Positions 1 through 64,000 of a stretch of 64,000 nucleotides of DNA are shown here, piece after piece. Location of the stretch: contig JANFAH010000028.1 in assembly GCA_024663395.1 (NCBI GenBank), positions 779,344 to 843,343 on the forward strand, read 5' to 3'. The stretch is from Pisolithus tinctorius (lineage: Eukaryota; Basidiomycota; Agaricomycetes; Boletales; Pisolithaceae). The translations under genes were made by a program, and so were the position numbers. The notes beneath the pieces are model-generated. The model ran no database searches and was not told where the DNA came from. It worked only from the letters and a program-made list of their open reading frames with translations. The stretch's first letter is position 1, and each line of letters opens with the position of its first letter.

Positions 1-1691
1 TGTCTGCACGCGGAAAATCGTTTGTAAACGGCTGTCTTTGATTAGAAAACGAAAGAAAACATGGGGTTATACTTACCACTATGTCGCCAACAATCCCATA
101 CGTGTCCCACAGTTTACGAAAGTCAAATTCTTCGATCATGGCATCGGCATGCTCACGACGACGATGGAGCGCGTCGTCATCCAGACTCTCCCAGTGTGCG
201 AGGCACTTTGGGCACCAATTCCATACGATACAAGACAACAGAACTTGTTCCTCGTAGTCAGCTATATAAGCCACTAGTGAATATATGATGCGCCGATAGT
301 ATTTGTCGCCACATAATATTATTTCTGGGACACTCATAGCGGGTCGAAGCGAACAAAGAATGCGTGTTAGCGAGGAGTGGAAAAGCTGCCTTTTGAAATT
401 TTGGAAAGCAGAGGAACCGGCATGTTCTCTAGTGGCTAAATGGTATGTTAGCAGTGATACGAACTCGTGGAACGTGGGATCTTACTCTTTGGCATTGCCA
501 GGAACCTAATGAGGACTACTGCACTGCAGTGAGCATGACGAACGGTGTTGCGAACATTTCCGATGGAGAGATACAAGGGGTAATAGTCGGTCTGGCCAGT
601 TGCTACCGATACCGTTGTCTTGTCACTACTGAGAATGATGGGAATTAGTGTCGCCCCAGCCGTCGTTGGATCCTCACTAATGATTCTGTCCTAGGAGTGT
701 GAAGTTAGTGTCAATTTCAAGCTGCAGTGGGCATGACTTACTGCCTCGTTCCACGCCCAGGCTCCTGACATGAAATCCTCCCAGCGCCTTTGATTGTTTG
801 TAGAATCATATTCCCAGTATGGTACGTAGTCAATTCGACCTATTGCGAGCAAGGACATTGTGGATGACTTTACATGGATCTTGATACCATACATCGTAAC
901 TGTTGAGCATCCAAGGAGCCATATTGCTGCCTTGTCCATCTCGTCCATTGTCAGCATACTGCACCACAAAACTCTCCCACTTGACCTCACCGACAGATGT
1001 GCTGTCGATGACACGATAAAGGTCTTTCTGGTTAGCGAATAGCGGTTCCCCACATAAGGCAAGTAACGATGTGGCCCAGATCTCAAGCAATGTGTCAATT
1101 TTTTTGGCGGGCATTTCGGCCTGCCTAAAGAGAAAATCCGCGAGCTCGAATTCCAGCCGGTTTCGGAAAGGGGACCAGTCATCAGAAGACCTCTCCACAG
1201 ACAGCGGTGGTGGTGCATCATCTGACAGATATTGACCGCTGGCATCGCATCTTTGTGCTATGGACGAGGTATTAGTTGAAGTAGTTATTGTAGTGTATAT
1301 GCAAATTACCATTTAGACCTGGATGAAAATTGCGATAAGTCCTACCCACAGGACCAACGAACTCCGGCCCTAGACTCTCGCGTTCCCAGCCCAATGAGTC
1401 GGAGTCATCGCCATCGCCATTGACATTGCCAAGTTCTTGATGGCCGGGAGTTGGAATGTCGTACTCGGTTGCTGGAGGAAACATGTCTGCGTTGTGGTCC
1501 GTTTCATTGTAGTCTTGTCCCAAATGGTCAGGCGACCCTGTGCTGACAGTGAAACTTGGGGGAATGCGGCCTAAACTAGGATGATGCATGCGCGTGTGTT
1601 GAGTAAGTCCCGAGAGATTTCTAAACCAACAGTTGCACCCCAGTTCAGCACAAGGGTGTTGTAGCGCGTTAAACGTCAGTTGTGTAGGCAT
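1..1691 (-). pseudogene. Plavaka-type transposase, copy A (5' part; runs off the window)
   Basis: This is the N-terminal half of a Plavaka-type DNA transposase, read leftwards and cut by the window edge. From the ATG at 1691 it has a C2H2-like finger (C-x4-C, then H-x3-H: CAELGC ... HTRMHH). After an intron near 1300 comes the family signature: EFELADFLFRQAEMPAKKIDTLL-like text at about 1150, and APWMLNSYDVWYQDP-like text at about 880. Bases 1-330 carry the later DYEEQ...WCPKC exon. Those blocks and their order are known from agaricomycete Plavaka proteins. The same sequence recurs at 12267-13965 (copy B). Reading frames are interrupted and differ between copies, so I call it non-functional. 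Family assignment is by pattern recognition. Confidence 0.75.
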
Positions 1692-1860
1692 TTTCAATGT
1701 AAGGAAACACGTTGGGATGGTGTGGGTGAATTAGCTTGAGGTAAGCGGGACTTTGTACAGAAAACTAGGTACATTGTTTGTGAGATCTTTTTTGCATAAA
1801 GAAGCGAAGTTTAAACTCACCTTGCTCTGTCTCCGTCTCCCTCCTTGCATCACAGGTACT

Positions 1861-4370
1861 ATGTCGGCTGACGATTCTTCTAGAAGTCATCATCTGCGAA
1901 GAGAAAAGGCTAATCTACACCCAGGACAAATAGTTCTTGACACGCAGGTTAAATGACGTACTTCAAGCCAGAAGAAAGCTGACGACTTGCGTGCGAAGGA
2001 CTTGAGTGATGCCCACACCGCTGTGGTTCAACAGGGCTGCACCCAGATCTTAGAGATGGAGGCGACCATGGAGGTAGAGCAGGTGACGCAAGACGCTGTC
2101 AAAGCGAAGCCTGTGAAGCTGAAACCAAAACCAAAGGGCAGGCAAGGCCGACCTACAAATATATCTGACTTGCCTCGTGGTGAAGGTGCGGTTGCAAATG
2201 TCATAATTCATTGGTTCCGGATGCTGATAATCAATCAATAGTTGCGAATATAGAAGTAGAAGCTCACCATGTGACTGCCGACGATTTTTTGGGCTCGAGC
2301 GATAAGCCGCCAAGATGACACGATACGACTGAGCTGCTGGGTGACAATGTGGCAACTTCAGCATGTGCACCCAACCTAGGAAAGTCCCGGTACGTTGTGC
2401 TCTTCCCTTGCACGATGCTCCTTCTGCTCACTGAATTGACTTTATTTTGGCTGAACCTTACCTGGAACGTTAGCGCCCTGAACAATAGGACTCTTTTGGC
2501 TGGTCGCGTCAAGAGCTGGGCCAGCGGCGTCGCACCTGTTGGAAATGGTACCCCCCGCAATTCTGTAACATTGGGCTCCCAGGTTCAAACCGATGGGATG
2601 CCTAACCTGCCCCCTTCCACTGTCCCATCCTTAACAACTAAAGCCACCAGTGTCAGCTCAGAAATTTCTGTCGCAGAGGATGATCAGGAGCGTGCTATGC
2701 CACAGGAAGGCACTGAACGCCATATGATCAGCAATGACGTTCCTGCAGCGGCCCACAATGAGGATGAACATTACTTCAGGGACCCCCTTACTGTCTCCGC
2801 CAAGTTTACGCGGTACCAGAAACCTGTTGAGGTATTTTTCTTTGGATCACGAAAGCCCATGAGTCTCACACACCCACACTGGTACTATTTCTAGGCTATG
2901 GCACGCGCTACTAACACAAATGCTGATGCCAAGAGCGATCTTGAGGTCGAAAATCCTATTTCCCATGCAGTGCAGGCCAGCTTGAAGCGCAGGCATGCCG
3001 ATCGTGACAACATTGAATATGTCTCCTCGTCCGAAGTTGAGAACACGGACAATGGGGGTTCTTTCTGTGACCTCTGTGATGTAAACGTTCGCATGAAGGT
3101 TGTAAAGGAGCCGCGTGTTACTACAATGGTATGTCCTCTGGTTCACTTAAGGTCGTTGCTAACCTATGTTGAGTCGCAGACTAATATCAGAATTGACAAG
3201 CCGGCGAAGAAAGCGAAGGTTAGTGACAGTAGCCAGCGCGGAACTAAAGCTATGACTCAGGAATCGAGGGAGTTGGCCTTAGCAAGTTCCACATCAGATC
3301 GGCTGCTTTCGATGGGGACCAACAGCACGACTTGCAGGCGCATATGTTTCGTCAATGCAAACTTGCCTGAAGAGCTGCAAGAGGATAGAAGATGGTCGAA
3401 ACAAATGCTTCCCGCTCTCCTCATGTGGGCCGGGTCCTTCACTGATCCATGGGCAATCCCAGATCTGGAGCTCATGACTGCCCTTCGCATTATCACGACC
3501 TCCCTTGTCTCGGATTTCGATTCTCATGCAGTACGCCCGGGGACGCCGACTTTTGTGCTGGTAAGATTATTCTGTTTACACTTAAACTAGACGCTTGATT
3601 CATTTTTTGGGCAGGCAACTCGGCGACTTGGTCTGTGGCACAGCAACTTCGGCTCTACCGCCATTGCACTCATCGCTCATTTTCTTGCGTTGGATCCGGA
3701 TGATGATGCACGGTCCGCCGCTGCTGTCAGGTGAACTTGCAACGAACTCATAGATGGACCGCTTTCCTTCCTATATCAAGACCTCAACGCGATGAACCCG
3801 GCACACGCTTATCGATCACACTTCATTCTGCAACTCTTCGCGCACGCCCATCTTCGGCCTTGTATCGGATGCCCTGACATTCCAGGACTGGGCACCAACG
3901 TGATGAAGAAATATGCTGTCAGAGGGGCGCTTTCCCTTTGCACCGCCACAGTACGTAACTCTTTGTCAGTCATCGATGCGCAGTTTTAACTGTTACTTTA
4001 GCTTGAGCATGCCATTCGGCTATTCAAAAGGGGGGAGGTGCAAGTCGACGATCAAATGAGTACCCATGGTATGAGGGCAACAGCAAAAACTCCGCTCAAG
4101 CTCAACAAAGTGTCCAGGAAGGAGTCATCGAGTGCGCTGGCGTTCTCTGAGCAGAATTGGGGCACCAGCACTTGCGACTATCACGCATCCATTTCTAAAC
4201 GCAATAACGCTGCAATGAGTGAGATCATTGCTATGGCTCACACCCTCGTTATCCCCTCCATGGAGACGTTGGACGATGGCAGTTCTCCAGGTGACCTGAT
4301 GGATGAGTTTTATTTTGCTGTTAATACTGATTTGCATCAAAGCATCTGTGAGATTTTGTGTACACTATGA
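1861..4370 (+). pseudogene. Second gene of the Plavaka-type element, copy A (unnamed agaricomycete family)
   Basis: This gene is divergent from the transposase, with starts only 170 bp apart. The ATG at 1861 opens a Lys/Arg/Pro-rich N-terminus. Later exons give conserved text at 3250-3590 (LPEELQ...LPALLMWAG...PWAIPDLEL), an intron at about 3560-3615, then NELIDGPLSFLYQDL and SEQNWGTST (4140-4180). This pattern of a W/G-PW-I block, an FLYQDL block and a SEQNWG block is common in uncharacterised agaricomycete proteins and may be DUF6532-like, but I cannot name a function. Stops TGA at 1954-1956 and 3733-3735 interrupt it. Copy B has CGA and CAA at these sites, which points to C-to-T decay of CGA codons. 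It was probably cargo or an accessory gene of the element. Confidence 0.55.
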
Positions 4371-4713
4371 GCATCTTGCTGACCAGTTGACAGGATGGAC
4401 TTGGCTGGATGTCCCCTCATCGCAATCCCCTATATCGCGCGGCACAGAATATTTCATACATATATCGCATACTCTCCCATCCCTCCCCCAATCACTCGGA
4501 TGCCCGTTAGCATAAACGTTTAATCATTCTTTCTGCTGTCCAATCCCCGCTTGTGCTTGAATCAAGATGCAAGCACTTACTATGCTCATTTTTTTTTTTT
4601 TTCCTACTATGCTCTGTGGTAAATGAATGAGATCTCGTGATGCATTATTTGTGAACTACGTAAGCCTGCTATCAAAAAAGTCGCCCTTGCGAAAAGTCTG
4701 GAAAGTCACAAAT

Positions 4714-5050
4714 AGTACAAATAGTCAAAAAAAAAAATAGTGTGGATAGTCAATGAATAGTCAAAAATAGACCAGATAGTCAGACAGAAATGGTATGAAT
4801 AGTCAGAAAAATAGACGGATAGTCAGAAAAATAGTACAGATAGTCAGAAAAATAGTACGGATAGTCAAAATAGAAATCAAATCTACTAGAAATAGTCCTG
4901 GCGACTATCCGGACTTTTTTGACTATCTGTGCACGTGAAAGGCACAATAGACATCAATTAATTTCCTGATGTAGTTAAAATAGTCAAGATAGTATTTCTT
5001 GAAAAGTTCAAAAGCCAAACTAGTCAAGATAGTAGTAGTAGTAGTAGTAA
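4714..5050. repeat. ATAGTC-rich subterminal repeats
   Basis: More than a dozen short AT-rich units centred on ATAGTC are spaced about 10-25 bp apart, ending in inverted ATAGTC/GACTAT pairs around 4905-4928. The same array is at 33890-34080 at the end of copy B. Repeated subterminal motifs of this kind are typical transposase-binding arrays of CACTA-like elements; that role is inferred here. A short (tag)n run lies at 5028-5049. Confidence 0.6.
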
Positions 5051-5122
5051 AGAAAGTGTTATTCCGTGCCATATACCATATATACAGGGGTCTCTGTTCA
5101 TTTAGTACTCGAGTTATATATA

Positions 5123-5142
5123 CAGTTGAATTGCTCATAATG
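5123..5142 (+). repeat. Left terminal inverted repeat of the Tigger-like element
   Basis: CAGTTGAATTGCTCATAATG, preceded by TA. It matches the reverse complement of 7707-7726 at all 20 positions. Confidence 0.92.
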
Positions 5143-5400
5143 CAAGTCGTCCTATTGTATAAATCTCATTTTGTATTGACTTTTTGTGGGTCCCACTGTG
5201 GGCAGTGCGAAATTTGTACAATTTTGTATAATGTATAATGACTCAGCACAATATGATAAATATACATTATTGACTGCTGAAATTAGCAGCTGGGGGCATG
5301 CTATGTTGCTACCTGGGGCACTATTGTCCAAGATTTATTGTCCCAGAAATATACTTAATGCATGTGTTCTAAAAGTGACACCATTACAGCAAGATTAATG

Positions 5401-7508
5401 ATGCCTTCTGAGAAGTGCAAACCCCGAGACAAACCCCATCCATATAACCACCCTGCAAAGAAGCCAAGAAATATCCATGATGCTCCTGCCACTTCTGCGC
5501 AGCTAGTGAAATCTACTACATGTTCAAACCTCACCCTTAGTGACTGGCTAACAGTCTTTGCCTATATTGATGCCCACCCAGCTCTTCTGCAAAATTGTGT
5601 TGTCAAACACTTCCAAACGTTGAAATCAGGGGCACTCAACTTTACCCAAGCAACTCTCTCACACAAACTCTGTAACCGAGTAGCATTAGAAGCCCATGCT
5701 AATGACAACCCTAATGCACTATCTTCGAAGCGTCCTCGCATTGTCACTAGGCCAGATGTTGAGTGAGCCCTTGTGCTTTGGATTCAGCATATGGAAAACA
5801 AAAATAAGACTGTGACTGGGCCCATGCTTCAGAAGAAGCGAGCTAGGTTTGAAGAGAATTTGATGTGCCTGAGAAGGAAAGGCTGCCTGGGGATGGATGG
5901 CTTGCATCATTTTGCAAAGCATATAAGATTCGAGAGTACAGGAGGCATGGCAAGGCTGGTTCAGTGGACCTAGAAGCAGTTGAAGAAGAATGTACTCGAT
6001 GTTGTCAGATCCTAGCTAAGTTTGCACCCAAAGATCGATTCAACTTTGATGAAACAGGCTTTTTCCCATAGTAAGTTGCATTTTATTCTATCAACTGACT
6101 CATTACTCATAAGGAGTCTACTAGTGCACCCCCTGATCGAGGTCTCGCAACCAAGCAGATGAGTGGGAAAAAGAAAGAGAAATTCCGCATTACAGTTGGC
6201 CTTGGATGTAATGCAGATGGTAGTGAGAAGTTGGAACCATTCTTCATCAGAAGATTTGGCAAACCTCGCTGCTTCAAGAAGGATACCCCTGAGCAATGGG
6301 GATTTTATTATCGTCACAACAAGAAAGCATGGATGACATCTGAATTATTTGAGGAGTAAGTCCTTATCTTATCATTATTAGAAATTATTTAAATTTGACT
6401 GCTCACACAGGTGGATAAAGAAATTTGACCTCCAAATGAAGCAGCAAAATTGATATGTTTGTTTAACCATTGACAATTTCCCTGGCCATAATATCAGCTA
6501 TGAGCCAAGAAATGTTGAAATTGTCCCATTCCAGCCAAATCTAACACCATTTGTACAACCTTGCGATGCTGGAATTATATGCTGCTTCAAAGCCATTTAC
6601 CGCCACAATTTCTGTGCATGTGCTGTTGAGTGTGATGAAGCAGGCTCACAGGAGATTTACAAGATCAATCTCCTGGAGGCAATGCTAATGGCCAAGTCTG
6701 CGTGGGATTCTGTCTCACGAGATACCATCAAGCATTGCTGGGACCACACACAAATTCAGCTGTGAGTGATCAGACTGATGACTCGAGGAGGTTGCAAACA
6801 TTCATTTACTTTGATATTAGGGACAGCCCAAATGCACCTTTGTTGTCACCAAGTTCACACCCACCTCATGCTGATCCTGTTGGATGGCAAATTATTCGGG
6901 AATTTGCCACAACAGAAATGAGCCTGCCCAATGCAGAGGCTCATTTGGCAGCTCATCTTGGATGCCATTATGTTGATGTGGATTGGCAGCCAGCTCTCAC
7001 AGCTGTCATGGATGCTGAGGGGGATGTCACCACAGCCATGAAGGCTATAGAGCCACTTGCTGACACTGCTGCTCGTTGAACAGGCCTCAAAATCTGCATT
7101 TGTACAGTAAAATGACCTCCTCAGTTACTGGACACTGAGGATATGCTGATGGCATCTGTTAGCACACTCCATCAATGCAATAGAATATTCGGCGAGCCAC
7201 TATCACTCGAGGAGATCCTCAACCCTTCTGAGGAGCAACAGAAGTGCGAGAATTTCGACTCCAGTGAGCTCACTGATAAGGCAATTGCATCATCTGTTCG
7301 TCAGGAGATGGCAGTTTCTAATGGGGATGTGATTGACATAGACTCAGACAGTGATGATGTTGACGTTGAAGATTCGGGCCCTACCATTACTTGCGAGGGT
7401 GTTCTCGCACTCCATGAGCAGCTTGAGAGTGCATGTCTAACCTTTGGGGATGCTGCATCATCACTTGAGTTATCCAGGCAACTCCGGATATTCAGAGCTC
7501 ACATATGA
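5401..7508 (+). pseudogene. DDE_1 (pogo/CENP-B-like) transposase, broken
   Basis: Pieces in order: a Lys/Pro-rich N-terminus with a helix-turn-helix-like stretch (to 5766, stop TGA at 5764); a second CENP-B/Tc5-type HTH block (GDGWLASFCKAYKIREYRRHG, about 5890-5955); then the DDE_1 catalytic core. The acidic residues are visible as FNFDETG (6041-6060), TIDNFPGH (about 6465-6495) and VQPCDAG (about 6555-6575). Introns are likely at about 6071-6140 and 6357-6409. An in-frame TGA (6449-6451) sits just before the second Asp motif, and the tail (7143-7508, DIDSDSDD acidic block, leucine-rich end) is in another frame. The enzyme is dead in this copy, although the TIRs are still perfect, so it could be moved in trans. 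Confidence 0.8.
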
Positions 7509-7706
7509 TGGGAAACTTTCCTTCATGCAACACAGACCTCTCTTGATATGTATTTGACTTGATGATCCTGTGGCTAGTAGTACTCATACTATGATAATGT
7601 ACGTGACACAAAATTGGCTGGAGTCACAGGGGGTCACACCATGGGATTTTTTTCATGTTGGATATTGGTACTAATGTATCAGGTTAGAGGCAGTCCCACC
7701 GCTATA

Positions 7707-7726
7707 CATTATGAGCAATTCAACTG
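7707..7726 (-). repeat. Right terminal inverted repeat of the Tigger-like element
   Basis: Exact inverted copy of the left terminus, followed by the TA target duplication at 7727-7728. Confidence 0.92.
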
Positions 7727-7728
7727 TA

Positions 7729-8790
7729 CTACCTAACACCTAACTGCTTCTCAAGTTTGTGTCCCAGATGGTCAGCCATGTGGTTGTTCTAACACCTGTC
7801 TGCAAGCACTCACTCACTGAGTCTTTACCTGCGCTCACCACAGTCAAAATACATGCATCCATCAAAAGAGAACCCTTGTCTCGGAAGTGTTCGAGCGACT
7901 CTTGTTATGCGGATGAGAATTGGGCAAGTGTGATGCGGGCGGTATGCAGAAGGAGCAAGATGAGTGAGATGGAACAGGGGGGTGTCATCCAGAAGATGAA
8001 CCGCTACCTCGCTTCACACTCTCGACTCGAGTGCACTTACTAAATGTGTAGATAGATTCAAACGGCTAGCCAAAGTCTTAAACCTACCTTACCTCAAGGC
8101 GGAGCGTCTAAAATGGCCAGTGGGAATGGTGGACTAATGGGGAGCCCTAGGCTCTGCCATTAGGGCATTTGCTCGCTGGTAAGGACTGGTAGGCCACAGG
8201 AGGCCCATGCTAGTACATCGAATTAGTTAGAATAGTGCAACATAGGGTAAACACTCCCTCACACTGTAGGAATAGGTAAAATAGATATACCTATAATGGT
8301 AATAGTCAGTAATGGGCAAGTATATTGTGCTCGACCCAAAAGGGAGGTTCTCTCTGGAGAAAGAAGTGTAGTAAAAAGGTAAAAAATGCGAACTAGAAAA
8401 AGGATACTTAGCTCTGTCTGTCTAATACTCTTGCCAGTCCTCCTGGCACTTTGGGTACTCCCCAAAGTAATTATTCTAACTTCGAAAACTTGCCGAAATG
8501 TGAGACTAAATCACCCTACTACTGAGGGCCTGTGACATGTACTGGTTTTTTTGGTAAACTGAACTTGCATGAACACAGCACGCGTGCTTAGTCAGCAACA
8601 TGGCTGCTTGCCACTAAGTCCAGGGGTACAAACACAAAAACAAAGGCAAGAAACAAAACAAGTCCTTCCACCCCTAAACTCCTGACCAAGAAGGATTCTC
8701 CTAGGGAACTCGAACTCATTCCCTACAATGCACTTTAATTCAGAATTAAAAAAAAAAGAGTGTGCTTACTGTCTGTTTCCTCCATCGTGG
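7729..8790. other. No recognisable gene
   Basis: A stretch of about 1 kb between the Tigger-like element and the Ssn6-like fragment. The open frame at 7759-8043 has no family signature that I recognise, and the rest is short frames only. Confidence 0.5.
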
Positions 8791-8800
8791 GACTGAGCAG

Positions 8801-10470
8801 TCACTTGAGGGATGATGCTCTGGATGAAGCAGGTGAAGGACCATTGGAGGATGATGTAGATTGACGATGGGGGGCAGCATTGCGTAGCGAATTGATGGTG
8901 TGGTGACTTGCATTAGACAGCGTCGGCGAGTGCCTTGTCGCATTGTAGTTGTCATGTGCAGAAGCTGATTGCTCAGCAGGATGGGTCTGGGACAAGTTAA
9001 CTAATGCATCAGCAACACCCTCATCATAATCCTCATCTACCACTTGGGATGGCAGGTGTGGGGTGGCACTAGTCAGAGATGGCTATAGTGAACGATTTCC
9101 AGAACTGCTCAAACTTGTCATGTCCTGTCCATCCTTCGCTGAGAATGAAGGAACCTTGAATGATGCAGGTAGATTAGCGGGTAAGCCAGAGTCATCCTTG
9201 GCCTGACATTGACACTTCTTCCTCTTCGGGGCATCACTAGGGATCGACCCACCGATACTTTGTGTGTCTGAATCCTTGTCCTTCACCGGTTGTGGCTGCT
9301 TCCTCCTGTTCTTCAAGTCAGCTGATGAAGGCTCTGGAGACATAGACATGTGAATATTTGTATGTAGTGGAATGCGAGGTACTGCCTCTGGTGAGTTGAC
9401 AACCGAACTCGAGTGCCTTCTCGACTCCACGTCTCGCTCCACCAGACGTTCACATGCATTGAATCTGGTGGGATCATAGTGCCAGTGCCCACTTTTGGGA
9501 GGACCCAAAGGTTGATGGGATGGGCCACCAGGGGGCTTCGAGTCTCAATGAGGCTGCAAGTGATGGGCAGAGCAAGGCAATGTCTCCATGGGACTCAGGG
9601 CGCAGTGAGGTCCTGGGGAGCGGGAGGCATAGTAAGGTTGCTGCGAAGGGTGAGTCAGATATTCAGAACATCTGCAGTGGTCATGATCCTCCCAGTCATG
9701 ATGGTGCTCCGGGTGAGGACCATGGCGATCCCAGGCCATATCACAATCTGCTGCACATAGCTCACGCAGATACGAAGGCGGCATATGCTGGGAAGCTGGA
9801 ATGCTCGGCTGAGCTGGCTCGATTGGCTGACAACTTGGAGGAGGGTAGGCTGGGAAGGTGGAAACAGGAGAGCGAGGGCAAGTGGGATGGGGAGCAGGTG
9901 ACATGGATCCTGAAGGGACATGTAGTGGGTGGTTGAAGTACTCCGAGTGCTGTGCTAGATCCTGGTTGGTGGAAGATCACAGTTCTTCTGTTGAGAGCTG
10001 CTGTTGTGGGATGGGGTGGTGCAGCAAGAGACATGGGTGACCGGTGGGGCCATGACCAACACTATCCTGGGAAGGGCCAGAGAAGTTGCGGTGATGGGGG
10101 CGATTGATGTCCATGGGGGCAAGTGGGGTGTGAGAGGTGGTGCCGCAATTCATTGATGGAAACAGGAGGGGGAGGACCCGTGAATGGAGGAGAGGCACGG
10201 CTAACAGGCACAGGAGGCAGGGGCAAATGAAGGCTATCATTATTTCCCAGACCTCTAGAGTCGGACCTAAGTAAGGGGTGGGTGGAAGTCGACTGAAGGA
10301 GGAGCGGAGGGCCACTCAAGCCGGGTGGAAGTGTAGATGGGTTAGCATAGGCATTTGGGTGAATGTCTTGCGGACCAGGGGCAGTGGGAAGCTGACCACC
10401 AGTCGCTTGGGCATTCTTTAACAACTGTAGTCGCTGTGAGATGACATGTCACACCTCAGAGATGTACAGG
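8801..10470 (-). pseudogene. Fragment resembling the Ssn6/Cyc8 general corepressor
   Basis: Read right to left, the fragment opens with VISQRLQLLKNAQ-like text (about 10465-10420), which in fungal Ssn6/Cyc8 closes the TPR array. Long Pro/His/Ser-rich text follows (PGPQDIHPNAYA ... PPGLSGPPLLL; 10410-10065, 9904-9545), then a basic/acidic linker and VDEDYDEGVADALVNLSQ (about 9040-8985), which resembles the conserved end of basidiomycete Ssn6 proteins. The TPR region and start codon are missing, and frames change at about 10060, 9540 and 9083. The fragment starts about 200 bp beyond the end of the copy B transposase, so capture by the transposon or insertion beside it are both possible. The family call is from memory of motifs. 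Confidence 0.5.
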
Positions 10471-10664
10471 TTGATTCAGATGGCACACGAGTATGTGTCC
10501 AGTGCAGAGTCTGGGATACTAATTAGTAGAGGCTGCCACCAGTCAACTTGATAGACGAACCTGCTTCGACTCATGGTCAGGGATTGGATAGCAAATGTTA
10601 CATGGTAAATATGGCTGATTGATTTGGGTGGTTCTCGAGTATGTGTCAAGTGTACTGTGGCGAG

Positions 10665-13600
10665 CTAGAATGCAATTTCAAATGCATGATGGTCGGCAAA
10701 TTTGTTCACATAGAAGGAATTGAATGTATCATAGGAGTCATGAGGCTTGATGTCTCTGGTGTTGATGTTGTGGGCAGCATAAACGGGGATGAGATGGGCC
10801 GCATGATATATCACGTTGATGTGAATGATGGCAATGTGTGGGACGTTGTGTGCATTGTAACTTGGGCAGATGATCCACATCCCTGTAGCTTTGTCTGGGC
10901 CATCCCCCATGCGGTTGAACCAACATACGACAGCGCATGGATGCAAAGTGCCTTGATACTTGAACGAAAAAAGCACAGAACGTGGGCAATGTCCAGTCCA
11001 CACATACCCTCTGCCTCTGGATCGGTTACAACAAAGATGCAGTTGAAACAGGGTCCTTCATTCCTCCACATGGGGCAGGAACGAATGTGCTCACAGTGCA
11101 TTCCATAGAGGCCACATAGATCGCTCAGTGCAAAAAAAGTGGAACACGCAGAGTTGTAGACATGCACGCTACCATCATAGGGTGAGCACTCGTTGAGGAC
11201 GATGTCATCCAGATCATCAGTGGGAAAGAGTTGTGAGTAGAGGAAGTGGTGCAGAATGTTGGGAAGCTGTGGCAGGCAGAGCTCAGCTGCTAGGGCGCCT
11301 ACGGTCCTTGCATGCTTACATTCTAAGATATTTAAACCAGTTAGCATCCGAGTATGTACAGAGTGGAAGGTTGAGACATACAATGGGTACGAGCCAATGA
11401 TACATGGGCCTCGACTGACCTGGGAGCATCAATGGCATCGCCCAGTTCCTCCTCATAACTCCCTGCTTGTTCTTCAATTTCATTGGCCATGTCACGGCTT
11501 TCCCCAACTTGGTCACATGGATCATCAGCGTTGCTGGAACATTGACCTGAATGCCCATCAGAAAGGGGCAAATCGTAGGATTAATACTCATACCTAGAGC
11601 CCCAAGTGCATGTGAAAGGCCGTTTGATGGCCTTAATATGTTTGGACTCTGTAATTGAAGAGCAGAGGCTGTTAGGTGCACCGAACTGACAGATAAGGTG
11701 GGAGTAATGCTTCATAGCATGTTGCCGGGGCAGTGAGAAGGTATCAACTACCCCAGCATTCCGGAAGACTTCGCGATAAAGGTGGAAGTGCCTGAGTGCA
11801 TCGTCAATTTCAACAAGCATCTGTTGAGTGATAACGTTCCAACAAATGAGGTAACAAAATTCCAGAAAGGCTCGAAAAGTGAAGACAATGTATTGTGGAA
11901 CATAACCTTCAATTGCTGCGATGTAAACCTGTGAAGGACTGGTCAATAATCACATGAAGGAAATACGGATGAGTGCACCTTCATAAGGCTCTTGGAATCA
12001 TCACCGGTCCACTGTTTGAAGTGTTGACCTTGAGGGAAATGCCGCAGCCCAGTATATGGGGCAACAGCTGCGATCCTGAAAGACCATGAAGTAGATACGA
12101 ATATTAATTGAAGTCATGTACTGCCAGTCAATCTCATCCAAGACTTTTTCCGCCTGTGTCTTTCCATGAATGTGGATTAGGTAGCACTCGACCCAATCCA
12201 CCAGGTGGTCCTTGAACCCACCTTTGATAAGCTGGTGGAGGATATCTGGTGAAAGCATGCTGTAGATGTCTGCATGTGGAAAATCGTTTGTAAACAGCTG
12301 TCTTTGATTAGAAAACAAAAGAAAACATGGGATTACACTTACCACTATGTTGCCAACAATCCCATATGTGTCCCACAGTTTATGAAAGTCAAATTCTTGG
12401 ATCACGGCATCGGCATGCTCACAACAATGATGGAGCACATCATCATCCAGACTCTCCCAGTGTGCAAGGCACTTCGGGCACCAATTCTGTATGATACAAG
12501 ACAACAGAACTTGTTCCTCGTAGTCAGCTATATAAGCTGCTAGTGAATATATGATGCACCGATAGTATTTGTCGCCACATAATATTGTTTCTGGGACACT
12601 CATAGCAGGTCAAAGCAAACAAAGAATGCGTGTTAGTGAGGAGTGGAAAAGCTGCCTTTTGAAATTTTGGAAAGCAGAGGAACCGGCATGTTCTCTAGTG
12701 GCTAAATGGTATGTTAGCAGTGATACAAACTCGTGGAATGTGGGATCTTACTCTTTGGCATTGCCAGGAACCCAATGAGGACTACCACACTGCAGTGAGC
12801 ATAATGAACAGTGTTGCGAACATTTCCGATGGAGAGATACAAGGGGTAATAGTCAGTCTGGCCAGTTGCTACTGATACCGTTGTCTTGTCACTACCAAGA
12901 ATGATGGGAATTAGTGTTGCCCCAGCCGTCATTGGATTCTCACTAATGATTCTGTTCTAGGAGTGTGAAGTTAGTGTCAATTTCAAGCTGCAGTGGGCAC
13001 GGCTTACTGCCTCATTCTATGCCCAGGCTCCTGACATGAAATCCTCCCAGTGCCTTTGATTGTTTGTAGAATCATACTCCTGGTATGGTATGTAGTCGAT
13101 TCAACCTATTAAGTCAGTGCAAGCAAGGACATTGTGGATGACTTTATGTGGATCTCGATACCATACATCGTAACTGTCGAGCATCCAAGGAGCCATATTG
13201 CTGTCTTGTCCATCTTGTCCATTGTTGGCATACCACACCACAAAACTCTCCCACTTGACCTCACCAACAGATGTGCTGTTGATGATGTGATAGAGATCTT
13301 TCTGGTTAGTGAATAGTGGTTCCCCATGTAAGGCAAGTAACAACGTGGCCCAGATCTCAAGCAACATGTCGATTTTTTTGGCAGGCATTTCAGCCTGCCT
13401 AAAGAGAAAATCCATGAGCTCGAATTCCAGCCAGTTTTGGAAAGGGGACCAGTCATCAGAAGACCTCTCCGCAGACAGCGGTGGTGGTGCATCGTCCGAC
13501 AGATATTGACTGCTGGCATCACATCTTTGTGCCATGGATGAGGTATTAGTTGAAGTAGTTATTGTAGTGTATATGCAAATTACCATTTAGACCTGGATGA

Positions 13601-13965
13601 AAATTGCAATAAGTCCTACCTGCAGGACCAACAAACTCTGACCCTAGACTCTCATGTTCCTGGCCCGATGAGTTGGAGTCATCGCCATCGCCATCGACAT
13701 TGCTGAGTTCTTGATGGCCGGGAGTTGGAATGTCGTACTTGGTTGCTGGAGGAAACATGTCTGCATTGTGGTCTGTTTCATCATAGTCTTGTCCCAAATG
13801 GTCAGGCGACCCTGTGCTGATGGCGAAACTTGGGGGAATGCAGCCTAAACTAGGATGATGCATGCGCATGTGTTGAATAAGACCCAAGAGATTTCTAAAC
13901 CAATGGTTGCACCCCAGTTCAGCATAAGGGTGTCATAGTGCATTAAATGTCAGTTGTGTAGGCAT
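10665..13965 (-). pseudogene. Plavaka-type transposase, copy B (near full length, decayed)
   Basis: From the start at 13965: C2H2-like finger; YCNFHPGLNGN (about 13600); EFELMDFLFRQAEMPAKKID (about 13430); APWMLDSYDVWYRDP (about 13190); exon 12603-12340 (DYEEQ...WCPKC...EFDFHKLWDTYGIVG); an intron of about 45 bp; then [33 protein letters not shown] (12290-12180). Next come VYIAAIEGYVP...SLPRQHAMKHYSHLICQFGAPNSLCSSITESKHIKA (11925-11625), a Cys-rich SDLCGLYGMH...CVF-TDP block (11150-11010) and the terminal FYVNKFADHHAFEIAF ending at 10665. Block order and the last motif are the Plavaka hallmark. A TGA interrupts codon 11 of the N-terminus, and other stops and shifts are present. CpG is heavily depleted relative to copy A. 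Confidence 0.8.
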
Positions 13966-14134
13966 TTTCAATGCAAGGAAACACATTGGGACAGTGTGGG
14001 TGAATTAGCTTGAGGTAAGCAGGACTTTGTACAGAAAACTAGGTACATTGTTTGTGAGATCTTTTTTGCATAAAGAAGCGAAGTTTAAAGTCACCTTGCT
14101 CTGTCTCCATCTCCCTCCTTGCATCGCAGGTACT

Positions 14135-15476
14135 ATGTCGGCCAACAATTCTTCTAGAAGTCATCGTCCGCAAAGAGAAAAGGCTAATCTATGCCCAGGA
14201 CAAATAGTTCTTGACACACAGGTTAAACGACGTACTTCAAGCCAGAAGAAAGCTGATGACTCGCATGTGAAGGACTTGAGTGATGCCCATGCCACTGCGG
14301 TTCAACAGGGCTGCACCCAGATCTCAGAGATGGAGGCGACCATGGAGGTAGAGCAGGTGACGCAAGACGCTGTCAAAGCGAAGCCTGTGAAGCCGAAACC
14401 AAAACCAAAGGGCAGGCAAGGCAGACCTACAAATATATCTGACTTGCCTTGTGGTGAAGGTGTGGTTGCAAATGTCATAATTCATTGGTTCCAGATGCTG
14501 ATAATCAATCAACAGTTGTGAATATAGAAGTAGAAGCTCACCATGTGACTGCTGATGATTTGTTGGGCTTGAGTGATAAGCCACCAAGATGACACAATAC
14601 AACTGAGCTGCTGGGTGATGATGTGGCAACTTCAGCACATGCACCCAACCTAGGAAAGTCCCGGTATGTTGTGCTCTTCCCTTGCACAATGCTCCTTCTG
14701 CTCACTGAATTGACTTTATTTTGGCTGAACCTTACCTGGAATGTTAGCACCCCAAACAATAGGACTCTTTTGGCTGGTCGCATCAAGAGCTGGGCCAGTG
14801 GTGTCACACCTGTTGGAAATGGTACCCCCTGCAATTCTGTAACATTGGGCTCCCAGGTTCAAACTGATGGGACACCTAACTTGCCCCCTTCCACTGTCCC
14901 ATCCTTAACAACTAAAGCCACCAGTGTCAGCTCAGAAATTTCTGTTGCAGAGGATGATCAGGAGCATGCTACACCACAGGAAAGCACCAAACACCATATG
15001 ATCAGCAACAATGTTCCTGCAGTGGCCCACAATGAGGATGAACATTACTTCAGGGATCCCCTTACTGTCTCTGCCAAGTTTATGTGGTACCAGAAACCTG
15101 TTGAGGTATTTTTCTTTGGATCACGAAAGCCCATGAGTCTCACACACACACTGGTACTATTTCTAGGCTATGGCGTGCGCTACTAACACAAGTGCTGATG
15201 CCGAGAGTGATCTCGAGGTCGAAAATCCTATTTCCCATGCAGTGCAGGCCAGCTTGAAGTGCAGGCACACCAATCATGACAACGTTGAATATGTCTCCTT
15301 GTCTGAAGTTGAGAATGTGGATGATGGGGGTTCTTTCTGTGACCTCCATGATGTAAATGTTCGCATGAAGGTTGTAAAGGAGCCATGTGTTACTACAATG
15401 GTATGTCCTCTGGTTCACTTAAGGTCATTGCTAACCTATGTCGAGTCACAGACTAATATCAGAATTGACAAGCCGG
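14135..15476 (+). pseudogene. Second gene of the Plavaka-type element, copy B, 5' part
   Basis: Counterpart of 1861-3202. The ATG at 14135 starts MSANNSSRSH and reads through the codon that is a stop in copy A. The Lys/Pro-rich segment and the following degenerate exons are the same as in copy A. It is cut at 15476 by insertion of retroelement 1; the rest is at 32379-33543. Function unknown. Confidence 0.55.
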
Positions 15477-16239
15477 TGTCACACACCAAAGGTGTTGTGG
15501 ACATGGTTACAGCTGACTCTGCCTAACTCGTCGATGAGTTGTACACAATGCCCAAGCATGCAGATGAAGACTAAAGGCCTCATGTGTAGAAAGACTGTCA
15601 GACATTAACAGTCATCCTTCACACAAGATCCCACACTCGCTTAAAGTGCTCAGCCCCACGATTCTTCCTTCCAAATTTGGAGAGGATCCTCACACCCTGT
15701 GCATTTCTACAGCACTCCATCCATCAGATGCTCATTTCACTAAGTCCATCAATCATGGCCACCTCTTTGTTGATCATCTCGCTTGTCTCATTTGCCAGAG
15801 ACAGTGGCTATGTATATCTGCCAGGCATTCCCACCAGCTTCCATCCTGAAGCCCCCTGAGGCTCATTCAGAAGAGTCTATCTGCCATCCTTCATCATCTG
15901 AAGCTTCCTCTTAGTCAGCAGTCTTAGTCATCCCCCCCACTCCTGCATAACTCATCATCGACTTGTGCAAGGAGCATATTCTATCAAAGTCCATTACCCC
16001 CAAGTACTTTCAGCTGAACACCTTCACTCTGTTCAGCATCCCCTCCTCAGTCATCATCCATTCATCTACTCCTGTGTAACTCATCGACAACTTGCACTAG
16101 GAGCACCTGCCATTGAAACTCCCCCCACTTTAGGTTTCTCTGCCCTCCAGGTTCTGCAGAGGTAAACCACCACTCGCTCACATTTGTCTTTGGTGTTGGT
16201 TTGGTTGGTTTATACTGCCTTTCCACACTTTGACTCACA
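15477..16239 (+). repeat. 5' LTR of retroelement 1, with two internal deletions
   Basis: 763 bp against 1873 bp for the 3' LTR. Relative to that LTR it lacks about 125 bp after CACACAAGA (15630) and about 990 bp after AGCCCCCTG (15858). The second gap removes the TATA box and poly-C tract. Confidence 0.88.
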
Positions 16240-16241
16240 TC

Positions 16242-16259
16242 TGGAGCCCACTGCGAGGG
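16242..16259 (+). promoter_or_regulatory. Primer-binding site of retroelement 1
   Basis: TGGAGCCCACTGCGAGGG begins two bases after the LTR end. It starts with TGG, the complement of a tRNA CCA end. I cannot say which tRNA. Confidence 0.6.
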
Positions 16260-16340
16260 GTGGTTATTCCTGGATCAAGAACCCTGCTCACTCAGCCTAT
16301 TGAAACTTGCCTCTAAAAACCCACTTGATATCTTGCTTCT

Positions 16341-18116
16341 ATGTCATCCATCATCCCCACTATCTATCCTCCTACATCATCAGCAGTTCCAGTAGCTATG
16401 GCTGCTCCCCCTGCTCGCTCTGTCCTCACTATGCCCTTGCTTGGCATGAAGTCTGCCCCTGAATTATTCCAAGGAGACCATACCCATGTTCACTCCTTCT
16501 TGGACCACTATGAACATCTCTGTGCCTACCACAATGTCACTTCTGACCAGGAAATGGTCGAATCAATCCTCCAGTACTGCAATGCTCGTGTTAGGGAGAT
16601 TATTGAAGGAATGGCTCACTACTACACTCCTGATTGGGCTAACTTGAAGGCTGATCTCCTCAAGTACTTTGATGCTGATCTATCAGATGAAAGGTTCTTT
16701 GAAAGGCATCTCAAGAGCTTTGCTTTGGAGTCTAGGATGCAGCCCATCATGACACTTCAAGACTTTAGGGCTTACAACCATGGCTTCATTTGCATTGGAG
16801 GTTGGTTGAAGAACAAAGGAAGGATCTCGGTTGATGAATATAATCGCTACTTCTGGGCTGGTTTGTCCCCAGTCTTTCATGGCTTGGTTGAAACTCGTCT
16901 CAGGACAAAGGATCCCAACCTTGACATTAGCAGGCCATTCCCCTATGATGATGTATGCCAGTCAGCTGAAGAGGTCCTTCACTGTGATCGCTTTGATGCA
17001 GATGACCTTGACTTCCTTGGCCCTTGTGCTGCCCCTGCTCCTCAGGCCCAGCCTAGTGCTTCTCATTGCTCAGATGGAAGAGATGACAGTGTTCGCCCTC
17101 TGCTCCCTTCCCATGAAGCCAGAAGAAACCTTGAAAATTTGGAGAAAGAAGGTCCTACTGCTTGCAAACAAGATGAGGTTGAGACCCTAATCAAGTCCCT
17201 CTCTCACATGTCACTCAATGACCCAGACTACTCCCTCCTCTACTATCGTGCTATCAAGATGGATCCTGATGCTGCAAAGGTGCTTCGTGCCCCTTCCCTT
17301 CGTCCTGCTCCTGCATCTACTCCTGCATCCACTGCCCCTGCTGCTACTTCCTCATCCCAGACCCGTCCTGCCAGAAGGACCATCACTTGTTATGGCTGTG
17401 GTGTTGAAGGCCATGGTGTTGAGAGTTGCCAGGCCATTAATGATCTCATTCAGAAGGGTTCCTTGGCACATGATGAAAACCATCGAGTCATCTACCCTAA
17501 TGGACAGTGCATTTATTGCAATGGAGAAGAGACTATCCTTCAAGCCTATGAGCACACTAAAGCTGCTGCTCAGCCTGCCAATGCAGTTCACTTTGTTATC
17601 CATGAAGAGGCCAAAGAAGAGTCTAGTGCTGAAATCTATGAGTTGGAAGAAGAACCCCTTGTTGTTGCTGTAGATCGCTCTAACAAGGTTACCAAAGAGA
17701 AGAGAAAGGCTGTCTTTGACAGTGTCCTTGTCCCACCTCATTCACATGGCAAGGAGAAAGAGAGTCAGGATCCAAAGCCTTCATCCTCTGCATCCATCCC
17801 TGCTCCACAGAAAGTACCACTTGCTCCTGCCTTTGTACCAGTTGACGTCCATCCCACTGTCTTTGATGGTACTAGAGATGATGCTATCATGGAAGATGCC
17901 TCTGTCCCAAAGCCATCTGGTCAAGCCACTGATTCTGCAGACAGGTCTAAGAAATCCAAGCCCCCTCCTACCACTTCCCTGTCTTCATCACTTTCACAGT
18001 CTGCCAACTCTAAAGCCATTGTAGAGCACATTCTTTCTACTCCCTTGACTGTATCTGTTGGGGAGGTCATTGGATTGTCTAGGGATGTTTCTCAGCATCT
18101 TCAGGAGCTTATGTGA
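16341..18116 (+). CDS. gag: Gag polyprotein of retroelement 1
   Basis: The 591-residue open frame starts 101 bp after the LTR. Residues 30-230 are a helical gag core (LFQGDHTHVHSFLDHYEHLC ... FWAGLSPVFHGLVETRL). A CCHC zinc knuckle of form C-x2-C-x4-H-x4-C (CYGCGVEGHGVESC) lies at about residue 350 (17390-17430), followed by an acidic Ser/Pro-rich tail. Gag forms the particle and packages RNA. The frame ends at TGA 18114-18116, but the next codons stay open in the same frame into the protease. The stop may be a mutated CGA or a readthrough site; mutation fits the decay elsewhere in this element. Confidence 0.85.
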   Translation: MSSIIPTIYPPTSSAVPVAMAAPPARSVLTMPLLGMKSAPELFQGDHTHVHSFLDHYEHLCAYHNVTSDQEMVESILQYCNARVREIIEGMAHYYTPDWANLKADLLKYFDADLSDERFFERHLKSFALESRMQPIMTLQDFRAYNHGFICIGGWLKNKGRISVDEYNRYFWAGLSPVFHGLVETRLRTKDPNLDISRPFPYDDVCQSAEEVLHCDRFDADDLDFLGPCAAPAPQAQPSASHCSDGRDDSVRPLLPSHEARRNLENLEKEGPTACKQDEVETLIKSLSHMSLNDPDYSLLYYRAIKMDPDAAKVLRAPSLRPAPASTPASTAPAATSSSQTRPARRTITCYGCGVEGHGVESCQAINDLIQKGSLAHDENHRVIYPNGQCIYCNGEETILQAYEHTKAAAQPANAVHFVIHEEAKEESSAEIYELEEEPLVVAVDRSNKVTKEKRKAVFDSVLVPPHSHGKEKESQDPKPSSSASIPAPQKVPLAPAFVPVDVHPTVFDGTRDDAIMEDASVPKPSGQATDSADRSKKSKPPPTTSLSSSLSQSANSKAIVEHILSTPLTVSVGEVIGLSRDVSQHLQELM

Positions 18117-20282
18117 TTCAAGAGACAGCCCCTGGCTCAGCCAGTCAAGTCTGTTACTGCCATTGAAGGAACTCCTCCTGCATCCTCCTACTTGGCCTTG
18201 ACTTCTAGCCCCCTCATCACTATCAATCTGACTTGCAATGGTCATTGTGTAACAGGTGTCATTGACTCTGGATCTACCCTCAATGTCGTTCGTGCTGGTA
18301 TAGCCCAGTCAGTCATTCACATGCCCATCGATATGTTGCAGACCATCAATATGCGAGATGCAAAAGGAGGTATCTCTACTCTGAAAGGTCTGGTACAAGA
18401 TGTCCCTCTCTTCTGTGGTGCTGCCAGGACTTGGACCAATCTATTCGTTGCCCCAGACACTAATGCAGGCTTTGATCTCCTCCTTGGTCGTCCTTGGGCC
18501 CTTGGGAACTCAGTTAGCATTGTTGAAAGAGAGTCTGGAACTTATGTTGTCTTTGGAGCTGATTCAGATCGCCCCCTGGAGATGTGTGTTACTGAAGGCC
18601 AGCTTGGGTCTGTTGCAGATACCCTTATGGTGACTCTAGAGCCTGTCCATTCTCAGCAAGAAGCTGATGAACCTATGAGAGATGTAGCAGTTGGTACCCC
18701 TCATCATGTTTCACCTATAGTCTTCGCTCCACCCCCATCAACTTCACGGTCACCCCCTCAGTCACTCGATTCTACTCTGCTATATCCTGAATTGCCCCCA
18801 GATGGGTTTGATGTTGCCTCGGCCTTTCCTGTGTTCCATCCCATTCCTGTCCAAGCATTCCCACCTCCTACCAGTCCCTTTCCTTCAGAGTTTGTTGGTC
18901 AGCTTACTCAAGAGTTACAGTCCACTGATGCGAGTGGATTGGGGGATAATCCTACCCTTGCCCAGATTTGTCGCCGGATCAGAAGAGAAGAGCGCCAGTC
19001 ACTTGTCTCACTTCTTACCAGCCTTGCTCATCGCACTCCCCATCTGTCCTCCCTTTATCTCAACTCAAACCATGCACTTGCTGGAGAAAGAGGTACTGAT
19101 GAATCAGGAGTCTACTTCCAAGACTTCCTTATGCTTGATGTTTGCTTAGTCCGACAGGTCCCTGCCCCACTTGAGCATTACCATGAGCTTGAAGGTTCTG
19201 CCTATGTCAGGTTCTATCCTCGTCTACTCCCACAGGCATCTCCCACTCAGAGCAATGCATCTCCACCTCCAGACCTGCCATCTGACTCGAGTCTACCTGC
19301 TTCACATGTACTTTCTAATGGCATTACTGCTCCACCTCAGACTCCCTCTCCCCCATCCCCAGATCCGGTTATCATTCAAGAAGAGCCCACCAATGGTTCC
19401 CACCAGGCTTCACTTCTGTTCTGTAGAGACACTGTCACTCCAGACTTTGAAGCTACATTCTCCATCTTCAATACTTCTTACTGTGGTTCAGTTGCCCCTA
19501 CTTCCCATGATGCTTGCCATGACTCTCAGTCTACGCAACTCGGCGATGAGTTGTGCAGAGATCCATATGCACCCAGTCCATCCACCCATCATCAGTCTGC
19601 ACAACTCAATGACGACTTGTGCAGCCATGTGCAGCTGCCAGGTTCATCCTCGGATATAGGTCATGACTCTCAGTCCATGCAACTCATCGACAAGTTGCAC
19701 ATGTCCCACTACTTGTCCAGTCTATCCCCAGATATACCCACCACACTTTCGCCACTTGACTCTGATATGTTCAACACTAGTGTCAGCTCTCGCTTCTACC
19801 TGCCTAGCCCGTCCTTGCTTCAGTCTGCACAACTCAATGATGACTTATGCAGGCATCAGTATTCATCTAGTCCAACTCTTCCTATGCCATTACTACCCTC
19901 AGCTCCCCAAGCCATGTCTAATGCTGCTGTTGGTGAAGAGTCAGTTGCCATGCCAGAGCCTTACAGCAATGTTGTCATGTGTCATACCCCTACTGGATGG
20001 ATCGCTCATTTGCAGGAAGCTGCAGAGGACCATTCAGGTGATGTGGATGAAGAGGACACAGGTGCATTCCCAAACTCCAGTCTTCATATCCTTGCCAGTG
20101 CAGTCAGTTTTGCCTCAGCCTCAGCTCATCCTCCCCCTTTCAAAGTGGTCTCATACCCAGACCACTTTCCTGCTTCCACTTCCTCAGGTTCAGCTCAAGA
20201 CAGGTCCAATGATCTTCTCGGATGTGTTCCTCCACTTTCTCCCATATCTCATCATTTATTTCTCCAGCTCTTTGAAGATTGA
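18117..20282 (+). pseudogene. pol: Pol of retroelement 1, part 1: aspartic protease and Ser/Pro-rich spacer
   Basis: In frame with gag after its TGA. The protease starts about 18200, with the catalytic motif VIDSGSTLNVV at about 18262-18294 and a later FDLLLGRPWALG flap/hydrophobic block (18473-18505). About 550 residues of Ser/Pro/His-rich spacer follow, holding four imperfect copies of a QSxQLxDxL peptide (19527-19850), each encoded by a short DNA palindrome. The frame closes at 20282, and the pol linker continues in the next frame. Confidence 0.75.
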
Positions 20283-20685
20283 TTTGTATGTCCCCTCTTG
20301 TACTTATAGTTGTTCTTGTTCTTCATCTGCTCACTTTGACCAAGAAGTCGTTAAACTCCTAAACCCACAGATATCATTTCTTTGCTCAGATACTCCTGTA
20401 ACATCACTTACTATGCCTCCTTCAGTTTCAGATTTTCAGAGTTCCTTTTATCTCGATGTCTTTTCTTCTTCATTATCTAATCCTTCAAAAGCACCAGATC
20501 CCCTTCCTATTCAGAAAACTGAAAAACAGCTTCATTTTTACTATTCTCTGTCTGACTTTCTTGATTTGTTATGTTTTAGAAAAAGCCTTGCTACAGATAT
20601 GGAAGACTCAGCTGATGAAACAGGTCAGCTGGTGTATGGAGTGTACAAGCATGTCGATCATAAAGTCAAGCCAGTGCCTGGAGTC
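20283..20685 (+). pseudogene. pol: Pol of retroelement 1, part 2: linker before the reverse transcriptase, cut by element 2
   Basis: Open in a different frame from the protease and ends at KHVDHKVKPVPGV (20647-20685), a motif that precedes the RT in this fungal gypsy group. The chain resumes exactly at 28343 as GV-YPEDTRVHRRFPEDPL, with GAGTC duplicated on both sides. Confidence 0.75.
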
Positions 20686-21135
20686 TGTTACGCTCGACCA
20701 AAGTTGAGACGTAGGGAGAGCTCGAATCGCAGACTAAGGTTTCTACTGAGCAATGGCTACAGTAACCTCTGTAAATGACAGAGGATTTAAGGCAACGCCT
20801 GTAAGAGTGGTCCTGGTAAGGGACACTGAGGGCAAAGTTCTGAGAACGCTGCGTATGATTGAGCAGCTCAAGTCTGAAGTTCCAGGACTTGAGCCGGCAG
20901 TCTAAATACTACAAGGAAACGGACCATGAGGCGTCCGCATGTACCGAGGTAACTACACCATTGGTTGAACAACAACGACACATGTCTAAAGCATGTTACG
21001 AGACAGTAACGCTAGTGGTGGAATTAGAGAGCCATCGGACCAGAGAGAAGACGGCTCAAAAAGGAAAACATGTCCAATGGATCAAACACAAGGTAAATGT
21101 ACAGTGAAAAGAAAAGTCAGGGGTGGAACGTAACA
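20686..21135 (-). repeat. 3' LTR of chromovirus element 2
   Basis: 450 bp. It matches the other LTR (27073-27513 plus 28334-28342, also 450 bp once the solo LTR is removed). Differences are mostly CpG against TpG or CpA. Confidence 0.92.
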
Positions 21136-21172
21136 TTACCCCCTTTCTAAGCATTGAAGTCCCCAACTTCAA

Positions 21173-21805
21173 CTACTCTCCATAAGGTTCTCCAGTCATA
21201 TTGCTGATGGCAGAGTCATCGAAATCAAAGTCATTGGCATACAGATCGTTATCTTCGCTCCCAACGAGAGTACAATCATCCACCAAGGCAGGGGTGGCAA
21301 TTCTGTCCTGTAAAGGACAACGAGGGCGTATGGAGGGACACTGGGCTTGAGTATGCCCAGGACGAGTGGCATGGCAAAGGGGACATTCATACAGTCCACA
21401 GTTGACGTGGATGTGGCCTAGGCAGCGACAGACATAGCATGCTTGACGATAACGTGGATCGGACGGAGTAAGAGGTCTATTGAACTCAGTCATGGCATTC
21501 AGCACAGGGGTAGGCAGCAACTGTGCAAGGGTTTCGACGATGTTTAATGTGTAGTCGAGTTCTGCATGGGAGACGCCAAAGGTGGTCTCAGGATCTACTT
21601 CAGATGGGGAGTCGTGAGACTCGCAGGGTTGAGGGTCAGAACCTGATAAGCAACAGGCACGGGGTCTGTCGGCTCTATGGAGAGAGCGGGACGAGTGGGA
21701 AGATGATGACGGCGACGACACTGGAGGGGAGGTTGACACGGAGGAAACCGGAGGGGAGGTTGCAGTCGAGGGTCTTCTAGACCCAGGAGGAGGAGGGGCG
21801 ATCAA
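21173..21805 (-). CDS. Extra 3' frame of chromovirus element 2, paired zinc-knuckle protein
   Basis: A 210-residue open frame between the chromodomain frame and the 3' LTR. Residues 1-70 are Ser/Pro-rich. Residues 125-165 hold two Cys/His knuckles in series (CYVCRCLGHIHVNC and CPLCHATRPGHTQAQC; each C-x2-C-x4,5-H-x4-C). An acidic tail follows. It is free of stops although pol is full of them. Zinc knuckles suggest nucleic-acid binding. I do not recognise a named family; a third gene after pol is unusual for chromoviruses. Confidence 0.6.
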   Translation of the reverse strand: MIAPPPPGSRRPSTATSPPVSSVSTSPPVSSPSSSSHSSRSLHRADRPRACCLSGSDPQPCESHDSPSEVDPETTFGVSHAELDYTLNIVETLAQLLPTPVLNAMTEFNRPLTPSDPRYRQACYVCRCLGHIHVNCGLYECPLCHATRPGHTQAQCPSIRPRCPLQDRIATPALVDDCTLVGSEDNDLYANDFDFDDSAISNMTGEPYGE

Positions 21806-21817
21806 GGTAGGGTACTG

Positions 21818-22627
21818 TCAGATGTTGTAGATGAGGTCTGCGCCTCCAAGGACATCAAAAAGTTTAAGCAGGAGGGGAACCTGTTGGACAGCAATCTCAC
21901 TCAAGATGGTACATGCAGGGGACAGAAGGGGGTTCTGGCGGTTAACATAGTGAGAAAGTTCTTCAAGCCGAAGGGCTTGGATAGTGGCATGATATACAAG
22001 GTCGAGAGGGGAGTCTTCATCCACCTCATGATAAACAGTGCCGATAACAGTGGGGTCAGCAACGAAGAGTCGATATGAAGCAATCATCTGATCGCTAGTG
22101 GGTTGCCGTTGGCGATGAGCAAACGGGGTGTGTCGGCGAGAGGGTTCACAAGGGTAAGTGTAGCGACAAGGGGGCATTTCGAGAGTGATGTTTCTGATGG
22201 TACAAGTGGAGTGTCGAGTGGGTTGTTTCTGGAGGGGGAAGTCTTTGGGGAACCATTTCTTATAGGCGGAGAGCGTATTATCCGCATGTTCAAGGTGGGC
22301 TTCTTTCTGCCACGAGTTTTCAGAAGAAGGGTAGCCCTTCCATTTGATTAAAAAGGCATGTCCGCAGCCGGACCTTTTATGGCCGACTATCGCCTCAACT
22401 TCATATTCTTCTTCCTCGTTGACTAGATCAGGTGGTGGAGCCAGGAAGTTCGGTCCGTGAACGTCATTTTTGCGATAGGGCGATAGGAGAGAAGCATGGA
22501 AGATGTTATGAATCTTCCATCGTGAGGGAATTGTGAGGCGATACATAACGGGAGATAGGACGTTGGAGATAGTGAAGGGTCCTTCTCGTTTGGGTGCAAG
22601 CTTCCTATTTTCATAAGAGCATTTCAA
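21818..22627 (-). CDS. C-terminal part of element 2 pol: GPY/F-like module and chromodomain
   Basis: 269 residues in a frame separated from the integrase by a stop at 22679. It has KLAPKREGPFTISNVL and HNIFHASLLSPY modules, then a chromodomain (EEEYEVEAIVGHKRSG...HAFLIKWKGYPSSENSWQ, about residues 85-145). Chromodomains on integrases direct insertion to heterochromatin marks. The last 110 residues are basic and then unstructured. This defines the element as a chromovirus. Confidence 0.85.
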   Translation of the reverse strand: MKCSYENRKLAPKREGPFTISNVLSPVMYRLTIPSRWKIHNIFHASLLSPYRKNDVHGPNFLAPPPDLVNEEEEYEVEAIVGHKRSGCGHAFLIKWKGYPSSENSWQKEAHLEHADNTLSAYKKWFPKDFPLQKQPTRHSTCTIRNITLEMPPCRYTYPCEPSRRHTPFAHRQRQPTSDQMIASYRLFVADPTVIGTVYHEVDEDSPLDLVYHATIQALRLEELSHYVNRQNPLLSPACTILSEIAVQQVPLLLKLFDVLGGADLIYNI

Positions 22628-22678
22628 ATTGCGTGCTTCTAGCCAAACCTTATCACCTTTCTGGAACGGGGTAAAGGG

Positions 22679-25267
22679 TCATGATGAGCGGTCTTTCATT
22701 GTTTTTCTGGCTAGGTCATGGGCCACAAGGGCTTCTTCTCTAGCTTTTTGGAGTTCTTCGAGTCTAGACTCAGCAGTGGGAAGGTGGGTTTCCGTAATCA
22801 GGGACAGAAGGGGTTTTGGTTCATACCTGTACATGAGGTAGAACGGAGATTGATGGGTGACAGAGTGTGGGCGATGATTGTGTGCGAATTCAGCCATTGG
22901 CAGGTTGCTCACCCACGAGGTGGGGTCGTTTTGGCAAAAGATGTGGAGATAGGTCTCCACTTCTTGGTTTACGCGTTCAGTTTCTCCGTCAGTCTGTGGG
23001 TGATATGCCGTTGATAGGGCAAGGGAGTATCCTAAAAGGGAAGCGAGTTCTTTTGCGAAGGTGGAGGCGAACTGAGGGCCTCGATCTGATATAATCTTGT
23101 CGTACAACCCGAAGCGGGAGTAGACTTTCTTGAAAAACAGTGCTGCGATGTCAGTGGCAGAGGCGGTTTTCTTCGTGGGTGATAAAATTACCCCCTTTGT
23201 AAGCCCATGGTCTACCACAACCAAAAGGGAATCATAGCCATGTGACACTGGTAGGTCGGTGACCAGATTGCAGGAGATCTGTTGGAAAGGGCGGGTCGAG
23301 GTGGAGGGGATAGGCGTAAGGGGTGGTGTCATCGGGTGTGTGTTAACCTTGTTTTGCTGGCATGTGGCACAGCCTTCGACATACTTTTGGACGAAGGACG
23401 CAAGTCCAGGCCACCAGAATTTGGATGAAACGAGTTGTTGGGTCTTCAGGACACCAGGGTGTCCGGCAGAGGGGTGGTCATGGTGGTTGGACATGATGGT
23501 CCATTGGAGAACAGGGTCATTGGGGATATACACCCAATCTTTGTAAAGTAACACTCCAGTGTCAAACCTCCAATCAGAGAGATGGGATTTAAACGGGAGT
23601 GGCATGTCAACGTTCTCAATGGCATGAAGTGCTGTTTGGACTATGGGGTCTTTCATGGAGGATGATGCAACCTTCTGAGTGAGATTGGTGTCAATAAGAT
23701 TGATGAACAAGGTTTGTGGAAGGAGGGTAACTCCTTTGTTATCTTCATCATCTTCAGGGACATGGTCAGGTTGGCAGGAGAGTGCATCAGGTGTGGCCAG
23801 GTCTTTTCCTGGGACATGTTCTAACTGCAGATCAAAGTCTGCAAGGTCGAGGAGCCAGCGGGCCTGGTGACGATTCAAGTTTTGAGGTGACTTGAAGTAT
23901 GTCAGATTTTTATGGTCTGTGAAGACCTTAACCAGGAAAGGGGATCCATGGAGATAATGTCTCCAAGATTTCAATGCTCGAATAACCCCAAGCAGTTCTC
24001 TGTCATATATGTCATAGTTTCTTTCTGCAGGGTTAAATGACTGGGACAGAAAGGCACAGGGTTGCCATTGTCTGTTCGAATCTTCTTGAAGGAGGATTCC
24101 TCCTGTTGCGTACTTGGACACATCTGTAGTAATCGTGAATGGCCGAGAGGTATCAGGCATTCGAAGAGTCAGTTGTGCCATGAAGATTCTTTTTAGGAGC
24201 TCAAAGGCGTCCTGACACTTCTTTGACCAACTCCAGTCGACTGTCTTCTTGGTAAGGTCAATGAGTGGTTGTGCAATGTCCGAACAGTAAGGGACAAATC
24301 TCCTGTAAAAGTTTGTGAATCCTAGGAAGGATCGCACATCTTTGACCTTTTTTGGAACAGGCCATTCAGCAATGCCTTGGACTTTGACAGGGTCCACGGC
24401 GACGGTGTTTTCCTTGATAATCATGCCAAGGTATTCCACCTCGGCAAGATCAAAATGACATTTTTCCAATTTTAGAGGGAGAGAAAGTTCTCTCATCCTC
24501 TTGAGGACATGATGGGTTCTTTGTTTGTGTTCTTCGGGGTCATTTGAAAAGATGAGGAGGTCATCCATGTAGACGACTAACCATCCTTCTGCAATCATGT
24601 CTCAGAAGGAGTCATTCATGAATCGCTGGAAGGTGGCAGGGGAATTGCACAGCCCGAAGAACATAACAGTTGGTTCAAAGAGACCTTTGTGCATGATGAA
24701 TGCAGCCTTCCACTGGTCTCCTTCCTTGATTCGAACATTGTTATAGCCAGACCTGACGTCCATCTTTGTAAAGATAGAGGCTCCTTTCAACCTGTCTATG
24801 AGGTCTGAAATGAGGGGAAGGGGATATGCATCCTTCACCGTATTCTTGTTTAGGTACCTGTAGTCCTGGCAAGGGCGCAAAGAGCCATCCTTCTTTCCTA
24901 CGAAGAAGAAAGGGGCGGCTTGGGGGGATTTTGAGGGGCGAATCTTTCCCTCTCGAAGGTTTTCTTCAATAAATTTCTCCACAGACTCTCATTCAGAGGG
25001 AGAGAGTGGGTATGCTTTAGCCACCTTGGGGACAAAGTCCTCTACAAGGTTTATGGTGTGGTCATATGGTCACGATGGGGGTAAAACTCCATCAGAGGGT
25101 TTCTCGAAGACCGAGGTAAAGTCCCTGTACTCCTCAGGGAGGACAGCCTTCAGTTTCTTCTTGTGTTCTTCTTGGGCCAACTCAGTAGCCATGGTGATTT
25201 TTCGGAGAAGACTATTGTTGGGGTTAATCTTCCTGGCTTCTTCGATGAGTTTTCCAACCGACATCAC
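22679..25267 (-). pseudogene. pol: Reverse transcriptase, RNase H and integrase of chromovirus element 2
   Basis: RT begins around 25000 ([20 protein letters not shown]) with DVRSGYNN (about 24760) and the active-site box VVYMDDLLIF (24575-24545). In-frame stops are at 24989 and 24599. RNase H: TITTDVSKYATGG and YDIYDRELLGVI (24130-23990). Integrase: an H-x4-H...C-x2-C zinc domain (HPGVLK...CATCQQNK, 23450-23350), then the core. The usual first catalytic Asp is replaced by Asn (ISCNLVTDLP, about 23275-23245), and the second (ISDRGPQF, about 23090) and Glu (ETERVNQE, about 22970) remain. The Asp-to-Asn change equals one G-to-A. Element inactive. Confidence 0.87.
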
Positions 25268-25276
25268 AAAGTGTGC

Positions 25277-25879
25277 TCAGATGGTTTCATCTTCTGGTTC
25301 TTCATAGTCCATGAATTTGTTTATCCCTTTCTTTTCAGCAGGGGACACAAGGTTCACGGTTGGTTCTTCGATGGCAACAGAAAAGATGTTGCGTCTTAAC
25401 TCTTTTGATCTATCGGTTTTCTCGTTGATAGACAACGTGCCCATCCTCCAATCCACAACAGGGTTGTTTTCTTGGAGCCAGGGGAGACCCAGAATGACGT
25501 TTTCCATTCCACAATTGATGACATGGAAAAAGGACTGGTGGACAAGTTCTTTAACCTTGAAGTAGAGAGTGGCGGAAAACAATATTCTTCCTTTTGAGTT
25601 CTGGGTTCCATCAGCATTTTTGGCGAGGATGGGTTTGGCGAGGCATTGAGTGGGGATTTGGTGCTTTCGTACAAAACCCCAGTCGATGCAAGAAATTTCT
25701 GCTCCGGAGTCAACCAGAGCAGTAGTGTTGACGACTTTCGAGGTAGTTTCTGATGCGTAAAGGGAAATGGGGATCTGCATAGTACATTCTGGTGTAGACG
25801 TTACAAGTACAGGTGCAACAGAAACTAAACTGTCCTTAGTTCGGGGAACATCTGGCATCAACGCAGAGTTCCCATTCAA
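25277..25879 (-). CDS. Protease region of chromovirus element 2
   Basis: 200 residues. The catalytic motif ALVDSGAEISCID lies at about residue 55, and the second conserved block NVILGLPWL at about residue 130. It overlaps the gag end by 4 bp, consistent with a -1 or +1 shift between gag and pol. The frame stops at 25277; the following residues HFVMSVGK continue in frame, so the stop is probably a mutation inside a longer gag-pol frame. Confidence 0.75.
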   Translation of the reverse strand: MNGNSALMPDVPRTKDSLVSVAPVLVTSTPECTMQIPISLYASETTSKVVNTTALVDSGAEISCIDWGFVRKHQIPTQCLAKPILAKNADGTQNSKGRILFSATLYFKVKELVHQSFFHVINCGMENVILGLPWLQENNPVVDWRMGTLSINEKTDRSKELRRNIFSVAIEEPTVNLVSPAEKKGINKFMDYEEPEDETI

Positions 25880-26778
25880 AAATCCTTTCTGAGAGCTCTA
25901 GCGATGTTCACCAGAGCGATGGACGGGCCAGTGACTTTTTCTTCATCATCGCTTTCTTCTACATCCACAATTTTGCAGATTTTCTTGACTTTCTTTTGGG
26001 GAGTTTTCCCCTTGTCTGGACATTCTTGAGAGAGGTGTCCTTTGTTTCTGCAACCGAAACATCTTCCTTCTTTGATGTGTTGGTCTCGTTCTTCTTTGGA
26101 GAGTTTCACTCCATCCACATCCATGGCATTAGGATCTTTTTCTTCGGCAAAATTGTTCCTTGGGTGGAAAGTCTTCTTTTCTTTCTTTGTGGAGAATTCG
26201 TTTACTTTTCTCCACTTTGCATCGAACTTCTGCGCTTGGGTGTACCACTCAGTGATCTTGGTGGGAGTGGTTTCCATCATATGGATTCTGTTGGCGATGA
26301 AAGGTTTGAGTCCTTGTGAGAAGAACTTGATCAAGGCAATGTCTTCCGTGATGGTTGAGTCAGCTGCGGCAGTTCGGAAATCGGTGATATACTGTTCAAC
26401 TGATTCTTTCTGTTTTAGGGTCCGTAATTTGGCGATTGTGGTCCCAGCGGTGTCGGCGGAGGTGAATGACTCCTTAAAATTCTTCACAAAGTCTGAAGGT
26501 TCCAAAGCTCGGATTTGTTTTCTCCAGAGCTATCTTCTGGTAGGTGGCGGCCCAAGAATGGGCGACACCTTTCTTCATGTACGACAAAGCATAGACCACC
26601 TTTTTGGTGTCAGTGTCATACAATTCTTCGTTGACCAAGAGGTAAGTCTGTACTGAGTACAGCCAGCTCATGGCATTCTTCTGGTCTCCATCAAAATCAG
26701 AAGGAGCACCAATCTTTAATTCAGTGGGTTTGACTCCTGTGGCAGCAGTCGTTCCCTTCGACGATGAACTGGACATCG
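25876..26778 (-). pseudogene. gag: Gag of chromovirus element 2 (frameshifted)
   Basis: A likely start is the MSSSSSKG Met near 26778. The core reads GAPSDFDGDQKNAMSWLYSVQTYLL, then a frame change at about 26490, then DFVKNFKESFTSADTAGTTIAKLRTLKQKESVEQY. The C-terminal CCHC knuckle is CFGCRNKGHLSQEC (about 26060-26020), followed by an acidic tail. All blocks are standard for basidiomycete chromoviral gag. The frame upstream to 26986 is open but has no ATG at its beginning. Confidence 0.78.
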
Positions 26779-27072
26779 TATTCTGTGGTTGGGTCAGGGG
26801 TGTGGGAAGTGTGGCGGGTACTGGTGGGATAGGAGTACTGAGAGATGCAAGGGACTGGGTGAAGAGGTTCGAGCGGATACCAGAGGTAAAGCCTCTATCC
26901 AGTTGTTTGGGTTTGTTGGAGGAGGTGTCTGTGACAGTGCTCTCCTGTTCTTCGTCAGATGATGATTCTTCGTGAGTGGGTTGCAACGGCGCCCAACGTC
27001 GGTTGTTTCGGGGGTTTGTGGTGGTGCACTAAGCAGTGACCAATTCGGCCAAAGGCTGTAGACTTGAGCTTT

Positions 27073-28342
27073 TGTTATGCTCGACTGAAGTTGAGACATA
27101 GGGAGAGCTCGAATCGCAGACTAAGGTTTCTACTGAGCAACGGCTACAGTAACCTCTGTAAACAACAGAGGATTTAAGGCAATGCCTGTAAGAGTGGTCC
27201 TGGTAAGGGACACTGAGGGCAAAGTTCTGAGAATGCTGCGTATGATTGAGCAGCTCAAGTCTGAAGTTCCAGGACTTGAGCCAGCAGTCTAAATACTACA
27301 AGGAAATGGACCATGAGGTGTCCACATGTACCGAGGTAACTACACCATTGGTTGAACAACAATGACACATGTCTAAAGCATGTTATGAGACAGTAATGCT
27401 AGTGGTGGAATTAGAGAGCCGTCGGACCAGAGAGAAGATGGCTCAAAAAGGAAAACATGTCCAACAGATCAAACACAAGGTAAATGTACAGTGAAAAGAA
27501 AAGTCAGGGGTGGTGTCAAAGTCGGACAACACCCCTGGCTCCTTCTTAGGGCGGAGTTGGAGCGGGTTGGGCTGCGGAGTACAGCAGTCAAAGTCCGAAG
27601 CAAATCCGACCACTGGGTGGCAAGATATTCGACAAACAGTGAGTGGAGGGGTATGAAGGGAAGTTTCAGAGGCTGAGGTTGGAGTCGGAGCCGGAGGTCA
27701 GAGGTCAGAGGTCGGATGAGAGGGCATTGGGTTCAGCTAGTGCGCTGCCCCCTTGCACGAGCTCAGCCCTCGTATTTCAGAGGTGGAGCGGACTCAGAGG
27801 AAGTGGAGACGAAACTCCGGAGGGGACTGAGAGGGAGTCGAAGGTGGGGACTTTATTCGATATTCATACTGATTACATCGGAGTACTACGTGGCCTTATA
27901 TACGATGTAGGTCAAGGGCAGTGCAGTATGGAATGTAAACCAATAAGTGTATAGTGGGTTAGAGTCCTTCCAACACAAGGGATAGAGGGTAGGGATGACG
28001 GGGACCTTAACTGAGACAAGGAAACTACTACAACGAGGAAGAGAGGGTAAATACCGAAGGAGCGGAAGAATGGAGAAAACCGACATGAGGGTAGAACCCT
28101 ATCTAGAATGCAGGGCCGCAAGTCCGACAGCCCACGTGACCAACCTTAGGGCGGAGTTGAGCGGAGTTGGTCAGAACATGGACGGGGGACCTCGGAGAGG
28201 TGTGGAGATGTGTCGGGAGGGTCGGAGGAGCACGGGAACACGTCGGAGGAGGGCGGAGAAGCGCGGGAACATGTCGGAAGAGGGCGGAGTAGGTGTTAGG
28301 GGCTTACGCTGGTGTCATGGTCATGACAGGTGGAACGTAACA
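27073..28342 (-). repeat. 5' LTR of chromovirus element 2, split by a solo LTR
   Basis: Same sequence as 20686-21135, interrupted at 27513 by an 815-bp insertion plus its 5-bp duplication. The last nine bases (AACGTAACA with its neighbours) resume at 28334. Confidence 0.9.
27514..28328. mobile_element. Solo LTR nested in the LTR of element 2
   Basis: Begins TGTC, ends GACA, contains no coding frames with known domains, and is flanked by a perfect GGTGG duplication (27509-27513 and 28329-28333). Its absence from the sister LTR at 20686-21135 gives the empty site. Unrelated in sequence to both other LTRs, so it marks a third retroelement family. GGCGGAG/GTCGGAGG motifs are repeated inside it. 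Confidence 0.88.
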
Positions 28343-28516
28343 GAGTCTATCCAGAAGACACTCGAGTCCATCGCCGGTTTCCAGAAGACCCCCTTGCATC
28401 ACTCACACCTCTCACATGTCACCCTCCTGTGTTCATTCCCACAAGGAGGCTTACTCAAGAGCGCCTTACCTCCATGAAGATTAATGCTGATGGCTTTCTC
28501 TGGCCAGAAGAGGAAA
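28343..28516 (+). pseudogene. pol: Pol of retroelement 1, part 3: linker resumed after element 2
   Basis: YPEDTRVHRRFPEDPL...RRLTQERLTSMKINADGFLWPEEEK, the block that precedes the RT in this gypsy group. It ends abruptly at about 28516, where the sequence jumps to the end of RNase H. About 2 kb of RT and RNase H is missing. Confidence 0.75.
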
Positions 28517-30380
<1,864 letters not shown>

Positions 30381-31832
30381 TTTTCTTTTTCATTTCTTAC
30401 GATACTTGTCTTCTGTCATTCCTTCATTTTTCTTTTTATTTTCCCTGGGTTCCCTGCATTGGTCGCAATCGGGGACAATTGCATTTCTTCTTGCCGGTGG
30501 ATGTCACACACCAAAGGTGTTGTGGACATGGTTACAGCTGACTCTGCCTAACTTGTCGACAAGTTGTGCACAATGCCCAAGCATGCAGATGAAGACTAAA
30601 GGCCTCATGTGTAGAAAGACTGTCAGACGTTAACAGTCATCCTTCACACAAGAATGAGTCATCAGTGCTAAAGAGAAAAGAGAAAGTGAGTTAAGCGCAC
30701 ATTAAAGGTTTTTAGCGCCCATGTATGGCATTCCAGTTTTCATCGTATCTCCACCATTTCCAAAGATATTGACTCCATTCCCACACTCGCTTAAAGTGCT
30801 CAGCCCCATGATTCTTCCTTCCAAATTTGGAGAGGATCCCCACACCCTGTGCATTTCTACAGCACTCCATCCATCAGATGCTCATTTCACTAAGTCCATC
30901 AATCATGGCCACCTCTTTGTCGATCATCTCACTTGTCTCATTTGCCAGAGACAGTGGCTACGTATATCTGCCAGGCGTTCCCATCAGCTTCCGTCCTGAA
31001 GCCCCCTGGTTCATCCCATCATTGTCAGCCCTGTCTCATCCCATGCAGCTTGGTCAGCATGTTCTCCTTGTCAGTATGACTTCCAGAAGGACATTCTTTG
31101 GTCACCTCAGGTCTGTCACTCGGTTAGAAAGGTCTTATGTGGTCATTTCGGTCTCCCCAGTTGATGAAGCATATGGATCATTCCTCCCTGCTCCCTGCAC
31201 CATCTTTGTTCCAATCTTGTCCATCATTCTTCCTACATTGCAACAGCTGCAGTATGGTCTACTGTCCTCCAGCCTCCCTGATTGCATTCATGATGAGTAT
31301 GACATGCATCTTGCCTTCTTACTGCAGGATCCAGCAAGAGACATCCCCCCTTCTCCTCCTCCTCTGTCAGATCCCTGTTCATGAAGTTTTTGTTAACTTT
31401 GCTGAGAGGACGAAAGGGTGGGAGATGCGATCACATATGCTCTCATTGCCCCACAGACCCCCAACACCCTAGCCCCCTTTGACATCTGACTCATGCCCTT
31501 CAATTCTGGAATTAATACTTCCCTATCTGGAAACACTGTCCATCTGTCATGCTGTCTTTGGATCTAGAGATGTCTCTGCCGAGATCTAACTTGCATTGCC
31601 ACCCCCTAATGTGATATCAGTGCACTTACTCAGTTTCTGATTCTATTTGACTCATTTTGTGATATTTTGACTATCCTTGACTTGTTCATTGCCAATACTT
31701 ACCAATCTTCTTTGCTTGCTTACTTTTCATTTCTTGCTTACTCATCATGATTACTCAGTCCTTACCCATTACTTACCAAGTGTTTGTGCCTTGTTTGTCA
31801 CAAGCTGTGCCCCCCCCCCCCCCCCCCCCACA

Positions 31833-31842
31833 GTATATAAAC
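31833..31842 (+). promoter_or_regulatory. Putative TATA box of the element 1 LTR
   Basis: GTATATAAAC follows directly on the poly-C run, about 35-40 bp before a CTTAGCTACCAGG start-like context. It is absent from the deleted 5' LTR. Confidence 0.5.
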
Positions 31843-31887
31843 CCCCATGTACTTAGCTACCAGGAAGCAATCAGAAGCAATCCAGCA

Positions 31888-31923
31888 GTCAGTTCAGCTC
31901 AGCTCAGCTCAGCTCAGCTCAGC
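31888..31923 (+). repeat. CAGCT/CAGCTC short tandem repeat in the LTR
   Basis: Seven or so GCTCA units in a row directly downstream of the TATA box. Confidence 0.8.
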
Positions 31924-32378
31924 ATATCTCATCTTCAACAGTTGAGGCTCCACAAAGGGGTCTATCTGTCATCATTTGTATACTTGGTAGTTGAGGCTCA
32001 TTCAGAAGAGTCTATCTGCCATCCTTCATCATCTGAAGCTTCCTCTTAGTCAGCAGTCTTAGTCATCCCCCCCACTCCTGCATAACTCATCATCGACTTG
32101 TGCAAGGAGCATATTCTATCAAAGTCCATTACCCCCAAGTACTTTCAGCTGAACACCTTCACTCTGTTCAGCATCCCCTCCTCAGTCATCATCCATTCAT
32201 CTACTCCTGTGTAACTCATCGACAACTTGCACTAGGAGCACCTGCCATTGAAACTCCCCCCACTTTAGGTTTCTCTGCCCTCCAGGTTCTGTGGAGGTAA
32301 ACCACCACTCACTCACATTTGTCTTTGGTGTTGGTTTGGTTGGTTTATACTGCCTTTCCACACTTTGACTCACACTGG

Positions 32379-33543
32379 CAAAGAAAGCGAAGGTTAGTGA
32401 CAGTAGCCAGCACAGAACTAAAGCTATGACTCAGGAATTGAGGGAGTTGGCCTTAGCAAGTTCCACATCAGATCAGCCACTTTTGATGGGGACCAACAGC
32501 ACAACTTGCAGGCACATACATTTCGTCAATGCAAACTTGCCTGAAGAGCTGCAAGAGGATAGAAGATGGTCGAAACAAATGCTTCCTGCTCTCCTCATGT
32601 GGGCCAGGTCCTTCACTGATCCATGGGCAATCCCAGATCTGGAGCTCATGACTGCCCTTCGCATTATCATGACCTCCCTTGTCTCAGATTTTGATTCTCA
32701 TGCAGTATGCCCAGGGACGCTGACTTTCATGCTGGTAAGATTATTCTGTTTATACTTAAACTAGACACTTGACTCATTTTTTGGGCAGGCAACTCGGCAA
32801 CTCAGTCTGTGGCACAGAAACTTCAGCTCTACCACCATCGCACTCATTGCTCATTTTCTTGTGTCGGATCCAGATGATGATGCATGGTCCACCGCTGCTG
32901 TCAGGCAAACTTGCAATGAACTCATAGATGGACTGCTTTCCTTCCTATATCAAGACCTCGACACAATGAACCCAGCACACACTTATTGATCACACTTCAT
33001 TCTGCAACTCTTCGTGCATGCCCATCTTCAGCCTTGTATCAGATGCCCTGACATTCCAGGACTGGGCACCAATGTGATGAAGAAACATGCTGTCAGAGGG
33101 GCGCTTTCCCTTTGTGCTGCTGCAGTACATAACTCTTCATCAGTCATCAATCTGCAGTTTTAACTGTTACTTTAGCTTGAGCATGCCATTTGGCTATTCC
33201 AAAGGGGGGAGGTGCAAGTCAACGATCAAATGAGTACCCATGGTATGAGGGCGATGGCAAAAACTCCACTCAAGCTCAACAAAGTGTCTGGGAAGGAGTC
33301 ATCGAGTGCGCTGGCATTCTCTGAGCAGAATTGGGGCACCAGCACTTGTGACTATCATGCATCCATTTCTAAACACAATAATGCTGTGATGAGTGAGATC
33401 ATTGCTATGGCTCACACCCTCGTTATCCCCTCCACGGAGACATTGGACAATGGCAGTTCTCCAGGTGACCTGATGGATGAGTTTTATTTTGCTGTTAATA
33501 CTGATTTACATCAAAGCATCTGTGAGATTTTGTGTATGCTATG
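32379..33543 (+). pseudogene. Second gene of the Plavaka-type element, copy B, 3' part
   Basis: Continues the frame broken at 15476. It carries the LPEELQ...LMWARS...PWAIPDLEL block (about 32535-32655), the intron at about 32733-32788, NELIDGLLSFLYQDL and SEQNWGTST (33320-33350). A TGA after HTY (about 32986) replaces the CGA of copy A. At the codon where copy A has TGA (3733), copy B has CAA; both can derive from one ancestral CGA by C-to-T on opposite strands. Confidence 0.55.
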
Positions 33544-33889
33544 AGTATCTTGCTGACCAGTTGACAGGACAGACTTGGCTGGATGTCCCCTCATTGCAAT
33601 CCCCTACATTGCATGGCACAGAATATTTCATACATATATCACATACTCCCCCATCCCTCCCCCAATCACTTGGATGCCCATTAGCATAAACATTTAATCA
33701 TTCTTTCCGCTGTCTGATCCCCACTTGCACTTGAATCAAGACACAAGCGCTTACTACACTCATTTTAATTTTTTTTTCCTACTACACTTTGTGGTAAATG
33801 AATGAGATCTCGTGATGCATTATTTGTGAACTATGTAAGCCTGCTATCAAAAAAGTCGCCCTCACAAAAAGTCTGGAAAGTCACAAATA

Positions 33890-34123
33890 GTACAAATAGT
33901 CAAAAAAAAATAGTGTGGATAGTCAATGAATAGTCAAAAATAGACCAGATAGTCAGACAGAAATGGTATGAATAGTCAGAAAAATAGATGGATAGTCAGA
34001 AAAATAGTACGGATAGTCAAAATAGAAATTGAATCTACTAGAAATAGTCCCAGCGACTATCCAGACTTTTTTGACTATCTGTGCATGTGAAAGGCATGAT
34101 AGACATTGATTAATTTCCTGATG
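33890..34123. repeat. ATAGTC-rich end of Plavaka copy B
   Basis: Shortened version of the array at 4714-4930 (one or two units fewer). Similarity between the two copies stops at 34123, which marks the element end or lies just outside it. Confidence 0.6.
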
Positions 34124-35346
34124 AATCATGGACAATGTCAAACTTTTCACTCGATGATCTGATAGGGGGATAAGGACACAGTCCCTCATCGACATCCCCC
34201 CCCCCCTTACTAACTGTTGACATCGAGCCAGCTTTGCACTTCTCTCAACAGCTCTAACATCAGCAACATTTTTCTCAAGTGAAGTTGCTGGTTGCAAAGC
34301 AGGAAGGAGGCATGTCCCTCTCTGAGCTGTTTTAAGCTGTCAAAACATGAACAACAGGGATGGACAAGCAGCCGTACACTCATGAACACAGAGGGCATTG
34401 ACACACTCCCCATGACACAGACGACGAAGCAGAATCACTCTGTGAATGCTGCAATAGATTTAATATACTTCAATGTCAGGAAGGGGAACTGTTCCACAAA
34501 CTTGCACACTGAGTTTGTATGACATACCAACAATGACCCTCTGGGGTACACAGACTCAGCAGTAAATTCCTTGTGTATAGTAACATGGTCCAGCATATAT
34601 TCTCGTTGAATAAACTCATATCTGATGGTAATGAATACAAACAAAATGCCAGAACCCCAGCACATGCAGTTCCCCCCCAAAGAGAGATCACACGTGATCA
34701 GACTTAATGGTCCAGTATGATCAATGAGGACAAAGAGTTTGCAGACCTGGCCTGACAGCATCCAGGAATATTACCATAATCCACACATAATGGAGTGCCA
34801 ACATATTCGATTGGGAGAATGTCAGAAAAAGTGTGTACAATTTCCAGGTGCAGTGATACAAAACTGGTGTAAAAACAAAGATGGGTGGTAGGCTCTCCAT
34901 AACGCATGATGCAGCAGCAATGTAGGACCCGGATTCAGCAATATACATAGTTCACTCCATCGATCCAGATAATAATTCCTATTTATTACATATATATATG
35001 GTGGCCATGCATCGCATTCACCTTGTTTACAAGGTCACTCCAGCCTGAAATGTGAGACACTTTTTTCAACATCCGTGCACATGCCAGTCAATCGACTCCA
35101 CCCAGGAAAACCCACCAGTCGTGACTGCTCCATCCAACCACCCACTGCCACACAAGGCAAAGGCAATTAGTACAGAGGTAGACCGAAATGTATTTTTGTC
35201 ATTATCTACCATCAATCAGTCGCTATTTGTCTATATATCCCTTCTGTCATCCTTGTCTGCTCCCACCATTCCCTTGTCTCTTCATCCATTTTGTGTAGAT
35301 GCTCATCTTCCCTATGCAAGTATTCACTAGGATGCTGAGTGAACAG
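34124..35346. other. Unassigned stretch between Plavaka copy B and the Helitron
   Basis: The - strand has overlapping open frames at 34435-34761 and 34704-34948 that would join into one degenerate chain (MRYGEPTTHLCFY ... SLLVCHTNSVCKFVEQFPFLTLKYIKSI). The chain looks protein-like but I recognise no family. The rest is low-information sequence with a poly-C run at 34199. Confidence 0.35.
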
Positions 35347-38060
35347 TCAGATGTTGAAGTCTCTTAGCAGCCAGATTGTCTCACACCCACAGCTATGCGA
35401 GAGTGCCATGTACGTGTTAAACGGAGTCAACTGACCACTAGGTGGTGTGCCGATGTCAACTATGCAATGCTCGAGTGTTTGAGCTTGCATGCGATAATCC
35501 ATAAATGCATATGCAGGTGTTATCAGCAACTGCAATCAGCTGATTGTTGATTGCTTGCCAGCTGCTGTTGTGATGGTGAATGTTCTAGAGATTGGTGTCA
35601 CCAGCAGCATGCCTCCATGCAGTCCTTGCAGTGCATTCACCCTGGTACATTTCATCTCCACCAGCACATACAGAGGAGGATATTGCAATTGAATCACATT
35701 CTTCTCACAGCTGATAGCACTCTCTCTCAAGTCAAGTACAATGTCAACCACACAGCCTCATGCCCCATTGGCCAAGTCAAGATTGGTTGCAATGTTGAAT
35801 GTGACCATGACTTGCATGCCAATGGCAAGCACCACCTCATTCAACAGCCCTCCTTGCTCCTGTCAATTGCAACCTTGCCCACCTTTCAGGTTGGTGGCCA
35901 CAGCGAACCTCTCTTGTAAGGTGAGCGCTCATCCACCTATAGTGTCCTGAGCAGGACAACTAATGAGTGATAAACCCTCCATGTTTGCTCTTTCTTTGGA
36001 AGTCATTGAATTCCACTCGATTCACATGGCATGCTGTGGGGTCACCAGTACAGCATCCTTCCAAGGCAAGGTACTGAAGTCCATCAGTGGACAGGTTGGA
36101 TTTTCCAGGACAAGTCCCCACAGCATATTTATCTCATGTTTGCTGCAGGATCCATTGCAGATGTGGTGAAGGAGATCACACCAGCCCACATCAGTGACTC
36201 TCACCTGTGTCTTTAGGTGGATGACAATGTCAAACTGTTCATAGATATGACACCTGACAAGTTCCTCATGCATATTGTTTTCCACATTACATGGCCAAAT
36301 TATTGGTGCAGATGCTTTGGTCGCCATGGGTGGGAATTGATGGAAATTGCCAACCATGATAATGTTCAGCCCTCCAAATGGAAGATCAGTCAATGTGGCA
36401 TCACACCCTGTTTGTGTGTGACAGATGATGTTGGAAAGTTTGGCCAGGAAGGGTGTGTTGTGTGAAGGCACATCACCCATGTGCACATATGAAGTTGCTG
36501 TGACCTCACCAGTTGTCGTTCAATCTCATGACTTTGCCACAGCCATCCAGAGGTGCATGGATCTTGCAGTCAGGAATATGCTAACTGGGAATCTCTCAGC
36601 ATCTTCTTCAGATTGTTATCAGTGAGGTCATTGAGATGCATGTGGATGTTCACCTGAATGTATTTACAGATGGTATCATGGAAACTGTCTTGTTGCAACA
36701 AGGCCTGCATGTCATTGGCATTGGGTGTATTTGCCAACCACAACAGCATATGGATGTGAAGTGTACCTCTGCCCTGTGCCTCCATGACTCCAAAGTAAGC
36801 TGCCACACAGCTGAGCACACTGACATCTGTCTTGGTCCTATTACCTGATTGGCAGATGCCAAACAGTGTCTCCAGGACAGTGAGAATGATGAAGTGGAAG
36901 TATCAGGCAGCAGCATATGGGTTCGCTGCGATGTTCTCTGCATGTTGATTACTATCAGGACCTAATTGTGCATTGAATTGGTTCAAATCTATGTTTTCCC
37001 CTGCAAAAACCTGAGCAATTGGATTGTGCAGGTCCACAGGATTTATAGTCAACCAAAGCAAAGGGCCTCCAAGCATGAGACAGGTGCCCCATATCATACT
37101 GCAATAACTGGCTCATGCATTATCAGAACCCAGCACATGTCTGTTCGCTGCCATGACATGATGCTGCAAGCTACACACATGGGCATTGCTAATCAGCTCA
37201 TGTTGGGCCTCCTCCACAGCTGTGTTCCTGAGGTCTGCCACTGTGATGGATGATAAGGCAAGAGTATCCTGTTCAAAGTCCTTCCATCTCATTTGAAGAC
37301 ATGCCAATTGCATAGTCTCTCACTTTTGCATAAGCACAAAGACCACAAATGGAAAGGAATGGTGTGTGGCAAATCATTGGTCATGATACTGCATGGCTCA
37401 CCTACAATGTTCCTGCAGACTAATATTGACAGGACATTCAGCCTTGATAGCACCCTTTCCATAAGGAAAAAGCACTGGGAATGCAGTGCTGAGTGGGTTG
37501 CATGTGGCAGGTGATGAGGGGGAGGCAGGGTAGTCATTGATTGGCGCATTGCCATGGCACATGACATATCCTCCCTCAGCAGTGTTATCATTGAAATTTG
37601 CAAGCATGTGTGCCATCAGCTTGGAAGAGGACACTCTCATCTGCTCGACATCTGCCACTCCAAGGACATGTAGTGGTGTAACATCACCAATATCTATTTG
37701 GTATGCATGAACTCGCTGTTTGCATTACATGCCTTGAAGACATACATTTGCTTGCAACATCACCATCCCCCTCATTCACATCTGTGGTTTGATCTCTCTC
37801 CTCGTCCATCGTAGGTGAGTCATTCATGTCATCCATTTCTGTGGTGGGACATTTTTCAATGGCATTCACAATCACCATGTTCAGTTTCACGAACTCACCT
37901 TCATATGCCATGTACTCATTCATCGTCTACCCTTCTCTTTCGCGAATGGCAGCATCTTCACTATCTTGATATTGGATCATCGCCTCAATCTCAGCAGGTG
38001 ATGCTGCATAGACAGGTGCTGCTCGGGCATCAATTCCTCGGCAGTGAGGAGACTGCTTAG
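35347..38060 (-). pseudogene. Helitron helicase (Rep/Pif1), heavily decayed
   Basis: Read right to left. The N-terminal Helitron-like domain: INDYPASP...FPVLFPYGKGAIKAECPVNISLQEH (37560-37400), then PLLWLTINPVDLHNPIAQVFAGENID (37070-36985), then the rolling-circle Rep HUH-type motif in AQGRGTLHIHMLLW (36775-36735). The Pif1 helicase follows: GGLNIIMVGNFHQFPP (36375-36330; the usual GDFHQFPP has Asp where this copy has Asn) and the C-terminal AYAFMDYRMQAQTLEHCIVDIGTPPSGQL (35510-35420). Frames shift many times. I could not find the TC start or CTRR hairpin end. Confidence 0.8.
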
Positions 38061-38249
38061 GGATGAGGTGGGCTGCTAGCATGTGCTTGTAACATATGTG
38101 TACTACATCATCTTGGATAGCGGGCGTGCTATGGGTACTAGAATCAATTGGTTACTTATCTCTGTCGTGTTGCGCGTGCCGCAAAGGCAGCGCTCCGGCG
38201 TGGTAAACAAGGTGCCTTCCGGCGACGCCGGCCATGTTCTAGTCATATA

Positions 38250-39027
38250 TTACAATCCAGAAATGGTCTCTTGTTCAGATATCCCACTATCCTCAAGCTT
38301 TTTCTTAATTGAATCACGAACATTGCTGTATAGTTCACTGTTCAAACCAAGCACGTGGGTCGCTAAGCTCACTAAGTCAACATCCCGTCAGCATTTCGAA
38401 GGACTCTACTTACAGAGTGTAGTCTTCGTTTCCACCTTGCCATCCGCATAGAGAACACTGCCGTATTGTGCCCCATCGACGTTGAAGTGGACGTAGGAAG
38501 TAGAGACTACGACGGCACCATTATTCTCCCTAACAATTGTTCGCTTGAGTGGCGAGGTAATGGCAGGATCACATATCGTGAACTCACGAGCAAACAGCAA
38601 GCTGGAATTTGCCATGGTAATTCCCCCCTCCGATAAAAAGTAAACGAGAAACCACATCTTGACTGACTTCATCAAGAGCACTCTGGTTGAACAGATTTAG
38701 TGCCTGTTCGTTTTCTGCTTTCTGTTGGAGGGCGTTCAAAGCACGGATGAGCAGATCGCGCTCTGAGCCACTTAAATCCAAAGAATCAAAGACTAGTCCC
38801 TGGACCTCCTGTTCTAGCCTGTCAACATTGAGTTGGAGCATAAGCCGACCGTAGCAAGTGTTAAGCAGGATGAACGAACCCATCTTGTTGGCTAAACCAG
38901 TGTATATTTAAAAGCGTAGTCTTGAAAGTGTTGAACCATCCAGCGTAGTCGTCGCCGGTAGCCTTATCTGCTGCTCTGGCAGCAAACTCCAAGCTGTTTC
39001 GTACGTCCTCCTGTACAAAGATTTGAG
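38250..39027 (-). CDS. Divergent member (alpha) of the 261-residue unnamed family
   Basis: Spliced from the - strand: EDVRNSLEFAARAADKATGDDYAGWFNTFKTTLLNIHWFSQQDG (39027-38885); an intron of about 60 bp at the same position as in the copy at 50782; LEQEVQGLVFDSLDLSGSERDLLIRALNALQQKAENEQALNLF (about 38825-38690); NYHGKFQLAVC; NNGAVVVSTSYVHFNVDGAQYGSVLYADG (38515-38420); and a last exon ending VRDSIKKKLEDSGISEQETISGL with stop 38252-38250. It aligns block for block with the genes at 41304 and 50782. The first exon was not found upstream, so the gene may be partial. Function unknown. Confidence 0.55.
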
Positions 39028-39419
39028 CAAAAATGTTTGATTATGCATTAAACCCTACCTGGTGTTGTGTGCTGACACCAGGCAAAAAAACTGGGAGTAT
39101 GGAAACGCAGACAGCCGCACTGATAGACATGCTGGTTGATATTAGAGGTAGGAATTCAACGTGTGATAACTCTAGTGCGCGTACGAAAGGTTATAACACA
39201 TCCCCCAGCGGCAGACGCCGGGAGTGGAGTAAGCCCCATTTGAAAGTTACGGAGTTGTATTCCACCGGGTGCAACAACATGTGTACGCATCTCGACTCAC
39301 CTGACCAACCTTCCTGTGCCTATCCAAGTCGCCGTCAGCATCTCGAAGAGCGAAGATATTCAGTGCTATGACTAAAACATCCAATTGTCATGTGGTCTGC
39401 AACGAAGAAACTTCCATGT

Positions 39420-42400
39420 TAAGGTGACTGGCAACAGAATTACTGTTTGCACCCCAAATTTCAAGGAAGGTGATCGCATTCAGCTGGCCTCTATGACATG
39501 AGATCTTTTCGTATCCCGTTTAGGATTGAAAACCAACGTGTGCCTCGGTTTCGATGAATACAGGAGGAAATGAAATGGTCACGCCCAGTCGGACTACGAC
39601 GTTGATTATCTATCCAATCACGGGTTTCCTGTGTGATCAGAAACTTGGAATTCGACTTTGAGAAGCCGATGCTCGCATTGGACGCGCAGGACGAGCAGTC
39701 CCTCACAATGTGCATGGAAGGTTGGTGGCATTTAACTGGCCTTTCTTTTCTCAGGGAGCTTCCTCCAGGGTGCCCCGTTTAGAATCCAACATTCCCGGTA
39801 ACGTAACGGCAGCAGGAAGAAGTTACGCCCATTACATGAGCGCCAAGATCTAGGCATGAATGGACTACGATGTCGGTTCTCTCATACACCCTAAGTAGAT
39901 GGGTACTACTTTGCACGGGCGGCAGATCTACAGCCGAAAGACATGGATCATATGTCAGAGTCAACCGTGCACTCCAAATCCATAGTAGGGACCGTGCAGC
40001 TGACCTGCGTAGAGAAGCCTCTTTAGGCTGCTGTGCTAGCTGCCAGCACAGACGATGTAGTATTGCTAGATGGCACCAGGACCGGTTCAACGGGCCAAAT
40101 ATCCTGTCGTAGAAGGTGCGTCCATTCTGGTTGTCAGACGTGAGGCGGCCAGTTGACAAAGTTGAACAATGCGAGAATACTGGCGCTGGCCTCGAAGACC
40201 TACCGCATTCAGCTGATCTTTCTTGTTCTGTAGATTCTGATTCGCACTGGTTTCAACTCAACGTCTCCGGCGGTGCTCGGGCATTGGAGAATCCAGGAAT
40301 AAACAACGCCCAAGACGTGAATGTCAGGAAAGCAACAATTGTGATTCCAACTTTCGTGTACTTCTCCGAAGGCAGTCTCGACCGTGAAACGATGCGACAC
40401 GTAACCTGCGCAGAATGCGGCGTATCGACCTTGCCTTTCTGCGTAAACCCTATGCCGATACATTGAACTCTGGGGGACATGATCTAGCGGAATATTTACA
40501 AGGACACTCCTGGAGCAGTGGGCCCAGATGCGTGGATGCATCGTGTTACCGTCACAGCTGTTCGTTGCAATACTCACATGTGGTGGCGAGGGAGAAAGTG
40601 CGTCCATTCACACCAGATAGCACTGGTGGCTTCCAATTACCGGAAGGATATAACCCCCTCTTATCATTTAAACGGTGACACTCAAGCTGATAAAACGATA
40701 ACTCACAGTTGGGTGGTGATGATTCCATTACGGTGACGGCACCTCTTGCAAAATGTGGGGTAAACACGGCCAGTCAGACGTGTCCTAGCCTCAGGAACTC
40801 AAAAGCCACATGCGATGCTTGTCTTCAACCGTTGGGTGGCGAGTATTATGTCAGTCTTACAGCAACATATCTCCTAGATCAAGTTGCCCGTTCATCACCC
40901 CCGAAAGGATAAATTGGGGTATGCCGTGCCTGCACTGCTGAGCCAGATGCCTGGAACGCGGAGGAAAGCGTGTCTTCAAAGCATTATTCTTACTTCCATT
41001 GAACACGTTAATATCATGTGAGCATGTGAGTGGAGAACCCTACCGGCTGCCGCTTTCCAACTATCTTCTCGGGCTTCTCTGATGGGGAAAACATACCGTT
41101 TTGTCCGTGGTCAGGAGGCCAGCCGCGCAGGTTAACAATCCCATGTTGGTGCTGGTGCATCGCAAGCATTGCGATTTCGCCAGATATAGATCAAGATTGT
41201 AACGCTCGTAAGTATAAAAGAGGTTTGTAGACGTGTTCTCAATCCAGGACCACTGTAACTCACACATCTATTGTTAACTCCTCTCAGGTTCTTTCAAGTC
41301 AACATGTCCAACGATATTGCTCAAGCTGCGGCGTACATCAAGTCGGCGACCTTAGCGCCACTCAAGGTCGGCCTCTACTCCAGGGCTAAAGTTCTCGAGG
41401 AAGTTGGAGGTGTGTAGGCGACCTCATATAATCGTCCTATGAAATCAATGATGGTCTGCATACTAGACCGTGGAAAGTATTTGGGTGAGCCCGGTCAGGA
41501 CGGTGCTGCTGCCGTCGGTGGCACCTTGGTCTCTGTCCTTGCCGACCTCACCGGGCTAAACCGCGTCAGTACACCTTCGTCAAGATGATGACAAGTATTG
41601 ACGCCTCATTTGCATTTGCTATCATTTAGACGGACGTTGCCAATTCCCTCGAGTTCGCCTCTCGCGTGGCCGCCAAGGAAGTGGGGAGCGATGACCATAC
41701 CGAGGCATACTGGAATGCATTCAAGACGTCTATTTTCCAAATTGGATGGTTCAAGCAGGCTGACGAGTGGTCTTCGGATTTCGTTGATGGCACAACAACC
41801 GGTGCCGAGAACTTCAGCGACTATGTGATCGCAAATGTCAGAAACGACCCACTCTATTCCGAGGCAGAAAAATCAGTTGTTATTCGAGCCATGGAATCGC
41901 TTCGAAGCCAGGCAGAAAAGCGCGCATTCTTCAGGAGCTTCACCGCTGGCGGTACCAAGGGGTCCTTCGGTGTTAACGCTGCATCGTATGTATTCCTCCG
42001 CTGCTTTTTTTCGACGTTTCACTAATTCTCTGCAAGGGTTACAAATGGAGCACTTGTAATGCGTTTCTCTGCATTTACATTCGATTGCAGTGCCGTGGTG
42101 GATGATTATCTGATCTTCAGCATCAAGAACATCAAAGCTAATGTGCGAAAGGGTATGTAAGCACGCTTGTCATCCCCCGCCCCCCAACACATTTATTATG
42201 TCGCAGATAACGTGGAGGCTGCCGCGAATCAGAGAACCATCGACGCGGTCAGGCAGCAAATCGAAGATAAATTGAACCAGGCGGCTGGTGATTATATCGA
42301 CGGTGTGGATATCTGAGTGGTTGCTTTTTGGCGATTTGTACTCGTGTCTCGATTGTATTTGTGCAAGTTTAAAGCGTGCTGATGTGATGTGGCAATTTTG

Positions 42401-42545
42401 CTGGTCTCTCTTGGTTAAGAGCATGGCCGTGGAGTTCAGTAATGGGTGGCACGAGTCTAGGCATCCCGTAGCCGAGTACGTTGTGCCAGTAATTGATGAG
42501 TGGCACATTCACTTGCTCCACAATAATACGACTTTGGGGAGAGCT
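39420..42545. repeat. Segmental duplication, copy 1
   Basis: Colinear with about 48965-52080, same orientation, with scattered substitutions and small gaps. The junction is near GACCGCATTCAGCTG/GATCGCATTCAGCTG. The 1.8 kb before the gene (39420-41300) is conserved between copies but every frame on both strands is broken; FDFEK-LxL...DEQSL text recurs in both, without a family that I recognise. Confidence 0.82.
41304..42316 (+). CDS. Unnamed 261-residue protein, copy beta
   Basis: Five exons: 41304-41409, 41467-41564, 41630-41985, 42037-42152, 42207-42316. All have GT/AG borders and the frame stays open (786 bases). N-terminus MSNDIAQAAAYIKSATLAPL; core EYWNAF-type segment AYWNAFKTSIFQIGWFKQADEW; FSDYVIANVRNDPLYSEAEKSVVIRAMESL; a beta-rich GALVMRFSAFTFDC; end GDYIDGVDI. 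No signal peptide or membrane helix is visible, so probably cytosolic. Three paralogues lie within 13 kb. Unlike those, exon 3 lacks the intron after the GWF block, so the intron was lost here. I do not recognise a named family. Confidence 0.75.
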
Positions 42546-43074
42546 TGAACGTTAAAGCGATTGCTCAAGCAGGGTTAGCAGCCGAAAGACAAGAGAACAT
42601 ATTAATAAATCGTAATCTACACCCATGGTTCGTTCCTCACCACACAATAGAGCGGCGATATGTCAATAGGTACCAGGAGCCAATCGCCACTTGCGGCTTG
42701 AAGCATTTTGTGGTCCTGAACAATTCGGGAAAACGACCCCTGTTAAGCGGGCAATCATGGATGTATATATACCAGCTTTTCGAGCTGCGCGCCAATCCCC
42801 TCGATTCTCTCTCTCTATCTGGAAGGCATTTAGCCTCAGTCCGTGACGTGTAATCCTGCAAATGACCATGCCCGACATTCACATTACTGACCGTAAGGGA
42901 TTCCTGGAAACTCAAACCGCGTAGGAGTCTTAAACGACCATAGCTGGCATTGACAATGCCGGGTGTATCCCCAGTCTAAATGACGTAGTAACCGGAAGAA
43001 AGGGATGTAAGTCAGTGTTGGTATCGGTATGTCACCATGATCTCGACGCTCCAGTACTTCGTATAAAGCCTTTT
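42546..43074. other. Spacer between copies beta and gamma
   Basis: No gene seen. Several short frames overlap on both strands without family signatures. Confidence 0.5.
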
Positions 43075-43946
43075 GGGAGGTCAAGTGGGCCTGAAGCTGC
43101 CATCATCGGGGGTACCTTGTTGTCCGTGCTGGACAACCTGACCGAGCAGAACAGGGTACGCAACGCATTTAACTAAATTCTGTAGAAAACTGAAATTGTT
43201 CAGAGAGATGTAGCTAACAGCCTTGAGCATGCCACCCACATCGCCCTGCAGAAGACAACGGAGGACGAAGGTTTTGAAAGATTCTGGGATGAATACACGA
43301 ATTGCCTCTTCAGTATCGGATGGGTTAAGATCAGAGACGAATGAGAGAACTTATCATCAAGGCCGTGACTCCAACTCATTTACTTACCTGCAGGCAGTCG
43401 GATCTCTCTTTGGAGGATACAACCTCCGACATTGGGACGTTCTGTGATTTTGTCATCGACAACATTAGGAACGACCCACTCTACACCCAAGAGGAAAAGG
43501 ATCTTGTCATCCACGGGCTCGACATCATCCGGAATCAATCAGGTCACAGGGAATTCTTTCGCAGGTTCACGGTCCGTAAGAGCCGTGGGTTATTAGGGGT
43601 TAGCACTGCGTCGTACGTTCTCTAAAAAGTTGCAGATTATCAGTTTTGATCATGGTTTTTTCAAAGGGTCGAAGACGGCGTCCTCAAACTGCGCTATTCC
43701 GGTTCATGTTCAGTTGCAATGTCGAAGTGGAAGATTATCTTAACACCAACATCGCGCATATCGAATTCGTTGCCAGGAAAGGTACGTCCTACATACCGTT
43801 GGATGGAAAACGCAATTGATGCAGTGTTTTGATTAGGAATTGTTGAGGCTCGCGCGGACCAGGGAACCATTGACCGGCTCAGGGCGCAGATCGAAGAGGA
43901 GCTGGAACAAGCATCTGGTGACTATATCGACAGGATTGACATCTAA
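43075..43946 (+). pseudogene. Third family member (gamma), 5'-truncated and frameshifted
   Basis: Begins at exon 2 (GPEAAIIGGTLLSVLDNLTEQNR, 43090-43156); no exon 1 is visible. Exon 3: RDVANSLEHATHIALQKTTEDEGFERFWDEYTNCLFSIGWVKIRDE. The next intron starts AT instead of GT (about 43337). Then FCDFVIDNIRNDPLYTQEEKDLVIHGLDIIRNQ (43440-43535). The beta-rich exon needs a one-base shift at about 43703 to read FMFSCNVEVEDYL. Last exon ends GDYIDRIDI, stop 43944-43946. Probably a pseudogene. Confidence 0.6.
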
Positions 43947-44461
43947 GAGGTGAAAGGGGATCATACCAATTATCTACTATTATGCCGCTAAGTGATTGGT
44001 ATGTATTCGAGTAATACCGCATCGTGTTAGGTGATGTCCGAATCAGAAAATTTTGTTCGGCCGGCCCGCGGAGTTTCCCCGAATTCATGCGTATTGGTGC
44101 TGCGTTGAAAAATAGATCGAAGACTTGGAAGAGGCAGCTAGCGGTTATAACGTGGATATTTGCATGGTTTCTTCGCAGTGAACGGTCCTGCGTGCCTCTA
44201 CGGTACATATTTTGGATATGAAATGACTGACCTTGCGTTGGTTTCTGGTATCGCCTTAGACCGAAGGATGTGAGGGAACAACGACAATACGTGTCGCACT
44301 GTTGGACAAATGCTTGCCTGTGGGGCTCTGTACCAAGGAGCACGACCTACCATCCTTCTCTTCAAAAATATATATCAGCTTACCTGCGGGAAACGGGTCA
44401 TATGCCACGGTGTTCATGGAATGCGGGGAGTGACATCAACAGAGCCTATAGATGATCCTCC
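43947..44461. other. Spacer between gamma and the Nop8-like gene
   Basis: No gene seen. It lies downstream of two convergent genes, so it should hold both 3' ends. Confidence 0.5.
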
Positions 44462-46583
44462 CTACACGTCCATTCCATCAGCGGCAGCACATCCCCTCTT
44501 CCTCCCCTTCGCTTCTTTCCATGCCTTTTTCCACGCGCTCGTCACCTCGCTCTTATCCCTTTCCCATGCCTCGCGTATAAACTGTTCCGTAGTGTCAGGG
44601 GACCTCTCGAATTTCCGCCCTGTGCCAGAGAGTGGAGGTGGATTACTCTGGTCTTGTGGAGTGCCAACATTTACTTGGGAACGTGGAAAGACGACGGACC
44701 GAGTATCGCTTCTCGCGTGTGTATGCACCTGTTTTGAGATTGAGATTCGTGCACCAGAATTGGAGTAGGGTAATGATTCGACAAGGGGAAAGAGAAGTCG
44801 CCGGGTAGAGTCTGGAGTGATGACAGCGCTCCCTTCGCGTCCAAGCCTTTTTACCTCCTGGTTCCAATTTGAGCTCGAGAACAGTTCTGAACTTGATGTG
44901 GTTACAAGCGTGGAGGGTAGTGCTGTGGTGGGGACGGATGAACAACCGAGTACATCGTTCTCGAGCTCCAAATCGAGATCGAGATGGCCGAGGAGGGAGA
45001 AAGACGCTGCAGATTTCATTTTAGATCTTATGCCATATGAAACAAGAGCGATTTGTAGAAGGAACAGGAAAAAAGGATCGATAATCTGAAAATGCAGAGA
45101 GGTTTGTAAAATAAAATCAAGGCCAAGACGAAAAGCGAACATAATATAGTCTACCAAACAATGAGGAAGGGGTACTTACGCTCTTCTTCTCTCGGCGCAA
45201 ACAAGTCTTTCAATTGCATCTTCGTCGGTCCAGTTGCGCTGGCGGTGTCCGCTTTCGAAGTCGCTATGGTACCAGTAGCAGTCGCGGGTAGATGAGCGGT
45301 GGTCGGGTGCGAGTCTCCCATCTGGATATCTTCCCTTCGTTTCTCGTAGCTGGACACCTTATCGACTGGATTTATTCGCGCGTCCCCCTCCCTGGAGGAG
45401 GCGTGCCGAGGCACCTCTTCAATCTCGCCTTCACCTACTTCACCCGCACCAGCATCAACGACCATTGCGGAACGATCACCCGGACCATCATCTATACCGT
45501 CAAATTCGTCAACGCTCTCGCGTCCGCCCCACTCATCCGTCTCTCCGAATATCGTGTTGAGGAGCGTAAGTGCAGCGGATGTTTCTTTGCGGATGTCGAT
45601 GTTAACGTCTGTGCCAAAGCTAGGGTTGGAGAAGTTGGCAGTGGGAGTGGGAGTGGTTTGTGAAGGTGGTTGACCTTCAAGGATGATGTTGGAAGAATTT
45701 TGAGAGGGGACGTATTCACCATTGCTTTCCTCTTCGTCAGACTTGAGCTCGGTGGGGCGTGGCTCAACGGTGGGCTGGGCTGCAGACCCAAAAGGAAGAG
45801 AAGAAGCAGAGGGGACGACGAGGGTTTCCAAAAACGCGCCTGTCAGATAGGTCGAGTCCCATTTTGTTGGGTCGATCAAGCGTCTACGTGCCCGTAATGG
45901 CGGGACCTTTTTCTTCTTCGCCTTCTTACCCGTCTTTCCCCGCGTTCCCTGCCAACCTCCCATACCTCGTGTCGGTTCCAAGGGTCGCAGAGGCCTCATC
46001 CTCATAGGTCTAACAACCCTTCCAGAAGGTAAAACGACCCAGCCTGGTGTCTTCGCTGCGTCATTACGGAAGAGGGGTGTATCGAGTGGCAGTGTGGTGG
46101 ATGGGAAGGCGAGCTGGCGTCTTTTTGAGCGGGGAGTACGAGGTGGAGGAGGTGAAAGGGAGTTCAGATAGGCGATGCTGAGAGTATAGGGTGAGGAGGA
46201 ATAGATCGACAAAAGGGTGGGAGACGTACCGCTGGTGATAATCTGGTTTTGCCTTTCCAATACGCAATTTTGTTCCCTTCCATGTGGACCCACTGAGCAC
46301 ATTCATACCTGTGGACAAGACAGAGTCAGGACGAGCAAGAGTCATTCGAACGAGACACCTGTGTACATTTAGCAATATCCTTTTCCTTGCCCTCCAACGT
46401 GGCATGTGCAAATGGTCTCGGGTCACCCAGTGCATCTAATTGTCCGAATCCATCCAAGGACGTGACTGACCCAAAGGCGGAGAGCCTGCGGTGGATGTCA
46501 GAGGAGGTGATGGACGGAGTGAGTCCGGAGATGTGCAGTCGTTTTGTCACCACCTCTGCCATGTTAGTACCAACCAGAGACAA
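44462..46583 (-). CDS. Nop8-like nucleolar RNA-binding protein (RRM)
   Basis: Four exons, about 46583-46367, 46308-46231, 46177-45180 and 45006-44462, all joined in frame at GT/AG borders. The RRM is at the N-terminus: TKRLHISGLTPSITSSDIHRRLSAFGSVTSL (RNP2-like LHISGL) and AHATLEGKEKDIAKCMNVLSGSTWKGTKLRIGKAKPDYHQR. A long basic then acidic disordered middle follows (KKAKKKKVPPLRARRR; GRESVDEFDGIDDGPGD). The conserved end is DLFAPREEE...FSLLGHLDLDLELE. This architecture is that of fungal Nop8, which acts in 60S ribosome assembly in the nucleolus. The Met at 46562 is an alternative start closer to the RRM. It is divergent from the RhoGEF gene. Confidence 0.75.
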
Positions 46584-46692
46584 GAAGCGATGTCACGTGC
46601 ACTCGTGCCTTCCATCCTTGGCCTTGACTGATTTCATACCAGCCCACCGAGGATGCGATGATGTCCTCGCCTCCTCCTTCTCCCCGTACGCC
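46584..46692. promoter_or_regulatory. Shared promoter between divergent genes
   Basis: Only about 110 bp separate the start of the Nop8-like gene from the likely start of the RhoGEF gene, so the two probably share a promoter. No TATA box is evident. Confidence 0.5.
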
Positions 46693-49080
46693 ATGGCCAG
46701 TCTGATCAGCTTCCCGACATCTGAGTCTGCCCCCATCCCCGTCCCCTCTCCCCTCGTCTACCTCCCCTTCCGACGCATCTCCCTCCCCGCAGCCTCAGCA
46801 CCTGCCCCTCACCGTGCTTCCATCGTCTCGTCCCAGCTATCGCCACAGCGTAGAACGAGGACAAGGCGCGTGCATCGGCGTACTTCGTCAGACGAAGCGA
46901 GAGATGCGAGACGAGTCAAGATTGTCACAGAGTTCTACGAGACAGAGAAGTCCTATTTCAATGGTCTCGATCTGGTGTACCAAGTGCGTGTGCTCCCCCG
47001 CTCGTCAGCCCACGGCGACCGCTGACGATTACATCACACAGCATTTCCTTTCACCTATCCTTGCATCTCTCAGCACCCCAAATCCTCTTCTCACCCGTCA
47101 AGAATTGGCCACGCTCCTCTCCAACTTCATAGATATCTGGAACTTTCGCCGTACATTTGTGGTTGCATTGTCAGAAAATCTTCGATCCAAGTCGACTTCA
47201 CTCTCCACCGTCCTTCTCGCACATTTTCCCTACCTCTATCTTTACACCCCATTCATAACCTCATTCCCGGCTTCCCTGACATTCCTCATGTCACTCTCTA
47301 GTATTAGCGCCTCGCCAAACCCACGTTTCACAGCCTTCTTGCGCACCCAGGAATCACACCCTCGCTGTGCGCACCTCCGTCTATCCGATTACCTCCTCAC
47401 TCTCGTCCAACGGTGCCCACGCTACCTTCTTCTCCTCAAAGACCTCGTACAAGCCACAGACCCAAGTTCTACTGAATACGAAACCCTCCAGCGAGCTCTC
47501 GGTCTTGTAGAAAAGAGTACGTCCTCCCCCATTTTCATTCGGATGCTTATATCACAATCTCACAATGTTCACTCTCCGAACCACAGTCACGAGCTCCCTC
47601 GACACATCTCTCACGGTACATGCTCAAACACTCTCACTGCTCAATCTCCAACGCAACACGAACAACCTCCCCTCCTCATTATCCCCCCTCGTAACGCCCG
47701 GTCGAGATCTCCTCAAACGTGGCACACTCATTTGCCAAGGGCTTTCTTCCCCTGCCCCCTACGAATTCATTCTCCTGAGTGATCATCTACTTTGGTTATC
47801 TCGCGACGAAACAAACAATAGTCCTGGTCTCCTTGAACAGCGTTCCAGCCCACGCGGCGAGAATGAAAGATGGTTATACGCAGGTCACCTCGATCTCATC
47901 GATTTGGAAGTTGTAATAACTATCGTGCATAATGGTGTGATTCCACGACTTGATGTCCTCAGCCCGCAAGGGTCGTTTGCGTTGTACGCACCAGCAGGTA
48001 TGTATTTGTTCTTGTTATACATCTAGTATATATATGCGTGTCCTACCTTCCTTCTCTTACCCCCTTCCCCCCCTCAGGCTCTGCATCCAAACAACAGAAA
48101 ATATCAGATGAACAAGAAATCCTTGACGCGTGGCTAACATCTCTCCGCGCAGCCCGTGCTGCACGTCTCGCAGCGCTTGCACGAGTGAATCCTGACTCGA
48201 CGTTATCAGCGAGCGGATCTAATGTTCACATCCGGCAGGCATTGAGGGCATTTGCGTATGAAAGCACTGATCCTTGCGAAAACTCGCTGGCGTTTGAGTA
48301 CTTGGCTACGTCTCGACACTCGAGTGATACCGGTAGACTTTCACCTGAAGAGTCTAGGGGAAATGAGTTGCCGCAGATGGCATCAAGAGCAGTGAAACGC
48401 ACAAATGGAGAGCACACATCGACCACTTCCTTCCACCCGTATGGACTCCCGATGCAAAAGCGGACAAGTGCATGCGATGTGGAAGACCCTTTGGATTCGT
48501 CCTGGATCTCAGATTTGAGAGCTTCTTCGGATGGAGGACTGCAAAGGTCAGTGTCGGGGACGACGCCAACACAAAAACAGAGAGTGGGAAGGAGAAGGAG
48601 AGAGGAAGGGGTGCATGGCGACACAAACATCATTGTCGGATATGTGGGAGAGTGGTTTGTGCGGCGTGTTCTGACAAGGTAAGGTAATTGGTTTTCAATA
48701 CTTATATATTTGGTAGGCCATTCATGATTGGAAACTTTCATTAACGCTTCTCTCTCTCTCTCTCTCTCCCTCGCCTACGCTTATAGACATTCTATACTTC
48801 TCGGCTCGACGCAGATTCCTTGGCTAAACCAAAACCTGCGCGTGCGTGTACCGAGTGTTACGATATGACATTTCCTCTTCTTCCTAGCCCCACTTTTCCT
48901 GAGTCTGGCCCAAGCGTCAAGCACAATGTAAAGGACAAGACTGAGAAGTTGGGGCGCAAACAGCAATGCATAGAAAGCGACCGCATTCAGCTGACCTCCA
49001 TGATGTGGGATTTTTTTGTGTCTTGTTTAGGATTGAAAACCAACGTACACCTCGATTTCGATGAATACAGGAGGAAATGA
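46693..49080 (+). CDS. RhoGEF-PH-FYVE protein, 3' end replaced by a duplicated segment
   Basis: Exons: 46693-46983, 47042-47516, 47587-47997, 48078-about 48400, then a FYVE exon ending 48678, then 48787 onward. The DH domain runs from VKIVTEFYETEKSYFNGLDLVYQHFLSPIL through RLSDYLLTLVQRCPRYLLLLKDLV. The PH-like region is RDLLKRGTLICQG...FILLSDHLLWLSR...LYAGHLDLIDLEVV. The FYVE finger is CMRCGRPFG (48470), WRHKHHCRICGRVVCAACSDK (48630-48678), then KTFYTSR...ARACTECYD (48787-48865), which supplies all four Cys pairs. FYVE binds PI3P on endosomes; DH activates Rho GTPases. A frame change just before the FYVE (about 48400) needs an intron or indel. From about 48965 the frame runs into the segmental duplication and stops at 49080. 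Confidence 0.72.
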
Positions 49081-52080
49081 AACGGTCACGCCCAGTCGGA
49101 CTACGATGTCGATTATCCATCCAATCACAGCCTGCCCGTGTGAGCAGCAACTTGGAATTCGACTTTGAGAAGCTGAGGCTCGTATTGAGGGTGCGAGATG
49201 AACAGTCCCTGAGGTACATGGAAGGTTGATGGCATTTAGCTGGCCTTTCTTTTTTCAGGGAGCTCCAGGATGCCCCGTTTAGGATCCAGCCTTACCGGTA
49301 ACGTGACGGCAGCAGGAAGAAGTAAAGCACGCCCGTTGCACAAACTCCAAGGCCTAGGCATGAATGGACTACGATCTAGGTTCTCTCATACACCCTAAGC
49401 TGATGGGTACTACCTTGCATGGGCGGCGAATCTACAGCCGAAAGATATGGATTGTATGTCATCAATCGTGCACTCCAAATTCAGTAGGGACCATGCAGGT
49501 GACTTGTGTAGAAAAGCCTTAGGCTGCTGTGCAAGCTGCTAGTACAGACAATGTAGTATTGTCAGGTGGCACCAGAACCGGTCGAACGGGCCCAGTGTAT
49601 CCTGTCATAGAAAGTGCGTCCATTCAGGTTGTCAGATGTGAGGCAGCCAGTTGACAAAACTGAACGATGCGAGAATACGAATACCAGCAGACCTATCGCA
49701 TTTCGCTAATTTTTGCTATTCTATGGATTCTGATTGGCACTGGTTTCGACTTAACATCTCTGGCGGTGCTCGAGCAACGGAGAATCCAGGAGCAATAACG
49801 CCCAACACGTGAATGCCAGGAAGGCAAACCAACTTTCGTGTACTTCTCCAAAGGCAGCTTGGACCGTGAAACAATGCAACAAGCAACCTGTGCAGAACGC
49901 GGCGTATCGACCTTGCCTTTCTGTGTAAACCTTACGCCGATACATCATTGAATCCTGAAAGATATGATCTAACGGAATATTTACAAGGACACTCTTGGCG
50001 AAGTAGGTCCAGATGCGTGGGCGCATCATGTTACTATCATGGCTTTGCAATACCCACATGCGGTGGCGAGGGAGAAAGTGCGTCCATTCATACCACCCGT
50101 TCCGTAGTTCTCTAGGTGGCACTGGTGGTATAACCCCCTCTCATCGCTTGAACGGTGACACTCAAGCTAATAAAACGACAAGTTACAGTTGGGTGGCGAT
50201 AATGACATTACGTTGACGGCGTCTCTTGCAAAATGTGGGGTAACGTGGCCAGTCAGACTGCGTCCTAGCCTCGGAAACTTGGAAGTTACATGTGATGCTT
50301 GTCTTCAGCTGTTGGGTGGAGTGCTATCTCATTCTTACAGCAACACATCTCCTACATCAAGTTGCCCGTTCATTACCCTCGGAAAGGATAAACTGGGGCA
50401 CGTCGTGCCTGGACCACTGAATCAGGTGCCTGAAACGCGGAGGAGAATGCATCTTCGAAGCACCCCTCTTACCTCCATTGAACACGTCAATGTCATGTGA
50501 GCATGTAAGTGGCGAACCCTACCGGGTGCCACTTTCCAACTATCTTCTCGGCTCCTCTGACTGGGAAAATATACCATTGTGTCCGTGGTCAGGAGGCCAG
50601 TCGCACAGCTTAACAATCCCATGTTGGTGCCGGTGCATCGCAAGCATTACAATTTCACCAGATGTAGATCAAGACTGTAAAGCTCATAAGTATAAAAGAG
50701 GTTTGTAGACGCGTTCTGAATCTAGGACTGCTATAGCTCACACATCCACTGTAAACTCCTCTCAAGTTCTTTCAAATCAACATGTCCAACAATATTGCTC
50801 AAGCTGCAGAGTACATCAAATCGGCGACCTTGGCGCCACTCCAGGTCGGCCTCTACTCAAGGGCTAAAGTCCTTGAAGAGGTTGGAGGTGTGTCGGCGGC
50901 CTCATCTATCGTCCTACGAAATCAATGACGATCTGCATACTAGACCGCGGAAAGTTTTTGGGTGAGCCTGGTCAGGATGGCGCCGCTGCCATTGGTGGCA
51001 CTCTGGTCTCCGTCCTTGCCAACCTCACCGGGCTAAACCGCGTCAGTGCACTTTGTTCAGGATGGTGTCAAGTGTTGACGCCTCATTGGCACTTGCCATC
51101 ATTTAGAGGGACGTTGCCAATTCCCTCGAGTTTGCTTCTCGCGTTGCCGCCAAGAAAGTGGGGGCTGATGACCATACTGAGGCATACTGGAATGCATTCA
51201 AGGCGTGTATTTTCCAAATCGGATGGTTCAAGCTGGATGACCAGTATGTGCTATTGGTTTCTCTGCAGGCATTACGATCTAACCCCATTTCAGGTGGTCC
51301 TCGGATTTCATCGATGGCACAACAACTGGTGCTGAGAACTTCAGCGACTACGTGATCGAAAATGTCAGAAATGACCTACTCTATTCCAAGGCAGAAAAAT
51401 CAGTTGTCATCCGAGCCATGGAATCGCTTCGAAGCCAGGCGGAAAAGCGTGCTTTTTTCAGGGGCTTCACCGCCAGCGGTAGCAAGGGGTCCTTCAGTGT
51501 TAACGCAGCGTCGTATGTACCCCTCCCTGCCTTTTTTTCGAGGGTTCACTAATTCTCTGCCAGGGTTAAAAATGGAGCACTGGCAATGCGCTTCTCTGCA
51601 TTTACATTCAATTGTAACGCCAGGGTGGATGATTATCTGATCTTCAGCATCAAGAACATCAAAGCTGATGTGCGGAAGGGTATGTAAACATACTTGCCAT
51701 ATCTCCAAACTCATTCATTATGTCACAGACAACGTGGACATGGCCGCAAGTCAGGGAATCATCGACGCACTCAGGCCGCATATCGAAGACGCATTGGGCA
51801 ATGTGGCTGGTGATTATATCGAAGGTGTGGATATCTGAATGATTGCTTTTTGGCCATTTGTACCAGTGTCTCGATTGTATCTGTGAAAGTGTAAAGTGTG
51901 CTGATGTGATATGACAATTTTTCTGATTTCTCTTGGTTGAGGATGTGAAGCACTGAAGTTTGGCTCTGAGTGACATGAGCCTAGGCATCCGGTAGCTGAG
52001 TTATATGTTGTGCCAGTAATTGGTGGGCAGACACATTCACTTACTCTATGATGATACGACTTTGGGGAGAGCTTAAAAGT
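48965..52080. repeat. Segmental duplication, copy 2
   Basis: Colinear with 39420-42545. Copy 2 is shorter in the 5' part through small deletions. It carries an intact family gene (50782-51838). Its left edge abuts the RhoGEF gene. Confidence 0.82.
50782..51838 (+). CDS. Unnamed 261-residue protein, copy delta
   Basis: Six exons: 50782-50887, 50944-51041, 51107-51243, 51294-51512, 51564-51679, 51729-51838, giving 786 bases, the same coding length as copy beta. Same blocks as beta: MSNNIAQAAEYIKSATLAPLQVGLYSR; AYWNAFKACIFQIGWFKLDDQ; FSDYVIENVRNDLLYSKAEKSVVIRAMESL; VKNGALAMRFSAFTFNC; GDYIEGVDI. The 50-bp intron 51244-51293 splits the codon before WSSDF and is absent from beta but present in alpha and, with a broken donor, in gamma. 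No stop or shift, so probably functional. Role unknown. Confidence 0.75.
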
Positions 52081-52149
52081 TAAACCCAGATGCAGAAAGT
52101 GTGATGATATGTGGCATTTCTCTGTTCAAGGTCTCATGAAGGCATGTAC

Positions 52150-52910
52150 ATACTAGATGGTTTCTGTAATGGTGGTTAGGGTCCAGGTAACCATAGGGTA
52201 AGAAATCTCTGATTCTAAGGGAATATTTCTATAATGTGGGCCATATAAAGAAGGGTCTTAAGTAGGAAGGAGGGTTAATAGCTAAGTCTAATGAAGCCAA
52301 AGTTGAGTATGGGAGGAAGGAAATGCAGAGAAGCCCATGAAACAACTGTAACAATGAATATGAATAATGGAATATGGATGGAGAATGTGGCTAAACATGG
52401 GCAGTACTACTGATAATACACATGATAGTGTAGATGATGTGTAATGACACAAATTTTGACATGTAGTGTTTGCGTGTTATGGATGAGGTTACATGGATAT
52501 ACTAAGAATAGCAAACTACAAGGATATTATTGATGATATTGCGCAAATGTTAAGCTTCAATATTTGCGTGATTGGTAGTCAATCAATTATATGATGTGAC
52601 CCATGCTACAGTGTGTGACATGAGCTATTTATATAGAACGTTGATGTAATTTGAATTAAATCTACAGATGTGAAGAGTACATATTCAATGAAACAATGGA
52701 TCCACACATGAGTTCTCAGTTCCAATCATAAGATGTGAAGCTGGATGAAGAATGAATATATATGTGATCACATGATTTAAATTCCATGATGCAGAAGTAT
52801 CAACACATAACCGCTGAAAGGACAAGTACATGCAGGATGGACAGAGGTATGATTATAAACTGATTGTGGGGAACTGATTCAGCAGGATGACTCAATGGCA
52901 TCTAATCTAT
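52150..52910 (+). repeat. Subtelomeric long direct repeat, left copy
   Basis: Aligns with 61775-62515 in the same orientation: TGTAATGGTGGTT, GAAATCTCTGATT, AGGGAATATTTCTATAATGT, AACAACTGTAACA, GTGTTTGCGTG and the closing GATTCAGCAGG...GGCATCTAATCTA occur in both in the same order. The pair brackets the recombinase-helicase locus. No coding frames. Confidence 0.82.
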
Positions 52911-52932
52911 ACAGCCCCTGGGGGAATTATAA

Positions 52933-53520
52933 TTACAAACTCCTGACCATAATTTGGGGGAAATAATGCTGGGAGTCGATAGATATGTCCATTGGGATGT
53001 CCCAGGTGAAATTTGAATGAAATTGGTGGTCAGAAAAAAAATCTACAGGGGGTAGAAGTATGGTCAGACCACAAAGTGGTATCTCTTTGGAAATACTTCT
53101 GGGAGGCTGGAAATCATTTCCATTGTCTTCAGTGGCATTGATAACACCCAGGACATCCATCCCTGGCAAGCTGGCACCCCCTCCTGATGTTACTGGATTG
53201 CCATCCCTGGGGTATGAGGAGGGGATCAGGTATGTCGATGAAACAAATATGGGGACCTTTTTAATGCAATTCTGATGGTCTTGTAATGTCATACAGATGG
53301 GGTAGACATGATTCAGACAGCCAGACCGATCTCTGAAATTGTTTTGATGGAGTGAACATGGGGAGGGGGGGGGGGTAACATATCTTACATGGATATTCTG
53401 ACACCTAGGAATGCTGCAACCATTCTCATCATCTGTTGTGACTTTCAGGCCCTCCAGGACAACCATTCCTGACAAACTTTCATGCTTCCTAATAATATGC
53501 TTTCCGGACTCCACCCTCAC
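52933..53520 (-). other. Unrecognised open frame of 195 codons
   Basis: Open on the - strand between the direct repeat and the satellite. Composition is Pro/Ile/Ser-rich without a motif that I recognise, and a poly-G run (53363-53373) lies inside it. It may be chance. Confidence 0.2.
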
Positions 53521-53535
53521 CTCCGCATGAAACCT

Positions 53536-54140
53536 GCCTTATATGGAAGGTTTCATGCATGAAACCTGCACAGCCACTGCATGAAACCTACACAGCCACT
53601 GAATGAAACCTCACAGCCACTGCATGAAACCTACACAGCCACTGAATGAAACCTCACAGCCACTGCATGAAACCTACACAGCCACTGAATGAAACCTCAC
53701 AGCCACTGCATGAAACCTCTTGGTGAGTGAATGAAACCTACACAGCCACTGAATGAAACCTCACAGCCACTGAATGAAACCTACACAGCCACTGAATGAA
53801 ACCTCTTAGTGAGTGAATGAAACCTACACAGCCACTGAATGAAACCTCACAGCCACTGAATGAAACCTACACAGCCACTGCATGCAACCTCTTAGTGAGT
53901 GAATGAAACCTACACAGCCACTGAATGAAACCTCACAGCCACTGAATGAAACCTACACAGCCACTGCATGCAACCTCTTAGTGAGTGAATGAAACCTACA
54001 CAGCCACTGAATGAAACCTCACAGCCACTGAATGAAACCTACACAGCCACTGCATGCAACCTCTTAGTGAGTGAATGAAACCTACACAGCCACTGAATGA
54101 AACCTCACAGCCACTGAATGCAACCTCCATATAAGGAAAT
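53536..54140 (+). repeat. Subtelomeric satellite, 21/22-bp units in an 86-bp higher-order repeat
   Basis: The basic units are TGAATGAAACCTACACAGCC-AC and variants with CTCACAGCCAC or CTCTTAGTGAG. The CTTAGTGAG variant recurs at 53804, 53890, 53976 and 54062, exactly 86 bp apart. Related units reappear next to the telomere at 63590-63835. Confidence 0.9.
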
Positions 54141-54164
54141 GCACAGCCACAGAGAGCAGAGAAA

Positions 54165-54645
54165 ATAAGCGACCGGTTGCTTATCTGGATTGAAGATGAT
54201 AGGCAGTTGATGAGCAAAAAAGCAGATTACCAAAAGATGTAGTAGACACAGCTACTCATTGCAACTGCCTGAAAAATAGGTGACTGGTTGCTTATCTGGA
54301 TGCAAGGGAAGTGAAGTAGCAAGAAGGCAGCTGACTACTCAGTGCCTGGTGACAGCTGGGAAGAACAAGCTGATTATCTGGACAAGTCAGACACTAGTAC
54401 TGAACACAACTAACACAGCCACTCATTGTGACTGCCTGCAAAATAGGTGACCGGTTGCTTATTTGACTTGTGGCAGAAAGTAAGAAAACCACTGACCAGG
54501 CTGAAGGTAGTTGCCTAATTTGGACATCCAAATGGGGATGACACACCAATTGGGTAGTTTAGGGTGGGTAGAGCCAAATAAATAAAGCTGACTGTGGGAA
54601 ATTTTCCCCTTTACATCTCTGCTTCCTACCACCATCTACCTCACC
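54165..54645 (+). promoter_or_regulatory. Upstream region of the recombinase-helicase gene with three degenerate palindromes
   Basis: Three copies of the P1 palindrome with one to five changes lie at 54165-54184, 54276-54295 and 54443-54462, each followed by TCTGG or TTTGAC. They precede the start codon by 184-480 bp. A role as operator or recombination sites is an inference. Confidence 0.45.
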
Positions 54646-56569
54646 ATGCCCAACTATGTCTGTGCCACCTGTGAAGACACCTTCTCCACCAAGAGTACCT
54701 ACATAGCTCACAGCAAGAAGTGCTCTTCCAAGGCCACCATCCACCTGCCCCACACCAACCAGACTATTGAGTTGCAAAGGAATGACATGGGTGATTTCAT
54801 TTGTAACTGTTCTGCCCTTGGCTGTCCCAAGCCCTTCAAGTATGCCAGCAACCTCAAGTCCCATATCAAGAAGGCTGGTAGTACATGGAAGGGGCCAGAG
54901 ATACAGGTGAGCAGTGGTGGGAAATAGTTTCCTTATTTGGAAACAACTCTGAACATGTTAACAGGGTAATCTACCCATGGGCAAATTTGACTTGGTAAGT
55001 GGCTTCATCCACCAAAAAAATAAGCGACCGGTCGCTTATCTGCCCTTCACAGACCCATGGACAAGGGATTGGAGCTGGACCTAGCAAGGACTTGGTAAGT
55101 GGTATTCTCAGGAGCAAGTGACCAATCACCCATGACATCACTATCACAGACCCATGAGGAGGAGGGCAATGCAGGTGGTCCCAGCAGGGCCAGCAAGCAC
55201 TTGGTGAGTGGCTGGCCCAAGCCAGAATAAGCGACCGGTCGCTTATTCTGCCCAATGTCATTATAGCATGAAGATATCAGTGACAGTGACAGTGGAGATG
55301 TGAGTACCAAGCTTATGGCCATTGGTGACAATGGAATGATGGATGGTCATGGCACACCAGTTCCATCACAGGTCCATTGGATCCCCAGTGAGTAGATGTG
55401 TCGCATCTGTCTATCCATACCCCACAGTGCTAAACAGGGAAACAGATAGCAGAGGATTTTGGGAAGATCCCATCTCCTCAGCAGTTGATCCCACAAGATG
55501 AAATCATGCATTCACCCCCACCACCAGCAGTGAGTGTCATTGCTTCCCCACAAATAAGCGACCGGTCACTTATCCATGGACTGGGAAACCATTCCAGGGT
55601 GACATAAGGATGGTGTCACCTACAGCCAACAAGTCAGCCCCTCCCCCCAAATCCACACAAGCACCAGCACCACCATTACCATCTCTCATAGTGAGTCAAT
55701 CACAGTCAACTTGCTGCAACTAGACTCAAGTTCCTTCAGTCTGCAATTAAAGCCCACAAACAAAACACTGGCAACGTTGCACCATCTTTGGTGTCATTGA
55801 CCAAGACTCCAGGACTCATCACCAATGAGTTTTTGAGTTCACTGGATCTTGCAGTGAATGCAGAGTTCCACTTCCTGGTCTGCCAAGTCTGTCAGATGGC
55901 ATTGGGGGTGGGGGATGTCAAGAGTCATCTAGCAAAGATCCATGGGAGACAGTCAACCCACAGTGAAATGACCCTGAAGCTGATGCTGAATTCATTGGAG
56001 GTGGCTGAACGGCTGCCCACCAACATCAGAGGGCCTAGAACATTGGTCCATGGTTTGAAAGTCCATGATGCCATGGCTTGCAGTCACTGTTCTTTTCTGT
56101 CCAGATCAACAGAGTATCTAAGGAAACATCATTCCAAAGATCACTCGATGGAACCATGACCAAGAAATTGGAGAGCTTGCAAAGTCCAACAGCTGAAGCA
56201 AGGCACAGGGGACCTGCAGGCACTCTGGGAGGTCAAGGATCATGCAGAAAGGCCAAATCAGCCATCAGCACAACAGGCTCTGGTGGACTCTTTGCTCAAA
56301 GAACTGGAGCCCACACTGGAGGTGGTCCAGACACCACTGGATGGTCGCATGGTAAGCCCCTGGTTATTGACAACACAGTGGCATGAGCACCTTGCTGGCA
56401 AGAACATCAGACAGCAGTGTAACCTGGTCATGTTACCCAAGGCAGATGATGAAGACATTCCTGGACTGAGGGAGATGGTGCAAGCATACTATCAAAAGGG
56501 CCTCTCTCTGCTGGAGCACACAGGAGAGATTGTCAAGAAAAGGTTGAATTCCCCCAATCCCATGAAAAG
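54646..56569 (+). pseudogene. Subtelomeric recombinase-helicase gene, part 1: zinc fingers, mini-exons and OrsD-like domain
   Basis: Exon 1 (54646-54906) gives a C2H2 finger (CATCEDTFSTKSTYIAHSKKC) and a second one (CPKPFKYASNLKSHIKK). Seven short exons of 27-93 bases follow, all multiples of three in phase 0: 54965-54994, 55053-55094, 55150-55203, 55267-55299, 55361-55387, 55446-55529, 55598-55690. Exon 55731-56569 encodes an OrsD (DUF3505)-like zinc domain: FHFLVCQVCQMALGVGDVKSHLAKIH ... ACSHCSFLSRSTEYLRKHHSKDH, then SPWLLTTQWHEHLAGK. An in-frame TGA at 56157-56159 interrupts this exon; the same frame continues with family-like text, so it is probably a decayed CGA. The chain splices in frame to part 2 across an intron that holds a P1 palindrome. 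Confidence 0.65.
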
Positions 56570-56621
56570 GTAAGCAGCCATACCTCCACATATAAGCGAC
56601 CGGTCGCTTATTCCTTCCCAG

Positions 56622-58542
56622 TGGCCTGTCAAACACTCCCTTCCACAAGCACCTGTATGAGTCAACCATGAAACAGTACATTGTCCCAGTGGTGATTCTA
56701 CTGGCAATGTTGATCAGACAGCAGTACAGTGGAGGGCCATTCTCTGGCTCAAATCCCAAGCTGCTGGACCTCTTGGCAGTGCTTCGCATTGGACAAGGAG
56801 ACACAGAGGCTTTGCCACTCATCCATGAGTTGCTATTCCAGCTCTGGAGCACAGCATGGAAGCATCAAGGGGACAGGGACATTGTGGACCCCACTGAAAG
56901 GTGTCTTGCCTTGATGACACTCAGAGAAGATGGTGCCTTCAAAGAGCCACACCAGGTCACCCCAATCATAGCCAGGTTGGAGTACTGCATGCGACTCACA
57001 TTTCTCATGGAGATCCACAGTTGCATGCAATCAGACCCCCAGAAGGATGATGAGGAACACTGTTCAGATCTGGAGAACTTCTTTGTGGAGAACACCCGAT
57101 ACACTTTCTCTCGTCTACGTTCCCTGCAACACCGGGCAACCTCCCTGGCCCTGGACACCATGAGCCTTCCACAGGTGTGGTGGACAGACACCAAGACCTG
57201 GAAGACGATGCTCTACCGAGGGGAGCAGGTGGACTTTGCTGATCTTTGCAAGGTCTTTGAGGGTACAGAAGCCAAGCTGGTAGAAGCCTGGGAACAGGGG
57301 ATCTTGATGGGTCAGGACATCAGAGTGGACTATGACAAGATTGCAGAGGACCTGGTCAACAAGGATGTTGGCTACTCCTTTCTGTCTGATGTCAGAAATC
57401 CACAACTTGCAGGTAGGGGTAGGTTGGTGAAGCACTTCCTAGAAGATGAGGAGATGTTTGCCCACTTTGCCATGGTCAGGCAGGGAGCCATTGTATGGAA
57501 CACAGGTGCCCTTCAAGCATGGTTGAAGAAGTATGCAGAGCTGCAAAGCTTGCTACTTTTGCGAGCCCAGATGCTCAGCGGTGCACCGAGTCGTGGCACA
57601 GAGCTCACTGCGATGACCTATCGCAACACTCAGACCCGACCAACTCGGAACCTGGTAGTGCTGGGGAAGCATGTCTCCCTGCTCTGTCAATACCTCAAGA
57701 CCACAGCATTGACAGGGAAGGACAAGCTGATCCCTCATGCCTTGGATGCCATCACCAGCGACATCTTGGTACAGGACCTAGCCTTGGCACGACCCTTTGC
57801 AGAGATTGCAGCCAAGGCATGCTTCCCAGACAAGCCAGAGGTGGTGGACCTTTATCGAAACCATGTCTTTGTCAACTTTGACCGCCTCTTTGACTCAAAG
57901 GACCTCTCATTGATCATGAGCAAGCACAGCCTTCCCATCATGCACTTTGGGCTGACCATCAATTCATGGCGACACATCCAAACAGCATGGAAACGAAAAC
58001 TTGGCTGTGCAGTGGAGGATGTGATAGAGATGGACAGGGAAGACAATGTGGAAGCCCTGCAGGCAGGCCATAGTCGGTCTACCGAAAACCGAGTGTATGG
58101 GATCAGTGTGGAAGCTCTAGCTGGAGCTGCAGAGGATGTGCTACCTGCATACCTCAATGCCAGCATGGAATGGCAAAGGCACTGCCAGGTGCCAGTCAGT
58201 GGCCAGTCAACATCATACAAGACTGTACAGGCACACCCCCCATCACCACCCCCATCCCCAACTGCTCCACCAGCACCTGAGCCCAGGGAAAACAAGCGAC
58301 CGGTCGCTTATTCCATGCCAACCAAGGCAGTCCAAAAGGCCATGGTAGATGCAGTGGTGGCCAAACTGCCATCCACAGATGAGATTGCAACCAAGGTGAT
58401 GGACAAGCTGATGCCTGCACTGAAGGGAATGTTGCAGGAGGTGTTTCAATCCACCACAGGAGGTCCATCAGAGAGGACAGACAAAGGAAAAGGGAAGGAG
58501 AGGGAGAAAGAGCAAGGGCAGAGTACCAGTCATGGTTGGTAA
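56622..58542 (+). CDS. Subtelomeric recombinase-helicase gene, part 2: tyrosine-recombinase-like domain
   Basis: Exon from 56622 (phase 2 join AG|T giving Ser). From the codon at 56668 the frame has 624 residues. Residues 300-480 carry a tyrosine recombinase signature: R309 in GAPSRGTELTAM (compare G-x-R-x-x-E-L), K344 in YLKTT, R435 in TINSWRHIQTAWKR (the HxxR box with Asn for the first His), H468 in QAGHSRSTENRVYG, and Y477 nine residues after H468, the same spacing as in XerD/Cre-type enzymes. The N-terminal 300 residues (TMKQYIVPVVILLAMLIRQ...) would be the core-binding part. The C-terminus is Pro-rich, with KRPVAY encoded by a P1 palindrome (58292-58311), and ends in a basic/acidic tail. 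The assignment is from motifs; a profile search would settle it. Confidence 0.7.
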
Positions 58543-58683
58543 CACCCATGTCAGATGATTGTCAGAAATTAAATCCATTCTAGCCAGGGCCCCATCTGGA
58601 ATAAGCGACCGGTCGCCTATCTGGGACCACAGCGATGTTGAACTCGAGCAGACAGACGTACATGGTAAGACCAGACAAAACAT

Positions 58684-59835
58684 TTGCCAGTAGATGAGTC
58701 CCTAACATGGCCTTTCACAGTCCAGTCTGCAGAACCCAGCACAAGTGACCAGTCAGCTACCTTGGATCAGGCACTGCAAACAATGCAGGGCCTACTGAGG
58801 AACCCATCAGCAAGCTGGAAATCAAAGGAACAGCATGCCTGCATGGCAACAGTACTCAAAGGGGAAACAGACCTGGTAGCAGTGCTGGGTACTGGAGCTG
58901 GCAAGTCCATGCTGGCAATCATTCCAAGCATGGTGCAACCAAAGGAAGCCACAGTGTTGGTCTTGCCTCTAAATTCTCTGATGCTGGACTACCAACGACG
59001 ACTGGAGGAGTTCAGAGTGCCATACCAAGTCTATGGAGCAGACAAACCCTTGAGCTCATCCACCAATTTGATTCTGGTCACAGCAGACAGGGCATTGACA
59101 TCACAGTGGAGGTCTGCCCTGGCAATGCTGAACCAAAGCAAGAGGGTGGCCAGGCTGATATTTGACGAGGCCCACATTCCACTGATGTCCAAAGACTATC
59201 GCATGGCCTTCCAAAGCATCCACCAACTACGAAGCATCCCAATGCAACTAGTGCTGTTGAGTGCCACCCTTCCAAGTTGGTGCATAGAGGAGGTCAAGAC
59301 CACCTTCCAGCTAGTGCAACAAACCAAGGTCATCCGACAAAGTACAGACCGAGCAGAACTCAGCTATCACTTGGAAAGGGTACCAGTCCACTCCATACAT
59401 CGACGAGTGGCAGAAGTGTTGGAGGAGGAAGGCTCACTCTGGGAAGAAAGGGACAGAGCCTTGGTGTTTGTGACATCCATAGCAGCTGGTCAGCATCTAT
59501 CACACATGACAGCATATCCATTCTACAATGGAGACAAGGGGACCTCTGACGAGGACCGACGATGGATATACCAACAGTGGATCAAAGGATTCTCCAAGGT
59601 TCTAATTGCGACCACTGCCTTCAGCGCTGGGAACGACTACCCTCACGTGCGGACAGTCATACACATGGACCGACCATTTGACATGGTGGACTACATCCAA
59701 GGACAGGGCAGAGCAGGTCGAGATGGGCAGGCAGCCAACTGCTATACGATCATTCCACCGACATCGACACTACCCAACATACAGACCATGGGGCTGGAAG
59801 GGGAGGCCAGATGGTTAGGTTATGGGCCCCCGTAG
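58684..59835 (+). CDS. Subtelomeric recombinase-helicase gene, part 3: RecQ-type helicase core
   Basis: The exon probably begins near 58722 after an AG; no ATG opens it, so it is joined by splicing to part 2. Motifs in order: Q-like KEQHACMATVLKGETDLVAVLGTGAGKSML (Walker A, 58880-58910), LILVTADRAL, LIFDEAHI (DEAH box, 59157-59180), LLSATLP (motif III), ALVFVTS, VLIATTAFSAGNDYPHVRTVIHMDRP (motif V), and YIQGQGRAGRDG (motif VI, 59693-59728). It is a superfamily 2 RecQ-like ATPase without RecQ-Ct or HRDC domains, as in fungal telomere-linked helicases. It ends 106 residues after motif V begins, slightly short, possibly cut by subtelomeric repeats. Confidence 0.85.
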   Translation: MPVDESLTWPFTVQSAEPSTSDQSATLDQALQTMQGLLRNPSASWKSKEQHACMATVLKGETDLVAVLGTGAGKSMLAIIPSMVQPKEATVLVLPLNSLMLDYQRRLEEFRVPYQVYGADKPLSSSTNLILVTADRALTSQWRSALAMLNQSKRVARLIFDEAHIPLMSKDYRMAFQSIHQLRSIPMQLVLLSATLPSWCIEEVKTTFQLVQQTKVIRQSTDRAELSYHLERVPVHSIHRRVAEVLEEEGSLWEERDRALVFVTSIAAGQHLSHMTAYPFYNGDKGTSDEDRRWIYQQWIKGFSKVLIATTAFSAGNDYPHVRTVIHMDRPFDMVDYIQGQGRAGRDGQAANCYTIIPPTSTLPNIQTMGLEGEARWLGYGPP

Positions 59836-60250
59836 GGTGGACTTTTCGGCCAACCCTGGGGCTGTGCTGACCCTACACCTAACCCCACGCACTTCCTATT
59901 TGGGCACTGGGGTTCCGTATATGGTAACAAGAGCCCCTATTGCATCATAAGGAAGGGGGTGAGCGATCATGTGATTGGCAGCTTTGGCCGTCCAGGACGG
60001 CCACCAGCCTGATGGGCTCATGATCATGTGACTGCACCCTCCATCATGCAGTGTGGCCATCTTGGACGGCCATCCTGCACTGTGGTTGGCAAGTCACATG
60101 ACCGAAGTGCACTCACACCGCTTCGCCGTCCAAGACGGCCACCCCCACACCATGGACACCCAAGCCATGTGCTGAAGTGGACAGCCAACCAATCATGTCA
60201 TTACTGCTTTGTAGTTAATGATGTACCTGTACAAGTAATAATGGTGATTT
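59836..60250. other. Downstream region with P2 palindromes, no gene
   Basis: Three GGCCGTCC-type palindromes (59986, 60055, 60125) and several ATCATGTGA/GTCACATGAC motifs. No protein-like frame. Confidence 0.5.
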
Positions 60251-61697
60251 ATTGTAGCATAGTTACACTGGGCAGAGGGCCCAAACAGACCTGGCCGTCC
60301 ATGACGGCCATCGCAGACGGGGGATTTGTGGTCATGTGATCATATCCCCACGCCCGCCTCTACACAGTGTGGCCGTCCAAGACGGCCATCGCAGACGGGG
60401 GAGTTTGTGGTCATGTGATCATATCCCCACGCTCACCTCTACACAGCGTGGCCGTCTTGGACGGCCAGATGCGCTACGGACGTGATGGTCACATGACCCA
60501 ATACCCACGCACCATTTGGCCGTCGAAGATGGCCAGATACACAAGCTTATATCAGAGCATAGTACAGGAATACTACTATTTCATGAATGCTATTGTATTG
60601 TAGTGTAGCATAATGGATAGACTGGGCAGAGTGGCCCAAAACATGTCGGACCAGGAGAACGCAATGTAGATGCGACCGTTAGTTGCCAAATATGGTAAAG
60701 TCACATGACCAAAAAAGCGTACACTACTACCCAGCTAGTTACCATCAATATTATTAATACTAGTGATTGGAACAACTGTACTAATAGTAATGTTGTTGTG
60801 TGGCATAGTGAAAAGTGTACCAATAAAAGTTATATTTCATTGTAGCATAGTTACACTGGGCATTGTGGCCCGAAAGCGGCCGTCCAGGACGGCCAGACGG
60901 ACACAGGTGCGCGCGTGAGCCAAAAAAGGAAACATGTTCACGTGCGCGAGCACAACGCTCGACTCGCCATCCTGGATAGTGTGCTGGACACCATACATGT
61001 ATAGTACATTAATATTACTGTTATATCAAAGGAAATGCAGTAGGCACTGTAGTAATACAAGTTCTATTTGATGGAGCATAGTTACATTGGGCAGTGTGGC
61101 CCAAAGAGGGCGTCCAGAGATGCCCGGACACATGCAAGTATGCGCGCGACCCCAAAAAGGAAATACATTCACGCGCACTCTATGCTCGACTGGGCGTCCA
61201 GGACGGCCAGATGCATACTTGCCACAAACCACCGGATAACTACGTTGTAAGATACATTAATATTAATGTTACATCAAAGGAAATGTAAATAATACAAGTT
61301 TATTTGATGTAGCATAGTAAGACTGGGCATTGTGGCCCAAGGGAGGGCATCCTGGACACCCGGACACACACAGGCATGCGTGTGACCCAAAAAAGGAAAC
61401 ATGTTCACGCGCAAACACTACAGTCATAATGGCCGTCCTAGATGGCCATGTATGCACATAAGCATTGGTTATCATATGTAGACATTGGTACTACTATTAC
61501 ACAGCTCAGCCAGTGATACTGAAAAACTACTAATATAATAATAACATGGTATTGTGTTGTAGCATAATGAAATTGGGCAGAGTGGCCCAAGAGATGGCCG
61601 TCCAGGACGGCCGGATGCACACAGGTGCGCGTGTCACTCTCAAAAGGGAATATATTCACGCGCAAGCACCATGCACATCTGGCAGTCTTGGACGGCC
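59986..61697. repeat. P2 palindrome family, GGCCGTCCAGGACGGCC
   Basis: At least twelve copies (59986, 60055, 60125, 60293, 60371, 60450, 60518, 60878, 61192, 61431, 61596, 61681), with centre variants CAGG, CAAG, CTTG and CTAG. Often 10-60 bp from GTCACATGAC or ATCATGTGAT. Absent from the rest of the window as far as I can see. Confidence 0.85.
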
Positions 61698-61790
61698 ACA
61701 CGCAACACAGGCACGATGGTCATGTGACTGCATCCCACACACTGTGAGGTTGTCTTGGACAGCTGGACATACTAGGGGTTTTTTGTAATG
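60251..61790 (+). repeat. Subtelomeric tandem repeat of about 235 bp containing P2 palindromes
   Basis: The anchor GTAGCATAGTTACACTGGGC (with variants) recurs at 60254, 60605, 60842, 61071, 61309 and 61559; the last five are 229-250 bp apart. Each is followed by GTGGCCC, a GGCCGTCCAGGACGGCC-type palindrome, a CACGCGC-rich stretch with AAAAAGGAAAC, and an AT-rich TAATATTA end. Units are diverged but colinear. Confidence 0.82.
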
Positions 61791-62515
61791 GTGGTTCGGG
61801 TTAAAGCAAGGTTGGGGTGAGAAATCTCTGATTTTAAGGGAATATTTCTATAATGTGAGCCATAAAAAGCAGAGTGTTAGGTGGGAGAGAGGGGCAACAC
61901 ACATGTCTGATGAAGCCTAAGTTGGTGATGAAAGGAAAGAAATGATGAGCATCCACCAAAACAACTGTAACATTGAACATGCATAATGGTATGTGGATAG
62001 AGAATGTGGATAAACATGGATGGTGCTACTGATAATATACATGATATTGTAGATATTGTGTAATGACGCAAATGTTGAAGTATAGTGTTTGCGTGATACA
62101 GACGAGTTTGTATGGATCTAAAATGAATGGCAATGTATAGTGATATGATGGATGATAATGCGCAAATGTTGAACTTCAATATTTGCATGATTGATAGTGA
62201 ATCAATGATACGACATGACCTGAAATACAGTGTGTGATGTGAACTATATATAGAGCGTCTGGACCATTGATGTAATGTGAAGAGTATGTATTTAATTAAA
62301 CAGCGGAACAACACGTGACATTTAGGTTCCGATCATAAGATGTGAATGAGGATGAAGAATGAATATATGTGATCACGCAGTTTAAATTAAATGGAGAAGG
62401 AGTATTGAAACTTAAACGCTGACAACACAAGTAGGTACAGGATGGACACAGGTACGATAGTTTGCTGAATGAGGTGAATTGATTCAGCAGGCCGACTCGA
62501 TGGCATCTAATCTAG
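61775..62515 (+). repeat. Subtelomeric long direct repeat, right copy
   Basis: Partner of 52150-52910, same orientation. No coding frames seen. Confidence 0.82.
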
Positions 62516-62639
62516 GATATCTGCAATGATAGATGGACATGATTGATGAAATGAGGTGGATAAGGGGAGGTAAGATATGTCACAGATGAAAGAGATAAAG
62601 CATCGACTGACCTGTTTTATCTCACACTGATACCAGGAC

Positions 62640-63010
62640 GACAACCGTGCTTGAGACGATATGCCACCTAATAATCTAAACCGTCCGCCCAGTTCCAGTC
62701 TCGAAAGCGCCTACTATAAAAGGAAATTCAAAAAAGCGCCTACTATATATGGTAATTGCACAACTCATCGATGACTTGTGCAGGCAAAAACATGTAAAAA
62801 ATCACACAGCCACTGAAAGCTGTGTATAGCCACCGAAAGCGCCTACTATATATGGACGAAAGCTGTGTATAGCCACAAAAGCGCCTACCATATAAGGAAA
62901 CAGGTTTTATATAGCACAAGGCAACTACACAACTTATCGATGAGTTGCAATGGCCTGACACCAAAAAAATCACACTGCCACTGAAAGCTGTGTATAGCCA
63001 CTGAAAGCGC
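62640..63010 (+). repeat. AAAGCGCCTACTATATATGG repeat cluster with P3 palindromes
   Basis: GAAAGCTGTGTATAGCCAC and AAAGCGCCTACTATATATGG alternate four or five times. Two P3 palindromes sit inside (62757-62782 and 62927-62948). Confidence 0.75.
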
Positions 63011-63046
63011 CTAATAATCTACTTTCTGGAGTCTGCCCCAGACTCC

Positions 63047-63585
63047 GGGTATTGCATTAGGATTGCATTAGGATTGCATTAGCGTTGCTTTGGTAGTGCA
63101 TCGCTAGTGCAGGTATTGCATTAGGATTGCATTAGGATTGCATTAGCGTTGCTTTGGTAGTGCATCGCTAGTGCAGGTATTGCATTAGGATTGCATTAGG
63201 ATTGCATTAGCGTTGCTTTGGTAGTGCATCGCTAGTGCAGGTATTGCATTAGGATTGCATTAGGATTGCATTAGTGTTGCTTTGGTAGTGCATTGGTAGT
63301 GCATTGGTAGTGCATTAGGATTGCATTAGCGTTGCTTCAGTAGTGCATTGGTAGTGCATTAGGATTGCATTAGCGTTGCTTCGGTAGTGCATTGGTAGTG
63401 CATTAGGATTGCATTAGTGTTGCATTGGTAGTGCATTAGGATTGCATTAGTACTGCATTAGGATTGCATTAGCACCACTTCAGTAGTGCATTGGTATTGC
63501 ATTAGGATTGCATTAGCATCACTTCAGTAGTGCATTGGTAGTGCATTAGGATTGCATTAGTACTGCATTAGCATTGCTTGCATGC
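63047..63585 (+). repeat. 64-bp tandem repeat built of GCATTAGGATT units
   Basis: GGTATTGCATTAGGATTGCA opens units at 63047, 63111, 63175 and 63239, exactly 64 bp apart and nearly identical. From about 63300 the array decays into 11-13-bp pieces (TTGCATTAGGA, GTAGTGCATTG). Confidence 0.93.
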
Positions 63586-63589
63586 ATCT

Positions 63590-63835
63590 ATGAATGCAAC
63601 CTACACAGCCACTGAATGCAACCACATAGCAGGTGAAGGCAACCTACACAGCCACTGAGGGCAACCTCACAGCCACTGAAGGCAACCTCCAAATAAGGCA
63701 GGTTGCCTGAAGGCAACTGTACAGCCACTGCATGCAACCTCACAGCCACTGAATGCAACCAACACAGCCACTGCTTGCAAGCTGCACAGCCACTGAAGGC
63801 AAGCTCACAGCCACTGAGGGGAACCACCATATAAG
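63590..63835 (+). repeat. Telomere-proximal satellite related to 53536-54140
   Basis: Units such as GAATGCAACCTACACAGCCA and GAAGGCAACCTCACAGCCAC share the ACACAGCCACTGAATG core with the inner satellite. No gene. Confidence 0.85.
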
Positions 63836-63843
63836 GAAATGCA

Positions 63844-64000
63844 GGTTAGGTTAGGGTTAGGTTAGGTTAGGGTTAGGTAGGTTAGGTTAGGGTTAGGTTA
63901 GGGTTAGGTTAGGGTTAGGTTAGGTTAGGTTAGGGTTAGGTTAGGTTAGGGTTAGGTTAGGGTTAGGTTAGGGTTAGGTTAGGTTAGGTTAGGGTTAGGT
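63844..64000 (+). repeat. Telomere or telomere-proximal repeats, mixed TTAGGG and TTAGG
   Basis: About 157 bp of GGTTAGGTTAGGGTTAGG-type sequence to the last base, G-rich on the + strand as expected for a right-hand chromosome end. TTAGGG and TTAGG units are intermixed. Confidence 0.93.

What the first reader, a model, noticed from the sequence alone, without database searches (positions are those of the whole stretch)
54646..59835. One subtelomeric gene joins zinc fingers/OrsD, a complete tyrosine-recombinase active site and a RecQ-type helicase
Seen: R309, K344, R435, H468 and Y477 in the 56668-58542 frame, with His-to-Tyr spacing of nine residues as in XerD. Helicase motifs I-VI lie directly downstream, and C2H2 plus OrsD-like zinc modules upstream. 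Known: fungal telomere-linked helicases carry OrsD and RecQ parts; fungal tyrosine-recombinase elements (Crypton, DIRS, Starship) are described, but I know of none that pairs the recombinase with a RecQ helicase. Inference: this may be a telomere-homing mobile element, or a recombinase-helicase used to copy or resolve chromosome ends.
Basis: partly seen in the sequence, partly recalled or inferred. Interest (0 to 1): 0.93.

Follow-up and report, generated by a model that had tools for sequence, protein, structure and literature searches.

The report
Telomere-facing element with recombinase–helicase protein
A repeated DNA element at chromosome ends of a mushroom-forming fungus encodes one protein that joins zinc-binding parts, a previously unnoticed DNA-recombining enzyme domain and a DNA helicase, which suggests that some of the long-unexplained chromosome-end helicase genes of fungi may belong to mobile elements.

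The parts
53488..53499 (+). Inner (centromere-side) terminus of the unit, CCTAATAATATG
   Evidence: 26 distinct flanks among 29 junctions kept; flank identity at chance up to -1; 48 matches to two terminus patterns in the genome, reversed controls 0
53559..54126 (.). 43-bp satellite array following the terminus
   Evidence: related array again at 63591-63825
54164..54185 (.). Type A palindrome, upstream region
   Evidence: 2 mismatches
54442..54463 (.). Type A palindrome, upstream region, weaker
   Evidence: 3 mismatches
54646..54906 (+). First exon with C2H2 zinc fingers
   Evidence: splice sites inferred from sequence
55019..55040 (.). Type A palindrome inside the proposed intron 54995-55052
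55226..55247 (.). Type A palindrome, perfect 22 bp, inside the proposed intron 55204-55266
55553..55574 (.). Type A palindrome inside the proposed intron 55530-55597
55695..56573 (+). OrsD zinc-module region, broken by the TGA at 56157-56159 in this copy
56591..56612 (.). Type A palindrome inside the OrsD-recombinase intron (about 56570-56631, inferred); lineages B, C and D have their own palindrome (D's degenerate) in the matching intron
56632..58224 (+). Tyrosine-recombinase region (N-terminal helical part and catalytic domain; modelled catalytic part 57178-58224)
57592..57594 (+). Catalytic Arg I (R333 of frame 56596-58542)
   Evidence: R in 178 of 188 letters
57697..57699 (+). Catalytic Lys (K368)
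   Evidence: K in 194 of 195 letters
57970..57972 (+). Catalytic Arg II (R459)
   Evidence: R in 171 of 187 letters
58069..58071 (+). His of box III (H492)
   Evidence: H in 180 of 184 letters
58096..58098 (+). Nucleophile Tyr (Y501)
   Evidence: Y in 182 of 184 letters
58291..58312 (.). Type A palindrome in the coding linker between recombinase and helicase (encodes NKRPVAYS)
   Evidence: lineages B and C have their own palindrome in the corresponding linker
58600..58621 (.). Type A palindrome between recombinase and helicase exons (intron in my model; coding in the annotated model P0182)
58669..59814 (+). RecQ-type helicase core; the C-terminal side is lost in this copy
59815..59842 (.). Junction of the broken gene with a subtelomeric block, with one TTAGG at the joint
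62667..62685 (+). Second terminus (type B, CCTAATAATCTAAACCGTC)
63010..63030 (+). Third terminus (CCTAATAATCTACTTTCTGGA), start of a stretch of satellites running to the telomere
63843..64000 (+). Telomere repeats (TTAGG/TTAGGG mixture), end of contig C28

Best explanation
The gene belongs to a telomere-oriented mobile element. It encodes one large protein in which zinc modules (C2H2, OrsD) and a tyrosine-recombinase domain act on the element's own DNA and a RecQ-type helicase opens or extends the intermediate. The unit has a fixed inner end (CCTAATAAT) and its body faces the telomere. New copies arise when that inner end is joined to a new place, usually a chromosome end, so that the unit becomes the new end. 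The dispersed lineage-specific palindromes are most likely binding sites for a protein that recognises the element. Shown: architecture, YR fold (by model), kept catalytic residues, purifying selection, multicopy state, polarity, recurrent inner end, lineage-specific palindromes. Inferred: catalytic activity, that the YR makes the inner-end junctions, and who binds the palindromes.
Confidence: 0.55

Rival explanations
1. A passive subtelomeric repeat, like yeast Y' elements or known telomere-linked helicases, spread by homologous recombination and break-induced replication between chromosome ends; the protein serves telomere or recombination upkeep and its YR domain works as a Holliday-junction or DNA-nicking enzyme rather than as a transposase.
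For: Contig-end polarity, stacked and truncated units and a TTAGG at a neighbouring joint are what exchange between ends would leave; the terminus begins with CCTAA; the helicase core is RecQ-like.
Against: A joint at the same letter with 26 distinct flanks, in types A and B whose bodies differ beyond the first 12 bp, is not expected from homology-driven exchange.
Confidence: 0.3
2. The palindromes are sites of an element-encoded recognition or anti-silencing factor, as in Arabidopsis VANDAL/VANC, not recombination sites; the zinc modules or the YR fold may be the reader. This concerns the palindromes and can be true together with the best explanation.
For: The VANC paper (PMC5735166, passages read) describes short family-specific motifs in introns and upstream tandem repeats, evolving together with the protein, and also present in an unrelated transposon (AT9TSD1). 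Here palindromes lie mainly outside the large exons (16 of 17 sites in L010 by my exon limits; 15 of 17 if the site coding in P0182's model is counted as exonic), in flanking arrays spaced 107-170 bp and, for types B, C and D, elsewhere too.
Against: The VANC motifs given in that paper are not palindromes, and VANC acts by demethylation in a plant; no evidence of silencing or its relief was available here.
Confidence: 0.35
3. The YR fold is a non-catalytic DNA-binding remnant, as in phage regulators of the MrpR/YopR kind.
Against: Arg, Lys, Arg, His and Tyr are kept together in 160 of 175 sequences, which a binding-only domain would not need.
Confidence: 0.12
4. Chance resemblance, or unrelated adjacent genes.
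For: No Pfam, PHROG or PDB sequence match to a recombinase (none among the 25 families listed).
Against: Fold, conservation and one-gene models in several genera.
Confidence: 0.02

Closest known systems
Fungal telomere-linked helicases (TLH; Ustilago UTASa/UTASb, Schizosaccharomyces tlh, Magnaporthe TLH1)
   Same: Subtelomeric, multicopy, RecQ-like helicase; an OrsD domain is reported for UTASb (PMC10532341, passages); one relative here is annotated tlh2 (Grifola frondosa).
   [quoted passage not shown] Whether the classic TLHs carry the YR domain was not tested (none was seen among the listed hits).
Crypton, DIRS and Starship (DUF3435) elements
   Same: Eukaryotic elements with a tyrosine recombinase (recalled).
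   Different: Here the YR is fused to OrsD and a RecQ helicase, in a telomere-oriented unit with one fixed inner end; the window's exon has no Pfam match to an integrase or DUF3435 family up to E 5.
Yeast Y' subtelomeric elements
   Same: Helicase-encoding units at telomeres, tandem copies (recalled).
   Different: No recombinase domain; spread attributed to recombination (both recalled).
Protelomerases (TelK)
   Different: Much weaker match than Xer or Cre; no hairpin end shown; palindromes lie inside the gene as well.
Arabidopsis VANDAL/VANC
   Same: Family-specific motifs dispersed in introns and upstream repeats; sharing with an unrelated transposon (PMC5735166, passages).
   Different: Motifs given there are not palindromes; no relation between the proteins was tested.

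Membership tests
Tyrosine recombinase superfamily | Catalytic-domain fold | tested here: met
Tyrosine recombinase superfamily | Arg I, Lys, Arg II, His/Trp III and Tyr | tested here: met
   All five (with His III) in 160 of 175 scorable rows
Tyrosine recombinase superfamily | Box-II His or Lys (usual, not universal; recalled) | tested here: not met
   N in 127 of 188 letters, otherwise mainly S, Q, A, R or G. For this reason I call it a YR-fold domain with a variant active site, not a canonical member
Tyrosine recombinase superfamily | DNA cleavage through the Tyr | not testable with these tools
   Needs protein
RecQ-family helicase | SF2 core closest to RecQ | tested here: met
   TIGR00614 E 1.8e-33 on P0182, but 116 bits against a curated cut-off of 219.8; DpdF scores higher (E 2.7e-35, also below its cut-off); BLM, WRN and RecQ best in PDB
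Telomere-linked helicase (TLH) | RecQ-like helicase gene within subtelomeres in several copies | tested here: met
   Window gene about 4 kb from telomere repeats; copies near several contig ends, but also internal (C2)
Telomere-linked helicase (TLH) | Common descent with the classic TLH genes | not tested
   No classic TLH sequence at hand; one hit annotated tlh2
Crypton | YR element with defined ends on both sides (recalled) | tested here: inconclusive
   One end defined only
Starship (captain) | DUF3435 sequence match (recalled definition) | tested here: not met
   Not among the three Pfam families up to E 5 for the window exon nor among the 25 families listed for 50 members at E 0.1 (list may be capped)
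VANC-like anti-silencing system | Lineage-specific motif dispersed in non-coding parts and repeat arrays | tested here: met
VANC-like anti-silencing system | Protein binds the motif and relieves silencing | not testable with these tools
   Needs experiment

The most novel reading that the evidence does not exclude
A site-specific recombinase-helicase that renews chromosome ends: it recognises its own lineage's palindromes and the CCTAATAAT end and attaches telomere-capped terminal units to other chromosome ends, so that each lineage of element, with its own recognition code, competes to be the outermost segment of the chromosome.
Probability: 0.25. Interest if true: 0.95.

Novelty: new variant of a known kind. 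Interest (0 to 1): 0.85.

Why it matters
Subtelomeric RecQ-like helicase genes of fungi have no agreed role; the Agaricus paper notes that strains without them show no telomere abnormality and that they might play another role (PMC7473861, passages). A hidden recombinase domain with conserved catalytic residues in the same protein turns the question from 'what does this helicase do for telomeres' into a testable one: is this a mobile element that uses chromosome ends? The lineage-specific palindromes at matching gene positions give ready substrates, and the inner end gives a joint to look for in long reads.

Tried and rejected
Sequence-only links to known recombinases gave nothing: Pfam on the exon (none among the 25 families listed for 50 relatives), PHROGs, PDB by sequence and by profile. 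IMG/VR contigs: 8 stretches matched a pattern, none confirmed. Viral structure library: weak matches only, best E 0.04, several of them integrases. Classic TLHs of Ustilago or ascomycetes were not seen in the three protein searches (120 of 180, 120 of 203 and all 42 hits listed; about 8000 candidates scored each); this does not show their absence, as the search needs shared words.

Idea dropped: palindromes are exclusive sites of this recombinase. For type A the places listed (first 100 rows; 132 forward matches in all, reversed control 0) are on contigs that also bear a match to the YR gene, except rows near the start of C1; rows at 21.7 kb of C2 are far from that contig's gene matches (5.6 Mb). 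Types B (279, control 2), C (634, control 4) and D (47 with two mismatches, control 4) are spread over more contigs; the B and C patterns differ by two letters, so their counts overlap. I fetched 20 of the 48 exact type C places listed: by eye 13 fall in one repeat family and 7 in another; one of each was compared and matches the window at 19536-19846 and at 15477-15630/30502-30715, in the neighbourhood of frames with reverse-transcriptase and integrase domains. That these are retrotransposons is inferred from those neighbours. Idea tested without result: compensatory symmetric change in the palindrome arms (Fisher P 0.02 over 169 sites, 0.13 over 103 distinct contexts); CpG decay explains the variants as well. 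Idea dropped: the D-to-B joint in C41 lies at a palindrome; on reading, it lies at the CCTAATAAT terminus.

Rows dropped: 26 of 201 rows lacking a letter at one of five positions, 3 of 29 junctions with repeated flanks, and only junctions fitting the body pattern were kept at all, 1 of 48 termini (C69, length unknown). In one search codons with stops were skipped (L021 carries one); L009 and L013, which also carry stops, and L015 and L018 were located but not compared; between-lineage values (0.13-0.20) rest on saturated silent change. A regular-expression test of motif order found 114 of 187 proteins; it was too strict for fragments and variants and was replaced by the alignment count.

Full report
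WHAT THE WINDOW IS. The window is the end of contig C28 (843,343 bp) of a 92.5-Mb, 221-contig genome and ends in TTAGG/TTAGGG repeats. The closest protein is P0001, Pisolithus tinctorius Marx 270, 100% identical over 96% of the query; contig lengths given for other P. tinctorius proteins (6,547,381; 1,046,656; 327,682; 611,571; 586,758) equal those of C2, C23, C61, C41 and C43. P. tinctorius is an agaricomycete of the order Boletales.

THE OBSERVATION. All five residues and the nine-residue His-Tyr spacing are as described. C2H2 and OrsD lie upstream and DEAD/Helicase_C downstream with significant Pfam scores. The copy is degenerate: a TGA at 56157 in the OrsD part, where the seven copies aligned have sense codons, and a break at 59814 that 10 of 10 close copies (L009-L018) do not share. 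An intact relative is annotated in the same genome: P0182, 1825 aa, on a contig of 586,758 bp, which is the length of C43. Its order is OrsD 306-405, YR residues R858, K893, R984, H1017 and Y1026, DEAD 1236-1387 and Helicase_C 1441-1536 (its C2H2 match, 18.4 bits, is below the cut-off of 25.2, whereas the window's first exon scores 32.6).

DISTRIBUTION. In one search, 18 of 120 listed proteins carry OrsD and DEAD in one gene model and 11 of 120 OrsD, DEAD and Helicase_C. One relative is annotated ATP-dependent DNA helicase tlh2 (P0189, Grifola frondosa); its helicase is 39% identical to the window's.

COPIES AND POLARITY. In the own genome the catalytic part matches 32 places; 11 are type A with 94-100% identity over the full query, one is a 93% fragment (C116), and diverged lineages follow at 85% and below. 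Several lie near contig ends, others inside (C2 at 5.6 Mb of 6.5). Where unrelated sequence gives way to the unit, the first letters are CCTAATAAT. Two patterns find 33 and 15 such termini (reversed controls 0). Of 29 junctions read, 26 have distinct flanks whose pairwise identity is 0.22-0.28 at each of the 15 positions before the joint. Facing the nearer contig end: 18 of 18 within 20 kb (13 contigs), 25 of 29 within 50 kb, 28 of 34 within 75 kb. Some termini share flanks, so they are not all independent; two of the six exceptions are on contigs of 86 and 102 kb; and contig ends other than those read were not shown to be telomeres. In C41 a type D gene is cut inside its YR part by the terminus of a type B unit, and in C11 a type B gene is cut by a type A terminus: units are stacked outwards.

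PALINDROMES. A 22-bp palindrome, AATAAGCGACCGGTCGCTTATT, occurs eight times (up to 3 mismatches) at 54164-58621 and nowhere else in the window; expected 0. In the genome its 16-bp core has 132 forward matches with one mismatch allowed and none for the reversed control. The 11 type A copies (window and L009-L018) carry 9 to 21 each in the stretches read, with up to four substitutions. Diverged copies carry others: type B AACTCATCGATGAGTT (C11, C41), type C AACTCGTCGACGAGTT (C23), type D TAGCATACATGTATGCTA (C41). The places correspond: the intron between OrsD and YR has the lineage's own palindrome in A, B, C and D (two, one, one and three letters off the type sequence in the copies shown); the linker after the YR domain has it in A, B and C; the stretch between linker and helicase in A, B and C; and the stretch after the stop in A and C. 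Of 120 predicted proteins scanned, eight from other Pisolithus species show at the linker the peptides that such palindromes would encode: NKQPVAYS in P0006, NSSMS in P0018, P0022, P0026, P0037 and P0067, NSSTS in P0024 and P0076; DNA of those species was not seen, and no protein from outside Pisolithus matched at the linker. Arrays repeat the palindrome at 168-170 bp upstream of the gene in B and at 150 bp upstream in D; in A, rows at 107 bp lie downstream of the gene in L014 and L017 and rows at about 141 bp near contig starts. In the intact copy L010, 16 of 17 sites lie outside the three large exons, which fill 62% of the span (the small 5' exons were not counted, and one of the 16 is coding in the annotated model P0182).

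RESULTS AGAINST THE SIMPLE STORY. Types B, C and D are also found away from these genes (279, 634 and 47 matches, overlapping for B and C), and 20 of 20 type C sites fetched, of 48 exact places listed, lie in two repeat families; one sequence of each was compared and matches the window in the neighbourhood of frames with reverse-transcriptase and integrase domains. So either unrelated elements share the recognition code, as VANC6 motifs are shared with AT9TSD1 (PMC5735166, passages), or a host factor reads it. Arms do not show clear compensatory change.

MECHANISM. Shown: one protein with zinc modules, a YR fold with kept catalytic residues and a helicase; selection; polarity; a recurrent inner end; lineage-specific palindromes. 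Inferred: the protein binds its lineage's palindromes, the YR cuts or joins at the inner end, the helicase opens the duplex or drives copying to the telomere, and the unit becomes the new chromosome end. The main rival is passive spread by exchange between ends; the CCTAA at the terminus and TTAGG at a neighbouring joint keep it alive.

LITERATURE. Of ten searches, eight looked for such a protein or its setting and two for palindromes and anti-silencing. I saw listings, capped (20 of 279; 15 of 18), and passages of five papers; in these I found no paper pairing a tyrosine recombinase with a fungal RecQ or telomere-linked helicase in one protein. Most subscription papers are outside the library. 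PMC7473861 (passages) reports no domain but the helicase core in subtelomeric RecQ helicases of A. bisporus and other fungi. PMC10532341 (passages) reports OrsD in the U. maydis subtelomeric element UTASb. PMC10799480 (passages) and PMC13066641 (one passage) had nothing on this fusion in what I saw.

Noticed in passing
window 59815-60159; L013 (C35): A subtelomeric block starting TTATGGGCCCCC is joined to the helicase gene at different points in two copies but at the same point of the block; one joint has an extra TTAGG. It looks like a telomere-targeted sequence.
   Followed up: partly
window 52145-52909, 61764-62514; C43 (L011): A second block beginning ACTAG recurs after different neighbours.
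   Followed up: no
L071 (C2:5643470): The terminus is followed at once by a near-perfect inverted copy of itself (arms of about 24 bp, judged by eye), as if two inner ends met head to head.
   Followed up: no
window 15525, 30550 and 19537-19696: Type B/C palindromes in repeats that are probably retrotransposons, one of them inside a long reading frame.
   Followed up: partly
window 60000-61700: Repeated GGCCGTCC/GGACGGCC palindromes in the subtelomeric stretch, seen by eye, not counted.
   Followed up: no
window 39466-42556 and 48973-52084: Direct repeat of about 3.1 kb at 82% identity; a RhoGEF-domain frame lies between the copies at 46706-47779.
   Followed up: no
window 30107-30316: Seventy copies of TGA in a row, 99% matches.
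   Followed up: no
window 63843-64000: Telomere repeats mix TTAGG and TTAGGG in one array.
   Followed up: no
P0182, 1170-1545: The best NCBIfam score of the helicase part is DpdF (a phage-defence helicase family by recall), slightly above RecQ, both below their cut-offs.
   Followed up: no
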